From NCBI GenBank assembly GCA_014379595.1, contig JACMLM010000063.1:1-53884 (forward strand): a DNA stretch of 53,884 bases, given 5' to 3'. Each line of letters begins with the position of its first letter. Position 1 is the stretch's first letter. A program made the position numbers and the translations under genes. The notes below the pieces were generated by a model. The model had not been told where the DNA came from and did no database searches. It saw nothing but the letters and a program-made list of their open reading frames with translations. The stretch is from Anaerolineales bacterium. GTDB taxonomy: Bacteria > Chloroflexota > Anaerolineae > Anaerolineales > Villigracilaceae. Below are positions 1-53,884 of this stretch, in pieces.

Positions 1-1
1 A

Positions 2-643
<642 letters not shown>

Positions 644-663
644 TTTTGTAAGTGGTTAATAGT

Positions 664-701
664 AAAAGGTCTCGCTGACATTTGTTGGTGAGACCTTTTT
701 T
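664..701 (+). terminator. Rho-independent terminator after ahcY
   Basis: Inverted repeat AAAAGGTCTC / GAGACCTTTTT, 20 bases after the ahcY stop, with the right arm merging into a T-run. It separates ahcY from the convergent EAL gene. Confidence 0.85.
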
Positions 702-717
702 GATATTGTATATAAAC

Positions 718-1467
718 TTAATTTAAATCAGGGATTTGGAAGGGTGGCATAGCCTCAAACATGGGTTTGGCGAACAAATAGCCCTGATACAGATGCACAC
801 CTAGATCGTTGAACCACGAAAACTCTTCGACAGTTTCTACTCCCTCAACAACAAAGTCTATGCCGAGATCAACGCAGACTTGTGCAATGGCGCGCACAAT
901 AGCCTGTCGTGGGCCATGGGACTGAATGCCTCTTGCCAATCCCATGTCCAGCTTAAGAATATCAGGCTGAAATTCGGAAAGCAGGCTCAAACCGGAATAG
1001 CCCGCGCCAAAATCATCAATTGCGAACTTCATTCCAGCCCTTCGGTATTCGTTGATGACCTGCGCAAAGTGAGCATGATCACCAATCGCTTCGACTTCAG
1101 TTGCCTCGACGACGATTCTCTGTAACGGAAATAAATTTCGATTTGCGGCCTCGATCATGGAATTCAATCCAAACTCTACATTCAGGACTGCACTGGGAAG
1201 AAAGTTGAGATTTAAATGGGTATGGATTCCAATTCGTGCGGCCACTTCAATAGCTTTGGTTCGGCAGGCTGAATCAAACGCTGGAGTCTGCTCACTTGAG
1301 TAGCGCTTTATTACCTGGTAGGCAGGCTCGTTGTTCAGGCCACGGACAAGTGCCTCGTGCGAATAAGCAGTCCGTGTATCTATGTCAACAATCGGCTGAA
1401 ATGCGAATGAAAAGCCTGATTCGTTAATATCATCCAAATCATAAGCAGGTGGTGGGGAATCGCTCAC
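718..1467 (-). CDS. EAL-domain c-di-GMP phosphodiesterase (stand-alone output of a BLUF pair)
   Basis: Predicted cytoplasmic phosphodiesterase that linearises cyclic di-GMP. A single EAL domain fills almost the whole 249 residues. The metal and catalytic residues are visible: E38-A-L, N88, E121/E124, the D151-D152-F-G pair, K172 in LKLD, E208 in VEGVET, and Q228 in QGYLFAKP, so the enzyme should be active. There is no GGDEF domain. The start is GTG at 1467; its first bases overlap the stop of the upstream BLUF gene (GTGA), and no strong ribosome site precedes it, so translation is probably coupled to BLUF. BlrP1/YcgF-type proteins carry the same two domains fused in one chain. Confidence 0.9.
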   Translation of the reverse strand: MSDSPPPAYDLDDINESGFSFAFQPIVDIDTRTAYSHEALVRGLNNEPAYQVIKRYSSEQTPAFDSACRTKAIEVAARIGIHTHLNLNFLPSAVLNVEFGLNSMIEAANRNLFPLQRIVVEATEVEAIGDHAHFAQVINEYRRAGMKFAIDDFGAGYSGLSLLSEFQPDILKLDMGLARGIQSHGPRQAIVRAIAQVCVDLGIDFVVEGVETVEEFSWFNDLGVHLYQGYLFAKPMFEAMPPFQIPDLN

Positions 1468-1919
1468 TTGGCGGCGCCATCCAGCCGCGCACGCCAGCGA
1501 CCTTTGGCAAAGGCAGAAAGTAGTTTTTTGGCACGGCCAGGCTGCAGATTAGTTAGAGAATCGCCTTTTTGAAAGAAATCACTTAAGCCTTCAACCTCCT
1601 CCAGTTCGGACGGGGCGACTTCTGAAAACCCCATCGTCCAATCTCCGAAGGCACGTTCTGCGATTGGTTCCTGAATGATCATTGTTACATTAACATGACG
1701 TGGATCTGCAGAGATGATTTTAAACAAGTCTATCAAGGTTGCTTCGTCGCCTTCCAATATTTGAAAGAAACTGTTTGAGATGTAGAGCAGCATTCCAGTT
1801 ACTGAGCTTTGAGAATTATTACTGCGTGCAACTTGCAATATCTGCTTGAGGTCAGAAGCATCGAGTTGTGGAGAAGCGACGCTGGTGTAAATAAGATGCG
1901 TTAGATTGGCTGAGTTCAT
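1464..1919 (-). CDS. BLUF-domain blue-light (FAD) sensor
   Basis: Short photoreceptor, 151 residues, expected to bind FAD and switch its hydrogen-bond network in blue light. The BLUF key residues are all present: Tyr11 in HLIYTS, Asn35 in the NNS turn, Gln53 in FFQILEG, Trp94 and Met96 in FGDWTMGF. After about residue 105 there is a C-terminal helical cap of 45 residues, of the kind that carries the signal in BLUF proteins. I start at ATG 1919 because AGAAAGG lies about ten bases upstream; an in-frame ATG at 1955 lacks this. The stop overlaps the GTG of the EAL gene, so the two form one operon. Confidence 0.9.
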   Translation of the reverse strand: MNSANLTHLIYTSVASPQLDASDLKQILQVARSNNSQSSVTGMLLYISNSFFQILEGDEATLIDLFKIISADPRHVNVTMIIQEPIAERAFGDWTMGFSEVAPSELEEVEGLSDFFQKGDSLTNLQPGRAKKLLSAFAKGRWRARLDGAAK

Positions 1920-2073
1920 ATTTTTTAACCTTTCTTCACGATTCAATATAGGCATTTCTGCTTCGTGACATCCAATAAAAATTCTTCACACATTTGTATA
2001 CTATACAACTATTCTGTTTTTTTCGCAACTTCACCAATGGAATTCTGATCTATTTTTAAAAATGCCTAAAAAG

Positions 2074-2105
2074 AAATGCCCTGCAAAATATTTTGCGGGG
2101 CATTT
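2074..2105. terminator. Terminator hairpin between the lipoprotein and BLUF genes
   Basis: Near-perfect palindrome AAATGCCCTGCAAAA / TTTTGCGGGGCATTT with T-rich flanks on both strands. It can end minus-strand transcription of the lipoprotein at 2122-2904. The 1920-2073 stretch on its other side is A+T-rich upstream DNA of the BLUF gene with nothing else I can identify. Confidence 0.75.
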
Positions 2106-2121
2106 TTATATCTGGGAAAAC

Positions 2122-2904
2122 TTACGGGCAGATGATGACTACATCTACTTTTGCAGATTTACCGCCGTCGTTGAAAGCTTCCACGCTCAGGGTAATTGGT
2201 ACTCCCATGGGGAATACCACCGGCGGAATTGGATGAGTGGTTATATTCGGCCCAACAGTTCCAAATAGGCTGCCGTTGAAATAAACGTTAAAGCCTTTTT
2301 CATTATTGGCATTGTCCTGCCAGGTAATATTTCCAGTATATTGATAATTAGGTGGAGGAAGCGGGATGCAGACTTTTGCGGCAACCAGATTGGTGACAGC
2401 GGCTGGCGGTGTTGGTGTGGAGGTTGGGGTAGGTGTTGCTGAAGGAGTAGGTGTGGGTGGTACTGCATACTCCTGCAAACCAGCTATATTCCCGCTAACG
2501 GTTGCAAATTGGCCCCATAGCCAGCATGTTCCCGAGCTGCCAGGGGTTCTGATTATCCAATAACCCGATGCAGAATTTTTCCCGACCACTTCCGCGCTTT
2601 GTCCAACCAGCAATCCGCCAACCAGGTCATATTGCGTACTGGGGCCTGTGCGGCAATTCGTGTTTTGGCTCACTGTTACAGTTGGTACAGATGGCGTGGA
2701 TGTGAAACCTGGCGTTGAGGTGAGCAGAGGTAGAGGTGTTGCTGTGGCTAAAGTGGCCGTGGGTGTACTATTCGCAAGGGCAGTTATGGTTAAGGCCAAA
2801 TCAGGTGTTGGACTTGTAGTTGGTTCTCCGCTGGGGAGATTGCAGGCTGGAAGGGCAATCATCAAAAGTATAGATAACAATAAGAATGGTTTCTTTTTTA
2901 ACAT
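2122..2904 (-). CDS. Lipoprotein with SH3-like domain and C-terminal FnIII-like domain
   Basis: Exported lipoprotein of 260 residues. The signal peptide ends in a lipobox (LPAC, Cys about residue 21). A Thr/Pro-rich linker follows (residues 25-75), then a bacterial SH3-like domain (about 75-140: CRTGPSTQYD, GQSAEVVGKN, WLWGQ), a second PTPTP linker, and a C-terminal beta-sandwich segment (WQDNANNEKGFNVYFNG) that resembles fibronectin type III folds. It is a paralogue of the protein at 3866-4738, on the other side of the rhomboid gene. The SH3 domain suggests binding to cell wall or surface glycan; no enzyme is visible. AAAAGGAG precedes the start. Confidence 0.8.
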   Translation of the reverse strand: MLKKKPFLLLSILLMIALPACNLPSGEPTTSPTPDLALTITALANSTPTATLATATPLPLLTSTPGFTSTPSVPTVTVSQNTNCRTGPSTQYDLVGGLLVGQSAEVVGKNSASGYWIIRTPGSSGTCWLWGQFATVSGNIAGLQEYAVPPTPTPSATPTPTSTPTPPAAVTNLVAAKVCIPLPPPNYQYTGNITWQDNANNEKGFNVYFNGSLFGTVGPNITTHPIPPVVFPMGVPITLSVEAFNDGGKSAKVDVVIICP

Positions 2905-3060
2905 ATTTTCTTTCTCCTTTTATAACTATATGATTATGACATAACTTGTTGTCAGGTCAAGGAGATGAATATGCAATTAGTACCAATTATTAGTAAATCA
3001 TTAGTACTATATTTTTTACATAAGCCGTTCTACTCTTTACTCATATACTTATTAATAATA

Positions 3061-3090
3061 AAAGCCTCATTGAGAAATCCATGAGGCTTT
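3061..3090 (-). terminator. Terminator after the rhomboid gene
   Basis: AAAGCCTCAT / ATGAGGCTTT with a ten-base loop. On the minus strand the second arm runs into TTTTATTATT, 22 bases after the rhomboid stop. The rest of the 2905-3112 gap is A+T-rich with no gene. Confidence 0.85.
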
Positions 3091-3112
3091 GACATGTATA
3101 TATTAGTTATTT

Positions 3113-3760
3113 TCAACTGTAAGCTGTAGTACGATTTCCGCGTAGGAAAAAAGTCAAGATAAACCCGGCAATAAATCCGCCGATGTGGGCCATGTAAGCT
3201 ACGCCACCAGTGTCTGAGGCTGCGCTGGTAATGGAAGCAAAGCCGCTGAACAGTTGTAGAACGAACCACAATCCGATCACGATCAAGGCAGGCATGGGAA
3301 TAATGCCTCTTCCCATTAACACGCGGACTCTTCCCTGTGGGAACATTAGGAGATAAGAACCAAGAACACCTGCAACTGCTCCAGAGGCTCCCAGGTTAGG
3401 AATGTTTGAGCCCATACTAAATGCCAATTGTGAGAATGTTGCTGCAAGGCCGCAAATCAAGTAGAAGACAAGGAACTTGACCGATCCAAAGCGATCTTCT
3501 ACATTATCACCGAAGATCCATAAGTAAAGCATATTGCCGCCAAGGTGAACCCAGCTTGCATGCATAAACATGGAAGTGAATAGGGTTGGAAAATCAGCAA
3601 CAGGATTGGCCATAAAACGGCTGGGAACAAAAGCCCATTGCTGGATAAAAGCATCGCCGCCACTTAACTCTACGAGGAAGAATAAGACGTTGAGGACGAT
3701 AAGCGCATATGTGACTATTGGAACAGCTCTACGAGGTGTATCATCACCGAGTGGGAACAT
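3113..3760 (-). CDS. Rhomboid family intramembrane serine protease
   Basis: Membrane-embedded serine protease that cuts transmembrane helices. The 215 residues hold about six hydrophobic segments. The family motifs are in order: HLGGN (His72, Asn76), the catalytic serine in GASG (Ser126), and the catalytic histidine in AHIGG (His192). The length fits the basic six-helix bacterial rhomboid without extra domains. AAGGAG sits about ten bases before the ATG. It lies between two paralogous SH3 lipoproteins on the same strand; whether they are substrates is only a guess, because lipoproteins lack the transmembrane helix that rhomboids usually cut. Confidence 0.93.
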   Translation of the reverse strand: MFPLGDDTPRRAVPIVTYALIVLNVLFFLVELSGGDAFIQQWAFVPSRFMANPVADFPTLFTSMFMHASWVHLGGNMLYLWIFGDNVEDRFGSVKFLVFYLICGLAATFSQLAFSMGSNIPNLGASGAVAGVLGSYLLMFPQGRVRVLMGRGIIPMPALIVIGLWFVLQLFSGFASITSAASDTGGVAYMAHIGGFIAGFILTFFLRGNRTTAYS

Positions 3761-3865
3761 AGGATAAATCTCCTTTTACTTGTAATATTTATTCTTATTT
3801 AATTAATAATATTAACGAAGTAATTCGCTTTGTGTTATATAAAACCAAAGTATGCTATTTAGATG

Positions 3866-4738
3866 TTAAGGGCAATTAAGTGCAAGGGTGATGGCCACCT
3901 TTTCAGATTTGCCTGTATCGTTAAATGCTTCCACCTTCAATAAAGCACCGGTCCCGCGGAAAACCGTCTCTTTGTAAACATAACTTGTACTATTTGGCCC
4001 CACAGAGCCAATAAGTCTATCGGGTTGCGGGCCAGCAGCAAAAATACTTATCGCATAAATATTGAAACCTTTTTCGTTATTGGAATTATCAGCCCAGGTA
4101 AGTGTTGCTGTAATATCCCGATAATTAGGATTGTTGCTTATGGTGCATGTATTTTGTTCACTCAAGTTTGAGGCGGCTGCAGGCGGGGTGGGTTTCGGCG
4201 TTACCGTTGGTTTGGGTGTGGAAGTAGGCGTCGGTGTTGGAGGCGCTGCCACTTCAGCCAAACCGCTCGTATCCCCGCGGACAGTTGCATATTGACCCCA
4301 GAGCCAGCAAGTCGCTGATGAATTGCTCGGGGTCTTGATGATCCAATAATTGGAAGCTGAATTTTTGCCGACTACTTCAGCAGTCTGACCGACGAGCAAT
4401 GCGCCGCTTACATCATACTGTTGGCCTGGACCTTTGCGGCAATTTGTATCCAGGCTGACAGATACCGTTGGCGTCCCTGAAGTTGACCCAGGAATAGGCG
4501 TATCAGTAAAGGAAATGGACTGGGATGTTTCAGGTGTAAATGTAAAAGTGGGAATTGAAGTGCTTGTTATAGCCTGAGTCTCTGTCGGCGTTGTGCTGGG
4601 AGATTGAAGGAGTGCGGCCTGTGCAGTGATCGTTGCAATCAGAGCTGCGTCATCCGCAACTTGTCCGCCGGGCAGATTGCAAGAGCTAACGATGCTAATA
4701 ATAACGAATGAAAAAAATATTCTTCTTGACTTTGACAT
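3866..4738 (-). CDS. Lipoprotein with SH3-like domain and C-terminal FnIII-like domain (paralogue)
   Basis: Second copy of the architecture at 2122-2904, 290 residues: signal peptide with lipobox (VSSC), Ser/Thr/Pro linker, SH3-like domain (CRKGPGQQYD, GQTAEVVGKN, WLWGQYATV), PTPTPT/PKPT linker, then a beta-sandwich segment with WADNSNNEKGFN. The SH3 segments of the two proteins are nearly superposable, while the linkers and C-termini differ more, so this is an older duplication rather than a recent copy. AAGGAG precedes the ATG. The downstream gap (3761-3865) is A+T-rich with no gene. Confidence 0.8.
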   Translation of the reverse strand: MSKSRRIFFSFVIISIVSSCNLPGGQVADDAALIATITAQAALLQSPSTTPTETQAITSTSIPTFTFTPETSQSISFTDTPIPGSTSGTPTVSVSLDTNCRKGPGQQYDVSGALLVGQTAEVVGKNSASNYWIIKTPSNSSATCWLWGQYATVRGDTSGLAEVAAPPTPTPTSTPKPTVTPKPTPPAAASNLSEQNTCTISNNPNYRDITATLTWADNSNNEKGFNIYAISIFAAGPQPDRLIGSVGPNSTSYVYKETVFRGTGALLKVEAFNDTGKSEKVAITLALNCP

Positions 4739-4748
4739 TTTATTCTCC

Positions 4749-5594
4749 TTATTGCCCTGTTATTGTTTCACACAATAGCTTCCACTCTTCTATCGATAAA
4801 GTCTCTGCTCTTCGCATGAAATCTATGCCTGCGGAGGTAAGCAAGTTCTCTGCTTCTTTGGGTGAAATATGCAAGCCCGCGGATAATGAATTGCGGAGTG
4901 TTTTTCGTTTTTGACCAAAACCTGCTTTGATTAGTTTGAAGAAAGTTTTGATTAATTCATTTGGGATAAGAGGTTCGTTATAAATATCAATTCGTAGAAC
5001 AGCAGAGTCCACTTTGGGGGCGGGGTGAAAAGCACTGGCTGGGATTTTTGCAGCGATGCTGGGCTTGCCATACACTTGCACACTTAAGGCTAATAGACTT
5101 AAATCACCGGGTTTGGCACAGATCCGTTCTGCAACTTCTTTTTGAACGGTGAGCACGACTCTGCGAGGTTTGGGATTACTTTCCAATAAGTGACGAATGA
5201 TCGCGGATGTGATGTTATATGGAATATTTGCAACGACGAGATAATTAGGCTGTTCTATAATTTCTGAAATGGAAAGCTCAAGAATATCCCCATGAACCAC
5301 ACGGACGTTTTGATAAGGCGTGAGAACTGCTTTTAGTGGGGCGAGCAGGTCCGGGTCCAGTTCGACCGCTGTTACTTGTTTGGCAGAGACAGCCAGATAG
5401 CGAGTTAGACTACCGAGGCCGGGACCAATTTCCAAAACACAGTCATCATGCTGAATCTCTGCCGCATCAGCAATCTTTTCAAGAATGGATGAATCTTGTA
5501 AAAAATTTTGCCCAAGGGCTTTATCGGCGCGTAAATGAAATCGTTTAAGAACAGCAGTTGCGTCAAGTGCAGGAATGGATGAATATTTTGTCAT
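4749..5594 (-). CDS. rsmA: 16S rRNA dimethyladenosine transferase RsmA/KsgA
   Basis: Dimethylates two adjacent adenines in the helix 45 loop of 16S rRNA, a late step in 30S assembly. Motifs: ALGQNFL (residues 26-32), the SAM-binding EIGPGLGSLT (55-64), and the catalytic NIPY (124-127) typical of this family. I start at ATG 5594, which overlaps the stop of the upstream LCP gene as ATGA and gives a normal 281-residue protein. Longer in-frame starts would run far into LCP. It is the last gene of a three-gene minus-strand operon (G5/3D lipoprotein, LCP, rsmA). Confidence 0.95.
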   Translation of the reverse strand: MTKYSSIPALDATAVLKRFHLRADKALGQNFLQDSSILEKIADAAEIQHDDCVLEIGPGLGSLTRYLAVSAKQVTAVELDPDLLAPLKAVLTPYQNVRVVHGDILELSISEIIEQPNYLVVANIPYNITSAIIRHLLESNPKPRRVVLTVQKEVAERICAKPGDLSLLALSVQVYGKPSIAAKIPASAFHPAPKVDSAVLRIDIYNEPLIPNELIKTFFKLIKAGFGQKRKTLRNSLSAGLHISPKEAENLLTSAGIDFMRRAETLSIEEWKLLCETITGQ

Positions 5595-6724
5595 TCGCAG
5601 ACGATCTCGGTTTCTTCTTCTGTTGTTGTAGATGGGACGACGATGTGCGGCTCGGGCCATGTGCCTGCGTGAAAACGTGCAACGTAATCGCGCAGGATGT
5701 TGAAATCTACATCCCAGATGGCAACCCTTTTTTCAAAAACGGGATCGTAAATACGTGTTTGCGTAAATAACTCATGAGGGAAGCTTGCGAAGACAATATT
5801 TTCTGGCGGAAGTTTTGTGCCCAGACAGGCCAATTGACCAATTTGCGCTGGCGTGAAATCTGTGAGGATGTTATCGCGGAATGATTCGATCAACTCTGGT
5901 ATTTCGGTAACAACTTTTGGGTTGGTAAGTTTTTTTCGTAATGCACAAAACACAATGTTTTGATTATCGGCACGTCCGAATGTTCCTTCCTGACGATTGC
6001 GCGCGACCTTCAAAGCCTCTGCACCATTCAAATGATTATTTCCAATAGGCAGATCTGTGCTGTCGGCTATATCTTTATTAGGGACATGAATATCAATTCC
6101 ACCCACAGCATTGACTACTTTTTCAAAAGTACGCATATTAACAGACACATAGTGATCGGTCTGCACACCAAAATTTAAATTAAGTGTAAGCGCAAGCAAG
6201 CCAGGTCCTGCACTAGGGTCGTCCCAATATCCAAAGCCCCGCTGACCATATAGATAGGCTTGATTTAATTTTTCATGATCCTGTCCATTTAAGTTATCTT
6301 CAATGTGAGGAATCTCTACCCACAGGTCACGCGGGAATTCCAGTACTGTTACTTTTGGCGTGACAAAATCCACGCGTACAATGCGGATCGCATCTGCCAA
6401 GCCGTATAAATAACTGTCGGCGCGAGAGTCTGCACCGACCATCAAGATGTTCATAACGTTTTGACCGCCGCACATCGCCGTAGGAGTGTTTGTCGGAAAT
6501 GAAATTGTAGGAACAAGTGTTACCAGACCCGATGATGTAACTTCTGTGGCAGGAGATGGCGTCCACGTAGCTGGCAATTCTGCTGCCGAAAATGGAAGAG
6601 CCGGGCCCAGCGGTTGTGACGCAAATAACTGATAGCTTTGAAATGCGTAATATCCTATCCCGCCAACCAGAATAACAATAACGAATAAAAGAACGTAGAT
6701 GATATTTTTTTGGGCTCGAGTCAT
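5591..6724 (-). CDS. LytR-CpsA-Psr (LCP) family cell-wall glycopolymer ligase
   Basis: LCP enzymes move lipid-linked glycopolymers onto peptidoglycan outside the cell. The 377-residue protein has an N-terminal membrane anchor (about 8-30), a Thr/Pro-rich stalk, then the LCP domain. Family features are visible: NILMVGADSR near the start, FPRDLWVEIP, DHYVSVNM, and the late RNRQEGTFGRADNQ segment with the arginines that bind pyrophosphate. A C-terminal extension follows. The gene begins three bases after the G5/3D lipoprotein and overlaps rsmA, so it is co-transcribed with both. Confidence 0.9.
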   Translation of the reverse strand: MTRAQKNIIYVLLFVIVILVGGIGYYAFQSYQLFASQPLGPALPFSAAELPATWTPSPATEVTSSGLVTLVPTISFPTNTPTAMCGGQNVMNILMVGADSRADSYLYGLADAIRIVRVDFVTPKVTVLEFPRDLWVEIPHIEDNLNGQDHEKLNQAYLYGQRGFGYWDDPSAGPGLLALTLNLNFGVQTDHYVSVNMRTFEKVVNAVGGIDIHVPNKDIADSTDLPIGNNHLNGAEALKVARNRQEGTFGRADNQNIVFCALRKKLTNPKVVTEIPELIESFRDNILTDFTPAQIGQLACLGTKLPPENIVFASFPHELFTQTRIYDPVFEKRVAIWDVDFNILRDYVARFHAGTWPEPHIVVPSTTTEEETEIVCE

Positions 6725-6727
6725 TTT

Positions 6728-7957
6728 TTATTTCAAAAAATAAGGAATCTCTGCAGGCGCAGGTGCAAGAAAATATACAGTGACCCAGCCTGAAAGAGCG
6801 CCGATGGCAGGGTCGTCATATCCCAAATCGATCCACTTTGTGCGGGGTACACCAAACGCAGTTTCAATAATGGGCCCGCCTCCCGTATCTCCGATGGTTG
6901 CAATGCCGTAACTAGGAATGTACACTCGCATCCCGGCTAGCTCACTATAGATAGAATAATCCACTGCCACTATTCCATGGCCAGCTCTCGCGCCGCTTGC
7001 GGTTCCATAAGAACAGCCTCCCGTGCCAGAATTACAAGGTGAATACCATGAAGCATACATTTCTGTTGCAAACCAATACTCATAAGGAATATCGCCTCCC
7101 GCAGGCGCAAGCACAATCTTTTCTCCGCTTTGTACAATACGCACTTGCGGTTCGCGCATCACTGTTTCATCTTCAGTTGCACGGCTCACTTCTTTTCCAT
7201 CTTCATAACGAACACGGGTGCGGATCATAGTTATGCCATCGATACCAAGCTGAATCGTTTCCTTTTGACCAAAAGGTACATCAGGCGATGAGACTACCTG
7301 CTCTGTAAATGGAATTGGCTCCAATGCGACTTCGATAGTCTCATTGACTCGCACTACGCGGATCTGCCCGTCAGGAGGAGGCGCTTCATTCATAAGCGGG
7401 GAACTGGTATCTAAACCAATGAGCGGAATCCCAGCCTCAGCAAGTGCCTCACCAACCGTCCCTGCGGCCGAGCGGATGTTAACTATATTTTCGCCTACAT
7501 AAATAGTTAGATCACGCGCGGGCGTATATATGACTGATATGACTGTCAGAGATTCTATAATAGGAGTTTCAGCAGGCGGGTCGAGCAGATCATTTTTGCT
7601 TAATGAAAAGCCTGCTTCATTCAATGCTTCAGCAACTGTCAGCGCGGATGTTTGAATCGTTTGCTGGCCTTGCGGCGTGTTAAGAGTCAAAGTCACTGCG
7701 CGGCGGATTTGTAATTGGATAGAATCTGTTGCAGATATTGGCTGGTCTATAGGAGCGGGAATTCCATTGACCAGAACACGGTCATTTGGTTGTGGCTCGA
7801 ATCCGTTTTGTATAAGCAAAGTCAACGGCACGCGTTCACTAGACACGCTGGTGTGAATTTTTTGTCCGTCTATAATCGTCACAGAAGAAGGTGTATTTGG
7901 CTGACACGAAATTAAAAGGAATGTCAGTGAGCACGCCAGCCAACGAAAGATTTTCAT
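6728..7957 (-). CDS. Lipoprotein with ubiquitin-like DUF348 repeats, G5 domain and 3D domain (YabE/Rpf-like)
   Basis: Cell-wall lipoprotein of 409 residues, probably acting on or sensing peptidoglycan. The signal peptide ends in LLISC. Two or more DUF348-type segments follow (LTVAEALNEAGF, GTVGEALAEAGI), then a G5-like segment (about 205-290), and a C-terminal 3D double-psi barrel with its three aspartates: VAVD, IGDTGGG and WIDLGYDD. This order matches Firmicute YabE and resuscitation-promoting relatives. There is no Shine-Dalgarno sequence; TATAAT lies only seven bases before the ATG. It heads the operon with LCP and rsmA. Confidence 0.85.
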   Translation of the reverse strand: MKIFRWLACSLTFLLISCQPNTPSSVTIIDGQKIHTSVSSERVPLTLLIQNGFEPQPNDRVLVNGIPAPIDQPISATDSIQLQIRRAVTLTLNTPQGQQTIQTSALTVAEALNEAGFSLSKNDLLDPPAETPIIESLTVISVIYTPARDLTIYVGENIVNIRSAAGTVGEALAEAGIPLIGLDTSSPLMNEAPPPDGQIRVVRVNETIEVALEPIPFTEQVVSSPDVPFGQKETIQLGIDGITMIRTRVRYEDGKEVSRATEDETVMREPQVRIVQSGEKIVLAPAGGDIPYEYWFATEMYASWYSPCNSGTGGCSYGTASGARAGHGIVAVDYSIYSELAGMRVYIPSYGIATIGDTGGGPIIETAFGVPRTKWIDLGYDDPAIGALSGWVTVYFLAPAPAEIPYFLK

Positions 7958-7964
7958 AAAGAGT

Positions 7965-7970
7965 ATTATA
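7965..7970 (-). promoter_or_regulatory. -10 hexamer of the G5/3D lipoprotein, likely leaderless transcript
   Basis: Perfect TATAAT on the minus strand, seven bases before the ATG at 7957, with no purine-rich ribosome site between. Transcription would start at or one base before the start codon. No good -35 is visible. Confidence 0.55.
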
Positions 7971-7972
7971 AA

Positions 7973-8422
7973 CTAAGCAGATTTTCCTCGTTCCATTCGT
8001 AAACACATGCAGGGATACCCGTTATTGTCTCCTGCAAAGCGGCTTGCCTCTTTAAATCCTTCGCTTTCATAAAGAGCAATCGCTTTATGGTTACCATCCA
8101 AGACAACTGTCCAGGCATACTTGCCGATCTCGCGGATTCCAATCTTGAGCAGTTCGCGGCCAATGCCTTTGCCATAATGATCGGGATCAATATAGAGCCA
8201 GGCCAGATAATCATCGTCCACGCCGGCAAAGCCAGCGACTTTATCATCAATAACCGCCACAAATTTGCGACTAAGTTTTAGGTCTTCAACTTCCTTATCT
8301 TGTTCAATAGGAATAAATCCGCGCGGATCACAAGAGCCGACCAATTCATCAGGCCGTGCTCGGTCATGGATCTGGCAGATTGCATTCCAATCTTTATCTT
8401 CATAATCACGATATGTGACCAT
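7973..8422 (-). CDS. GNAT family N-acetyltransferase
   Basis: Acetyl-CoA-dependent N-acetyltransferase of unknown substrate, 149 residues, a normal single GNAT domain. The acetyl-CoA pyrophosphate loop is HYGKGIGREL, preceded by the beta-4 strand LAWLYIDP and followed by the C-terminal ALYESEGF motif typical of the fold. I chose ATG 8422 because GAGAG precedes it; an upstream ATG adds five residues without a better ribosome site. It ends just upstream of the leaderless promoter of the 7957 gene. Confidence 0.88.
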   Translation of the reverse strand: MVTYRDYEDKDWNAICQIHDRARPDELVGSCDPRGFIPIEQDKEVEDLKLSRKFVAVIDDKVAGFAGVDDDYLAWLYIDPDHYGKGIGRELLKIGIREIGKYAWTVVLDGNHKAIALYESEGFKEASRFAGDNNGYPCMCLRMERGKSA

Positions 8423-8435
8423 ATTTTTCTCTCTC

Positions 8436-8512
8436 AAAATAACAGGTGACAGTCACTTTGGATGATTTTTGCCCGAAGAAACAGACAAGATAAGTGACTG
8501 TCACCTTATTTT
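8436..8512. repeat. Long inverted repeat with GTGACAGTCAC core (copy 1)
   Basis: Arms of about 21 bases around AGGTGACAGTCACTT and AAGTGACTGTCACCTT, separated by about 33 bases; the left arm has a two-base insertion. The stop codon of the nucleotidyltransferase gene lies inside the right arm. The same core forms a hairpin at 38280-38310. Confidence 0.8.
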
Positions 8513-9282
8513 ATAAAGTCCATTGTAAACCGAATGAAATCCAATGCATCATTCAAAAGATCACCCTGTTCTTTATGTTCTGAGGCGGCCATAGCCTTAT
8601 CGATAAGTGATATCCATGGAGTATCCAGTTTCTGACGCGCCCACTGGATCGCTTTAGGTTTGGAGACAATTGTCCCATGTTCAAGCGCATGAAGGACACG
8701 GCACATAGTGATGACAGCAAAAGCTTGATCTCCGATTTCATGCTCACGCAGCCATGACGGGTCATCAAGCATTGGAAACCACCATTCACGCAGTACGCCC
8801 AAAACTGCTCCTCGAATATCACTCGCTGTCACAAAATCAATTATCGTTTTCGGGTCAGGACCTTCCACAACAACACCATATTCGCGCAGGACATGCCGCT
8901 GAATGATCCAGTCACTTCCCAGTCCGTCCATATAGAACTTCCCCTCGTTGATTGTTGGACAGCGACTACCATTTGGATTGTGTCTGCGAATTAGTTCTTT
9001 GGGAACGTAAGCCCCTTCCAGTTTGCCAGCCCGCTTCAAGTTGGTTGCCCAAGTACGGTTATGCATTGCTTCGAGTTCAGAGATTGTTTCATCTGAAAGC
9101 GAATCGGTTGTGACAACGAGGAAATCAATATCGCTGGTTTCGGAGTTAAAGTCACCACTGGCGAGTGAACCATATAAATACATGCCAAGGAATTGTCTTC
9201 CTAAAATTTCTTTCACGCCGGAAAGAAGTAAATTTATAATCTCGTTCACATCAGGATAGGGTGTAAATTTTTTATTTTGCAT
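8506..9282 (-). CDS. AadA-like nucleotidyltransferase (aminoglycoside adenylyltransferase family)
   Basis: Pol-beta-type nucleotidyltransferase of 258 residues. The fold signature YGSLASGDFNSETSDIDFL holds the GS turn and the metal-binding Asp pair (DID). The C-terminal helical half (SDIRGAVLGVLREWW, HALEHGTIVSKPKAIQWA) matches the domain of streptomycin/spectinomycin adenylyltransferases, so transfer of AMP to an aminocyclitol-like hydroxyl is possible, but the substrate is not shown. The ATG at 9282 lies seven bases after the ABC-F stop. Sitting directly behind an ABC-F gene, it hints at an antibiotic-response pair. Confidence 0.75.
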   Translation of the reverse strand: MQNKKFTPYPDVNEIINLLLSGVKEILGRQFLGMYLYGSLASGDFNSETSDIDFLVVTTDSLSDETISELEAMHNRTWATNLKRAGKLEGAYVPKELIRRHNPNGSRCPTINEGKFYMDGLGSDWIIQRHVLREYGVVVEGPDPKTIIDFVTASDIRGAVLGVLREWWFPMLDDPSWLREHEIGDQAFAVITMCRVLHALEHGTIVSKPKAIQWARQKLDTPWISLIDKAMAASEHKEQGDLLNDALDFIRFTMDFIK

Positions 9283-9289
9283 GGTTCGC

Positions 9290-10906
9290 CTATTTGATGA
9301 TCTTCCCATCTTTAACAGTCCACACATCAGATGCAAACTGCTCAATGAAATAACGATCATGAACGACTGCAAGGATTGTCCCTTTGAAGTTGGCAAGAGC
9401 TTCTTCAAACCGTGCACGTGACGGAATATCGAGATGATTAATCGGTTCATCGAGCAATAGGAAAGTACAGCCCTGTGCGACGAGCATTCCCAATTGCAGG
9501 CGGGCACGTTCACCATACGAAAGTTCACGCATTGGGCGAAGCGGATCATCATCTTCAAATAGAAAATAATGTAGGAAATTTCGCGCTTCAGTTTCATTGA
9601 AGGATGTAACGCTTTGAATGGTTTGCAGTGCGCTGAGATTTGGATCGAGCAGTTCCTGTTCTTGCGTCATATATCCAAGTTTGACTGTTGAGCCAAGTTT
9701 CAACGTGCCTGCAAGAGGCTCCAATTTTCCAGCAATTGTGCGGATGAGTGTAGTCTTGCCTGTACCGTTTGGACCCGTCAATGCAATGCGTTGTCCCGCC
9801 CGGATGTTGAGATTCAAACCCGTGAGCAAAGGTATGTCATACCCAACTGATAATTTTTCAGTGATCAACACATCTTTAGACTGATGCGCAGACGTACCAA
9901 AATCCAGTTTCATTTGCCAGTTTTGGATTGGCTTCTCTTTGCGGTCTTCCTCTAAAGTATTCTCAATACGTTTTTCTATTCGTAGAGCGCGGCGTGCGGT
10001 ATGAGTAGTGCGATCACCAAAGAAGCCTTTGGCAAATTTATCGTTTGTGTCGCTTTTGCCGCCTTTTTTGAATTGCGATATGCGCCTGAGATGCCTCGCT
10101 GCATTATGTAATTTTCTTAGCTCAGCAATCTGATCGCTATACTCTTCATATTTCTTGTCGTATTCTTTTTCCTTGAATTCCAGATAGTCACTGTAATCAC
10201 CTGCATATGCCCGCAGGGATTGTGTCTTCGGGTCAAGTTCAAGAATGGATGTAACAGTATTATCCAAAAACGCACGGTCGTGTGAGACGATCAGTACAGC
10301 GCCTTGAAAGCGATTGAGCCAATCTTCAAGCCATTCGAGCATTTCAATGTCGAGATGATTGGTTGGCTCATCAAGCAATAACAGATGTGGATCTTCGAGT
10401 AAAACGCGAGCGAGCATGAGTCGAGTCTTTTGTCCGCCGCTGAGGTGAGAGATGGGCGTGTCGAGGGGAATGTCGTTTAAGCCGAGCGGTATGAGGATGC
10501 TAGTAAGTGGTGAGTGGAAATTGGATAGGCGGGTGAGGGTTATGTCATATTTTTCTTGAAGTGTGGAATTGTTTGGGTCTGCGGATAATGCCGAGGCAAG
10601 AGATGCAATCTCAGCTTCAAGATCTGCTTCTGAAACGGTATGCAGGCTAAGGGTGGATTGAAGCGTTTGTCCCTCGTCGAAGATCATGCCCTGGGCAAGA
10701 TATCCTATTCTTAAATTAGGGCGCGTTGAAGAGATAACTCCTGAGTCGGGATTTTCGATTCTTGCGAGGATGCGCATGAGGGTGGTCTTGCCTGAGCCGT
10801 TCGGGCCAATGAGGCCGATGCGTTCGCCCGCGCTGATGTTGAAATTTATATTTTGTAAAATCGGCTGGATGCCGTAACTTTTATGAAGATTGTGGATGCT
10901 AAGCAT
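9290..10906 (-). CDS. ABC-F family ATPase (ribosome-associated)
   Basis: Cytoplasmic ABC-F protein of 538 residues with two nucleotide-binding domains and no membrane segment. Domain 1 has Walker A GPNGSGKTT, signature LSGGQ and Walker B LLLLDEPTNHLD. Domain 2 has GPNGTGKTT, an altered signature (LSYGE) and LLLDEPINHLD. A charged helical linker of roughly 80 residues lies between them, the part that reaches into the ribosome in EttA/Vga/Msr relatives. Function is either translation-factor-like or ribosome protection against an antibiotic. A strong promoter and a terminator-like hairpin in its leader favour inducible resistance. The start is ATG 10906 with GGAG five bases before it. Confidence 0.92.
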   Translation of the reverse strand: MLSIHNLHKSYGIQPILQNINFNISAGERIGLIGPNGSGKTTLMRILARIENPDSGVISSTRPNLRIGYLAQGMIFDEGQTLQSTLSLHTVSEADLEAEIASLASALSADPNNSTLQEKYDITLTRLSNFHSPLTSILIPLGLNDIPLDTPISHLSGGQKTRLMLARVLLEDPHLLLLDEPTNHLDIEMLEWLEDWLNRFQGAVLIVSHDRAFLDNTVTSILELDPKTQSLRAYAGDYSDYLEFKEKEYDKKYEEYSDQIAELRKLHNAARHLRRISQFKKGGKSDTNDKFAKGFFGDRTTHTARRALRIEKRIENTLEEDRKEKPIQNWQMKLDFGTSAHQSKDVLITEKLSVGYDIPLLTGLNLNIRAGQRIALTGPNGTGKTTLIRTIAGKLEPLAGTLKLGSTVKLGYMTQEQELLDPNLSALQTIQSVTSFNETEARNFLHYFLFEDDDPLRPMRELSYGERARLQLGMLVAQGCTFLLLDEPINHLDIPSRARFEEALANFKGTILAVVHDRYFIEQFASDVWTVKDGKIIK

Positions 10907-10922
10907 AATGACTCCGTAACTT

Positions 10923-10950
10923 AAATAGAAAACCGAGGGCAAGCCCTCGG
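10923..10950 (-). terminator. Intrinsic terminator inside the ABC-F leader (candidate attenuator)
   Basis: On the minus strand CCGAGGGC-TT-GCCCTCGG is followed by TTTTCTATTT. It lies after the leader promoter and just before the ribosome site of ABC-F, so by default it would stop transcription before the gene. AGGGC at about 10981-10985 could pair with GCCCT of the right arm as an antiterminator. A dispersed palindrome is the alternative reading. Confidence 0.6.
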
Positions 10951-11000
10951 CTAGAATCTAAATAGATTTAGCAGGTGTGTGCCCTAAAAAACTTGGTTAG

Positions 11001-11018
11001 TTACATGCTGTCCGTCAT
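11001..11018 (-). CDS. Candidate leader peptide MTDSM of the ABC-F gene
   Basis: Five-codon frame ATG ACG GAC AGC ATG TAA, with AAAAGGA nine bases before its ATG. It lies about 45 bases into the predicted leader and about 50 bases before the terminator hairpin. The start MT-x-SM resembles known macrolide-sensing leader peptides such as ErmD (MTHSM...), but it stops before the basic stalling motif found there. It is short enough to arise by chance; position and ribosome site are its only support. Confidence 0.35.
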   Translation of the reverse strand: MTDSM

Positions 11019-11069
11019 TCGCTGGGGTCCTTTTACCACTATGCAGTACTATGTAATTACGACAATGAG

Positions 11070-11098
11070 ATTATATCAACTGGTTGGAGGGTTATCAA
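11070..11098 (-). promoter_or_regulatory. Promoter of the ABC-F leader
   Basis: On the minus strand TTGATA (11098-11093), a 17-base spacer, then perfect TATAAT (11075-11070). The start would be near 11063, giving a leader of about 157 bases before the ABC-F start codon. Confidence 0.75.
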
Positions 11099-11110
11099 GG
11101 TCTAGTTAAC

Positions 11111-11197
11111 AATGTCGTTGCGAGGGTGCTCTTCCCGAAGCAATCCCTTTGTTATTAGGAGACTGCTTCGCGGAAAAACTGCTCGCAGCGACATATT
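11111..11197. repeat. Dispersed palindromic element, family A, copy 1
   Basis: Ends ATGTCGTTGCGAG and CTCGCAGCGACAT are inverted copies. Inside is a second inverted pair, CGAAGCAATC / GACTGCTTCG. The same layout recurs at 51762-51855, so this is a mobile or REP-like element, inserted between the ABC-F promoter and the end of the DinB gene. Confidence 0.75.
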
Positions 11198-11199
11198 GT

Positions 11200-11631
11200 T
11201 TAATTCTTCAACGCCGCTTCAACATCATCCAAATGTTCATTGCGGTGTAAGGCGCGCACAACCCAGCGTTTGTTGTAGTTATAGATTTCCTCAAGTAAAG
11301 CTGGCGGATAATTTTCCAAATGCTTATCTAATGTTTCTGAAGTTTCAATTGCAATGCGTGTTGCTTCGCGCGGTGGGATGACTGCCCAAAGCGGCAGGGA
11401 TAGATCATTTACTGCAACTTCAACTTCGGGTACGAATAGCTTGCCATTACGCTCGGTCATATCAAGAGCGTACATCACACGCCTGTCCCAGAAGGCGAGA
11501 TGCGCGAAGGCCATTCCTACTGTCCAATGTTCACCGACACGGTGCTTCATTTCCTCGTCGGTGAGACGTTCAGCCAGTGCGCGGATACGATCTGTTGAAG
11601 CGCGATTAAGTTCGATGTAAGATTGATCCAT
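11200..11631 (-). CDS. DinB-like / mycothiol-maleylpyruvate isomerase-like four-helix protein
   Basis: Small protein of 143 residues with the DinB-type four-helix bundle pattern. A metal-binding histidine is likely in FAHLAFWDRR, and others in RALHRNEHLDD near the C-terminus. Relatives act as thiol-dependent transferases or are uncharacterised, so the reaction is unknown. AGGAG precedes the ATG. It stands alone on the minus strand, facing away from the cupredoxin gene. A repeat element follows its stop within three bases. Confidence 0.75.
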   Translation of the reverse strand: MDQSYIELNRASTDRIRALAERLTDEEMKHRVGEHWTVGMAFAHLAFWDRRVMYALDMTERNGKLFVPEVEVAVNDLSLPLWAVIPPREATRIAIETSETLDKHLENYPPALLEEIYNYNKRWVVRALHRNEHLDDVEAALKN

Positions 11632-11769
11632 GAAAATCTCCTATTTCTTTATTTTATAAAGCATCTTTAGTGTAATCAAATCGAAAGAAATGTGGAAGGC
11701 AAAAAAACCTGATTGAAAAGCAGAAGAAAAATAGGTAAACTTACTCATCTTAATCTATTGGAGAAAAAC

Positions 11770-12180
11770 GTGAAGAAAATTTTCAACTCTTTCATTCTAG
11801 TCTGTATGATCCTGGCGTTTACAGCCTGTTCTGGTGCAAACGGACCTCACACAACCTATGATGTGCTTACCACTGAATTTTTATTTTCGCCGTCTAAGTT
11901 CATTGTCCCTGCTGGGCAGGAGATCACATTGAATATAACTAACAACGGCGCGGTGGTGCATGACTTTGTCATTTTTAAACTCGGCACAGACGCCGGTGAT
12001 CATTTTAATGAAGAAGATCGCCCGAATGTTTATTGGGATGTGGAAGTTCAACCCGGCGAATCAATAACAACAACTTTTACTGCGCCCACTGTGCCTGGTG
12101 AATATTCCGTCACTTGCGGCATACAAGGTCACCTTGAAGCAGGCATGAGCGCTGAGTTGACTGTCGTAGCCGAAGAATAA
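11770..12180 (+). CDS. Cupredoxin-like lipoprotein (type 1 copper site)
   Basis: Exported electron-transfer protein of about 136 residues. The signal peptide ends in a lipobox (FTAC) and a single beta-barrel cupredoxin domain follows. All four type 1 copper ligands are present: His in VVHDF, then Cys, His and Met in CGIQGHLEAGM (C-x4-H-x4-M). I use GTG 11770 because GGAG sits six bases upstream and the signal peptide begins there; an upstream ATG at 11713 adds a hydrophilic stretch with no support. It may carry electrons to a periplasmic-side or surface oxidase or reductase; no partner is nearby. Confidence 0.87.
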   Translation: MKKIFNSFILVCMILAFTACSGANGPHTTYDVLTTEFLFSPSKFIVPAGQEITLNITNNGAVVHDFVIFKLGTDAGDHFNEEDRPNVYWDVEVQPGESITTTFTAPTVPGEYSVTCGIQGHLEAGMSAELTVVAEE

Positions 12181-12185
12181 TCATT

Positions 12186-12191
12186 TACAAT
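12186..12191 (+). promoter_or_regulatory. -10-like hexamer of the SpoU methyltransferase, possible leaderless start
   Basis: TACAAT six bases before the ATG at 12198, with no ribosome site between. A TTGACT upstream (12157-12162) is too far (23 bases) to pair well with it. Confidence 0.4.
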
Positions 12192-12197
12192 GATGAC

Positions 12198-12977
12198 ATG
12201 CGAAAATCATTGATCACCAGTCCAAGCAATCCGCTGATTAAACAGGCACGTGCTTTACATCAGAAGAAGGCACGTTCCGAAAGCGGATTATTTCTAGTGG
12301 AGGGGATTCATCATGTGGGTGAAGTAGTGGAAGCAGGCTGGGATGTGAAGGAGATTCTCTACGCATCTGGTTTGTTGACCAGTCCCTTTGCGCACGACTT
12401 GATCACGCGTCTCTCTTTTCAGCCTCAACCTGTCACCGCGCAAGTAATGGAATCATTAGCTGACAAAGAAAATCCCCAAGGCATTCTCGCAGTCGTTCAT
12501 CAGAAGAAGACTCAACTCAAAGACCTAAAGCCAATCAAGCGAGCTGTTGCATTGGTCGCTTCACAAGACCCTGGCAATGTCGGGACAATTCTCCGCACCA
12601 TGGATGCAGTGGGTGCCGATGCGCTTTTTCTGCTCGATGGCGGCGTGGAGCTTTATCATCCTACAGTTATCCGCGCCAGTATGGGAACTTTATTTTGGAA
12701 GCCAATTGTGCAAACATCATTTGATGAATTCATCGCGTGGACTCGTGAAGGCAATGTTCAACTCATTGGCACATCTGCCAAAGCAAGTGTGGATTATCGC
12801 ACACTTGTCCCTCAAGCTCCCTGGATCTTATTATTAGGTAATGAGCAAAAAGGACTCACTGAAGAGCAGACAGCCGCATGTGATGTAACAGTGTCCGTTC
12901 CAATGCATGGACGTGTTAGTTCATTGAATCTTGCTGTTGCAGCAGGAGTATTGTTGTATCAGTTTGTGGAGAAATAA
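12198..12977 (+). CDS. SpoU/TrmH family RNA 2'-O-ribose methyltransferase
   Basis: SAM-dependent methyltransferase of the knotted SPOUT class acting on rRNA or tRNA ribose. The N-terminal substrate-binding domain has the usual opening (SPSNPLIKQARAL, FLVEG). The three SPOUT motifs follow: DPGNVGTILRT, LLLGNEQKGL and VPMHGRVSSLNLAVAAG. The 259-residue length fits RlmB/TsnR relatives; the exact RNA target cannot be told. It begins 17 bases after the cupredoxin stop with no Shine-Dalgarno sequence. The same frame stays open for 32 further codons after its TAA. Confidence 0.92.
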   Translation: MRKSLITSPSNPLIKQARALHQKKARSESGLFLVEGIHHVGEVVEAGWDVKEILYASGLLTSPFAHDLITRLSFQPQPVTAQVMESLADKENPQGILAVVHQKKTQLKDLKPIKRAVALVASQDPGNVGTILRTMDAVGADALFLLDGGVELYHPTVIRASMGTLFWKPIVQTSFDEFIAWTREGNVQLIGTSAKASVDYRTLVPQAPWILLLGNEQKGLTEEQTAACDVTVSVPMHGRVSSLNLAVAAGVLLYQFVEK

Positions 12978-13076
12978 AAAGAGAACAACCGTCCGCTGGC
13001 ACGCTTTGTTAAGCGCGGTATTGAGATCATGACAGAATTTCTGGAACTTCGTTTGAAGGGCGAGGATTTCGAATAA
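12978..13076 (+). other. Coding-like 32-codon stretch after the SpoU stop, possible gene remnant
   Basis: Right after the TAA of the methyltransferase, the same frame reads NNRPLARFVKRGIEI, then MTEFLELRLKGEDFE, and stops. Composition and helix pattern look coded, but there is no start of its own and I do not recognise it. It overlaps the end of the opposite-strand gene at 13027. It could be the 3' end of a lost gene, or chance. Confidence 0.25.
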
Positions 13077-13892
13077 GCAGCGAAATGAGTGACGCAAGAA
13101 TTGCAGTGCAACCAACTGAGACCGCTAGTAATTTAAGGAAAGCACCTGACTCTAGGACGAATGGCAATACAAATGGCATTGGAAGCAGGAAAACGGGTCC
13201 AAACATAATAATTGGTAAAGGTGTAGGAGCTAAGATTAAACTGGTTGATACAACGAATATGATTCTCTTTAGTATATTTGATATCCCTAGATGACGGAAG
13301 AATTTTAGAGCAATCCAGAATCCTGGAAGGAAAAATATAAGTACATAGTACAAAAGCGTTGACAGTCCAAATAGTATTTCCGTGGCGCTGCTCTGTTCAG
13401 GATGAGGGTGTCGGTCGTTAAACATTTTAGGAGTTTGTATTGTTCTGCCAGGGTAACGTGGATCATTCTCCAACGATTGCTCAAGTTCTGCCGTAGCTAG
13501 TGCTTTACGAATAGATTCATATTCCGTAAACCCTGCCTCGCTAAAAGCATATTCATCCTCTTCGTAGAAATGTAGCCAAACTGCTAGTAGTTTGTACTCT
13601 CCATCCTCGGGAGAGTATGAAATTGTGAAGTTTCCCTTTTTGTAAGATCGCTCCTCTAGGTCTGCGAACTTACTAGGATTCTGTGGTTGCTTTACATAAT
13701 CGAGCGACAGGATGGCTTTTTCTGCCTGATTGATTGTCTGCTCTGCGTTCCAATCAGGTTGAATTAGTAACTGGATATTCGCGTGTGCAAGTGCTCTCGA
13801 TCCTCCGCCCCTAGGAAAAATGAACTCCATGCGAGCGAACATGAGAGTGCAACACCAACAAGCCAAATCAAGAACTTGCCTAGAGCTTTCAT
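13027..13892 (-). pseudogene. Membrane protein of unknown function with an apparent frameshift
   Basis: I do not recognise the family. The main frame gives a soluble N-terminal half (residues about 40-170, acidic) and about four C-terminal transmembrane segments. Its N-terminus in that frame is poor, beginning at a TTG and rich in Cys. In the next frame, ATG 13892 opens a convincing signal anchor (MKALGKFLIWLVGVALS) that stops after 42 codons. Adding one base to the G4 run at 13808-13811 would join the two into one exported or anchored protein. This is either a sequencing error in a homopolymer or a real inactivating frameshift. Confidence 0.6.
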
Positions 13893-14032
13893 TCTTTTTC
13901 AACGATTTGTTGCATATTGAGGAATATCCTTATTAATGATTGAGGCGAAACGAACTAAGCGCCCAACTATAATTTATGCGGAACTGTTCTGTATAATTCC
14001 TTATATACAGATTATACGCCCAACTTGAAAAC

Positions 14033-14065
14033 AAAAAAGCCTCCTCGCGCAGAGAAGGCTTTTTT
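14033..14065. terminator. Terminator after the Cys/acidic protein gene
   Basis: AAAAAAGCCT / AGGCTTTTTT stem with a T-run on either strand. On the minus strand it ends the moeA-VKOR-acidic protein run. The 13893-14032 stretch upstream holds a small CTGTATA/TATACAG hairpin and two direct CGCCCAACT copies, but no gene. Confidence 0.8.
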
Positions 14066-14102
14066 ATTTTTAGAATCAGCTTTCAGTTACGAATGAGACG
14101 AA

Positions 14103-14333
14103 TTAAATCTCGTCCTCATCATCGTCTAGCCAGTCATCATCTTCTTCGTCCCCATCTTCTTCATCCCAGTCTTCTGTTTCATCTTCTTCCCAGCCTTCAT
14201 CTTTCTTGGCAACACCGTCAGTGGGGGTATATGTAGCACAGCCAGTATCCGGGTCTACTTCAACGGCTGCGGCAGAGCAATAACCTTCATCCAAGAACAC
14301 GCAATCTAAATAGTGGCACTTAATACGGGGCAT
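14103..14333 (-). CDS. Small Cys-containing protein with acidic tail (DUF1540-like)
   Basis: Protein of 76 residues. The first half has four spaced cysteines (IKCHYLDC at 6 and 11, GYCS at 19, TGCATY at 32) resembling the short metal-binding DUF1540 motif. The second half is almost only Asp, Glu and Trp (EEDETEDWDEEDGDEED), about 35 acidic residues. The four Cys suggest one zinc or a redox pair; the tail could chelate cations or bind a basic partner. It starts directly at the base after the VKOR stop, so the two are surely translated from one mRNA. No function is known. Confidence 0.72.
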   Translation of the reverse strand: MPRIKCHYLDCVFLDEGYCSAAAVEVDPDTGCATYTPTDGVAKKDEGWEEDETEDWDEEDGDEEDDDWLDDDEDEI

Positions 14334-14777
14334 TTATCTTCCTCCTGCGATTGGGGGTGTTTTAAGTAAGCGAGTGACCGACAGAATAAAAATTATTATC
14401 ATTGTGATTTGTGTAGTAACACAAAATGGGCAGATGGCTTTGATTTCTACAAGCTCCACATATATAAGCCATATTGTGAAAAGAAAGCCAGTGAGCGCCA
14501 TTCCAAAAACAAGGATGGTTCCGTTGGTCTTAAAGAAACTATAGCGTGACTCAAGCAACAAGGCGATTAGTAGTGCCCCAAACCCAATCATGCCGACGAG
14601 TGGAACAGTCAGATTGTCGGTTACCTCTGAATAACGGCTGTGAATAACAGTATTGCAACCACCGCTTCCCAAACACATATCGTCGTTACCCGTTGTTTTA
14701 TAAATATGCATATAGGTTGAAACCAACAAGCCTATAATCACAAACGCAACGGATGCGCGGTACAACCATTTATCCAT
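14334..14777 (-). CDS. Vitamin K epoxide reductase (VKOR) family membrane protein
   Basis: VKOR homologues reoxidise the partner of extracytoplasmic disulfide formation and pass electrons to quinone. The 147 residues form four to five transmembrane helices. Both cysteine pairs are visible: the loop pair MCLGSGGC, followed by SRYSEV, and the quinone-side CPFC. No thioredoxin-like domain is fused, unlike many bacterial VKORs, so the oxidant must be supplied in trans. It lies six bases after moeA and is followed with no gap by the four-Cys acidic protein. GAGG precedes the start. Confidence 0.9.
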   Translation of the reverse strand: MDKWLYRASVAFVIIGLLVSTYMHIYKTTGNDDMCLGSGGCNTVIHSRYSEVTDNLTVPLVGMIGFGALLIALLLESRYSFFKTNGTILVFGMALTGFLFTIWLIYVELVEIKAICPFCVTTQITMIIIFILSVTRLLKTPPIAGGR

Positions 14778-14783
14778 GTATCC

Positions 14784-16010
14784 TCATAAAAGCAAAGCTT
14801 CCACTTCCTGACCAACAGGCACGCATTTTACACCAGCGGGGATGATTAGTAAAGCATCCGCCTGTACCAATGAGAGCAAATTTCCAGAACCCTGATGACC
14901 AGTTAAGGTTGCGATGTAGACTCCCTCTTCGTTACGGATTTTTGCACGTAGATAACTTTCACGACCATCAGACTCGATCTCTTCATCGCATCTTACTTTA
15001 ATCTTGAGTCTGCTTCCGTCCAATTGGCCACTCAGCTTCTCAAGCATGGGTCGAACAAAAACCTCAAACCCAACGAATGCTGAAACAGGGTTTCCCGGCA
15101 GCCCAACAAATGGTTTGTTGCGATATTCGCCAAAAGCCAACGGTTTGCCTGGTCTCATGTTCACGCGCCAGAAATCCAGCTTGCCATTAGATTCGATCAC
15201 TTCTTTAATATAGTCAAATGCGCCCACGCTTACACCTGCGGAAGAAATAATCAAATCTACTTTTTCATTCGCAGCCTTTTCCAGTAAGTCAGTCACAGAT
15301 TCGCGAGTATCTTTTGCAACACCGAGCCGTAATAGTTCCGCGCCTGTGCTTTCGATCAATGCGGCAAGTGCATATGAATTTGAGTCGTGGATCTTTCCAT
15401 CTGTGAGCGGTGCATCTACTTCTATTAATTCATCACCAGAAGAAAACAAAGCAACCAGCGGTTTTTTATATACTTCAACATTTGCAATCCCCAACATCGC
15501 AAGCAAACCCAGATCCTGCGGCTTGAGCTTACGGCCTTTTCTTAATACAATATCTCCTGCATGTAAATCCATCCCACGCGGGCGGACGTTTTCTCCAGCC
15601 TTTACATTTCTTGCAAATGAAACCGTTTGCGGTGCAACCGTCCCCGCTTCGCGCGAGTTGAAATCTGTATCTTCCACAGGAATGACAGCGTCTGCGCCTT
15701 GTGGTAATTGTGCGCCTGTCATAATGCGTGTGGCTTGGCCTTTTGTAAGAATCACCGTCGGTGCTGACCCAGCTGGAATATCTGCAACCACTTTCAAGGT
15801 TAAGGGTGAATCGACTTCGGCACCTTGTGAGTCAACGGCGCGGATGGCGAAACCATCCATTGATGAGTTATTAAAGAGGGGGAGATCATGTGCCGCAGTA
15901 ACATCTACTGCCAGCACGCGATTGGCGCACTGAATCAGCGGAAGCGTTTCTTCTGTTGTGTTTTGAAAATGGGAAAGGATGCGTGCGCGTGCGTCTGAGA
16001 CTGATAGCAT
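14784..16010 (-). CDS. moeA: Molybdopterin molybdenumtransferase MoeA
   Basis: Inserts molybdate into adenylylated molybdopterin to give molybdenum cofactor. At 408 residues it has the usual four-domain length. Landmarks: DLPLFNNSSMDGFAI (domain III/II start), VEDTD, RPRGMD, then the MogA-like domain with SAGVSVG, MRPGKPLAFG and GLPGNPVSAFV, and a C-terminal beta domain. TATAAT lies about 16 bases before the ATG with no clear ribosome site, giving a very short leader. No molybdoenzyme lies in the window, so its client is elsewhere. Confidence 0.94.
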   Translation of the reverse strand: MLSVSDARARILSHFQNTTEETLPLIQCANRVLAVDVTAAHDLPLFNNSSMDGFAIRAVDSQGAEVDSPLTLKVVADIPAGSAPTVILTKGQATRIMTGAQLPQGADAVIPVEDTDFNSREAGTVAPQTVSFARNVKAGENVRPRGMDLHAGDIVLRKGRKLKPQDLGLLAMLGIANVEVYKKPLVALFSSGDELIEVDAPLTDGKIHDSNSYALAALIESTGAELLRLGVAKDTRESVTDLLEKAANEKVDLIISSAGVSVGAFDYIKEVIESNGKLDFWRVNMRPGKPLAFGEYRNKPFVGLPGNPVSAFVGFEVFVRPMLEKLSGQLDGSRLKIKVRCDEEIESDGRESYLRAKIRNEEGVYIATLTGHQGSGNLLSLVQADALLIIPAGVKCVPVGQEVEALLL

Positions 16011-16076
16011 AGCTTGAGGCGGCGAGATTATACCTCATTGAACGTTGTGTAATGTAATATTATTATTGCAATGAAA

Positions 16077-18302
16077 TCAGCCTGGGTTTGTTCTATGCGC
16101 TTCCATTACATTGGGAAGATTTTCGATGCGGGTGAGAATGCGGCTGAGTTGAGCGAGGTCCTTCACTTCAATGATAAGGCGTAGATCAGCAATGCTGCGA
16201 TTGACATTTACTTTTACATCGGCAATATTGATGCTTTCATCTGAAAGCAGGTTTGAGATATCGCTTACCAAACCCTGACGGTCATATGCTTTAATTTTTA
16301 TGGGCACAGGATAAGTGCGTTCTACGTGCCCCCACCCGACTTGAAGTAAACGTTCACGATCTTTTGTTTGTAAAATATTTGGGCAATCCTGACGATGAAT
16401 CGTTGCGCCGCGTCCACGGGTGATGAAGCCAACCACTTGATCTCCTGGCATCGGGTTGCAACACTTCGCCATGGATGAAAGCATACCTTTGAGGCCAACA
16501 ACTTCTATCGCATTCGTAGATGTAGCTGGAGTAACGGATGGATTGACCTCAAAAATATCGCTGACTTCTTCCTGCTGGGCGAATAATTTGATGACCTTTC
16601 CAATTGGAAGTTCGCCGTTGCCAAGATCAACAAACATTTCATCGGCTGTTTTGAAACCAAGGTCGCGAGCTGTCTTTTCAAAGTTGATCTCGTTAAGCCC
16701 AAGCCTTTGAAGTTCGCGTTCTAATGTGTCGCGACCTTGCACGAGATTCTGTTCATCTTCCTGTTTCTTGAACCAAATTTTGATTTTTGAGCGGGCACGT
16801 TGTGTGCGAACAAGACCAAGATTTGGATTTAACCAATCGCGGCTTGGTGCACCTCGCTTCGCAGTTAAAATTTCAACCTGATCGCCTGTCTTTAATTCTT
16901 GATACAACGGGACAAGTTTTCCGTTAACACGAGCACCGCGGCAGCAATGACCAATATCTGTATGCACGTGATAAGCAAAATCAATCGGTGTCGAACCTGC
17001 GGGTAGGTCAATTGCATCACCGCGCGGAGTAAAGATGTACACACGATCTTGAAATACATCCGTGCGCATAGACTCAACGAATTCCGCGGCATCACTCACA
17101 TCGGAGCGCCACTCCATCATTTTTCGTAATGAATTAATACGCTGCTCGTAATTTTTATCTGCGTGTTTTGTGCCTTCTTTGTAGCGCCAGTGTGCGGCGA
17201 TACCATACTCCGCATTAATGTGCATTTCATGGGTGCGGATCTGCACTTCAATCGGACGTTTATCTTCGTAAATTACTGCCGTATGTAAAGACTGGTAAAA
17301 ATTATCCTTGGGCGCAGCAATATAGTCATCAAACTCACCGGGGATGGGCCGCCATGTAGTATGGATCACACCAAGCGCCGCGTAGCATGCAGGCACATCT
17401 GGAACGATAAGGCGCACCGCGCGCACATCCATCACCATATCAAAGGGTTTGTCCTTTTTTTGCATTTTCTTGTAAATTGAAAAAATATGTTTCGGACGCC
17501 CGCTGATCTCAGCTTTAATATTATTTTTCGCCAACAGACTTACTAAGTTTTCTTTTATGAACTCAAGCTGTGCTTCGCGTTCTGGCCTCTTCTCAGTAAA
17601 CAGTTCTGCGATCTCTTTATACTTTTCAGGGTTCACATATCGAAAGCCGAGGTCTTCCAGTTCCCATTTGATTTGCCAGATGCCCAGTCGATTTGCAAGG
17701 GGGGCAAAAATTTCAAGAGTTTCCTGGGCAATTCGCATGCGTTTACGCTCAGGCATATGACCAAGCGTGCGCATATTATGTAAACGGTCAGCCAGTTTGA
17801 TGAGCACCACACGTACATCATCGCCCATGGCCAAAAATGTTTTCCGTAGAGTCTCTGAAACGATATCTTCTTTGCGGCCAAGTAAAGCTGGAACAACAAT
17901 CGCATCTTCTGTTTCCTGCCCGTTGTTGCCATTATCAGCATGTTGATCTCCACGCGAAACGCGCGGAAGGTGAGTTAACTTTGTCACCCCATCCACTAAA
18001 ATTTTTACAGTGTCCCCAAAATCACGACGGATATCTGCGAGCGTGATGGTCGTATCTTCCACTGTATCATGCAATAGACCTGCTGCTACCACTTCTGGTG
18101 GCACTTTTAAGTCAGATAAAATATTTGCAACCGTAATACAGTGATTGATATATGGTTCGCCTGAATGACGTTTTTGCTCGCGATGCGCTTCCTCTGCCAC
18201 CCGATAGGCGCGTTGTACCACTTCGCGATCTGCGAGCGTATAGTTTTCAGGAAGCTGCTCCAGAAGTTTTTCAAGCGGAATGGTCGTAACTGAAGATTTC
18301 AT
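16077..18302 (-). CDS. rel: RelA/SpoT homologue, (p)ppGpp synthetase/hydrolase
   Basis: Long stringent-response enzyme of 741 residues. Domain order: HD hydrolase (HSGEPYINH, H78-D79 in GLLHDTVEDT, IKLADRLHNMRT), synthetase (about 240-370, with YQSLHT and EVQIRT), TGS (VYIFTPRGDAI), zinc-finger/helical region (CCNPMPGD), and a C-terminal ACT domain. Hydrolase residues look intact, so it should be bifunctional. Two oddities: the synthetase motif reads E323-F-D-D rather than the R-x-K-D usual in bifunctional enzymes, and the HD domain carries an extra 20-25 residues (about 113-150). It is divergent from the YbaK gene. Confidence 0.93.
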   Translation of the reverse strand: MKSSVTTIPLEKLLEQLPENYTLADREVVQRAYRVAEEAHREQKRHSGEPYINHCITVANILSDLKVPPEVVAAGLLHDTVEDTTITLADIRRDFGDTVKILVDGVTKLTHLPRVSRGDQHADNGNNGQETEDAIVVPALLGRKEDIVSETLRKTFLAMGDDVRVVLIKLADRLHNMRTLGHMPERKRMRIAQETLEIFAPLANRLGIWQIKWELEDLGFRYVNPEKYKEIAELFTEKRPEREAQLEFIKENLVSLLAKNNIKAEISGRPKHIFSIYKKMQKKDKPFDMVMDVRAVRLIVPDVPACYAALGVIHTTWRPIPGEFDDYIAAPKDNFYQSLHTAVIYEDKRPIEVQIRTHEMHINAEYGIAAHWRYKEGTKHADKNYEQRINSLRKMMEWRSDVSDAAEFVESMRTDVFQDRVYIFTPRGDAIDLPAGSTPIDFAYHVHTDIGHCCRGARVNGKLVPLYQELKTGDQVEILTAKRGAPSRDWLNPNLGLVRTQRARSKIKIWFKKQEDEQNLVQGRDTLERELQRLGLNEINFEKTARDLGFKTADEMFVDLGNGELPIGKVIKLFAQQEEVSDIFEVNPSVTPATSTNAIEVVGLKGMLSSMAKCCNPMPGDQVVGFITRGRGATIHRQDCPNILQTKDRERLLQVGWGHVERTYPVPIKIKAYDRQGLVSDISNLLSDESINIADVKVNVNRSIADLRLIIEVKDLAQLSRILTRIENLPNVMEAHRTNPG

Positions 18303-18474
18303 TCGATTATCGCTTGTCTCATAATCAAGTTAACTTTTTATCAGAAATTGCGAAGAGAAATTAAATTTTTCTGTTCACTAAATTATGCGATACTGTGTAA
18401 TTGTACTACCGCTTCTTTCCCCGCTCAGTCTTGATCCGGTTTTCTGAATCATCTTACGCAGTGCCCATGCTGGG

Positions 18475-18480
18475 TATAAT
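18475..18480 (+). promoter_or_regulatory. -10 hexamer of the YbaK gene, likely leaderless transcript
   Basis: Perfect TATAAT, seven bases before ATG 18488, no Shine-Dalgarno sequence between. The 18303-18474 stretch is the divergent regulatory region shared with the RelA/SpoT gene; nothing else is clear in it. Confidence 0.55.
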
Positions 18481-18487
18481 TCCAGTT

Positions 18488-18964
18488 ATGCCGATCAAAA
18501 ATAATGTCACCAGGTTTTTAGATGCGCACAAAATAAAATATACTGCGCATGAATTGCCTGCCGAGAAATTAGGTGCAGTGGATGCCGCTCAATTGTTGGG
18601 TGTTCCTATTGAACAAGTTTTCAAGACCATCGTCACCACGCGCGAAAAAGGGAAACCTGTGCTGGCTGTCATCCCAGGTCCACGTGTTGTGGATTTGAAA
18701 CTGTTGGCATCGTTTTTAGACGAGAAAAAAATGTCTTTATCTACCCAACGAGAAGCAGAAATGTTGACGGGTCTGCAGGCAGGCGGGATATCACCTTTGG
18801 CGTTGATCAATAAAGGGTTTCAGGTGTTAATGGATTCCGCCTCGCAAGAGTTTGATGAAATTTATATTTCAGGTGGTCAGCGCGGCTTGAATATTCAATT
18901 ACCTGTAAATGATTTGGCGAAACTAACAAATGCACGGTTTGGACAGATTAGCAAAGAAGAATAA
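18488..18964 (+). CDS. ybaK: YbaK/ProX-type aminoacyl-tRNA deacylase (Cys-tRNA(Pro) class)
   Basis: Trans-editing enzyme that removes wrongly attached amino acids, most likely cysteine from tRNA-Pro. The 158-residue length matches free-standing YbaK. Family landmarks: LGVPIEQVFKTIV, the lysine-bearing VFKT strand, the AVIPGPRVVDLK stretch, and GGISPLAL, the conserved Gly-Gly-x-SP loop of YbaK. I use ATG 18488, where homologous sequence begins (MPIKNN); an upstream ATG at 18401 adds a stretch lying over the promoter. A terminator follows. Confidence 0.9.
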   Translation: MPIKNNVTRFLDAHKIKYTAHELPAEKLGAVDAAQLLGVPIEQVFKTIVTTREKGKPVLAVIPGPRVVDLKLLASFLDEKKMSLSTQREAEMLTGLQAGGISPLALINKGFQVLMDSASQEFDEIYISGGQRGLNIQLPVNDLAKLTNARFGQISKEE

Positions 18965-18969
18965 AAATG

Positions 18970-19010
18970 ACTCACCTCGAAATTAATCTTTCGTAGGTGA
19001 GTTTGTTTTT
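18970..19010 (+). terminator. Terminator after the YbaK gene
   Basis: ACTCACCT / AGGTGAGT stem with a 17-base loop, followed by TTGTTTTT. Confidence 0.8.
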
Positions 19011-19110
19011 AAGCCCAATTTTGGACGCTGAAAAACGCAGAAAACGCTGATTCTTGCTTTGTTATCAGCGTAAATCAGCGTTCATCTGCGTCCAGATTAA
19101 ATTTGGGGTT
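19011..19110. repeat. Large imperfect palindrome of about 100 bases
   Basis: Outer arms AAGCCC...TTTTGGACGC and GCGTCC...TTTGGGGTT are inverted. Inner units AACGCTGAT and ATCAGCGT repeat in both orientations. Non-coding, REP/MITE-like, between the YbaK terminator and a lipoprotein stop. Confidence 0.65.
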
Positions 19111-19122
19111 AATTATGTTTTG

Positions 19123-19566
19123 TTATGCATCGAATTCAGAGACCTGTTTGCCGTTCACCCAAATTGTATAATGGCCCTGTGGATAATCACCGAGCGGGAA
19201 ACTAATCTCAAATGGCTCAAGCACTAATATACAGGCTGTGTTTGGGTCTGTAACAGAATAAACTTCCATTACGATCTTATTTTCTGCATCTGGTTGATTC
19301 GCAGCCACACGAAGTTTGTGGCAAGGCGTGGGCAAATTACCTTTGAATACGAGTGTAAACTGCAAAGGAAAACTTTCCAGCGTAAGCAGGTCAACAGTAT
19401 CTAAATAGACTACATCGCGAGTAAGATTTGCATCTTCAGGGTTGGGGAGGTAGTCGCTGGTTGGCGGAGTGGATGGCTCATTGTTATTAACGGGTTCATC
19501 TAAAGCAGGTGTACACGCTGTAAGAGTAAAAAATATAATGACAAGGGTGAGTAGAGTATTTTTCAT
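19123..19566 (-). CDS. Small lipoprotein of unknown function, paralogue of the next gene
   Basis: Lipoprotein of 147 residues: signal peptide with lipobox LTAC, a short Pro/Asn/Ser linker, then one compact domain (about 55-147). I do not recognise the family. Its domain matches the neighbour at 19621-20091 in order and spacing: a Leu-rich DLLTLESFPLQFTL strand, LPTPCHKLRV, EVYSVTDP with a later Cys, and a closing GDYPQGHYTIWVNG. The two Cys outside the lipobox could form a disulfide. GGAG precedes ATG 19566. Confidence 0.7.
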   Translation of the reverse strand: MKNTLLTLVIIFFTLTACTPALDEPVNNNEPSTPPTSDYLPNPEDANLTRDVVYLDTVDLLTLESFPLQFTLVFKGNLPTPCHKLRVAANQPDAENKIVMEVYSVTDPNTACILVLEPFEISFPLGDYPQGHYTIWVNGKQVSEFDA

Positions 19567-19620
19567 GTTTATCTCCAGATTGTTTTCTACTCTTAACGAT
19601 GCCTCCTCCAAAATGTTCCT

Positions 19621-20091
19621 CTAATATGAAACAATATCTCCTACAAAGCCGCCATTGACCCAAATTGAGTATAGTCCCGCGGAATATTCTCCTAGCAAAA
19701 TGCTGGTCTCGAACTGCTGGAATACATTCTCGCAATCAACATCTGGATTCACGATGCTGTAAATTTCAATGAATATCTGATAAACATCGTCAGGTGGGTT
19801 GACCTTGATCCGCAGTTCATTACACACACTTGGCATGGAACCCAAAATCGTTAACTCGGTGCGTAGAGGTGTGACGTCAGCGAGCTCTGACAGATCCAAA
19901 GAGGTTAAGATTACTCCCGCCTGTTGCATACTTACATCTTCAGGAATTGGTGCGTATGGATTCTCCTCCGGTGTAATGACCAGAGGTCCGCTAGCTGTTG
20001 CTGTGGGTTGCGGAGTTGGCTGCGCGAGACATGCACTTAATAGTAAAGAAAAGCATAAGAAACATACGCCGTGAGAGAGTTGTCTTTTCAT
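19621..20091 (-). CDS. Small lipoprotein of unknown function, paralogue of the previous gene
   Basis: Lipoprotein of 156 residues: signal peptide ending LLLSAC, a Pro/Thr linker, then the same domain as 19123-19566 (DLSELADVTPLRTEL, MPSVCNELRIKV, EIYSIVNP, and GLYSIWVNGGF at the C-terminus). It lies upstream of its paralogue on the same strand, so the pair is a tandem duplication. I start at ATG 20091, where the lysine-rich signal peptide begins; a longer frame from 20160 would run through a perfect palindrome and has no ribosome site. Confidence 0.68.
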   Translation of the reverse strand: MKRQLSHGVCFLCFSLLLSACLAQPTPQPTATASGPLVITPEENPYAPIPEDVSMQQAGVILTSLDLSELADVTPLRTELTILGSMPSVCNELRIKVNPPDDVYQIFIEIYSIVNPDVDCENVFQQFETSILLGEYSAGLYSIWVNGGFVGDIVSY

Positions 20092-20116
20092 TCTTATTAT
20101 TTTATCTCTTTTGTTC

Positions 20117-20142
20117 GGAGCGCGGACTTTAGTCCGCGCTCC
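20117..20142. repeat. Perfect 26-base palindrome
   Basis: GGAGCGCGGACT, two bases, AGTCCGCGCTCC. It lies in the short region between the divergent lipoprotein and aldehyde dehydrogenase genes. It has no T-run, so it looks like a REP-type element rather than a terminator. Confidence 0.75.
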
Positions 20143-20196
20143 ATGATGTATTCTTTTCATGCTAGAATTTCTAAAAATTAAACTACGGAGCTTCCC

Positions 20197-21720
20197 ATGA
20201 AATCTCTTCTCGAAAAATTAAACATTCAACCTGTTAATGCAGGTGCATCTACTGGTGTGGACAATTGGTTGATGGATAAAAACGGCAAGGAATTAATTTC
20301 ATACAATCCAACCACAGGCGAGGCATTGGCGAAAGTGATTCAAGCCACGCCTGAATCGTATGAGAAAGTAGCATCAGCGGCGCAAGGTGCTTTTCTAAAA
20401 TGGAGGCAGCTTCCAGCGCCGAAAAGAGGCGAAGTTGTCCGCGATTTAGGAAATGCGCTTCGAGAAGTCAAAGAAGCATTGGGAGATTTAGTCACGCTTG
20501 AGATGGGAAAAATCCGCGCGGAGGGGCATGGCGAAGTGCAGGAGATGATCGACATTTGTGATTTTGCGGTGGGGCAATCGCGCATGTTGTATGGGCTGAC
20601 GATGCACAGCGAAAGGGCCTCGCATAGAATGTATGAACAGTGGCATCCGTCGGGGATTGTGGGATTGGTGACGGCGTTTAATTTTCCTGTTGCGGTTTGG
20701 TCGTGGAACTCTGCACTTGCGGCGATTTGTGGCGACACTATAATTTGGAAGCCCTCATCTTATACGCCGTTGACTGCGATTGCGGTGACGCATATCGCGA
20801 ACAAAGTGATGGCGGATCATAGCTTGTCTGGAATCTTTAATTTGACGATTGGTTCTGGACGTGATGTTGGCGAGTTGATGTTAAATGATAAACGTGTGCC
20901 GTTGGTTTCATTTACTGGTTCAACCAGTGTTGGCATTCATGTTTCTGAAACAGTCGCAAGGCGTTTTGGAAAAACAATTTTGGAACTGGGTGGCAACAAT
21001 GCAATTATTGTCACGCCAAATGCTGACCTTGACATGGCGACGCGCGCGATTCTATTCGGCGCCGTTGGAACAGCGGGACAACGCTGTACATCCACACGCA
21101 GAATTATTATGCACAAATCGATTTCAAAAGATCTCACTCAACGACTCGCGAATGCTTATCAACAAGTTCGCATCGGCGACCCGTTGGACGCAAATATGTT
21201 GATGGGTCCTTTGGTGGTGAATACATCGGTTGAAGAAATGATGGACGCAATTAATAAAGCAAAAGCAGATGGCGGCGAAGTTGTTTCTGGCGGTGAGATG
21301 CTTTCAAATCTCGGTCCGAATTTTGTTCAGCCTGTCATTATCAAAATGCCTGCCCAAACCGAAATTGTCAAAACAGAAACCTTTGCTCCGATTTTGTATT
21401 TGCTTGAATATGAAACCATTGAAGAAGCCGTGCAGATTCATAATGATGTGCCACAAGGGTTATCATCTGCTATCTTTACAGATTCAATGCGCGAGGCTGA
21501 AACATTTTTATCTGTAGGCGGATCAGATTGCGGCATTGCCAATGTCAACATCGGCACATCAGGCGCGGAGATCGGCGGCGCGTTTGGTGGTGAAAAGGAA
21601 ACAGGCGGCGGACGCGAATCTGGTTCGGATGCGTGGAAGGTTTATATGCGAAGGCAGACGAATACGATTAATTGGTCTAAGGATTTGCCGTTGGCTCAAG
21701 GGATTAAGTTTGGGGAATAG
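20197..21720 (+). CDS. ALDH7-type aldehyde dehydrogenase (aminoadipate semialdehyde dehydrogenase-like)
   Basis: NAD(P)-dependent aldehyde dehydrogenase, 507 residues. It follows the antiquitin (ALDH7A1) branch almost line by line, with ELGGNNAIIV bearing the general base Glu, GTAGQRCTSTRR bearing the catalytic Cys, and the family C-terminus NIGTSGAEIGGAFGGEKETG with GGRESGSDAWK and the end motif LPLAQGIKF. This branch oxidises alpha-aminoadipic semialdehyde in lysine breakdown and also betaine aldehyde and other aldehydes. No other lysine-degradation gene is adjacent, so the substrate is open. ACGGAG precedes the start. Confidence 0.92.
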   Translation: MKSLLEKLNIQPVNAGASTGVDNWLMDKNGKELISYNPTTGEALAKVIQATPESYEKVASAAQGAFLKWRQLPAPKRGEVVRDLGNALREVKEALGDLVTLEMGKIRAEGHGEVQEMIDICDFAVGQSRMLYGLTMHSERASHRMYEQWHPSGIVGLVTAFNFPVAVWSWNSALAAICGDTIIWKPSSYTPLTAIAVTHIANKVMADHSLSGIFNLTIGSGRDVGELMLNDKRVPLVSFTGSTSVGIHVSETVARRFGKTILELGGNNAIIVTPNADLDMATRAILFGAVGTAGQRCTSTRRIIMHKSISKDLTQRLANAYQQVRIGDPLDANMLMGPLVVNTSVEEMMDAINKAKADGGEVVSGGEMLSNLGPNFVQPVIIKMPAQTEIVKTETFAPILYLLEYETIEEAVQIHNDVPQGLSSAIFTDSMREAETFLSVGGSDCGIANVNIGTSGAEIGGAFGGEKETGGGRESGSDAWKVYMRRQTNTINWSKDLPLAQGIKFGE

Positions 21721-21783
21721 ATTTCGACCTTATAATGAATTATTGCATTTATAAGGTGATGGGTTATCTAAGAGGAAATAAAC

Positions 21784-24384
21784 TTGATAAATAAACGATT
21801 ACTGATAGAGGCTATTTTAGGTTTAATCTTGGCTTTGATTTTGATAACTGTTTTATCTTTTCAACTTCATGAGACTCGTTTACGAGTTGAAGAGATTACT
21901 GAACAAGTAAATCATGCTCGCGCTGGAGAATTAGCTGGAATATCTCAATTGCTTGACATGAATAATGGAATAAACATGATTCAAAGCGGATTGCTGGCAG
22001 TTGAAGCCGCAAAATATGGTCAAGATTTACAGGCAGATCAAGCCTTGCGACGTTATCTTGATTTGGCGGCCTTGCCAATTGCCAAAGTATCTCATGGTGA
22101 TAAGCTTAATACAGTTTATGTAGCTTATAGCCCCGATGGACAGTATGTTGTGTCGGCGGGAGGAAATATAATAAAAGTATGGGAGGTACAGAGTGGTCAC
22201 ATCATTGCCAGTATGTCCAATTATGCTGTTGATTCTATAGCATTCAGCCCAGATGGTAAATATCTTGCTGCAGGTGGATGGGATGGAACTGCACGAGTGT
22301 GGGAAGTAAATAGCGGAAATGGGTTTATTTCGCAATCAACTAATCAATACGATGTATCGATGGCATTTAGCCCAGATAGTAAGTTTGTTGCCTGGAGTGC
22401 AGAAAACTCCATACGAGTTTGGAATATCAAGAATAAAAATGAAGCCTTTCATATAGAGTATGAGGGTTTTGTTACTCATCTCATGTTTAGCCCAAACGGA
22501 CGATATATTCTCTCCAGTAGTAAAGACCGAAGCGCGCGAATTTGGGATGCACAAAGTGGACAAGAAGTTATGGAATTACCTCATTATAGTGAAGTAAATA
22601 AAGCAATATTTAGTGCAGACGGAAATTATATTGTCACTGCCAGCGACGACAATTATGTGCGAGCATGGAATGTGACTGGTTGGGGCAAAATTTTTGAGAT
22701 GCATTACAGAGATAATTTGCATAGCGTTGCAATTAGTCCAGATGGGCGATTTGTTGCTGTTGGAGGGGAAGATAACACAGCACAGATATGGAATGTATCA
22801 TACAAGACTGAAGTAGCTCGAATGACTCACAATAATTGGGTAAGCTCTGTGGCATTCAGCCCAGATGGTAAATACGTAGTTTCTACTAGTTGGGAGGGAC
22901 CTGCACGAATATGGGTAACAACGACTGGGCATGAAGTTGCTCGCTTTGCTGATGCTAGTATATATTCAGTTGCTTTTAGTCCTGATGGAAAGTATATAGC
23001 AACAGGTGGGTGCGAAAGTTTGACTTATTATCAGCAGGGACAGCCTTCGATATGTCAAGGTGTTGCAAGAGTATGGGAGATATCAAATGGAAGTCAAGTC
23101 TTTGATATTTCTCAAAGTCATCTTGGTGGGATAAATTCAATAGCATATAATCCAATAAACAAGAATCATGTCCTAACTAGTAATCGCGATGGAACAGTGA
23201 GAATTTGGAATATTCAAGATGAGGATGAAATCATTCATATTGACCTTGGTGATGAGGCAGGTTCGACATATGCTATTTTGAGTCCAGACGGTAAATATAT
23301 ATTAACTAGGAGTACAGCTGATAATACAGCTCGAATATGGGATTCGGAAAGTGGATTGCAAGTTTCATATATGAATTATCTTGATGATGTCGTAGCAATG
23401 GACTTTAGTCCAAATAGTCAATATGTGGCTTCAGGTAGTTTTGATGGAACAATAATTGTATGGGAAGTCAAAACTGGACATCAAGTGAGAAGTATCACTC
23501 AAGTAGGCAGTGTACGGAATCTTATTTTTAGTCCAGATGGAAAATATATTGCATCTATTGACTCGGGCAGAAATGAAAATATTGTTTTACCAATGACGGA
23601 AGATATTGTGCAAATATGGAATTTTTCCAATGGACAGGAAATAGCACATATAACTTATCCATCTTGGGTAACTACTATAGCTTTTAGCCCCGATAGCCAG
23701 TATATTATATTAGCAGGTACTACAGATCCATTAAAAAAGAACTTTAATGGCATTATCAGTATACGCGATATATTAACAGGAGATGAAGTTGCCAACTATA
23801 TGCACCCATCTCATATTTATGACTTGCTTTTTACTTCTGATGGAAAACATCTCATATCAAGTAGTGGTGATAAATATGGAACAATCGTAATGTGGGATAT
23901 GCAGATTGAGAAGGAAGTTGCTAGAATTCTTAACGGAAACCCAGTTTCTTCTTTATCTCTGAGTCCAGATGGGTACTATCTTGTTGTAGGAGGTCGTACT
24001 ACTCGAATATGGGATTTACAAATTGATACACAACAAATTGAAGTAAGAAATGAACTTACAGAAGATTTGTCATTTATAGCACATGGTCGTTATCTGCAAA
24101 GTAAGAATGAAATTGTAAACATAACTTATGTTGATGGTTGGGGAACAAAATTTAGCCCAGATGGTCGTTATATTCTTACAACTGGCTGCGATTTTAAACA
24201 CTATGGTTATTGTAATGAGGACCACATTTTTATTTTGTACTGGCAAATTGAAGATTTAATTGCAGAAACATGTCGTCGATTGCCTCGGAATTTCACTTAT
24301 GCGGAATGGGTAGAGTATTTTCCGAATGAGGAATATAGAGCTACATGCCCTAATCTGCCAATGGAAAACCCTCCAACGCAGTAA
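21784..24384 (+). CDS. Membrane-anchored protein with about 16 WD40 repeats
   Basis: Protein of 866 residues. One N-terminal transmembrane helix (about 8-27) and a helical linker (about 30-100, ARAGELAGISQLL, LLAVEAAKYG) precede roughly 16 WD40 repeats marked by FSPDGKY and closing xxIWD/xVWE motifs, enough for two beta-propellers. The linker plus propeller resembles the C-terminal half of STAND NTPase or kinase WD40 proteins, but no NTPase, TIR, caspase or kinase domain is present. The start is TTG 21784, with AGAGG eight bases before it. The gene looks richer in A+T than its neighbours, so it may be acquired. A CCTTATAA/TTATAAGG hairpin lies upstream. Confidence 0.82.
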   Translation: MINKRLLIEAILGLILALILITVLSFQLHETRLRVEEITEQVNHARAGELAGISQLLDMNNGINMIQSGLLAVEAAKYGQDLQADQALRRYLDLAALPIAKVSHGDKLNTVYVAYSPDGQYVVSAGGNIIKVWEVQSGHIIASMSNYAVDSIAFSPDGKYLAAGGWDGTARVWEVNSGNGFISQSTNQYDVSMAFSPDSKFVAWSAENSIRVWNIKNKNEAFHIEYEGFVTHLMFSPNGRYILSSSKDRSARIWDAQSGQEVMELPHYSEVNKAIFSADGNYIVTASDDNYVRAWNVTGWGKIFEMHYRDNLHSVAISPDGRFVAVGGEDNTAQIWNVSYKTEVARMTHNNWVSSVAFSPDGKYVVSTSWEGPARIWVTTTGHEVARFADASIYSVAFSPDGKYIATGGCESLTYYQQGQPSICQGVARVWEISNGSQVFDISQSHLGGINSIAYNPINKNHVLTSNRDGTVRIWNIQDEDEIIHIDLGDEAGSTYAILSPDGKYILTRSTADNTARIWDSESGLQVSYMNYLDDVVAMDFSPNSQYVASGSFDGTIIVWEVKTGHQVRSITQVGSVRNLIFSPDGKYIASIDSGRNENIVLPMTEDIVQIWNFSNGQEIAHITYPSWVTTIAFSPDSQYIILAGTTDPLKKNFNGIISIRDILTGDEVANYMHPSHIYDLLFTSDGKHLISSSGDKYGTIVMWDMQIEKEVARILNGNPVSSLSLSPDGYYLVVGGRTTRIWDLQIDTQQIEVRNELTEDLSFIAHGRYLQSKNEIVNITYVDGWGTKFSPDGRYILTTGCDFKHYGYCNEDHIFILYWQIEDLIAETCRRLPRNFTYAEWVEYFPNEEYRATCPNLPMENPPTQ

Positions 24385-24952
24385 TACTCGTTTAAGAAAT
24401 ATTTCGAAGAGTTGTGCCATTATTAATCTTTTTGATATCCAAGCCCAAATCTTATGCAAATCCTGCGGACTGTGTTGCTCAGGTCATTTATTTGCCTGGG
24501 TGCGACTCAATGCCAATGAGTTGGATAAATCTGAAGCATTGGGTTTGAATGTGATTCGAAATGATCCACGTCAACGGGGATTTACACAACCGTGTCCAGT
24601 TTGGCAGGGTGGAATTTGCACAGTTTACACGTCACCAGATTACCCGCGTAGCTGCCGAAAATATAAATGTCAAGTGCTGAGAGAAATGGAAGATGACAAT
24701 ATTCAATTATCTGAGGCGTTGAATGTTATCCAAAATACATTTGAGATGATTCGTGAAATTGAACCGCTTTTACCAGTTTCATCCGCGATTAGTTTTCGCG
24801 AGAAATTGATTACCTATAAAGAAATTCTCGAACAAGAAAAAGGGAAGGAATATACTGTTGCTGAACAGGAATTTTTACGAAGAGCAGAAGAACTGTTAAA
24901 TGTTTACGATGATCGCTTTGGGGTCGATGATTTTATTGATTATGATTCTTAG
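24326..24952 (+). CDS. YkgJ-type zinc/iron-cluster cysteine protein
   Basis: Contains the CxxCxxCC cluster motif of the YkgJ family (CKSCGLCCSG), then CPVWQGGICTVY and PRSCRKYKC, eight or more cysteines likely binding an Fe-S cluster or zinc. The C-terminal half is helical and Cys-free. Relatives are uncharacterised or linked to flagellin lysine N-methylase-like proteins. The start is unclear: ATG 24326 overlaps the WD40 gene by 59 bases, while homology begins near residue 38. An in-frame ATT at 24419 has GAAGAG seven bases upstream and is a rare but plausible start. It probably follows the WD40 gene on one transcript. Confidence 0.72.
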   Translation: MRNIELHALICQWKTLQRSNTRLRNISKSCAIINLFDIQAQILCKSCGLCCSGHLFAWVRLNANELDKSEALGLNVIRNDPRQRGFTQPCPVWQGGICTVYTSPDYPRSCRKYKCQVLREMEDDNIQLSEALNVIQNTFEMIREIEPLLPVSSAISFREKLITYKEILEQEKGKEYTVAEQEFLRRAEELLNVYDDRFGVDDFIDYDS

Positions 24953-24953
24953 C

Positions 24954-25013
24954 GTAGGGGCACAGCGCAATGATCAATCGTCAAAATCATTAACCGACTC
25001 GCTCTGCCCCTAC
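24954..25013. repeat. Inverted repeat GTAGGGGCACAGCG / CGCTCTGCCCCTAC
   Basis: Arms of 14 bases with one mismatch and a 32-base loop, between the convergent YkgJ and recJ genes. The recJ stop codon (25012-25010) lies inside the right arm. Confidence 0.7.
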
Positions 25014-27322
25014 ATAAACAACGCTTTCAGGTCATTTGTTGTAGCAAAGAATTTCCGAAAAGCTGATGTTTCATTCAAAACCCCCCGCAATGCAATAAAT
25101 AGCTCGGCCTGTAAATATGTATTCTTCTCTTGCTTCTCAGTCGATAAAATAACCTGATCTTCATCTATATCCACAGTCAATTCACCGCTTGCCGCCAGCC
25201 ATTGCAGCCCAATTTGTATTGCGATCTCGCGAGAAGCCATTGCGGAAGCAAGTTCTTGAATCGTTGTTTTACCTTCACGTTTGTTGATTGCAAATTTGGA
25301 TAAGCCAGCAAGACGATTTAAATATTCGTTGGGTTTTTCTTCGGCAGGCAAAACGCCAAATACATAAATCGTTTTCGGTTGAACAACTTCTAATGCTTTT
25401 CTCAATTCCGCTGGCGATGGGGGAGTTGTGTAAATCGCCAATTCATTGGCTTGAGTCAATTCAAAACGTGATTTGCCTTTTGATTTATCCGCGCCTTCTG
25501 CCCAAACTAATGTTTCAACGTTTAAACTTTCAAACTTTCCACTTTCCAATCTCCAGTCTCTAATCTCTATTTTCTGCTCTCTAATCTCTGCTAATGCTTC
25601 TTCTACAACTCTAAACTCTTCAAATTGAATGGATAATTGTTTTTGTCCACGGAAAGTAGATGAACGCAAGGAATAGGCAATATCAAATTTACTTCCTGGT
25701 TCTGGTGAAGTCTCATTCGCGCCGCCCCACCATAAAATCGATTCAACATTTCCATGTTCATCTTCCACATTCAAGCGGAGATGTTCCTTTGCCTTCCCAA
25801 TTTTCGAAATGGATTTCAACTGCACACTGTTCGTTGCAAGTATCAAGGCAGGATTCCCTGGACCAAATGGGGCAAGCGATTCAAGCGACTCGGCCAATTC
25901 CAAATTGAGTTCGTCTAAGCCAAGCCATGCATCAATTTGCAAGGTTGGTTCTTCGCGGATGCTTTCACCAAGTTGTTTCTCAATCGCTTTACCAAGCCCT
26001 TTGCGGAACTGAGCTAATTTATCAGCATCAAATGCCATGCCCGCCGCCATAGGATGCCCACCGAATCCGCGCAGTATATTTTTTTGTGACGCAATCGCCT
26101 CGGTAATATGCAGTCCTTCCACCGAACGAGCAGACCCGCGCATAATTCCATCTTCTGATTCATTCAAGAGGATCGTAGGCTTGTGATAACGGTTGACAAG
26201 TTTATTCGCTACGATTCCCACCACGCCGCCAGGCCAGTTGGGATGTGACAACACAATCGCAGGTTCTTGCAGGAGATCTGGATTCGCTTTAAGTTGTGCT
26301 TCCGCCGCTTCGTAGACTTGTGATGTCAATAATCTTCGTTGTGCATTCAGTCCCTCAATTTGTGCAGCGAGTACGCGCGCTCTGGCAGAGTCTTGTGTAA
26401 GCAATAATTCAACAGCAGGGTTTGCGTCGCCCAATCTTCCCAGCGCATTTAATCTCGGTGCAAATGTAAAGCCGATGGTTTCTTCTGTTAAAGTTTCTAA
26501 ATTTGTTCCTGATAACTCCGCGATCACTTTTAAACCCAAGCGATTTGTTTCTCTTAACTTTTGAATCCCTTTTTTAGCAAGCGCGCGAGTTTCATCTTTT
26601 AACAACGCAACATCGGCAATTAATCCAAGTGCAACAAGATCAAGAAGAGAATCGGGACTAGTGACTAGGGAATCGGGATTTGTTTCACTATCCCCTAGTC
26701 CCGATTCCCTAGCCCCGATTAATGCTTCTGCCAACTTATAAGCCACACCAACCCCCGCCAAATTTTTTAGTGGATGATTCTCTGGCAGCAGCTTGGGATT
26801 GATAATTGCTTTTGCGTTTGGAAGTGTTTCACCTACGTCATGATGGTCTGTGACAATTACATCCACACCGCGCGAGTTTGCGTACTCAATTGCTTCGTGT
26901 GCAGTGATGCCTGTGTCACAAGTCAGAATCAATTTCGCGCCATTATCAATAATTGGTGTAAGTGATTCAATATGAACGCCATGACTTTCTTTCCCGCGAA
27001 TTGGAATGTAATAAACAACATTTGCACCCAACATTTGTAGAGTCTGCACGAGCAGGGCAGTGGATGTTTGCCCGTCTACGTCGAAGTCGCCCCAAACACA
27101 AATCATCTCGCCTTTGCGTATAGCCATGTTGATAATTTCGACTGCTGATTCAATATTTGGAAATGATGTAGATAAAACTTTTTCTGGATGTAAAAACGCT
27201 TCGGCTTCTTCGGGTGAGCTGATTCCGCGTCGGAGCAGAGTCTGCGCGATAAGCGGAGGCAGGTTCAGAGTTGAGAATGAAGTGGGAATGTCAACAGGTT
27301 GAGGGTCAAGCCAGCGAGTCAT
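25010..27322 (-). CDS. recJ: Single-strand-specific exonuclease RecJ
   Basis: 5'-3' single-strand DNA exonuclease in recombination and mismatch repair. DHH-family motifs: DFDVDGQTSTALL, CDTGITAHEA, TDHHDVGE, and DHHA1 GGHPMAAG. An OB-like domain and a long C-terminal extension follow (770 residues in all, longer than the typical 570). Two low-complexity segments look like in-frame repeat insertions: about residues 207-230 (ESGLGDSETNPDSLVTSPDS) and about 577-605 (EIREQKIEIRDWRLESGKFE). I start at ATG 27322 rather than the earlier ATGs, because TATAAT lies seven bases before it and covers them. It is divergent from merR. Confidence 0.93.
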   Translation of the reverse strand: MTRWLDPQPVDIPTSFSTLNLPPLIAQTLLRRGISSPEEAEAFLHPEKVLSTSFPNIESAVEIINMAIRKGEMICVWGDFDVDGQTSTALLVQTLQMLGANVVYYIPIRGKESHGVHIESLTPIIDNGAKLILTCDTGITAHEAIEYANSRGVDVIVTDHHDVGETLPNAKAIINPKLLPENHPLKNLAGVGVAYKLAEALIGARESGLGDSETNPDSLVTSPDSLLDLVALGLIADVALLKDETRALAKKGIQKLRETNRLGLKVIAELSGTNLETLTEETIGFTFAPRLNALGRLGDANPAVELLLTQDSARARVLAAQIEGLNAQRRLLTSQVYEAAEAQLKANPDLLQEPAIVLSHPNWPGGVVGIVANKLVNRYHKPTILLNESEDGIMRGSARSVEGLHITEAIASQKNILRGFGGHPMAAGMAFDADKLAQFRKGLGKAIEKQLGESIREEPTLQIDAWLGLDELNLELAESLESLAPFGPGNPALILATNSVQLKSISKIGKAKEHLRLNVEDEHGNVESILWWGGANETSPEPGSKFDIAYSLRSSTFRGQKQLSIQFEEFRVVEEALAEIREQKIEIRDWRLESGKFESLNVETLVWAEGADKSKGKSRFELTQANELAIYTTPPSPAELRKALEVVQPKTIYVFGVLPAEEKPNEYLNRLAGLSKFAINKREGKTTIQELASAMASREIAIQIGLQWLAASGELTVDIDEDQVILSTEKQEKNTYLQAELFIALRGVLNETSAFRKFFATTNDLKALFM
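25513..25592. repeat. Low-complexity repeat inside recJ
   Basis: A run of CTCTAATCTCT-like and CTTTCCACTTTCC-like units. It is in frame and encodes an Arg/Glu/Ile-rich helix (EIREQKIEIRDW) between the OB-like and C-terminal parts of RecJ. Confidence 0.6.
26650..26720. repeat. Palindromic repeat inserted in frame in recJ
   Basis: AATCGGGACTAG units appear in both orientations (direct on the left, inverted CTAGTCCCGATT on the right). The 71-base stretch stays open and adds about 24 Ser/Asp-rich residues within the first half of RecJ. Confidence 0.7.
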
Positions 27323-27329
27323 AGTCATC

Positions 27330-27335
27330 ATTATA
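27330..27335 (-). promoter_or_regulatory. -10 hexamer of recJ, likely leaderless transcript
   Basis: TATAAT on the minus strand, seven bases before ATG 27322. Its -35 region would fall in the dyad operator of the divergent merR gene. Confidence 0.5.
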
Positions 27336-27344
27336 ATTTACCCC

Positions 27345-27375
27345 TTGACTCTAACACTGTGTAAGAGTGTATAGT
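27345..27375 (+). promoter_or_regulatory. merR promoter with 19-base spacer and dyad operator
   Basis: TTGACT, a 19-base spacer, TATAGT. The spacer is the long type that MerR regulators untwist. ACTCTAACAC-T-GTGTAAGAGT (27348-27368) is a 9/10 dyad between the two boxes, the expected MerR operator. Transcription would start about four bases before ATG 27386. Confidence 0.75.
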
Positions 27376-27385
27376 AGCATTCAAT

Positions 27386-28234
27386 ATGTTTAAGATCGGT
27401 GAATTTTCCAGATTAAGTCGCGTATCTGTGCGGATGCTGAGACATTACGACCAGTTAGGTCTTTTGACTCCCTCGCAAACGGATTCGTTTACAGGCTATC
27501 GTTATTACTCAGCGGATCAATTGCCGCGTTTGAATCGCATCTTGGCATTGCGTGACCTGGGCTTTTCGCTTGAACAAATCGCTGGGATGTTAAATGAAGA
27601 TGTTTCAACTGAACAGTTGTTTGGAATGTTGAAATTCAAACGTGGGGAAGTGCAGCAACAAATGCAGGAAGAACAAGAAAGATTAGCGCGTTTGGAAGCG
27701 CGGATTCGTCAAATGAATGAATCAAAACATGAAATCTATGATGTGATTTTGCGCGATGTCGAATCGGAATTGGTTGCTACGTATCGTGAAGTTGCAGCAG
27801 ATGATAATCGTATTCAACAAATATTCGATAAAGTTGAAATTTATGTTGAAGCACATGAAGGTGCTCGGGCAGATAAACCGCCTTTTACAATTTATTATGA
27901 CGATGAATATCGAGATGCAGAAATTGATTGTGAAGTAGCTGTGCCGTTGAAATATCCAATTCCAGAAAGCGAATCAATTCGAGTGCGTCAAACCCCAAAG
28001 CTATTCAATATGGCGTGTGTCGTCCATGTTGGGAATTACTCTTCCATTTATCAACCTTATAACGCACTGTTAGGTTGGATCGAGTCGAATGGATATCAAA
28101 TGAAAGGTCCAATTCGGGAAGTGTATTTGCGATATGGAACTAGTACTTTGGAATTTGCACTTCCGCCCACATATCTTTCAGATGACCAGGATCAATATGT
28201 GACTGAACTTCAATTGATGGTTGAAAAAAGATAG
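27386..28234 (+). CDS. MerR family regulator with GyrI-like effector domain (BltR/Mta type)
   Basis: Transcription regulator of 282 residues. Residues 1-70 form the winged helix of MerR proteins (KIGEFSRLSRVSVRMLRHYDQ, GYRYYS). A coiled coil follows (about 85-120), then a GyrI-like/AraC-type effector domain (about 125-280, IREVYLRYG) as in multidrug-sensing BltR and Mta. The promoter has the 19-base spacer and operator of self-regulated MerR genes. There is no ribosome site; the mRNA starts only about four bases upstream. It heads an operon with a 107-residue protein and an aldo/keto reductase, its probable targets. Confidence 0.92.
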   Translation: MFKIGEFSRLSRVSVRMLRHYDQLGLLTPSQTDSFTGYRYYSADQLPRLNRILALRDLGFSLEQIAGMLNEDVSTEQLFGMLKFKRGEVQQQMQEEQERLARLEARIRQMNESKHEIYDVILRDVESELVATYREVAADDNRIQQIFDKVEIYVEAHEGARADKPPFTIYYDDEYRDAEIDCEVAVPLKYPIPESESIRVRQTPKLFNMACVVHVGNYSSIYQPYNALLGWIESNGYQMKGPIREVYLRYGTSTLEFALPPTYLSDDQDQYVTELQLMVEKR

Positions 28235-28242
28235 GAGAAAAC

Positions 28243-28566
28243 ATGGCTTACTATTTGGTCAAAGCAAAATATCATAAAAATTTATTGAAAGAATTAAGAA
28301 CCCGACTTGATAGAGGCGAGATTCAAAAGATGAGACCGTTTGGTCAGGCACTGCAATATGGTTTGGATAACGCACGCCTAGACGAACATGATTCCAGTTT
28401 TGCAGTTTGGGAAGAGGAAGATTATTGTCGTCCGCCGTTGGCACAGGAACGAGCTGCTGTGCTGGATACATATTTCACGGACCTTGAAGTTGAAGTTGTG
28501 AAAGATGGTGAAGGCTGGGGAAAGATTGAAGCATTAACAAAGTTATGGAAGGAAAATGGAGATTAA
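28243..28566 (+). CDS. Small protein of unknown function in the merR operon
   Basis: Protein of 107 residues, eight bases after merR, with GGAG upstream. I do not recognise it with confidence. The start (MAYYLVKAKYHKNLL) and pattern of alternating strands and helices, with acidic EEEDYC and a PPLAQERAAVL helix, recall small ferredoxin-like alpha/beta proteins such as YCII relatives. It is soluble and lacks a signal peptide. It is surely co-expressed with merR and the reductase (one-base gap to the latter), so a role in the same response is likely. Confidence 0.72.
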   Translation: MAYYLVKAKYHKNLLKELRTRLDRGEIQKMRPFGQALQYGLDNARLDEHDSSFAVWEEEDYCRPPLAQERAAVLDTYFTDLEVEVVKDGEGWGKIEALTKLWKENGD

Positions 28567-28567
28567 T

Positions 28568-29575
28568 ATGCGTTATAAACTTTTAGGCAAAAGTGGATTG
28601 CGAGTTTCAGAATTGTGCCTTGGCACAATGACATTTGGAAATGACTGGGGCTGGGGCGCTGAAAAAGATGAAAGCAAAAAGATATTTGATTTATTCGTAG
28701 GGGCTGGAGGAAACTTTATTGATACGTCCAATAATTATACAAATGGCACAAGTGAAAAATTTATCGGCGAGTTTATCAAAAATGATCGCGATAGTTTTGT
28801 AATCGCAACCAAATATACATTGAGTGAACGAAAAACTGATCCGAACTTTGGCGGCAATCATCGTAAGAACTTGATGCGTTCAGTTGAAGGCAGTTTACAA
28901 AGACTTGATACAGACCATATTGACTTGTTATATCTGCACATGTGGGATTATGTCACACCAGTGGAAGAAGTTATGCGTTCGCTTGATGACCTCGTCCGCG
29001 CTGGCAAAGTTTTATATGTTGGTATCTCCGATACGCCTGCATGGGTTGTGTCACAAGCCAACACAATTGCAGATTTACGAGGCTGGTCACGGTTCATTGC
29101 ATATCAAGGTGAATATAGCCTCGCAAGCCGCACTCCTGAACGCGATATCATTCCTATGACCCAAGCCATGGATATGTCTTTTCTCGCATGGGGTATCTTG
29201 GAAGGCGGCGAGTTGACTGGAAAATATAATTCTCCATCCGATGAGCAGAGGCGCTCCAAAGATACAAACGAACGAATCAAAAAGATTGCTTCCGTTTTGA
29301 TGGACGTTGCCACAGAAACTCAACATACACCTTCGCAAGTTGCAGTCAATTGGGTGCGGCAAAAATCACCTAATGTTATTCCGATTGTGGGAGCGCGTAG
29401 TGAAAAACATTTGAAAGATAATTTGGGTTGTTTGGATTTTGAATTGACTCAGGAACAGATTCAACACCTGAATGACCCCAGTCCCATTGACCTTGGATTC
29501 CCGCATTCGTTTCTTTCCTCTGACCACATCCGCGATTTGATCTTCGGTGAGACGTTTTCTAAAATTATGAATTGA
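28568..29575 (+). CDS. Aldo/keto reductase
   Basis: NADPH-dependent oxidoreductase of the TIM-barrel aldo/keto reductase family, 335 residues. The catalytic tetrad is visible: Asp and Tyr in FIDTSNNY, Lys in IATKY, His in LLYLHMWD. The C-terminal NADP site includes IPIVGARS. The closest group by motif is the bacterial YajO/YghZ-like branch, which reduces varied aldehydes. I use ATG 28568, six bases after GGAG; it lies one base after the upstream stop. As last gene of the merR operon it may detoxify whatever the regulator senses. Confidence 0.93.
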   Translation: MRYKLLGKSGLRVSELCLGTMTFGNDWGWGAEKDESKKIFDLFVGAGGNFIDTSNNYTNGTSEKFIGEFIKNDRDSFVIATKYTLSERKTDPNFGGNHRKNLMRSVEGSLQRLDTDHIDLLYLHMWDYVTPVEEVMRSLDDLVRAGKVLYVGISDTPAWVVSQANTIADLRGWSRFIAYQGEYSLASRTPERDIIPMTQAMDMSFLAWGILEGGELTGKYNSPSDEQRRSKDTNERIKKIASVLMDVATETQHTPSQVAVNWVRQKSPNVIPIVGARSEKHLKDNLGCLDFELTQEQIQHLNDPSPIDLGFPHSFLSSDHIRDLIFGETFSKIMN

Positions 29576-29578
29576 TTT

Positions 29579-29639
29579 GTAGGGACGACCCGCCAGGATT
29601 GAGGAAACAATATGCCAATCGTTGGTGGGTCGCCCTTAC
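29579..29639. repeat. Inverted repeat GTAGGGACGACCC / GGGTCGCCCTTAC
   Basis: Outer arms of about 17 bases with small mismatches and an inner GATTG/CAATC pair. It starts four bases after the reductase stop. Related in style to, but distinct from, the element at 24954-25013. Confidence 0.7.
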
Positions 29640-29675
29640 TTTAAGTAAAAGAGTGGTTGACTTGCCTATTTAAAC

Positions 29676-29712
29676 AAAAAACAGCCTCCAGTTAAGAAAG
29701 AGGCTGTTTTTT
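29676..29712. terminator. Bidirectional terminator between the reductase and membrane-protein genes
   Basis: AAAAAACAGCCTC / GAGGCTGTTTTTT, 13-base stem, eleven-base loop, T-run on both strands. Confidence 0.88.
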
Positions 29713-29722
29713 ATCCACAAAA

Positions 29723-30535
29723 TTATTTCTTTGGGGCACCTGTCCCATATTTGCTGAAAGGAAATATCAAATAGATTCCAACAAGCAGATAGGCAACAAA
29801 ATATGCCAAGCCACCAGGGCGTTCGCTAAAGTTAAAGAGGCGAATATACATGAATGCGGCAATAGTAATAAAGATGAGCAATCCATAGGATGTAATCGCA
29901 TGGTTCAAAAGTGCGTTCTGACTTTTGTCCCACAGAAAAGGCACTACACCAAGAGCAAGTGTGAAATAGAAAACCCCAAAACTTCTCAATGTAAATAAAG
30001 ACATGACTTCGGGGAAAATTCCAGCATTTGTTCCGATGGCACCAATTTGAGCAGTCATTCCGTAAATGCCTAGAAAGCTAACAAAGATCACAAAAGCAAT
30101 TACCATAGCGCTGTGCAATTTTGACATGCTCGGTCCGCTCAATGCATTGGATGGGCGAATACGAATGTAATCTATGACGCCCACTATTGCAGTGATTACG
30201 TTGACAATTAATGTTATGAAATATAGCCATGCAATTGGGTGTTGCAATACTAATTTGTCTCGGAAGAGATAAAGCACAATTAACTCGCCAACACCAAACA
30301 TCCATAAATAAAGTAGAGCCGTGTAAATCAGTTTCCATTCCCAACGACGAGCCGCGAGATAAGCCAACCATGCGTTTCCCAAACACCAGCCACCTATAGT
30401 GATGGTCATGAACTCAGTCACTTTCCATGCAAAGACGGGAGCGAGTTGAGCAGGCATTAAGAATAATAATGCTCCGAGAACTGCGTAAAGCAAAGCACAT
30501 AAATAAGTGAGCCAGCGCGAAATGTTTGAAAGCAT
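29723..30535 (-). CDS. Polytopic membrane protein of unknown function
   Basis: Protein of 270 residues with about eight hydrophobic segments covering most of its length, so an integral membrane protein. I do not recognise the family. Visible points: a conserved-looking GGWCLGNAWLAY in segment 2, WLYFITLIVNVITAIVGV mid-way, and a short basic tail (GTGAPKK). No catalytic or transport motif stands out. ATG 30535 is chosen because GGAG lies before it. It is a single-gene unit between a bidirectional terminator and the divergent CARDB lipoprotein. Confidence 0.7.
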   Translation of the reverse strand: MLSNISRWLTYLCALLYAVLGALLFLMPAQLAPVFAWKVTEFMTITIGGWCLGNAWLAYLAARRWEWKLIYTALLYLWMFGVGELIVLYLFRDKLVLQHPIAWLYFITLIVNVITAIVGVIDYIRIRPSNALSGPSMSKLHSAMVIAFVIFVSFLGIYGMTAQIGAIGTNAGIFPEVMSLFTLRSFGVFYFTLALGVVPFLWDKSQNALLNHAITSYGLLIFITIAAFMYIRLFNFSERPGGLAYFVAYLLVGIYLIFPFSKYGTGAPKK

Positions 30536-30691
30536 GTTTTCTCCATTCAAGCTAAAGATATAAATACAACACAAATTCTAGCTATTGGTTTCAATTGTAT
30601 AATTTAATTCATGATAGATCTGGGGTTGAAGAATTACTCAAAAAGGAACATTCAATGGTATTTTCACGTCTTTGTTTTGGAGGAAGCCGCC

Positions 30692-31648
30692 ATGAAACTT
30701 TATAAAAGCATTTTTGTTCTCTTATCTCTTTTACTTGCGTCTTGCAATCAATCATTACCTTCGCCTCAATTGCCAGACCTTGTGGTGTCGTTCATTAACG
30801 TCAGTATGGTCGATATGAATGGAAGGTGCCTGAACGGGTATCAAATTCAAGCAACTATTTCAAATCAAGGCACTGCAATTGCAAATAATGTAACTGCTGT
30901 GGAAACATCTACAGGGCAGACCTTCACTATTGATAAGTTGGAGGCGGGACAGAAATTTACTGTCACTTTACCTGCTAACTCGCCAACAGGGATTTATGTT
31001 TTCATTGTTGATCCTCAAAACACGACCCCTGAAATTAATGAAACAAATAATAACCTTTCATTCCTCTCACCAACCCCAACGCCCCCTGTAGAATGTATTC
31101 AAGCCATGCCAGGTGTGACGCCTGTTGGAACCTTGGATTTATCTACTGACCCAAGTTTGTCTATGACTTTAACTGCCGCCCCAACATTTCCAAATGTGCC
31201 GCCGCTTTCTCGCGAAGTTTTGTTAAATTCGAATTATCGTTCTCAGGACTGGGGAGAGTTTCAGCTTACAGATGGTGTATTTGAGCGAACTTCAACCTTA
31301 TCCGTAGGATCTTCTGATGCATTTACGACCCGCTTCCAGGAACCAATCATCTTTGGCGATTTAAACAGTGACGGGTCTGAAGATGCGTTGGTAGTTCTGA
31401 ACACTCAAAATGGGGGAACCGGTCATTTTATTGAGCTTGCCGCAGTTTTGAATCAAAACGGATTGCCATTGAATGTGTCCACTTTATATTTGGGTGATAG
31501 GGTAATAGTTGACTCTGGATATATTCAGGCTGGATTGATTATGTTGAATATGGTTGTTCATGCACCAAACGATGGTTTGTGTTGTCCCAGCCAATCTGTC
31601 ACGTGGAGTTTTAGGCTTCAAGATAATCAACTTATTCAACTTCCGTAA
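30692..31648 (+). CDS. CARDB-domain lipoprotein
   Basis: Exported lipoprotein of 318 residues. The signal peptide ends in LLASC. Residues about 30-130 form a CARDB adhesion-like beta domain (DLVVSFINVS, ISNQGTAIANNVTAV, DPQNTTPEINETNN). A Pro/Thr linker with TPTPP follows, then a domain with FGDLNSDGSEDALVVLN, which has the Asp-rich calcium loop of FG-GAP/dockerin-like units. It is probably a surface-binding protein. GGAGGAA precedes ATG 30692. The stop touches the stop of the convergent tryptophan dioxygenase gene with no terminator visible between them. Confidence 0.78.
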   Translation: MKLYKSIFVLLSLLLASCNQSLPSPQLPDLVVSFINVSMVDMNGRCLNGYQIQATISNQGTAIANNVTAVETSTGQTFTIDKLEAGQKFTVTLPANSPTGIYVFIVDPQNTTPEINETNNNLSFLSPTPTPPVECIQAMPGVTPVGTLDLSTDPSLSMTLTAAPTFPNVPPLSREVLLNSNYRSQDWGEFQLTDGVFERTSTLSVGSSDAFTTRFQEPIIFGDLNSDGSEDALVVLNTQNGGTGHFIELAAVLNQNGLPLNVSTLYLGDRVIVDSGYIQAGLIMLNMVVHAPNDGLCCPSQSVTWSFRLQDNQLIQLP

Positions 31649-32692
31649 CTAAATATTGAAAGTCATTCTTTCAATGACAGCCTTTGGCAAATTTGGTAAT
31701 TTGCTTCGTTCAATTAAAAAAGTTGTAATTTCTGTCAACTCTTTGAAAATATAATGTTGCCGTAGCGCGCCTTCCAAATATCCAGCGCCGCTTGTGCCGC
31801 CTGTACCAACGCGCATCCCGATCATGCGGCGAGTCATGAGCATGTGTTTATAACGCCATTGCGAGAGCAACTCATCAATATCGATCAAAGTTGTCAGTAA
31901 ATCAAATGGCAAGTGGAAAATTGGCAGGTTGCGATACATCATAATAAATAACACGGCTCGCATCGCATGGACTGAAAAATCACCAGAGCCTTCTTTATAA
32001 AAGACGCGCTCCAATTCATCCAGCCGCCCATGCTCTGCGTTGGACAAGCTGCTTTGATATATTTGTTTGTAATCACTCCAAAACTTTTGCGTACCTTGTT
32101 CAACAGGAAATAGATTTTGGTATTCCTTCCAAAGTGACTCGTCGAAGAAAGGAGTCCGCTCTGCCCATTTGACGATCAACTCTTTGAGTGTCGCATCTTT
32201 CTCAACCTGATTAATGGTACTGAAATCCTCCGAGCTGAATCCACCTCGACGCGTATTTTTGTAATAATCGGCTTTGTATCTGTGCTCCATTTTCAGACCT
32301 AACTTCGCTTCGATAATTCTGAATTGCAAACTTTGGAATCCAGAAGATGGCAATAATAAATTCCTGAACTCAAGAAAATCCATTGGCGTCATGGTTTCGA
32401 GTATGTTGACTTGCTGATTCAACACTTCCAGAATTTTTACAACACGCTTTAGTTTATGAACAGCAATGCTCATTTCCCCAGCGTTGTCTTGCACATTATC
32501 CGTTGAAAAGATTTCGCGAACCCTATCTAATTCGTGAATGATCTGCTTGAACCAAAGTTCATAAGCCTGATGAATGACGATGAACAGCATTTCATCTGTC
32601 GCAAATCCACTTTTTGGATGCTGGCTATTAAGGATTTTGTCGAGTTCAAGATAATCTCCGTAATATAGAGAATTGGGTTCTTCGTTTGTCAT
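31649..32692 (-). CDS. kynA: Tryptophan 2,3-dioxygenase
   Basis: Haem enzyme that opens the indole ring of L-tryptophan with O2 to give N-formylkynurenine, the first step of the kynurenine pathway. The 347-residue protein has the family landmarks: the distal His41 in FIVIHQAYELWF, LLPSSGFQSLQFR, the proximal haem ligand His283 in WRYKHMLMTRR, and the GTGGTSG loop. It is somewhat longer than the 280-residue proteobacterial enzymes and closer to the animal-type length. No kynureninase or formamidase is nearby. The reaction needs oxygen, which bears on the organism's lifestyle. Confidence 0.95.
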   Translation of the reverse strand: MTNEEPNSLYYGDYLELDKILNSQHPKSGFATDEMLFIVIHQAYELWFKQIIHELDRVREIFSTDNVQDNAGEMSIAVHKLKRVVKILEVLNQQVNILETMTPMDFLEFRNLLLPSSGFQSLQFRIIEAKLGLKMEHRYKADYYKNTRRGGFSSEDFSTINQVEKDATLKELIVKWAERTPFFDESLWKEYQNLFPVEQGTQKFWSDYKQIYQSSLSNAEHGRLDELERVFYKEGSGDFSVHAMRAVLFIMMYRNLPIFHLPFDLLTTLIDIDELLSQWRYKHMLMTRRMIGMRVGTGGTSGAGYLEGALRQHYIFKELTEITTFLIERSKLPNLPKAVIERMTFNI

Positions 32693-32756
32693 ATCATACT
32701 TTCCTGGAATTAATATTCTTTATTTTCTATAAGGTAACTTCGTGGGTTAATTATCA

Positions 32757-32792
32757 AACAAGGACTCGGTGTATTAGTATCGAGTCCTTGTT
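32757..32792. terminator. Terminator after the STAS gene
   Basis: AACAAGGACTCG / CGAGTCCTTGTT stem with a 12-base loop. On the minus strand the distal arm leads into TTTGATAATT. It lies between the STAS stop and the start of tryptophan dioxygenase. Confidence 0.75.
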
Positions 32793-32820
32793 TAAGTTTA
32801 TTATCATCCTGTCTTGCAGT

Positions 32821-33225
32821 TCAGAAAGACGCAATTGCATCTTTCATATCGTCATAGAAATCCAGAACCATGTCAAAACCAGCGGTTTTAAAAGCCAATT
32901 CGGAGTCTTTTGAAAGATTTACGAGTTTTAGATAGGGAGATTTATAAGAGCCGTCAGTGATGCCATCTTTCATATCATTTTCGCTGAGATTGACATCTGG
33001 ATGGATGGCATTCAAATCCTTGAAAATCTTGTGCAAGGCGCGGAAGCCTGCACTGCTCACAAAAGGGGAATGAGCTAAATCTACAAGAATATGGCGCGCG
33101 CCGCCTTTGATCAACTCGTCCGCTTTTGTTTGAAATATTTTATAGCTAGCTGAATCAAGATTGCCGTCAATATGCAGGACCGTAATGGGAACACGTCCGT
33201 TTTCAGTTAATACCTTGATCTCCAT
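32821..33225 (-). CDS. STAS-domain protein (anti-sigma factor antagonist-like)
   Basis: STAS domain protein of 134 residues. The core runs from ITVLHIDGNLDS through HILVDLAHSPFVSSAGFRALHKIF, where the serine pair (SSAG) is at the position phosphorylated in SpoIIAA/RsbV. An insertion (about 75-95) and an extended C-terminal helix make it slightly longer than RsbV. Such proteins release sigma factors by binding anti-sigma kinases, but no kinase or sigma factor is nearby. AGGAG precedes the ATG. It is divergent from the PRC-barrel module, with a repeat array in the shared upstream region. Confidence 0.85.
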   Translation of the reverse strand: MEIKVLTENGRVPITVLHIDGNLDSASYKIFQTKADELIKGGARHILVDLAHSPFVSSAGFRALHKIFKDLNAIHPDVNLSENDMKDGITDGSYKSPYLKLVNLSKDSELAFKTAGFDMVLDFYDDMKDAIASF

Positions 33226-33291
33226 GGGATTCTCCTTCGTGCTGGTGTGATGATAAACATCAGATATTGCTTTATTTTACAGCAATTCAAA

Positions 33292-33324
33292 CCTAAATTC
33301 ATCCTTAACGTATCCTAAATTTAT
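33292..33324 (+). promoter_or_regulatory. Pho-box-like array: three 11-base direct repeats
   Basis: CCTAAATTCAT, CCTTAACGTAT and CCTAAATTTAT follow each other with an exact 11-base period. This is the layout bound by PhoB/OmpR-type response regulators and is close to the cyanobacterial Pho box (PyTTAAPyPy with 3-base spacers). It lies 74 bases before the PRC-barrel start and 66 bases before the STAS start on the other strand. Confidence 0.5.
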
Positions 33325-33398
33325 GGAACATATGAGCGCTCCGTTCGTTAGTCATATCGACGAGAAGCCTTTTCTCGCATTATGAAAGAAGTACAACC

Positions 33399-34049
33399 AT
33401 GCAAACTAAGATGCAATTTCAAAAGAATGCGAATGTCATGTCCGCAAGTGGACATTCCGTCGGTCAAATTGACCGTATCGTGGTGAATCCTCAAAATAAT
33501 GTGGTCACTCATCTGGTAGTTCATCAAGGTGGTCTGTTCAGTAAAGAAGATAAGGTTGTGCCCATTGAATGGGTTTTAGAGACGCATCCATACGAAATCG
33601 TATTGTGTGATGAAGCAGGTGATCTTGAAGCACTTCTCACTTTTGAAGAGGAGCATATTGTTGATGCTGATGATGGTTCTTTTATAGTCGAGGAAAACCG
33701 CCAGCCAGTAATGTATGGGTCTCCAGTGCAAGGATTGTCTTTACAGCCAAACCCTGATGAAAACTATGTGACCAAGATCGATAAAAATATTCCCGAAGGA
33801 ACTGTAGCTATGAAGGAAGGGGCCAAAGTTGTTACTGCAGATGGGAAGCATGTAGGCACCGTGGAGCGTGTTTACACAGATATTCCAGAAGAGCAGATCA
33901 CTCACTTGCTTATTTCTTATGGCATGTTCTCCAAAAAGACAAAACTTGTCCCAATTGATTGGGTGGAGAATGTTACTGAAGATCAGGTTAATCTTTTAGT
34001 CCATAAAGTTTCAGTAGATGCGCTCACGGACACTTCGATCCTGAAATAG
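33399..34049 (+). CDS. Protein with two PRC-barrel domains
   Basis: Soluble protein of 216 residues made of two PRC-barrel-like beta domains: about 5-75 (KNANVMSASGHSVGQIDRIVV, VVPIEWVLE) and about 135-205 (GAKVVTADGKHVGTVERVY, LVPIDWVEN). The two halves are internal duplicates. PRC barrels occur in photosynthetic reaction centre H subunits, RimM and many stress proteins, where they mediate contacts. No enzyme is implied. It starts the four-gene module and has a hairpin (CGAGAA/TTCTCG, about 33361-33376) in its leader, before a weak AAGAA ribosome site. Confidence 0.83.
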   Translation: MQTKMQFQKNANVMSASGHSVGQIDRIVVNPQNNVVTHLVVHQGGLFSKEDKVVPIEWVLETHPYEIVLCDEAGDLEALLTFEEEHIVDADDGSFIVEENRQPVMYGSPVQGLSLQPNPDENYVTKIDKNIPEGTVAMKEGAKVVTADGKHVGTVERVYTDIPEEQITHLLISYGMFSKKTKLVPIDWVENVTEDQVNLLVHKVSVDALTDTSILK

Positions 34050-34062
34050 TGAGGAGCTATCA

Positions 34063-34461
34063 ATGACAAATCAATTACGTCAGAAACCTGGCAGCAGCGG
34101 AATGGGTGACTATTACCATGTTGAAGTTCTTCCAAAAAGTGGTTTTGTCACCTTCCGCACACAGGATGTAGGCACAAAAGGTCATATTCAACGGGTAACT
34201 GGTAAACGAGCGAGTGGATCGTGGGCCACGGTGAAATGGTTGATCGGTAAAGAAGATGCGCACCTAAGCAGTGGCAAACTCGTGGCTGATACAAAAGATG
34301 CTAAAGATCTGATCAAGCAATTAGGCATACAGCCAATCCATTTGAGCGGTGACCGCTTTAAAGCTAAAGTAACTTCAGCAGACAGCAAGAGTGCAAAACC
34401 TGCGCCAGCCAAAAAGACTAAAAAAGCACCAAGTACCAAACGTCCGAGTGCAAAAAAATAA
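34063..34461 (+). CDS. Protein of unknown function with a basic Lys/Ala/Pro tail
   Basis: Protein of 132 residues. The first about 95 residues form one compact domain (YYHVEVLPKSGFVTFRTQD, a GxxQRVTGKR strand, WLIGKEDAHL), annotated nowhere I recall. The last about 35 residues are almost only Lys, Ala, Pro and Ser (SAKPAPAKKTKKAPS, KRPSAKK), like the tails of histone H1-like and HU-like proteins, so nucleic-acid binding is plausible. It begins 13 bases after the PRC-barrel stop with GGAG before the ATG. It belongs to the module that continues with the zinc and CBS proteins. Confidence 0.75.
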   Translation: MTNQLRQKPGSSGMGDYYHVEVLPKSGFVTFRTQDVGTKGHIQRVTGKRASGSWATVKWLIGKEDAHLSSGKLVADTKDAKDLIKQLGIQPIHLSGDRFKAKVTSADSKSAKPAPAKKTKKAPSTKRPSAKK

Positions 34462-34477
34462 TAAGGATATAAAGATA

Positions 34478-34762
34478 ATGTTAGCTAATCTTTCTACCAA
34501 TAAAAAGCAAGCCGCATGCGAAGTTTGCGGCAATGAGTACGATAAATATCTTGAAGTGCGATTGAATGGTGAAACCCATATATTCGATTGTTTTGAATGT
34601 GCCATTCATGCCATTGCACCAAAGTGTGCTCATTGTGGATGCAGTGTCATTGGCCACGGCATGGAAGCAGACGGTATTTTCTACTGCTGTGCCCATTGTG
34701 CCAGTCAACATGGCATTCATGAATTTGAAGATCGTATCATCACTGAAAGGAGTTCGATATGA
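34478..34762 (+). CDS. Small Cys/His-rich zinc-binding protein
   Basis: Protein of 94 residues with regularly spaced metal ligands: CEVC (14-17), FDCFEC, HAIAPKCAHCGCS, then FYCCAHCASQHG. About ten Cys and several His suggest two zinc sites, the last one like a YHS/TRASH-type finger. I do not know a function; roles in metal or redox sensing are possible. ATG 34478 is used, with AAGGA upstream; an earlier in-frame ATG would overlap the previous gene. Its stop overlaps the CBS gene (ATGA), so translation is coupled. Confidence 0.75.
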   Translation: MLANLSTNKKQAACEVCGNEYDKYLEVRLNGETHIFDCFECAIHAIAPKCAHCGCSVIGHGMEADGIFYCCAHCASQHGIHEFEDRIITERSSI

Positions 34763-35187
34763 AACTAAAAGAGATTATGACACCCAATGTAGAGGTCATT
34801 CACCCTGATGATTCTTTACAGATCGCAGCTCGTAAAATGCGCGATAATGATATAGGTATTCTGCCTGTTTGTGATGGTGACCGCTTGATCGGCATCATCA
34901 GTGACCGTGATTTGGCGATCAGAGGGTTGGCTGAAGGAAAAGACGCCACTACCATGATAGGCAGGGATTTGATGACATCTCCAGTAATGTGCTGCGATGA
35001 AGACCAGGATGTTACAGAAGCGGCTCAGATCATGCAGGAGAATCAGATTCGACGCTTGATCGTTTTGAATAGCTCCAAACGTATGGTCGGCGTTGTCTCG
35101 TTAGGCGACCTGGCCGTGAATGACAACAGCGACCACCTCTCGGGTAAAGTATTACAAAGTGTTTCTGAACCAGTCGCTGTAAAATAA
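34759..35187 (+). CDS. Tandem CBS-domain protein
   Basis: Protein of 142 residues that is a single Bateman module: CBS1 about 1-60 (IMTPNVEVIHPDDSL, GIISDRDLAIRG) and CBS2 about 70-130 (LMTSPVMCCDEDQDV, GVVSLGDLAV). CBS pairs bind AMP, ATP, SAM or similar nucleotides and act as energy or stress sensors. There is no attached enzyme or channel, so its partner must be separate, probably one of the three proteins before it. The ATG overlaps the stop of the zinc-protein gene. A strong terminator follows. Confidence 0.92.
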   Translation: MKLKEIMTPNVEVIHPDDSLQIAARKMRDNDIGILPVCDGDRLIGIISDRDLAIRGLAEGKDATTMIGRDLMTSPVMCCDEDQDVTEAAQIMQENQIRRLIVLNSSKRMVGVVSLGDLAVNDNSDHLSGKVLQSVSEPVAVK

Positions 35188-35200
35188 ATGCTTATTAAGA

Positions 35201-35243
35201 AAATAAATACAGCCTGCAGAAAAACTGCAGGCTGTATTTATTT
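35201..35243 (+). terminator. Terminator of the PRC-CBS module
   Basis: Perfect 19-base stem (arms AAATAAATACAGCCTGCAG and its inverse) with a five-base A loop. Confidence 0.9.
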
Positions 35244-35260
35244 AAGTGTATAGTACAAAT

Positions 35261-35315
35261 CTTAATTTATCTTTAACACACCTGAAACACATGGTTAACC
35301 CTGCACTCTTATACT
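35261..35315 (+). promoter_or_regulatory. Pho-box-like array plus -10, promoter of the miniprotein
   Basis: CTTAATT, CTTTAAC, CTGAAAC and GGTTAAC follow at 10-11 base spacing (35261-35299). Ten bases later lies TATACT (35310-35315), with no -35 box. This is the geometry of activator-dependent Pho promoters, where the array replaces the -35. The 35357 gene starts about 42 bases downstream. Confidence 0.5.
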
Positions 35316-35356
35316 CTCATTATCAATGAACTTGAAAGCATGAGGAAGCAGTGCGT

Positions 35357-35464
35357 ATGATTTACATCATCCTAATCTTTTCAGAACTTGTGATCGCCTC
35401 TTTGTTTCGTCAACGTGAGCGGGCTGAGTATTTGAAATATCTCCTGTCAAGCCCGTTGAAATAG
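35357..35464 (+). CDS. Candidate 35-residue membrane miniprotein
   Basis: Frame of 35 codons starting MIYIILIFSELVIASLF and ending in a charged stretch (RQRERAEYLKYLL). The first half is one hydrophobic helix, the second basic and helical, the pattern of single-pass small membrane proteins. AGGAAG lies about eight bases before the ATG, a promoter-like array precedes it and a terminator follows at 35501, so it has its own transcription unit. Family unknown. Its size makes it easy to miss and also easy to arise by chance. Confidence 0.5.
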   Translation: MIYIILIFSELVIASLFRQRERAEYLKYLLSSPLK

Positions 35465-35500
35465 AGTGTAGTTCTTTTCGGTTTTTCTCCTCCTTCGCAA

Positions 35501-35527
35501 GCCCGCCTTTCAAGGCGGGCGATTTTG
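35501..35527 (+). terminator. Terminator after the miniprotein
   Basis: GCCCGCCTTT / CAAGGCGGGC, strong GC stem, followed by GATTTTG. It is the only strong stop before the metallophosphoesterase promoter. Confidence 0.75.
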
Positions 35528-35539
35528 TTAACAAAACCA

Positions 35540-35567
35540 TTGAAAAACATTCTTCGGGGGGTATAAT
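35540..35567 (+). promoter_or_regulatory. Promoter of the metallophosphoesterase gene
   Basis: TTGAAA, 16-base spacer, TATAAT. The transcript would begin near 35574 with a 50-base leader holding the AAGGA site. Confidence 0.65.
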
Positions 35568-35624
35568 TAATTTAATAGAAGTTGCACGGCCCCAGATAGT
35601 CAAATTCAGCCGAAGGATTTGCAT

Positions 35625-36566
35625 GTGACCACTCTCTTTTTTGCAACAGATATACACGGGTCGGATATTTGCTGGAGCAAGTTTCTTAATGCAGGGAAGT
35701 TTTATGGGGCAGATAAATTAATTCTCGGGGGCGATATGACGGGTAAAGCGGTTATCCCGGTTATCCATCAGGGTGGCAAAAATTACCGCATCACATTACT
35801 TGAACAGGTGTTTGATATTACGACCGACGACGAACTCGCAGACATGGTCAAGCGTATTCGCAGCCGCGGCTATTATCCGTACATGACTACTCCAGATGAA
35901 ATTACTGAACTCGAGAAAGACCCCGAGCGGGTCAGTAAGATATTTCTGGCTGAGGTTTTAAAAGTAGTCCAGCAATGGATGGACCTTGCGGATAAAAAAT
36001 TAGATGGTACAGATATGCAAGTGTACTGCTCGCCCGGTAATGACGATGCGGATGAAGTGGACGCGGTCATTCGCTCCAGCCGACGCGTGCTTCTGGTCGA
36101 AGGGCTGGTATCTCAACTGGATGAGCATCACGAAATGATCGCCTCAGGCTGGAGCAACAGAACTCCCTGGGATACGCACCGGGAAGAGGACGAGGATCAA
36201 CTTGCAGTTAGGTATGAAGCGATGACATCGCAGTTAAAGGATCCGCATAATTCCATCTTCAACGTGCATGTCCCTCCATATAAATCAGGCCTGGATGAAG
36301 CACCCGAACTGGATAAAGACTTGCGTCCTGTATTGGCAGGTAACTCAATGATCCCAGTTGGTTCAAAGGCTTTGCGTTCAGCGATTGAAAAAGTTCAGCC
36401 GTTGCTCAGTTTGCATGGGCACATTCACGAAGGCCGCGGTTCAATACGGATCGGAAAGACACTCTGCATAAATCCCGGCTCAATGTACGAACAGGGCACT
36501 TTGCTTGGTGCGCTTGTGAAACTTGAAAAGAATAAGATCGATAGTTACGTTTTAACAACAGGTTAA
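35625..36566 (+). CDS. Calcineurin-like metallophosphoesterase
   Basis: Two-metal phosphoesterase, 313 residues. Metal-binding motifs appear in order: DIHGS (D-x-H), LGGDM (GD), PGNDDAD (GND), a later NVHVPP (H), and the closing GHIHE (GH-x-H). An insertion of about 70 residues between the second and third motifs (TTDDELADMVKRI to VVQQWMD) makes it longer than simple relatives. The substrate is unknown: phosphodiester, nucleotide or polyphosphate. I choose GTG 35625, eight bases after AAGGA; a TTG six bases earlier is too close to the site. It runs toward the permease gene in the same direction. Confidence 0.87.
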   Translation: MTTLFFATDIHGSDICWSKFLNAGKFYGADKLILGGDMTGKAVIPVIHQGGKNYRITLLEQVFDITTDDELADMVKRIRSRGYYPYMTTPDEITELEKDPERVSKIFLAEVLKVVQQWMDLADKKLDGTDMQVYCSPGNDDADEVDAVIRSSRRVLLVEGLVSQLDEHHEMIASGWSNRTPWDTHREEDEDQLAVRYEAMTSQLKDPHNSIFNVHVPPYKSGLDEAPELDKDLRPVLAGNSMIPVGSKALRSAIEKVQPLLSLHGHIHEGRGSIRIGKTLCINPGSMYEQGTLLGALVKLEKNKIDSYVLTTG

Positions 36567-36625
36567 ACAGGTTATCCCGCATTCCATAATCAAGAGTGCG
36601 TAAAAATTATTAAGAGGAGAATGTT

Positions 36626-38266
36626 ATGAGCAACTTGTTTGTCCGCAAGGCGACTGGCATGGTACGTTCGTGGTCAGTCTTCGACGCGTTTATCTACGCG
36701 TTCTTTTCGATCAATCTGGTGACGTTGGGTTTCTATATTTTCAGCCAGATGTATTACTTTGAAGGCGGCATGATCAATGCGCTGCTGGTCAGTGGCTTCT
36801 TTCTGATCTTCGAAGTAATCATCTACGCATCGTTGATCTCGATCATGCCGCGTTCGGGTGGTGATTATGTTTGGCAGACCCGTATCTTTGGCGGGGGCCT
36901 CGGCTTCGTCCTCGCAATGACGGGTTGGTGGTTTACGCTCTGGCTCTGGGTTCCGCTTTATGGCGATATGCTTCGTCATATTGTGATTACTCCAATTTTA
37001 GGCATCCTTGGTGCAACCAGCACAGCCTTATGGTTTGGGCAAACTGAGATCGGTTTGTTCGTCACCACTTTGATCACCGTGGCGCTTGCTACTCTCGCTG
37101 TTATATTGGGTATGAAGACCTATGCCCGTATTCAGAAGTGGTCTTTTTATGCGGGGATGTTGGGACTTTTAATTGTGCTCATTTTGCTCTTCACAGGTTC
37201 ACCGGATGCATTCAAAGCCGGTCTTGAGAAAAATGCAGTCGAAATGTTTGGCGCGCAACCCGGTGTATATGATGCAACCGTTCAGGCTGGTACAGATGCA
37301 GGTGCAGTCACCCCATTAACGGGCGGCTCGCTAAAATCCATCTTCCTGCTTCTTCCTTATATTGTGTTTTTCAACTTGTTTCCCAACTGGGGTGCAACCT
37401 TGTATGGTGAAGTACGCGGTGCAACAGATTACAAACGTAATTTCGCCGGCATGGCCTGGGGACTTGGTGTAACTACCCTATTAGGAGTACTGTTCTTTCT
37501 CGGTGTTTCAAGAACGATTGGCTGGGACTTTTATATGCAAGCCAATGCAGCCTGGTGGAATTTTGCCTGGTATGGCGTTGCGGCTCCCTTGCCCGTTTGG
37601 CCCTATCCAGCCTTGTTTGCGGTATTCCTGACAAACAGCCCTATCATTCAATTGCTCGTAATTGTCTTAATGAGCTTCTGGTGGTTCGGTTGGGTTGGAA
37701 CAGTATTCCTATCATCCACGCGCGTGATCTTTGCAGCCGCGTTCGATCGTTTGCTTCCTGAAAAAGCGGCTGAATTGAATGAGCGCACGGGCGCACCCGT
37801 CAATGCAATTTTGTTGATGGCGATTCCCGCTGTGATCGTTTCCTATCTCTTCGCTTTCAATGAAGCCGGCTTCCGCTCCTTAACTTTGTTTGGCACGTTG
37901 GTCATTGCGATCATGTACCTGGGTACATCCATCGCTGCCATCATTCTGCCATACACCAAGAAGGAATTGTTTGAGGCTTCACCAATTGCCAGTATGAAGA
38001 TCGCTGGTATCCCGATTATCACCATTTCTGGTGTGATCTTTAGCGGCTTCCTTCTCTATTTGCTTTATCAATGGATACTCGATCCGAATGCCCTCTTTGG
38101 CATTGGGTACAGTATTAACCCAGCTGGCCTTAAGAATACAACTTCCATGATCCTGATGTTTGTATTTTATGTCGGTGCTGCGATTATTTATTATGGATTC
38201 AAATCCTATCGCAAGAGCAAGGGCATTGACCTGGACAAGGTGACTGCTGAAATTCCTGTTGAGTAG
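36626..38266 (+). CDS. APC-superfamily amino acid/amine permease
   Basis: Integral membrane transporter of 546 residues with about 12 hydrophobic segments. The N-terminal helices hold the broken-helix motif of the APC fold (SWSVFDAFIYAFFSINL) and SIMPRSGGDYVW, the conserved loop of amino acid permeases. Substrate residues cannot be read from the sequence; amino acids, polyamines or ethanolamine-like amines are all possible. It is followed by a choline/ethanolamine-kinase-like gene, which makes an amino-alcohol substrate worth testing. AAGAGGAG precedes the ATG. A hairpin of the GTGACAGTCAC family ends the unit. Confidence 0.9.
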   Translation: MSNLFVRKATGMVRSWSVFDAFIYAFFSINLVTLGFYIFSQMYYFEGGMINALLVSGFFLIFEVIIYASLISIMPRSGGDYVWQTRIFGGGLGFVLAMTGWWFTLWLWVPLYGDMLRHIVITPILGILGATSTALWFGQTEIGLFVTTLITVALATLAVILGMKTYARIQKWSFYAGMLGLLIVLILLFTGSPDAFKAGLEKNAVEMFGAQPGVYDATVQAGTDAGAVTPLTGGSLKSIFLLLPYIVFFNLFPNWGATLYGEVRGATDYKRNFAGMAWGLGVTTLLGVLFFLGVSRTIGWDFYMQANAAWWNFAWYGVAAPLPVWPYPALFAVFLTNSPIIQLLVIVLMSFWWFGWVGTVFLSSTRVIFAAAFDRLLPEKAAELNERTGAPVNAILLMAIPAVIVSYLFAFNEAGFRSLTLFGTLVIAIMYLGTSIAAIILPYTKKELFEASPIASMKIAGIPIITISGVIFSGFLLYLLYQWILDPNALFGIGYSINPAGLKNTTSMILMFVFYVGAAIIYYGFKSYRKSKGIDLDKVTAEIPVE

Positions 38267-38279
38267 AATCTATAAATTA

Positions 38280-38314
38280 AGTGACAGTCACCTTTAAGGT
38301 GACTGTCACTTTTT
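38280..38314. repeat. Hairpin with GTGACAGTCAC core (copy 2), may act as terminator
   Basis: AGTGACAGTCACCTT / AAGGTGACTGTCACT, then TTTTTG. Same core as 8436-8512. Its T-run makes it a workable terminator for the permease gene. Confidence 0.75.
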
Positions 38315-38329
38315 GATTTGAGAGTAACT

Positions 38330-39229
38330 ATGTCTGTAATTGAACAAGTCGTAGCACAGATCGATGATTGGAAAGGAAAAGAAATATCCATTCATCATTT
38401 ATCAGGCGGGTTGACCAACACTAATTTTAAAGTGGAAGTGGATGGCACCTCTTATTTTGTGCGCGTACCCGGTGAAGGCACGGAACTACTGGCGATAGAT
38501 CGTAACAATGAATATCACAGCGCCAGAGCCGCTGGGCAGGCGGGGGTTGGACCGAAAGTTTTATATCATTTACCAGAATATAGTGTGATGGTTTTGGAAT
38601 TTTTGCAGGGGACTACGATGTCTAAGGAATCATTGAACGCAGCAGGCATGCCAAATCGGATGGCCGACTCGATCAAGAGACTCCACGCTGGCGAACGCTT
38701 CTTACTGGACTTCAACATGTTCCGCCTGACGGAGTATTATCTCAGCCTATGCAAAGAACGAAATATACTCATCCCTAATGGGTATTTGGAAAGAATGAAA
38801 ATAGTTAATGAGATTGAGAAAGCCATGACGCTCCATCCAATAGAAACTGTCCCATGCAATAATGATTTGCTTGCAGAAAATTATATTGACGATGGTAAAC
38901 AGCTATGGCTGATCGATTATGAATACAGCGGCAACAACGACCCGACCTTTGAACTTGGGAATACCTGTCAGGAAATGCAATTTAATGATGAGCAAATCAA
39001 AGAAGTATGCAGCACATATTTCGGAGAAGCCACTCCAGCACTAATTGCCCGTATGAAATTAAACATGATCATGTCTGATGTGGGCTGGGGGTTATGGGCT
39101 GCCATTCAGGCAAGCATCTCTACAATTGATTTTGATTTCTGGGGCTGGGCTATCGAACGCTGGGGAAGAGCCGTTGAAAAAATGGACTCAGCTGAATTTT
39201 CTTTGTGGATGGAAGAAGTCGCAAAGTAG
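38330..39229 (+). CDS. Choline/ethanolamine kinase-like phosphotransferase (LicA type)
   Basis: Phosphotransferase with the protein-kinase-like fold, 299 residues. Landmarks: nucleotide loop GGLTNTNFKV, the Lys/Arg strand YFVRVPGE, the catalytic loop CNNDLLAEN, and the metal loop LIDYEYSGNNDP (DYEY as in LicA and choline kinases). In the catalytic loop the usual H-x-D is N-x-D, while Asp and the later Asn are kept. The substrate is likely an amino alcohol. I start at ATG 38330, six bases after GAGAG. It follows an APC permease gene, but the GTGACAGTCAC hairpin lies between. Confidence 0.8.
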   Translation: MSVIEQVVAQIDDWKGKEISIHHLSGGLTNTNFKVEVDGTSYFVRVPGEGTELLAIDRNNEYHSARAAGQAGVGPKVLYHLPEYSVMVLEFLQGTTMSKESLNAAGMPNRMADSIKRLHAGERFLLDFNMFRLTEYYLSLCKERNILIPNGYLERMKIVNEIEKAMTLHPIETVPCNNDLLAENYIDDGKQLWLIDYEYSGNNDPTFELGNTCQEMQFNDEQIKEVCSTYFGEATPALIARMKLNMIMSDVGWGLWAAIQASISTIDFDFWGWAIERWGRAVEKMDSAEFSLWMEEVAK

Positions 39230-39302
39230 ACATGTAACATACATCCATGTTTACCTGTCTGGTTATTTACGTTTATACTTCCCCTTGAAGGAATTGAATC
39301 AC

Positions 39303-40043
39303 TTGGATCTTGTAAAAGAAATGTACCGCCTCGTCGAAGCGGCAGAAGTGAAAAAAATTCAATTGCGAGCTGTAGGCGGGCTCGCTGTTCAGGTTCACAA
39401 TAAAAAGAATCATCCTCTTTTTATTCGCGAATTTGGCGATCTTGACTTTGCCGTTGCTGGAAAACAACGCCGCGAGCTTGAAGCCTTTATGCCTGAGGTG
39501 GGATATTCTCCGCATAAGCAATTCAATGTTTTAAATGGAGACCAACGACAAATTTACTATCACGACGAAACAAATATGAAAATTGACATCTTCGTCGGTG
39601 ATTTTGAAATGTGCCATAAGATTCCACTTGAAACCCGCCTCACAGCAGAACCTGTGACTATTCCGCTGGCTGAGTTACTTCTTTCAAAAGTTCAGATTTT
39701 CGAGTTGAATCATAAAGATGTAATGGATATTGCGTCTTTATTATTAAATGTCAACACTGGCAGGGATGATAAGGAAACCATCAACCTTCAGATATTGGCT
39801 CAGTTATGCAGTCAGGATTGGGGATTGTATAAAACCACTTCGATAAATCTTAATAAAGTAGATGAAACTATTAAGAAGGAAGAAATGCCTCTCTCACCTG
39901 GAGAAAAGGAATTAATTTCTAGTCGTATTCACGAAATCATAAAAACATTTGACGAGATGCCCAAGCCTTTGGCGTGGCAGTTACGTGATCGGATTGGAAC
40001 GCGCGTCAAGTGGTACATTGAAGTAGAGGAAGTACGCAGGTAA
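39303..40043 (+). CDS. Nucleotidyltransferase-fold protein
   Basis: Protein of about 246 residues with a Pol-beta-type nucleotidyltransferase core: LRAVGGLAVQVH gives the GG turn, DLDFAV the Asp pair, and MKIDIFVGD the third acidic strand. This arrangement is shared by AbiEii-type toxins and many uncharacterised transferases; function is unknown. The start is uncertain: TTG 39303 lies ten bases after GAAGGA, while the first ATG (39321) has no site. A longer frame from 39078 overlaps the kinase gene and is unlikely. It may be co-transcribed with the kinase (73-base gap). Confidence 0.68.
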   Translation: MDLVKEMYRLVEAAEVKKIQLRAVGGLAVQVHNKKNHPLFIREFGDLDFAVAGKQRRELEAFMPEVGYSPHKQFNVLNGDQRQIYYHDETNMKIDIFVGDFEMCHKIPLETRLTAEPVTIPLAELLLSKVQIFELNHKDVMDIASLLLNVNTGRDDKETINLQILAQLCSQDWGLYKTTSINLNKVDETIKKEEMPLSPGEKELISSRIHEIIKTFDEMPKPLAWQLRDRIGTRVKWYIEVEEVRR

Positions 40044-40050
40044 GTGTTGG

Positions 40051-40188
40051 ATGAATAAAAAGGTCAGACTTTTTCTCGCCATCATCATTCTCAGCGTTTC
40101 GATTTCATTATTAATATGGGGCTATATGCCTAATAAGCATGAGACAAGAGTCCAGCCGATTGCGCCGGCAGAAATGCAGCTTCCATAA
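40051..40188 (+). CDS. Small single-pass membrane protein
   Basis: 45-codon frame: MNKKVRLFLAIIILSVSISLLIWGYM, a basic start followed by one hydrophobic helix, then a polar tail (NKHETRVQPIAPAEMQLP). It begins eight bases after the nucleotidyltransferase stop and ends 26 bases before the next lipoprotein gene. The helix and tail resemble an uncleaved signal anchor. I recognise no family. Its even spacing between two genes on the same strand supports it. Confidence 0.55.
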   Translation: MNKKVRLFLAIIILSVSISLLIWGYMPNKHETRVQPIAPAEMQLP

Positions 40189-40214
40189 ATATAATCTGAA
40201 AATTTATTGAATAC

Positions 40215-40967
40215 ATGAATACTACTTCTTTGTGCCGTCATATTTTTTTGTTTCTATTTATTTTCTTATTAAGCCTGATCTCCTTTGCTTGTGGAGCTGC
40301 TGCCGGCACGCCTCCTCCATCTGACTCAGAGGCTTTGCCCACGCTGTCTATATCGCTCACGGAGTCTATAGCTCCTCCATTAATCCAGCCGACTCAAATT
40401 TCTGTATCACCAGCCATTCCTGAAACTCGCCGCCTGACATTGGAATTCCCAGCAAAAATGCGGGCAGGTGTTGAAGCGGATATTATTATCCTTACACTCG
40501 AAGTGGATGATCTAGGTAATATCACGCCAACCGCACAAATTGATGGGAATGTTGTCGTCGGTGAAACAGTTGAAATCCCTGATCTATATGAAACACATAA
40601 TGTCACAGCTGAGGCACGGCTTGACCTGGCGGGCATGATCATTCAGCCCGCTCAAGCAGTCTTTGAGCCTCTCAAGCGTGGACAATCTGTCAAATTTTAT
40701 TGGAGCATTCGTCCGCAGGAGACTGGTTTATATCGCGGTACAGTCTGGCTGCATTTGAACTTTAGTGACAAGCTTTCGGGAGAACAGAGTCGAATTGCTA
40801 TATCAGCTCAAATCATAGAAATAGAAGCGGTGGATTTCTTCGGGCTGTCTGTCAATGTGGCACGTACGTCTGGGGTGATTGGGTCAGTTGTGGGAGGGGT
40901 CATCGGTTTTCCATTTTTGGAGAATATTATTAAATTTGTATTCAAGAAGAGAAAACAAAAAATTTAA
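40215..40967 (+). CDS. Lipoprotein with C-terminal membrane helix, unknown function
   Basis: Protein of 250 residues. An N-terminal signal peptide ends in a lipobox (ISFAC), then a Pro/Ser linker, then an immunoglobulin-like beta domain (about 70-200: ETRRLTLEFPAKMRAG, GQSVKFYWSIRPQETG). A C-terminal hydrophobic, Gly-rich helix (GVIGSVVGGVIGFPFL) and basic tail (KKRKQKI) close it, so it may be tethered at both ends. No family is recognised. TATAAT lies 19 bases before the ATG without a ribosome site. The gene is the last before the nuo cluster. Confidence 0.7.
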   Translation: MNTTSLCRHIFLFLFIFLLSLISFACGAAAGTPPPSDSEALPTLSISLTESIAPPLIQPTQISVSPAIPETRRLTLEFPAKMRAGVEADIIILTLEVDDLGNITPTAQIDGNVVVGETVEIPDLYETHNVTAEARLDLAGMIIQPAQAVFEPLKRGQSVKFYWSIRPQETGLYRGTVWLHLNFSDKLSGEQSRIAISAQIIEIEAVDFFGLSVNVARTSGVIGSVVGGVIGFPFLENIIKFVFKKRKQKI

Positions 40968-40991
40968 TCGCTTTCTTCTGTATGGTACAAT
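40963..40991 (+). promoter_or_regulatory. Candidate nuoA promoter
   Basis: TTTAAT, 17-base spacer, TACAAT, about 36 bases before ATG 41028. The -35 is weak. Confidence 0.4.
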
Positions 40992-41027
40992 TTTGAAAAT
41001 TATAAGAATTCATGACGGAGTATTTAA

Positions 41028-41381
41028 ATGAACGAGTGGCTTTACATTGGTTTATTTTTTATCGTCGGGTTGATCATTCCTTTTGGCGCAATTGCTGTTG
41101 CATGGATTTTGGGACCCAAAAAACCCAATCCCATTAAACAATCAACATATGAATGCGGTATCGAGCCAGTAGGCGATGGCTGGGTGCAATTCAAAGCCCA
41201 GTACTATATTTTTGCACTCGTTTTTCTTGTATTTGATGTGGAAACAGTTTTTCTTTTCCCGTGGGCAGTAAAGCTTGGTCAATTGGGTTTGTTCGCAGTG
41301 ATTGAAGGTATTATCTTCATTATGATCCTTATGGTCGGCCTCGTTTATACCTGGCGCAAGGGGATGTTGGAGTGGGCTTAA
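41028..41381 (+). CDS. nuoA: NADH-quinone oxidoreductase subunit A
   Basis: Small membrane subunit of complex I at the junction of the membrane and peripheral arms. Its 117 residues form three helices. The conserved loop YECGIEP and FDVETVFLFPW (with the Asp and Glu near quinone coupling) are both present. It is the first gene of the cluster, but a terminator-like hairpin separates it from nuoH, and the genes usual in between (nuoB-G) are absent. ACGGAG precedes the start. Confidence 0.95.
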   Translation: MNEWLYIGLFFIVGLIIPFGAIAVAWILGPKKPNPIKQSTYECGIEPVGDGWVQFKAQYYIFALVFLVFDVETVFLFPWAVKLGQLGLFAVIEGIIFIMILMVGLVYTWRKGMLEWA

Positions 41382-41395
41382 TTTTATTTCGAAAT

Positions 41396-41434
41396 AGAAA
41401 AGGCTGATCGGATATTTTCCTTTCAGCCTTTTCT
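41396..41434 (+). terminator. Hairpin between nuoA and nuoH
   Basis: AGAAAAGGCTGA / TCAGCCTTTTCT, 12-base stem, 15-base loop, followed by TTGTG. It may end or attenuate the nuoA transcript before the rest of the cluster. Confidence 0.6.
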
Positions 41435-41455
41435 TTGTGTAAGCAGGAGTAACAC

Positions 41456-42673
41456 ATGAATTTTTGGAGTGATCCTCTAAAAGTAGCTGCGGATTGGTTG
41501 ACGGGCATCCTCGTTGGCTGGGGCATGAATGCGGTTGTCGCTCATATCCTGTTGGCTTTCCTCGGGATCTTGATGCTTGCCAGTATCTTAATGGTATTGG
41601 ATATTTTCCTGGTATGGCTCGAACGCAAGGTAGTGGCACGGTTTCAGGATCGGCTTGGACCTAATCGAGTAGGCCCTTTTGGATTAATTCAACCATTTGC
41701 AGATATTATCAAGTTGTTAATTAAAGAAGACACCACGCCCGATGGAGCAGACAGGGTAGTCTATAACATTGCACCTTTGCTTTCGATGATGTCGGTCTTG
41801 ATTTTGTGGGCGATAGTGCCGTTGGCTCCCGTACTGCTCGGCGTGGACTTGAATAGCGGCGCTTTGTTCCTGATTGCAGCAGGTGCGATTGGTACGCTTT
41901 CAATTATTATGGCAGGTTGGGCGTCTAATAACAAGTTTTCGGTCATCGGTGCTTTTCGTCAGGTGGCGGTGATGGTCTCGTTTGAAATTCCCATGCTGGC
42001 TGTTTTACTAATCCCAACCATCTTTGCAGGTTCGATGGGCATGAACACAATTATTCAAAAGCAGGATATTTGGTATTTTCTTTTGTCACCTCTAGGCGCA
42101 TTGATCTTTCTCATTGCAGCCATTGCGGAATTGGGGCGTGCGCCGTTTGACCTTGCGGAAGGCGAATCGGAATTGGTGGCTGGATACAACACAGAATATT
42201 CAGGTATGAAGTTCGGCATGTTCTATGCGGGCGAATTGCTTCATGCTTTTACTTTCGGCGGTTTCTGGGCGATTTTATTTTTTGGCGGTTATCGTTTTTT
42301 TGGCCTGGAAAAAGTCAGTCCCTTCCTTTCTATAGCAATTATTTTATTCAAGGCTCTGATCGGATATTGGATCATCATGTGGATCAAATACACGATGATG
42401 CGTATTCGTATTGATCAGATGCTCGCCTTCAATTGGAAATTTCTGACGCCTATCGCCTTCGTCCTTGTGATGGTGACCGCTTTAATGAATGCGCTTCTGC
42501 GCGACGCTTCAAGCTGGCTCTACATCACAGGCATGATCTTATCGAACATCATTCTCGGATGGGTGTCTTTGGAGATTGCCCGTTTGGTAAGTAAAAAGGA
42601 ACGCGAAAGAGTGGAAGGTCTGAAACAGCCTGCCCTGAGCAAAGCCGAAGGGGTTGTGGAGGCCCATCACTAA
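41456..42673 (+). CDS. nuoH: NADH-quinone oxidoreductase subunit H
   Basis: Complex I subunit that forms much of the quinone chamber; 405 residues and about eight helices. Key parts: ERKVVARFQDRLGPNRVGP, the FADIIKLLIKED loop, and AELGRAPFDLAEGESELVAGY, the acidic loop that couples quinone to proton movement. The C-terminus carries an unusual tail, QPALSKAEGVVEAHH, encoded by a copy of a short dispersed repeat. GGAG lies before the ATG. It is the first gene of the continuous H-J-K-L-M-M-N run. Confidence 0.95.
   Translation: MNFWSDPLKVAADWLTGILVGWGMNAVVAHILLAFLGILMLASILMVLDIFLVWLERKVVARFQDRLGPNRVGPFGLIQPFADIIKLLIKEDTTPDGADRVVYNIAPLLSMMSVLILWAIVPLAPVLLGVDLNSGALFLIAAGAIGTLSIIMAGWASNNKFSVIGAFRQVAVMVSFEIPMLAVLLIPTIFAGSMGMNTIIQKQDIWYFLLSPLGALIFLIAAIAELGRAPFDLAEGESELVAGYNTEYSGMKFGMFYAGELLHAFTFGGFWAILFFGGYRFFGLEKVSPFLSIAIILFKALIGYWIIMWIKYTMMRIRIDQMLAFNWKFLTPIAFVLVMVTALMNALLRDASSWLYITGMILSNIILGWVSLEIARLVSKKERERVEGLKQPALSKAEGVVEAHH
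42629..42653. repeat. Short repeat unit inside the 3' end of nuoH
   Basis: CCTGCCCTGAGC-AAAGCCGAAGGGG, in frame as PALSKAEG near the NuoH C-terminus. I recall similar CTGAGC-AAGCCGAAGGG units dispersed in Chloroflexota genomes; only one copy is in this window. Confidence 0.45.
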
Positions 42674-42690
42674 TAAAGATGGAGTAACTT

Positions 42691-43200
42691 ATGACTGGTG
42701 AAAAAATTATTTTTCTTATTATTGCAGGTGTGACACTTTTCTCTGGTTTCATGGTTGTGACTTCAAGTAACCTTGTCCACGCGGCCTTGTGGTTGGTGGC
42801 AGCACTTTTTGGTGTGGCTATGGTATTTGCCTTGTTGAATGCAGGCTTTATAGCTGTGGTTCAAGTGGTTGTGTATATCGGTGCGATTGCAATTCTCTTT
42901 ATCTTCGCTATTATGTTAACGCGCAGAGAACAACTTGATCATGGTGTGCAAGTCAATAAGAATTGGTGGGTGGGAGCACTTGTGGCTGTAGCTTCCTTTG
43001 CAGGACTTGTCTTTTTACTTCAGAGTTTTAACGGCTTTTCGAAAACAGCATTAGCTATCCCGTCTGGGTTTGATGCGGTGAATCAATTAGGCGATGCGCT
43101 CACCTCGCCTGCGGGATATGTCCTGCCGTTTGAAGTTGCATCAGTCTTATTACTTGCAGCATTGGTTGGCGCGGTGTATCTCGCTTTCAATAAAAAATAG
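42691..43200 (+). CDS. nuoJ: NADH-quinone oxidoreductase subunit J
   Basis: Complex I membrane subunit, 169 residues, five helices. The pi-bulge helix III region VQVVVYIGAIAILFIFAIML is recognisable and typical. It lies 17 bases after nuoH with GGAGTAAC before the ATG. The usual nuoI gene between H and J is missing here. Confidence 0.94.
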   Translation: MTGEKIIFLIIAGVTLFSGFMVVTSSNLVHAALWLVAALFGVAMVFALLNAGFIAVVQVVVYIGAIAILFIFAIMLTRREQLDHGVQVNKNWWVGALVAVASFAGLVFLLQSFNGFSKTALAIPSGFDAVNQLGDALTSPAGYVLPFEVASVLLLAALVGAVYLAFNKK

Positions 43201-43208
43201 GAGCGTTG

Positions 43209-43517
43209 ATGATTCCTCTTTCATGGTATCTCATTCTTGCAGCGGCATTATTCAGTATTGGTTTATATGGCGTGTTGGCGCGCAGAAATGCAGTTGCAAT
43301 TTTGCTTGGCGTTGAATTGATGCTCAATGCAGTAAATATAAATCTTGTGGCTTTCTGGCGTTATGGTGACGTTGCTCAAATGGCAGGGCAGGTCTTTGCG
43401 ATCATTGTATTTGCAGTAGCCGCCGCGGAAGTGGCCGTGGGTCTGGCTTTGGTGATATCTGTCTACCGCCGACGTAATACGGTCATTGCTGAAGAACTTG
43501 ATATCTTAAAGTGGTAG
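43209..43517 (+). CDS. nuoK: NADH-quinone oxidoreductase subunit K
   Basis: Small complex I antiporter-like subunit, 102 residues, three helices. Its two proton-carrying glutamates are in GVELMLNAVNINLVAF (Glu36) and AAAEVAVGLAL (Glu74). I use ATG 43209, five bases after AGGAG; a TTG one codon upstream is less likely. It follows nuoJ by eight bases and leads directly into nuoL. Confidence 0.95.
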   Translation: MIPLSWYLILAAALFSIGLYGVLARRNAVAILLGVELMLNAVNINLVAFWRYGDVAQMAGQVFAIIVFAVAAAEVAVGLALVISVYRRRNTVIAEELDILKW

Positions 43518-43523
43518 GAATTT

Positions 43524-45671
43524 ATGGTGACTGAAACATTGATTTGGTTAATTCCACTTCCGCCTGTGCTGGCTTTCTTTTTGATCGTATTGTTTACGAA
43601 TAAAAATAAAGTATTGAGTCACAGTGTGGCAATTAGCGCGGCATTCCTTTCATGGCTGGGAAGCATGATCGTGTTTGTGCGTGCGCTTGGCGTGGAACAT
43701 TTTGGTGAACATCCTTTTGAATCTGCGATTAACTGGCTTCCAACTGGCGATACATGGTTGAAGATCGGCGTATTGATCGACCCGCTTTCTGCAGTTGTTT
43801 TATTTTTTGTGGCATTCACAGTATTGATGATCTTCATTTATAGCGTTGGTTATCACAATTTCGGTCAACCCGCAGGTGACCACGATCATTCTGGCTTGCC
43901 TCCTCATGGCGCAACAGTAACAGATGACCTTGGTCACAAACACACTGTGCTTTCCATTGAACCAATGTATTCGCGCTTCTTTGCATTTATTAGCTTATTT
44001 GCATTCGGCATGTACACGCTCGTTGTTTCTGATAACCTGCTCACGCTCTTCGTTGGTTGGGAAATCATGGGTTTATGTTCTTATTTGTTGATCGGCTTTT
44101 GGTATGGAAAAGAATCTGCAAAAAATGCTGCTGTCAAAGCCTTTATGACCACACGCATTGGTGATGTGTTCATGCTGCTTGGCATAGCTTTTCTTTATAG
44201 TGTAACTGGCACGCTTTCCTATCGCGAAATTTTCACTGAAGAAATTTTACATACGCTTGCCATTATTCCATCAGGAGTGCTTGGATTATCCGCTGCTGGC
44301 TTGATCGCTTTATTACTCTTCATCGGAACGATTGGTAAATCGGCGCAATTCCCGTTACATGTCTGGCTGCCCGATGCAATGGAAGGCCCTACACCTGTCA
44401 GCGCTATGATTCATGCGGCGACGATGGTATCCGCGGGTGTGTATGCAGTCATTCGTATGTTTCCGCTCCTCAGCCTTGACCCGAAAACGATGACCATCGT
44501 TGCATTCATCGGTGCTTTCACTGCCATCTTCGCCGCGACCATCGCTGTTGCACAAAATGACATTAAGCGTGTGTTGGCTTATTCCACCATTTCACAGCTT
44601 GGATTTATGATCGCTGCGCTTGGTATCGGTGCTTATGTTGCCGCGGTCTTTCATTTAGTAACACATGCCTTCTTCAAAGCCTTGCTCTTCCTCGGCTCTG
44701 GTTCCGTCATTCATGGCATGGAACATGGAGTGCTTCACACGGGCAATCACAAAGTTGACCCGCAGGATATGTTCAATATGGGCGGCCTGCGCAAGAAGAT
44801 GCCAATTACATTCTGGACTTTCCTAATCGGCGGCTTTGCCCTTTCAGGCTTCCCAATTATTACGGCTGGTTTTTGGTCAAAAGATGAAATTCTCGCAGAT
44901 GCATTTGGACATGGTCATTGGGCAGTCTTCATTACACTTGCAGTCGCGGCATTCCTGACTGCGTTCTATACAATGAGACAAATTACTTTAACCTTTTTGG
45001 GCGAAGCTCGCACAGAAGAGGCAGAACACGCGCATGAGACTCCCTTGACGATGACTCTGCCGCTGATTATCCTTTCGGTCTTTGCTGTGACATATGGCTG
45101 GGTCGGCATCCCCGAACATTTCCCAATCCTCGGCGGACTCATGCCAAACTGGTTTCATGAATTTGTTGGCGGTACTTTGGCTGAGCATCCAGAAGCTGTA
45201 GAGTTCAATATCGTCCCTCTCTTAACTTCATTAGGTGTTGCACTTGGCGGATTATTCTTCGGCTGGCTTGCATATCGCAATGTAAATTCTGTTGAACAGG
45301 ATAAACTGCAAATTCCTTTACTTAAGAATAAATATTATTTCGACGAAATTTATGACTTCGTCTTCATCAAACCTCTAACATGGTTCTCTGAAGTCTTCGT
45401 CTCCAAATGGATGGACAAGGGTTTCATTGACGGCATTCTGCACATCTTTGGCCCCGCCACACAAGGCTTGGGAGCAATTGTCCGTAATTATTTTGATATA
45501 CCCGTGATCAATAAATTCTTTGGCGACGGCTCCTCCGATGTCACCTGGTGGGCTGGAAAAAATCTTCGTCCCATTCAAACGGGCCGTATCCAACAGTATC
45601 TTCTTCTTTCAATAGTTGTTATCTTTTTCGTTGGCGGCTTGATTTATTATTTCCTGCTGAGGAGTGTCTAA
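43524..45671 (+). CDS. nuoL: NADH-quinone oxidoreductase subunit L
   Basis: Largest antiporter-like proton-pumping subunit, 715 residues. Pump residues are present: Glu180 in LFVGWEIMG (TM5) and Lys272 in GTIGKSAQFPLHVWLPDAMEGPTPVSA (TM7), and the long C-terminal amphipathic helix with a final anchor. Oddity: an insertion of about 32 residues (113-147) after the YSVGY segment is rich in His and Asp (GDHDHSGLPPHG, LGHKH), which the standard subunit lacks. Its stop shares a base with the nuoM start (TAATG). Confidence 0.95.
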   Translation: MVTETLIWLIPLPPVLAFFLIVLFTNKNKVLSHSVAISAAFLSWLGSMIVFVRALGVEHFGEHPFESAINWLPTGDTWLKIGVLIDPLSAVVLFFVAFTVLMIFIYSVGYHNFGQPAGDHDHSGLPPHGATVTDDLGHKHTVLSIEPMYSRFFAFISLFAFGMYTLVVSDNLLTLFVGWEIMGLCSYLLIGFWYGKESAKNAAVKAFMTTRIGDVFMLLGIAFLYSVTGTLSYREIFTEEILHTLAIIPSGVLGLSAAGLIALLLFIGTIGKSAQFPLHVWLPDAMEGPTPVSAMIHAATMVSAGVYAVIRMFPLLSLDPKTMTIVAFIGAFTAIFAATIAVAQNDIKRVLAYSTISQLGFMIAALGIGAYVAAVFHLVTHAFFKALLFLGSGSVIHGMEHGVLHTGNHKVDPQDMFNMGGLRKKMPITFWTFLIGGFALSGFPIITAGFWSKDEILADAFGHGHWAVFITLAVAAFLTAFYTMRQITLTFLGEARTEEAEHAHETPLTMTLPLIILSVFAVTYGWVGIPEHFPILGGLMPNWFHEFVGGTLAEHPEAVEFNIVPLLTSLGVALGGLFFGWLAYRNVNSVEQDKLQIPLLKNKYYFDEIYDFVFIKPLTWFSEVFVSKWMDKGFIDGILHIFGPATQGLGAIVRNYFDIPVINKFFGDGSSDVTWWAGKNLRPIQTGRIQQYLLLSIVVIFFVGGLIYYFLLRSV

Positions 45672-47194
45672 TGGATTTCATTAACACTCATCTCCTCAGT
45701 CTTATCTTATTTGTCCCAACCATCGCAGCGTTGTTCATGCTCTTTCTGCCAGGTGGCGAGACGAAATTATTGCGTTGGTTCGCACTCAGCGCCAGCCTGA
45801 TTCCATTTGTGCTCACACTTATATTGTGGAACAACTTTGATTCAAATGCGACAGGTTTTCAATTTCAGGAAAATTACATCTGGTACGAAGCAATAAATTC
45901 ATCACTGCATTTAGGCGTGGACGGCATCTCGCTCTCAATGGTTTTGCTCACAACTCTTCTCACACCGCTTGCCATCCTTGCATCGTTCAGCGTGACTGAT
46001 CGCGTCAAACCATATATGATGCTTTTTCTCTTTTTGGAAACAGGCATGCTCGGTGTCTTCATGGCGCTTGACCTCTTGATCTTTTTTGTCTTTTGGGAAA
46101 TTGGTCTTGTGCCGATGTACTTCCTCATCAATCAATGGGGAAGTGCCAATAAGGAATATGCTTCGCTCAAGTTCATGCTCTACACCATGGGCGGATCACT
46201 TGGACTTTTACTCGCTGTACAAATGCTCGGCGTGCTTTTTGGGACCTATGATCTGGTTGCCCTCTATGGGCTTTGGAATTCGCTGGATCCTGGTTCTGAT
46301 CTACTGGGTATGCCTGTGCATACCGTCAAGACGATAGCCTTTTGGGCATTCACAATTGCTTTCGCCATCAAAGTCCCGATCTGGCCTTTCCATACATGGT
46401 TACCCGATGCGCACACTGAAGCTCCAACAGCAGGCTCAATGATTTTGGCTGGTGTTCTATTGAAACTTGGTGCATATGGTTTCTTGCGGCTCGTCCTTCC
46501 TTTATATCCAGTGGAAGCGAAAATATTTGCAGGCGCATTGGCATTGCTTGCAACCGCCGCGATTGTCTTTGGCGCATTTGGCTCATACGGCCAAACGGAT
46601 TTCAAGCGCCTGGTCGCATATTCGTCAGTTAATCACATGGGATTTGTAGTACTCGGTATCGCTGCAGCAGGCCTGGCCGCCGGCACGACCGATGCTCACA
46701 TCGCCATGAATGGTGCAGTGTTGCAAATGTTCAATCATGGATTATCCGCCGCAGGTATGTTCTTCCTCGTCGGTGTGATTTATGAAAGAACTCATACACG
46801 TGACCTAAATCAATATGGCGGATTATTTCCGCTTGTGCCTGTCTATGGCGGAATATTAATCTTCACATCCATGGCTTCGCTCGGCTTGCCTGGGCTCAAT
46901 GGCTTCGTCTCTGAATTTTTAGTGGTGCGAGGTTCGTATCCAGTATTGACCATTTACACTGCCATTTCCATGCTTGGTTTGCTTTTTACTGGTGCTTATA
47001 TTTTGAAAGGTTTAATGAAAGTTTTGCATGGTCCCATGAACGAACATTGGGCACACGGTGAGCATAAGTTAACTGAGATCAACACGCGTGAAATTTTCGT
47101 CATGCTGCCGCTCATGATTTTGATTTTAGCTATCGGTCTTTGGCCTGCATGGATTTTGGAAGTTATCAACAAAACAGTAGTAGCACTCTTCTAA
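45671..47194 (+). CDS. nuoM: NADH-quinone oxidoreductase subunit M (first copy)
   Basis: Antiporter-like proton-pumping subunit, 507 residues and 14 helices. Pump residues match the E. coli positions: Glu143 in FFVFWEIGLVPMY and Lys234 in FAIKVPIWPFHTWLPDAHTEAPT, with the TM12 Glu in GFVSEF. The start is ATG 45671, overlapping the nuoL stop by one base, with GGAG inside the end of nuoL. A longer frame beginning at 45548 lies within nuoL and is not used. Confidence 0.95.
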   Translation: MDFINTHLLSLILFVPTIAALFMLFLPGGETKLLRWFALSASLIPFVLTLILWNNFDSNATGFQFQENYIWYEAINSSLHLGVDGISLSMVLLTTLLTPLAILASFSVTDRVKPYMMLFLFLETGMLGVFMALDLLIFFVFWEIGLVPMYFLINQWGSANKEYASLKFMLYTMGGSLGLLLAVQMLGVLFGTYDLVALYGLWNSLDPGSDLLGMPVHTVKTIAFWAFTIAFAIKVPIWPFHTWLPDAHTEAPTAGSMILAGVLLKLGAYGFLRLVLPLYPVEAKIFAGALALLATAAIVFGAFGSYGQTDFKRLVAYSSVNHMGFVVLGIAAAGLAAGTTDAHIAMNGAVLQMFNHGLSAAGMFFLVGVIYERTHTRDLNQYGGLFPLVPVYGGILIFTSMASLGLPGLNGFVSEFLVVRGSYPVLTIYTAISMLGLLFTGAYILKGLMKVLHGPMNEHWAHGEHKLTEINTREIFVMLPLMILILAIGLWPAWILEVINKTVVALF

Positions 47195-47200
47195 GAGGCG

Positions 47201-48718
47201 ATGATGAATTTTCCGATACTAAGTATTATTACAAACCTTCCGATCGTTGCAGCTGTCATTATGTTGATGATCCCTGCCAATCGGAAGAATGAGGTTCGTG
47301 GTGTCGCCCTTGCCGCTGCGATCATTGATCTCCTGCTTTCTGCATGGATGTATTTGCAATACTTGATTCAAGATATGACGGGCTATCAATTCATTGAACA
47401 ATATAATTGGCTTCCACAACTTGGCATTACCTTTTATTTTGGCGTGGATGGGATGAGTGCTCCACTAGTGTTACTGACAGGAATTGTGATGTTTACAGGT
47501 GTTTTAATCGCATGGGGTGATGACGATAAACATGTGATGGCAGGTATCCAGGATCGTCCGCGTGAGTTTCTCGCTTTTCTTTTTATTCTTGCATGGGGGG
47601 TATTCGGCGTGTTCGTTTCACTTGATTTGTTCATGTTGTTCTTCTTCTATGAAATTGCAGTGTTCCCGATGTACTTATTGATCGCTATTTGGGGTTGGGC
47701 AAAGACTCGTGAATATGCCGCGATGAAATTGACATTGTATTTGTTTATTGGTTCTGTCATTGCTTTGGTAGGTGTGCTCGCCATGTATTGGGTTTCGTAC
47801 CAAAACACAGGTGTCTTAACTTTCGACATGCTTCACATGGAAACAGCTAATTTCTCTGCTTCTTTTCAATATATATGGTTCCTGCCTGTCTTCCTCGGCT
47901 TTGCGGTATTGGGCGGTATCTGGCCATTCCATAACTGGTCACCGGACGGGCACGTTGCAGCACCAACATCTGTTTCCATGTTCCATGCAGGTGTGTTGAT
48001 GAAACTGGGTGCATTCGCTGCGTTACGTGTGGGCATTATGCTTTTGCCAGAAGGCGCAAAGCAGTGGTCATGGTTAATTATGGCGATTGCAGCCATAGCA
48101 GTTGTTTATGGCGCTTATATTGCTTTTGTTCAAACTGACTTGAAATATATGATCGGCTTCTCGTCAGTTTCACACATGGGATTAGTGATATTGGGCATAT
48201 CCACACTTAACCATAACGGTCTAGTGGGGGCGGGTGTGCAGATGTTCTCTCATGGTGTGATGACTGCGCTCTTCTTTGCTGTGACAGGTATGATCTACGA
48301 CAGAGCGCACACACGTCAAATGTCTGAGCTTGGTGGTATGGCAAAAGTGATGCCGTTCGCAGCTGTGGGTTTTATTATCGGTGGACTCGTTTCAATGGGA
48401 ATGCCTGGTTTCTCTGGCTTCGTTGCAGAGTTTCCCATCTTCATGGGTGTCTGGCGCGTACAATGGCTAGTGGCGGTGATTTCAAGTATCTCAATTGTTA
48501 TTACAGCAGCTTACATTCTCCTCGCAGTTCGCCGTGTCTTCTTCAACCCCATGCCTGAAAAACTTGAAGGCCATATCACAGATGTTACTGTCATGGATAA
48601 AATAGCAATTTTCACTTTATGTTTTTTCATGGTGCTCATTGGTATCTTCCCGTCTTTCATGGTTCCCATGATGGAAAAGGGTGTTGAAAATATTCTGCGC
48701 CTTTTGGGAGGTGCATAA
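47201..48718 (+). CDS. nuoM2: NADH-quinone oxidoreductase subunit M (second copy, TM7 lysine missing)
   Basis: Second NuoM, 505 residues, clearly divergent from the first. The TM5 Glu151 (FFYEIAVFPMYL), the TM8 Lys268 (LMKLGAF) and the TM12 Glu (GFVAEF) are kept. The TM7 stretch reads GFAVLGGIWPFHNWSPDGH, so the central Lys (position 237 here) is a Leu. The start is ATG 47201 or ATG 47204; GAGG favours the second. Extra NuoM copies are known from complex I forms with longer pump chains. It lies seven bases after the first nuoM. Confidence 0.93.
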   Translation: MMNFPILSIITNLPIVAAVIMLMIPANRKNEVRGVALAAAIIDLLLSAWMYLQYLIQDMTGYQFIEQYNWLPQLGITFYFGVDGMSAPLVLLTGIVMFTGVLIAWGDDDKHVMAGIQDRPREFLAFLFILAWGVFGVFVSLDLFMLFFFYEIAVFPMYLLIAIWGWAKTREYAAMKLTLYLFIGSVIALVGVLAMYWVSYQNTGVLTFDMLHMETANFSASFQYIWFLPVFLGFAVLGGIWPFHNWSPDGHVAAPTSVSMFHAGVLMKLGAFAALRVGIMLLPEGAKQWSWLIMAIAAIAVVYGAYIAFVQTDLKYMIGFSSVSHMGLVILGISTLNHNGLVGAGVQMFSHGVMTALFFAVTGMIYDRAHTRQMSELGGMAKVMPFAAVGFIIGGLVSMGMPGFSGFVAEFPIFMGVWRVQWLVAVISSISIVITAAYILLAVRRVFFNPMPEKLEGHITDVTVMDKIAIFTLCFFMVLIGIFPSFMVPMMEKGVENILRLLGGA

Positions 48719-50167
48719 GTGTTTACTTCTGTAATGTTCGCTTCTATCCTCCCTGAAATTTTAATCACAATACTCGGCATGATTTTGCTGATCGTTGAGC
48801 CGTTCTGGAAGGAAGATCAACGCCGCAATTCAGGTTGGCTCACCGCGGGTGGACTCTTTGTCATCATTATTATTAGTCTATTGTTTGGTCAGCCCGGTGA
48901 ACCTGTTGCTGTGCTGGGCGGTATGATCCGCTTTGATTGGCTGGGATTCTTCTTCAAGCTTCTCTTCATGTTTGCGGCGGCTGCAACGGCTCTTTTATTG
49001 ATGGATCATGAGAAGGCGGGACATCGCGGCGAGGCATATCTTCTACTTTTAGCATCGCTTCTAGGCATGAACCTGATGGCTGTTTCGGCCGACTTGATCA
49101 TGCTCTATCTTTCAATCGAGACCGCATCGATTCCACTTTACATCCTCGCAGGCTTTTTACTCGCTGACGATCGTTCCACTGAAGCAGGTTTCAAGTATTT
49201 GCTTTTTGGCACAGTTACTTCAACCATTATGCTTTATGGTTTTAGTTTAGTCTTTGGCTTGGCTGGCACGACCAATATCTATCAACTCTCCCAAATGTTT
49301 GCTGATGGAGAAGTTTCAGTTTTACTTGTGTTCAGTCTGGTGGCGCTTATTCTCGTAGGGCTTGGCTTCAAAGTTGCCATCGTCCCATTTCATTTCTGGG
49401 TACCTGATGTATATGAAGGCTCGCCGACTCCTGTAGCTGGTTTCCTTTCCACGGCTTCCAAGGCTGCAGGTTTTGCTGTTATCGTCCGCTTTTTCTTTGT
49501 AGCATTTCCTGCCTTTGCCTCCTCTTGGACGTTCATCCTTGCAGCCCTCGCAGCAGTCACAATGACCGTAGGTAATCTGCTTGCACTTCCACAAACGAAT
49601 ATCAAGCGCCTGCTTGCATATTCATCTGTTGCACATGCAGGTTATGCTTTGATCGGTGTAGTGGCTTTTAGTCAATTAGGTGCTGCGAGCGTAGTCTTTT
49701 ATCTCGCGGCATATATTCTGACGAATTTACTTGCCTTCGGTATTGTGATGGCATTTAGCCAGGCCACTGGGCTTGAAGATCTCAAAGATTATGCAGGCAT
49801 GAGTCGACGTAATCCGTTGCTGGCATTGATGATGTTATCTGCATTTCTATCGCTGACAGGTATGCCGCCGTTCGGTGGTTTCGTGGCGAAGGTATTTGTA
49901 TTTGCCGCAGGTATTCAGGCAAATTACACATGGCTTGTGGTTGTGGGTATTCTCAACTCGGTAGTGGGTGTGTATTACTACCTTAACGCCATGAAGTATG
50001 TGTATCTGTATCGCATGCCGAATGAAGATGAGGAGAATCACCAGATCATATTGACCCGTCCATATGCAATTGCTTTGGTTGTGCTAACGATTGGCGTTAT
50101 TTTGGTGGGGACGGTGTTTGCTCCGTGGTTTAGTTGGTCAGATGCCGCAGCGATGAATCTTTTTTAG
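48719..50167 (+). CDS. nuoN: NADH-quinone oxidoreductase subunit N
   Basis: Antiporter-like proton-pumping subunit, 482 residues and 14 helices. Key residues: TM5 Glu in YLSIETASIPLYIL, TM7 Lys in GFKVAIVPFHFWVPDVYEGSPTP, and the TM8 Lys in STASKAAGFAVIVR. The start is GTG 48719, immediately after the second nuoM stop and six bases after GGAGGT. It ends the cluster; the ATPase operon follows after a 184-base gap with its own promoters. Confidence 0.95.
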   Translation: MFTSVMFASILPEILITILGMILLIVEPFWKEDQRRNSGWLTAGGLFVIIIISLLFGQPGEPVAVLGGMIRFDWLGFFFKLLFMFAAAATALLLMDHEKAGHRGEAYLLLLASLLGMNLMAVSADLIMLYLSIETASIPLYILAGFLLADDRSTEAGFKYLLFGTVTSTIMLYGFSLVFGLAGTTNIYQLSQMFADGEVSVLLVFSLVALILVGLGFKVAIVPFHFWVPDVYEGSPTPVAGFLSTASKAAGFAVIVRFFFVAFPAFASSWTFILAALAAVTMTVGNLLALPQTNIKRLLAYSSVAHAGYALIGVVAFSQLGAASVVFYLAAYILTNLLAFGIVMAFSQATGLEDLKDYAGMSRRNPLLALMMLSAFLSLTGMPPFGGFVAKVFVFAAGIQANYTWLVVVGILNSVVGVYYYLNAMKYVYLYRMPNEDEENHQIILTRPYAIALVVLTIGVILVGTVFAPWFSWSDAAAMNLF

Positions 50168-50215
50168 TTTAGAAGCAGGTTTCAGGTCAGGTAGGAAACG
50201 GATTTCAAATTTAGC

Positions 50216-50263
50216 TTGACATCTTTTTGATCGCCCTGTTATAATTGTGCAACAAAGCACAAT
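50216..50263 (+). promoter_or_regulatory. Consensus promoter of the V-type ATPase operon with dyad at the start site
   Basis: TTGACA (50216-50221), 18-base spacer, TATAAT (50240-50245), both perfect. ATTGTGC-AACAAA-GCACAAT (50244-50263) is a perfect dyad over the start site, either an operator or a 5' hairpin of the mRNA. Confidence 0.75.
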
Positions 50264-50285
50264 CGAGTTGATTTCTTAATAAACC

Positions 50286-50314
50286 TTGATGATGGTAGTT
50301 TTATCCTTTACAAT
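50286..50314 (+). promoter_or_regulatory. Second, proximal promoter of the ATPase operon
   Basis: TTGATG, 17-base spacer, TACAAT, about 38 bases before the first ATPase start codon. Confidence 0.5.
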
Positions 50315-50351
50315 AGCGTGCCAGATAAGTATTCCAGTGAGGTGATTTCTA

Positions 50352-50660
50352 ATGAACGAAAAGAATATTCAGCAGGTTCTTGAAATTGAAAAGCAAGCCC
50401 AGGAAATGCAGGAAAAAGCCAAACGCGATGCACAGGAAATTCCTGTAAAGGCCGAGCAGGAAGCACAGGCTTTGATCGCGAAGGCAAAGGCAGATGCGCA
50501 GGAAGAGGCGCGTAAGTTAGTTGCAGATGCGCAGTCAGTTGATTCATCTGGCGCTGAGGCTGATATTGCATCAAAGAACAGTGAATTCGAAACACAGGCG
50601 AAAAAGAACTTCGATAAGGCTGTTGCTTTTGTTTTGGAACGCGTGATCGGCAGGGCATAA
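50352..50660 (+). CDS. V/A-type ATPase stalk subunit (H/G-like)
   Basis: Protein of 102 residues, nearly all a charged coiled coil (EIEKQAQEMQEKAKRDAQ, LIAKAKADAQEEARKLV) with a short C-terminal helix (NFDKAVAFVLERVIG). This matches the AhaH/subunit G peripheral stalk of archaeal-type ATPases, which pairs with subunit E. The sequence alone does not separate H from other coiled coils, but position at the head of an ATPase operon does. GAGGTGA precedes the ATG. The C gene follows after three bases. Confidence 0.8.
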   Translation: MNEKNIQQVLEIEKQAQEMQEKAKRDAQEIPVKAEQEAQALIAKAKADAQEEARKLVADAQSVDSSGAEADIASKNSEFETQAKKNFDKAVAFVLERVIGRA

Positions 50661-50663
50661 CTC

Positions 50664-51749
50664 ATGGCGAGTGGTGTTTCGGGCTACGCGGCAATTAGCA
50701 CACGGGTGCGGGCAATGTATTCAGACTTGCTCACCCCGCAGGATATGACTCGTTTAAGCGACTCTCCTGATTTTCCTTCGTTGGTGAGTGCGCTTAAAAG
50801 TACTCCTTACGGAAAATATCTTTCGGGTCTCAAAGATAATGAATTGACACCACGCCGTGTCATTCTTGCTATTAAGAACAGACTGGCGGATTCTTTTTCA
50901 AGTGTGGTTCAACAAGCGCCAGAGCAGACTCGTCCACTGGTGAAGCAGTTATATCGTTATTTTGAAATTGGAAATCTTAAGGCTGTATTACGCAGTATTC
51001 AAACCGTTTCTTCATGGAATCCTGATGTCCCGACTTGGGATCGTGTACGCGACATCCTTTTCCCTTTTGGTTCGTTTACATCCATCCCTGCACAAGCGAT
51101 GGTTGAATCTGGCAGTGTCAGCTCGGCAGTGGATCTATTGAAAGGCACGCCATACGAATCAACCATGTCTTTCGCAATGAAGCGTTTTTCTGCGGAGCAG
51201 AATCTTTTCCCATTGGAAGTGGCTTTAGATCTTGATTATTGGCGTCGTTTGTGGGCAGAAGCCAAGAAGCTTTCAGGAAAAGACCGTGAAATGGGCGTAA
51301 AGATCATCGGTTCTTTGCTTGATATGAATAATTTGATGTGGGTCATTCGTTATAAGATCTATCACAAACTATCTGAAGAAGAATTAATTAATTACACATT
51401 GCCTTTTGGTTATCGTGTTCGTGATGAAGATGTGCGCGCAATCGCAGCTGGTTCTGATATTGCGACAGTGGTCTCACGCATTTACCCAGGCATTGCGGAT
51501 GTAAGTTCGTATCTTGAAAATCCTCATTCTGGTCTGCCAAAACTGGAGCATGAGCTTAAGCGACAGGTGGTTAAAACCTGTGTTGCTGCGTTTATCGGTG
51601 ACCCATTCCACATTGGAATTCCGCTCGCATATTTATTATTGAGCGATTTTGAAGTACAGGATTTAATTGTTTTGATCGAAGCAAAGTCTTCCAACATAGT
51701 AGATGAGGATTATCGTCCGTTGTTGTTGAAGACTAATATGATTCAGTAA
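50664..51749 (+). CDS. atpC: V/A-type ATPase subunit C (d-type central stalk cap)
   Basis: Soluble socket subunit of 361 residues that joins the central rotor shaft to the membrane ring. It has the family's helical-repeat layout: an opening YAAISTRVRAMYSDLL, FPSLVSALKSTPYGKYL, then three similar helical blocks (NLKAVLR, NLMWVIRYKIYHKL and KTCVAAFIGDPFHIG). It starts three bases after the stalk gene. A palindromic repeat lies between it and subunit I. Confidence 0.88.
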   Translation: MASGVSGYAAISTRVRAMYSDLLTPQDMTRLSDSPDFPSLVSALKSTPYGKYLSGLKDNELTPRRVILAIKNRLADSFSSVVQQAPEQTRPLVKQLYRYFEIGNLKAVLRSIQTVSSWNPDVPTWDRVRDILFPFGSFTSIPAQAMVESGSVSSAVDLLKGTPYESTMSFAMKRFSAEQNLFPLEVALDLDYWRRLWAEAKKLSGKDREMGVKIIGSLLDMNNLMWVIRYKIYHKLSEEELINYTLPFGYRVRDEDVRAIAAGSDIATVVSRIYPGIADVSSYLENPHSGLPKLEHELKRQVVKTCVAAFIGDPFHIGIPLAYLLLSDFEVQDLIVLIEAKSSNIVDEDYRPLLLKTNMIQ

Positions 51750-51761
51750 GTATCATCACTG

Positions 51762-51855
51762 CGTCATTGCGAGGAGGGCTTTAGCCCGACGAAGCAATCC
51801 CCAAGATTATCATGGAGATTGCTTCAGGCGAAAAAGCATCGCCTTCGCAATGACG
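51762..51855. repeat. Dispersed palindromic element, family A, copy 2
   Basis: Ends CGTCATTGCGA and TCGCAATGACG are inverted. Inside are GAAGCAATCC and GGAGATTGCTTC. Same layout as 11111-11197. It sits inside the ATPase operon, between subunits C and I, where a hairpin would form in the mRNA. Confidence 0.8.
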
Positions 51856-51877
51856 GATAAAAATACATGGAGATTTT

Positions 51878-53872
51878 ATGTTCTTTCCGAGAGAGATGAC
51901 CGAAGTTGAATTGATTGTCCCTTCCAAGGACCTTGTGGCTGTTGCAAAAGTAATAAGCGGCCATGGTGTGTTTCATCAAGTGGATAGCACCTATTTAGGC
52001 TTGGAAAGTTTGGGACCCAGCGCGTGGCAGGAGAAAGCAGGAAATTACTCTGCGCTTGAACGCCGCATCCAAACCATTATGCAGAATTTAGCTTTGGCAG
52101 AGGAATATCCTCTTAAAGCCGCTGCTGATTCAATCGTGGAATTGGAAGTTGTGCGCCCTAATGTGGATCGAATTGATGAAGAAGTAAAGGGAACAAGCGA
52201 CCAGCTTTCTAATGAAAAGAAGCGGCTTGAATTGCTTGAGAGTCAACTTCGTCAGTTGGAACCCATTGCAGATATCAATGTGGAAGTTGGCGCATTAAAG
52301 AATTCATCATATATGCACTCTATTTTGGGTGTGCTTCCCACAGCAAACATCAGCAGATTACAAACCAGCATTGGCCGCGTGCCGCATGTTTTCTTTACAT
52401 TACGTGAAGATTCTCAAAAACCTGTAGTTTGGATCTTAGGACCAAAAAGTAATTCAGATATTTTAGATCGCGCTGCAAAGAGTGCATATCTTACGCCTCT
52501 GAGCCTGCCAGATGAATTCAGCGGCACTCCTGAGCAAATTACTGGCGTGCTCAAGAAAGAAATTGAAACTGCCAAGAAGAAAATTTCTGAACTTGAATCA
52601 AACTTGAGCAAGCTGGCTGGCAAGCATAAAACCGAACTTCAAAAACTGCTCTGGGACGTCCATATCAGCCGTGTTATGGCTGATGCCATTGTCCGCTTTG
52701 GACAGCTCCGCCACACATATGTAGTAGTGGGTTGGGTACCAACAGCGAATTTGGAAAACTTAACAACCAGGCTTAAGCAAGCTTCGAAAGAAGTTTTGAT
52801 CGAAGCCATGCCAACCAGCCGCACGGGTCATCATTCCAACGTGCCTGTTGCATTGACGAATAACAAATGGCTGCGACCTATTCAGGAGTTGGTTACCACT
52901 TTCGGACGCCCAAGCTATGGTGAACTCGACCCCACTCTCCTGATTGCATTTAGCTTTCCGATTCTTTACGGTGCGATGTTTGGTGACATTGGTCAAGGAC
53001 TCGTTTTGATGTTGGCTGGCTTCCTAGCGCATAACAGAATAGCTTTGAAGGGTCTGCAAAGCCTCGGTTTGCTTCTCGTCTATGCTGGTTTCTTTGCAAC
53101 TGTTTTTGGATTTCTCTATGGAAGTATTTTCGGCTTTGAAGGTCATTTGGTCGAGGAATATCTTCATTTCCACCTTGAACCATTGTGGATGAGTCCACTC
53201 GAAAACATCTTGGCTATACTCAGTTTTGCGATTGATGCGGGTATTATCATCTTGATTTTTGCATTCTTGCTTGGATTGTTCAATAACGTCCGTTCACGAG
53301 ATTGGGCACATTTCTGGTTTGGTCATACGGGTGTTGTGGCGCTTTGTTTCTACTTCTGCTTCCTTACTGTCATTGATGGACTTCTTGGAACTACACCTAT
53401 TGCTCCTCAAGTCGCCGCTGCAATTGCTCGAATTCCTCTTCCATTCAACATTTTGACACCAGTTTTTGCACTTGGCTTGATGTTCAACAGCTTATTCCGC
53501 AACATCGTTGAAGGGCATCGACCTTTGCTTGATGGTGGTTTTGGTATGTTTGTTATTACATCCATCATGGATCTTGTTGAAGGCGCAATCAGCATGCTTT
53601 CCAATACACTTTCGTTCGTCCGTGTAGGTGCGTTTGCAGTCGCACATGGTGGTCTCAGCCTTGCCATCTTCTCATTGGCTGGTGAAGAGCCTGACTTAGG
53701 TTTTTGGATCACGATCATCATCGGTAATATTTTCATTATCGGGTTTGAAGGTCTGATTGTTTATATTCAGACGATGCGTTTGCACTACTATGAGATTTTA
53801 GGTAAATTCTTCCACGGCGGAGGTATGCGCTTTGAGCCGTTGAAGTTGAACCCCTCTCAAGAGGAGGCGTAA
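51878..53872 (+). CDS. atpI: V/A-type ATPase subunit I (a-type membrane stator)
   Basis: Stator subunit that offers protons or sodium ions to the c-ring; 664 residues. The N-terminal half is cytoplasmic with long coiled coils (VKGTSDQLSNEKKRLELLE, and residues about 225-260). The C-terminal half has about eight helices. The essential arginine is Arg582 in LSFVRVGAFAVAHG. The gene is complete, with GGAG before the ATG; the remaining operon (K, E, F, A, B, D) would lie beyond the window edge. Sodium versus proton use depends on the c-ring, which is not seen. Confidence 0.92.
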   Translation: MFFPREMTEVELIVPSKDLVAVAKVISGHGVFHQVDSTYLGLESLGPSAWQEKAGNYSALERRIQTIMQNLALAEEYPLKAAADSIVELEVVRPNVDRIDEEVKGTSDQLSNEKKRLELLESQLRQLEPIADINVEVGALKNSSYMHSILGVLPTANISRLQTSIGRVPHVFFTLREDSQKPVVWILGPKSNSDILDRAAKSAYLTPLSLPDEFSGTPEQITGVLKKEIETAKKKISELESNLSKLAGKHKTELQKLLWDVHISRVMADAIVRFGQLRHTYVVVGWVPTANLENLTTRLKQASKEVLIEAMPTSRTGHHSNVPVALTNNKWLRPIQELVTTFGRPSYGELDPTLLIAFSFPILYGAMFGDIGQGLVLMLAGFLAHNRIALKGLQSLGLLLVYAGFFATVFGFLYGSIFGFEGHLVEEYLHFHLEPLWMSPLENILAILSFAIDAGIIILIFAFLLGLFNNVRSRDWAHFWFGHTGVVALCFYFCFLTVIDGLLGTTPIAPQVAAAIARIPLPFNILTPVFALGLMFNSLFRNIVEGHRPLLDGGFGMFVITSIMDLVEGAISMLSNTLSFVRVGAFAVAHGGLSLAIFSLAGEEPDLGFWITIIIGNIFIIGFEGLIVYIQTMRLHYYEILGKFFHGGGMRFEPLKLNPSQEEA

Positions 53873-53884
53873 GCCCTAAGTTAT

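Follow-up and report, generated by a model that had tools for sequence, protein, structure and literature searches.

The closest described relatives of the operon examined here are the 2M complexes I of Chloroflexota, in which the genes run nuoL-M1-M2-N, the lateral helix of NuoL is lengthened, nuoB, nuoCD and nuoI lie apart, and nuoC and nuoD are fused (PMC7117926, PMC8004040, PMC9040806). The added NuoM of such complexes has been credited with the translocation of an extra proton (PMC7117926, PMC8004040, PMC9040806). A related form, the complex I of Bacteroides fragilis, has 11 subunits and no nuoEFG (PMC7002350). In that organism nuo is weakly expressed, and its deletion left NADH:quinone activity and mouse colonisation unchanged (PMC7002350).

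The mechanism by which complex I translocates protons is under dispute. The leading schemes employ the NuoM Glu-Lys pair in every cycle (PMC10212512, PMC11496545, PMC9271201); the electrostatic-wave scheme and the domino scheme alike use it as the switch each time (PMC9271201, PMC10212512). In Paracoccus denitrificans NuoM, substitution of the TM7 Lys (K232Q), of the gate Leu (L242A) or of the TM8 Lys (K263Q) yielded purified complex I that was unable to catalyse NADH:ubiquinone oxidoreduction (PMC9802314). In isolated Nqo13, replacement of the same gate Leu (L214A) increased proton conduction (PMC13220270), and the Nqo13 ion pair lies ~14 Å off the main proton path (PMC11496545). His254 of NuoL joins the Lys-Glu pair, the uptake path and the release path (PMC13358369).

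Genomic context of nuoM2

The window, a 53,884-nucleotide stretch of contig JACMLM010000063.1 from an Anaerolineales bacterium (GCA_014379595.1), carries nuoA, nuoH, nuoJ, nuoK, nuoL, two nuoM genes and nuoN at 41028-50167, all on the forward strand. The first four genes (41028-43517) are followed in the same operon by nuoL (43524-45671); by nuoM1 (45671-47194, start assumed), which encodes an ordinary NuoM with the TM7 Lys; by nuoM2 (47201-48718), which encodes a second NuoM of 505 residues that lacks this Lys; and by nuoN (48719-50167), whose key residues are intact. NuoL has a lengthened lateral helix, with an insertion stretch of 34 residues (45435-45536) in place of the six or fewer found in one-NuoM loci in the same alignment. 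The remaining genes detected, nuoB, a fused nuoCD of 579 codons and a nuoI-like gene, are located on a separate contig of the same genome (C24:5575-8636).

By gene content, this operon encodes a 2M (four-unit) complex I: the second nuoM stands between nuoM1 and nuoN (45671-50167), nuoBCDI is set apart with nuoCD fused, and the lateral helix is of the lengthened kind. The first-pass annotation had assumed a complex I with an extra NuoM, and both the gene order and the NuoL insertion agree with it. All of the features named above for the published Chloroflexota 2M complexes are shared by the complex of this genome; it differs from their description in that the added NuoM, the subunit credited with the extra proton, here has neither the TM7 Lys nor the gate Leu.

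Contig C46 of this genome carries another complex I operon (~29300-44000) with NuoD and NuoF matches, a single NuoM that retains the TM7 Lys, and one ORF that reads like a putative NuoG. Directly after nuoN in the window are V/A-type ATPase genes (H-, C- and I-like; 50352-53872); C/I-like genes were found in 15 of 80 named loci (54 of the 80 extend at least 3.5 kb past nuoN) and in two of the 120 G loci.

Conserved and altered residues in NuoM2

NuoM2 is a NuoM by both profile and fold. It scored 451.4 bits against TIGR01972 (cut-off 263.8) and 214.5 against PF00361 (cut-off 21.5); none of the NCBIfam NuoM equivalogs reached its cut-off for NuoM2, nor for NuoM1. AlphaFold2, supplied with 93 aligned proteins, returned a confident NuoM fold (pLDDT 96.6) that is nearest to solved NuoM chains, the best being 8e9g_M (VIA Z 56.3, rmsd 1.5, 493 aligned residues).

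In TM7, NuoM1 reads AFAIKVPIWPFH and NuoM2 reads GFAVLGGIWPFH. Leu237 of NuoM2 (codon TTG, 47909-47911) aligns on the TM7 Lys of NuoM1 and of E. coli NuoM, and alignments with the solved NuoM chains of Paracoccus, Thermosynechococcus and E. coli match Glu151 (47651-47653) with the TM5 Glu, Lys268 (codon AAA, 48002-48004) with the TM8 Lys and Glu410 (48428-48430) with the TM12 Glu. The observation with which the first-pass annotation began, that the Lys had become Leu and the other three residues remained, is thus borne out by the alignments and by the codon itself. The TM10 His (His325 in SVSHMG, 48173-48175) and the TM11 His (His351 in MFSHGV, 48251-48253) are kept as well. The standard ion pair of TM5 Glu and TM7 Lys is therefore absent from NuoM2, Glu151 being present and its TM7 partner site occupied by Leu237.

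Two further changes, neither of them noted earlier, accompany the loss of the Lys. Ten residues past the TM7 site, at the gate-Leu position (L242 in PMC9802314, L214 in PMC13220270), NuoM2 has Ser247 (codon TCA, 47939-47941), and in TM8 it has His262 (codon CAT, 47984-47986). When the profile of the Lys-less family was aligned with NuoL (E 1.7e-45), His262 fell opposite NuoL His297, which corresponds to His254 of E. coli NuoL; His262 and His297 are each 25 positions past the TM7 site. NuoM2 thus has His at the same aligned TM8 site as NuoL and MrpA, the subunits with the TM8 histidine switch, but has neither their TM7 Lys nor their TM12 Lys (Leu237 and Glu410 instead). NuoL itself has a TM7 Lys, no Lys at the NuoM TM8 Lys site, a TM12 Lys and a lateral helix, and NuoM2 is the opposite on each count. 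With ordinary NuoM, ND4 and Nqo13, on the other hand, NuoM2 has in common the fold, the TM5 Glu, the TM8 Lys, the TM10 and TM11 His and the TM12 Glu; it departs from them in the TM7 Lys to Leu and gate Leu to Ser replacements and in the additional TM8 His.

It had been suggested that a nearby Lys might occupy the vacated site. Between K176 and K268 the sequence of NuoM2 contains no Lys or Arg. A scan of family alignment columns 140-285 singled out position 262, with His, as the sole column that combines a basic residue in almost all of the Lys-less group with none in other NuoM (88/94 vs 0/92). The residue read and the column scan together rule out a replacing Lys or Arg near the site in sequence; the conserved TM8 His may fill it.

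Distribution of Lys-less NuoM

The first-pass annotation had proposed aligning second NuoM copies across Chloroflexota and had allowed that the change might be found in this genome only. Our main set, 120 long Chloroflexota loci picked by score rather than at random, with repeated proteins removed and matches under ~328 bits in one search left out, contained 89 distinct NuoM of the NuoM2 type. None of these has the TM7 Lys, the site being Leu in 86, Thr in 2 and Met in 1; the Lys is present in all 88 of the remaining NuoM. The Lys-less state is therefore fixed in the family, and a change private to the source genome is ruled out. Fixation in the family, the alignments and the TTG codon likewise rule out an error of sequencing, assembly or alignment. 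A wider alignment held 186 NuoM: the two proteins of the window, a part of the E. coli protein, and 183 locus rows, some of which derive from one gene or from closely related ones. Of these, 94 have no Lys (Leu in 91, Thr in 2, Met in 1) and 92 have it.

The accompanying changes are nearly as constant. At the gate-Leu site, the 89 Lys-less NuoM have Ser in 84, Ala in 3 and Val in 2, versus 83 Leu and 5 Gln among the 88 others; at the 262 site they have His in 79, Leu in 5 and Ala in 5, versus 82 Leu and 6 Val. Residues corresponding to H325 and E410 are present in all 89, H351 in 82 and K268 in 80, and the TM5 Glu is replaced by Asp in six and by Gly in one. L237, S247, H262 and K268 were found together in all 80 named Anaerolineales-like loci, five of which have no NuoM1 in the stretch covered.

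Of the 89 Lys-less NuoM, 60 share their operon with a Lys-bearing NuoM and 29 are the sole NuoM seen in the operon; in all 29 of the latter, the four path residues (K268, H325, H351 and E410) are complete. A further class, represented by G264, has a close match in 55 of 119 genomes, and each of the 30 short loci of this class (~10 of whose genomes are already in the 120-locus set) has an L-M-N arrangement in which the sole NuoM carries the full signature and a complete path. Loss of the Lys had originally been linked to the protein being an extra unit, the frequent occurrence of the type as sole NuoM having been overlooked. This link is not supported, the same type being the sole NuoM in these 29 long Chloroflexota loci, in the 30 G264-class loci and in three of three Bacteroidales (see below). 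Most of the sampled bacteria with a single-type Lys-less NuoM also carry an ordinary NuoM at a second place: 28 of 30 such genomes hold at least one further NuoM-like match (E 1e-40), and the 30 best further places comprised 25 Lys-bearing and 5 Lys-less NuoM.

The NuoL lateral helix distinguishes two-NuoM from one-NuoM operons. The insertion stretch is 32-34 residues long in 32 of 32 two-NuoM loci; among 46 one-NuoM loci it is six residues in all 21 with a Lys-less NuoM and six or none in all 25 with a Lys-bearing NuoM. In a larger, partly redundant NuoL set it measured 30-34 residues in 58 and 0-12 in 85, and among named 2M loci it was 33-36 residues in 62 of 63 NuoL, the exception having four. 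In single-type operons this helix is of the ordinary form, so the Lys-less type works outside enlarged complexes. In the neighbouring subunits, the four key residues are kept in 78/78 NuoL and in 78/79 NuoN (the exception is L090, discussed later), and the NuoN TM12 Lys is kept in 79/79.

Some Lys-less copies have changed further. The TM8 Lys is gone from nine of the 60 NuoM2 copies in 2M operons, seven of which also lack the TM11 His, and these losses are limited to three branches of 2M operons. In the seven (L067, L068, L070, L073, L082, L255 and L256, five of which belong to family f16), the TM8 Lys is Ala and the TM11 His is Gly, NuoM1 is intact, and the proton path of NuoM2 looks broken from its residues; in the other two (L087 and L128), the TM8 Lys is Asn. 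Five single Lys-less NuoM (L096 and L282-L285) have Asp at the TM5 site and Ala at 262, both sites being altered together. In L090 (G396), a single Lys-less NuoM has Gly at the TM5 Glu, the TM7 and TM8 Lys of NuoN are Arg and Ser, and NuoL was not found within 6 kb before NuoM; this complex may be decaying. Another genome, G431 (given as 96% complete), has two NuoD genes, two complex I-type NuoM and no NuoF match at E 1e-20, and both of its complexes may be without the NADH module.

The signature also extends beyond Chloroflexota. Plasmid records were searched with tblastn, and 12 of the 197 matched records were examined. The full Lys-less signature was present in the NuoM, the sole one seen, of Bacteroides finegoldii, Prevotella nigrescens and Phocaeicola massiliensis (3/3 Bacteroidales examined). 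The other nine records, from Pseudomonadota and Actinomycetota, encode NuoM with Lys at the TM7 site and Leu at both the gate and the 262 site. Two annotated Bacteroidales records give the operon order A, B, CD, H, I, J, K, L, M, N; the CD gene is under one name and nuoEFG is absent, in line with the description of B. fragilis (PMC7002350). The Bacteroidales 11-subunit complex I (B. fragilis type) thus has, in the three cases examined, a NuoM with the signature of NuoM2, but differs from the 2M complex of the window in having three antiporter-like units and no lateral-helix insertion of the 2M kind.

Phylogeny of Lys-less NuoM

With the trait columns left out, a branch of support 100 separated the Lys-less NuoM, including those of Bacteroidales, from all the rest. 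A midpoint-rooted tree placed NuoM2 as the sister of the single Lys-less NuoM, with NuoM1 falling among the ordinary NuoM of Chloroflexota. An origin of NuoM1 and NuoM2 by tandem duplication was rejected, as joining the two costs 144 lnL units (p-AU 4.9e-05). The Lys-less NuoM are best read as a distinct and probably old NuoM subfamily, neither private to one genome nor a decayed copy of NuoM1. The Leu/Ser/His set has a single origin on the tree, so that the linkage of the three sites is without independent repeat.

The history of the 2M operon is less clear-cut. In the free NuoN and NuoL trees, the 2M operons fall apart from the single Lys-less operons; forcing the two together gave p-AU 0.043 for NuoN, 0.20 for NuoL and 0.25 for NuoL and NuoN combined, and with Bacteroidales added 0.28 for NuoN and 0.64 for NuoL, the joined NuoL tree being the better one. 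The 2M complex may have been assembled either (i) by grafting NuoM2 onto an ordinary complex, or (ii) by adding NuoM1 to a Lys-less complex.

Discussion

The path residues of NuoM2 are kept and its TM7 and gate sites are changed; in the light of the data on mutants (PMC9802314, PMC13220270) and on the position of the ion pair (PMC11496545), the conduction path would therefore be retained and the switch and gate altered. We propose, giving the idea about an even chance of being correct, that Lys-less NuoM constitute an old NuoM subfamily whose proton-channel gate has been rebuilt and which continues to take part in proton handling; they would not be spacers born inside enlarged complexes. In the sequences, the TM7 Lys of the Glu-Lys pair has given way to Leu and the gate Leu to Ser, a His at the NuoL histidine-switch site is added to the usual NuoM TM8 Lys, and the path from TM8 Lys through TM10 His and TM11 His to TM12 Glu is retained in most members. 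As the sole NuoM, the type occurs in many three-unit operons of further Chloroflexota classes and of the Bacteroidales examined. His262 would take over from the Lys in partnering or switching the TM5 Glu, through a putative Glu151-His262 contact; Ser247 may make the channel entrance wetter; and the Lys-less unit would share in proton transfer. Of the three fates first envisaged for the extra unit (no pumping, use of another residue, or service as a spacer), the residue comparisons thus favour the second. Several observations count against a rebuilt gate: 10 of the 89 proteins lack His262; nine of the 60 NuoM2 copies in 2M operons have lost the TM8 Lys, and seven of these the TM11 His as well, which fits a passive unit there; the TM5 site varies (6 Asp and 1 Gly of 89); the Leu/Ser/His set arose once; the B. 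fragilis nuo deletion changed neither NADH:quinone activity nor mouse colonisation (PMC7002350); and the H254A and K229A substitutions in NuoL had only a slight effect in an Mrp complementation test (PMC4938563).

Among the alternatives, we find it rather unlikely that Lys-less NuoM do not pump at all and act as a structural and electrostatic coupling element between their neighbours, with 2M complexes pumping the usual number of protons. Such a role would accord with the finding that K232Q and L242A, at the very sites lost here, abolish catalysis by Paracoccus complex I (PMC9802314), as well as with the TM8 Lys and TM11 His losses just mentioned. Those losses, however, occur only on three branches of 2M operons, and a spacer would need neither a newly buried His nor a retained TM8 Lys and TM12 Glu. 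A rebuilt gate is favoured over a dead spacer because the path is complete in all 29 sole-NuoM copies (and in the 30 G264-class loci, the genomes of which overlap with these) and because a basic residue has been gained near the one lost.

A less probable arrangement is ordinary pumping without any stand-in for the Lys, the TM5 Glu pairing with the TM12 Lys of the adjoining NuoN and His262 only aiding hydration. NuoM TM5 Glu does exchange with NuoN TM12 (PMC10212512), nuoM2 adjoins nuoN in gene order, and the NuoN TM12 Lys is invariant in our set (79/79); yet ordinary complex I has the same neighbour and still requires its TM7 Lys (PMC9802314), and His262 is conserved in 79 of 89 proteins. Least probable, and in our view very much so, is that the Lys-less unit carries another ion, e.g., Na+, as Mrp subunits do. 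The TM8 His is common to MrpA and NuoL and has been tried as a candidate for ion specificity (PMC4938563), but it is the only MrpA-type feature considered here, the proton path is kept, and the Nqo12/13 modules in isolation reportedly conduct no Na+ (PMC13220270).

Because both the electrostatic-wave and the domino scheme use the Glu-Lys switch in each cycle, complexes with a Lys-less NuoM must either work otherwise or have a passive NuoM. A bolder proposal, which we advance tentatively and with more doubt than confidence, is that Chloroflexota and Bacteroidales have in common an alternative working design for the central pump unit, in which NuoM has neither the TM7 Lys nor the gate Leu and bears a histidine switch of the NuoL type. 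Such complexes would link quinone reduction with proton transfer while dispensing with the ion-pair switch assigned to NuoM by those models. The Chloroflexota 2M complex would then contain one unit of each design.

Our limited literature search found no report of a Lys-less NuoM and no measurements on any Lys-less complex I. A natural NuoM devoid of both the Lys and the gate Leu, and often the sole NuoM of its operon, offers a ready test of the leading schemes, and the existence of relatives in Bacteroides, where nuo deletions have already been made (PMC7002350), makes such testing practical. For the Chloroflexota themselves, we infer that one of the four antiporter-like units of the 2M complex is without the standard switch; gene count therefore does not imply one extra standard pumping unit, and the extra proton inferred for two-NuoM Chloroflexota in genome papers (e.g., PMC7117926) is weakened.
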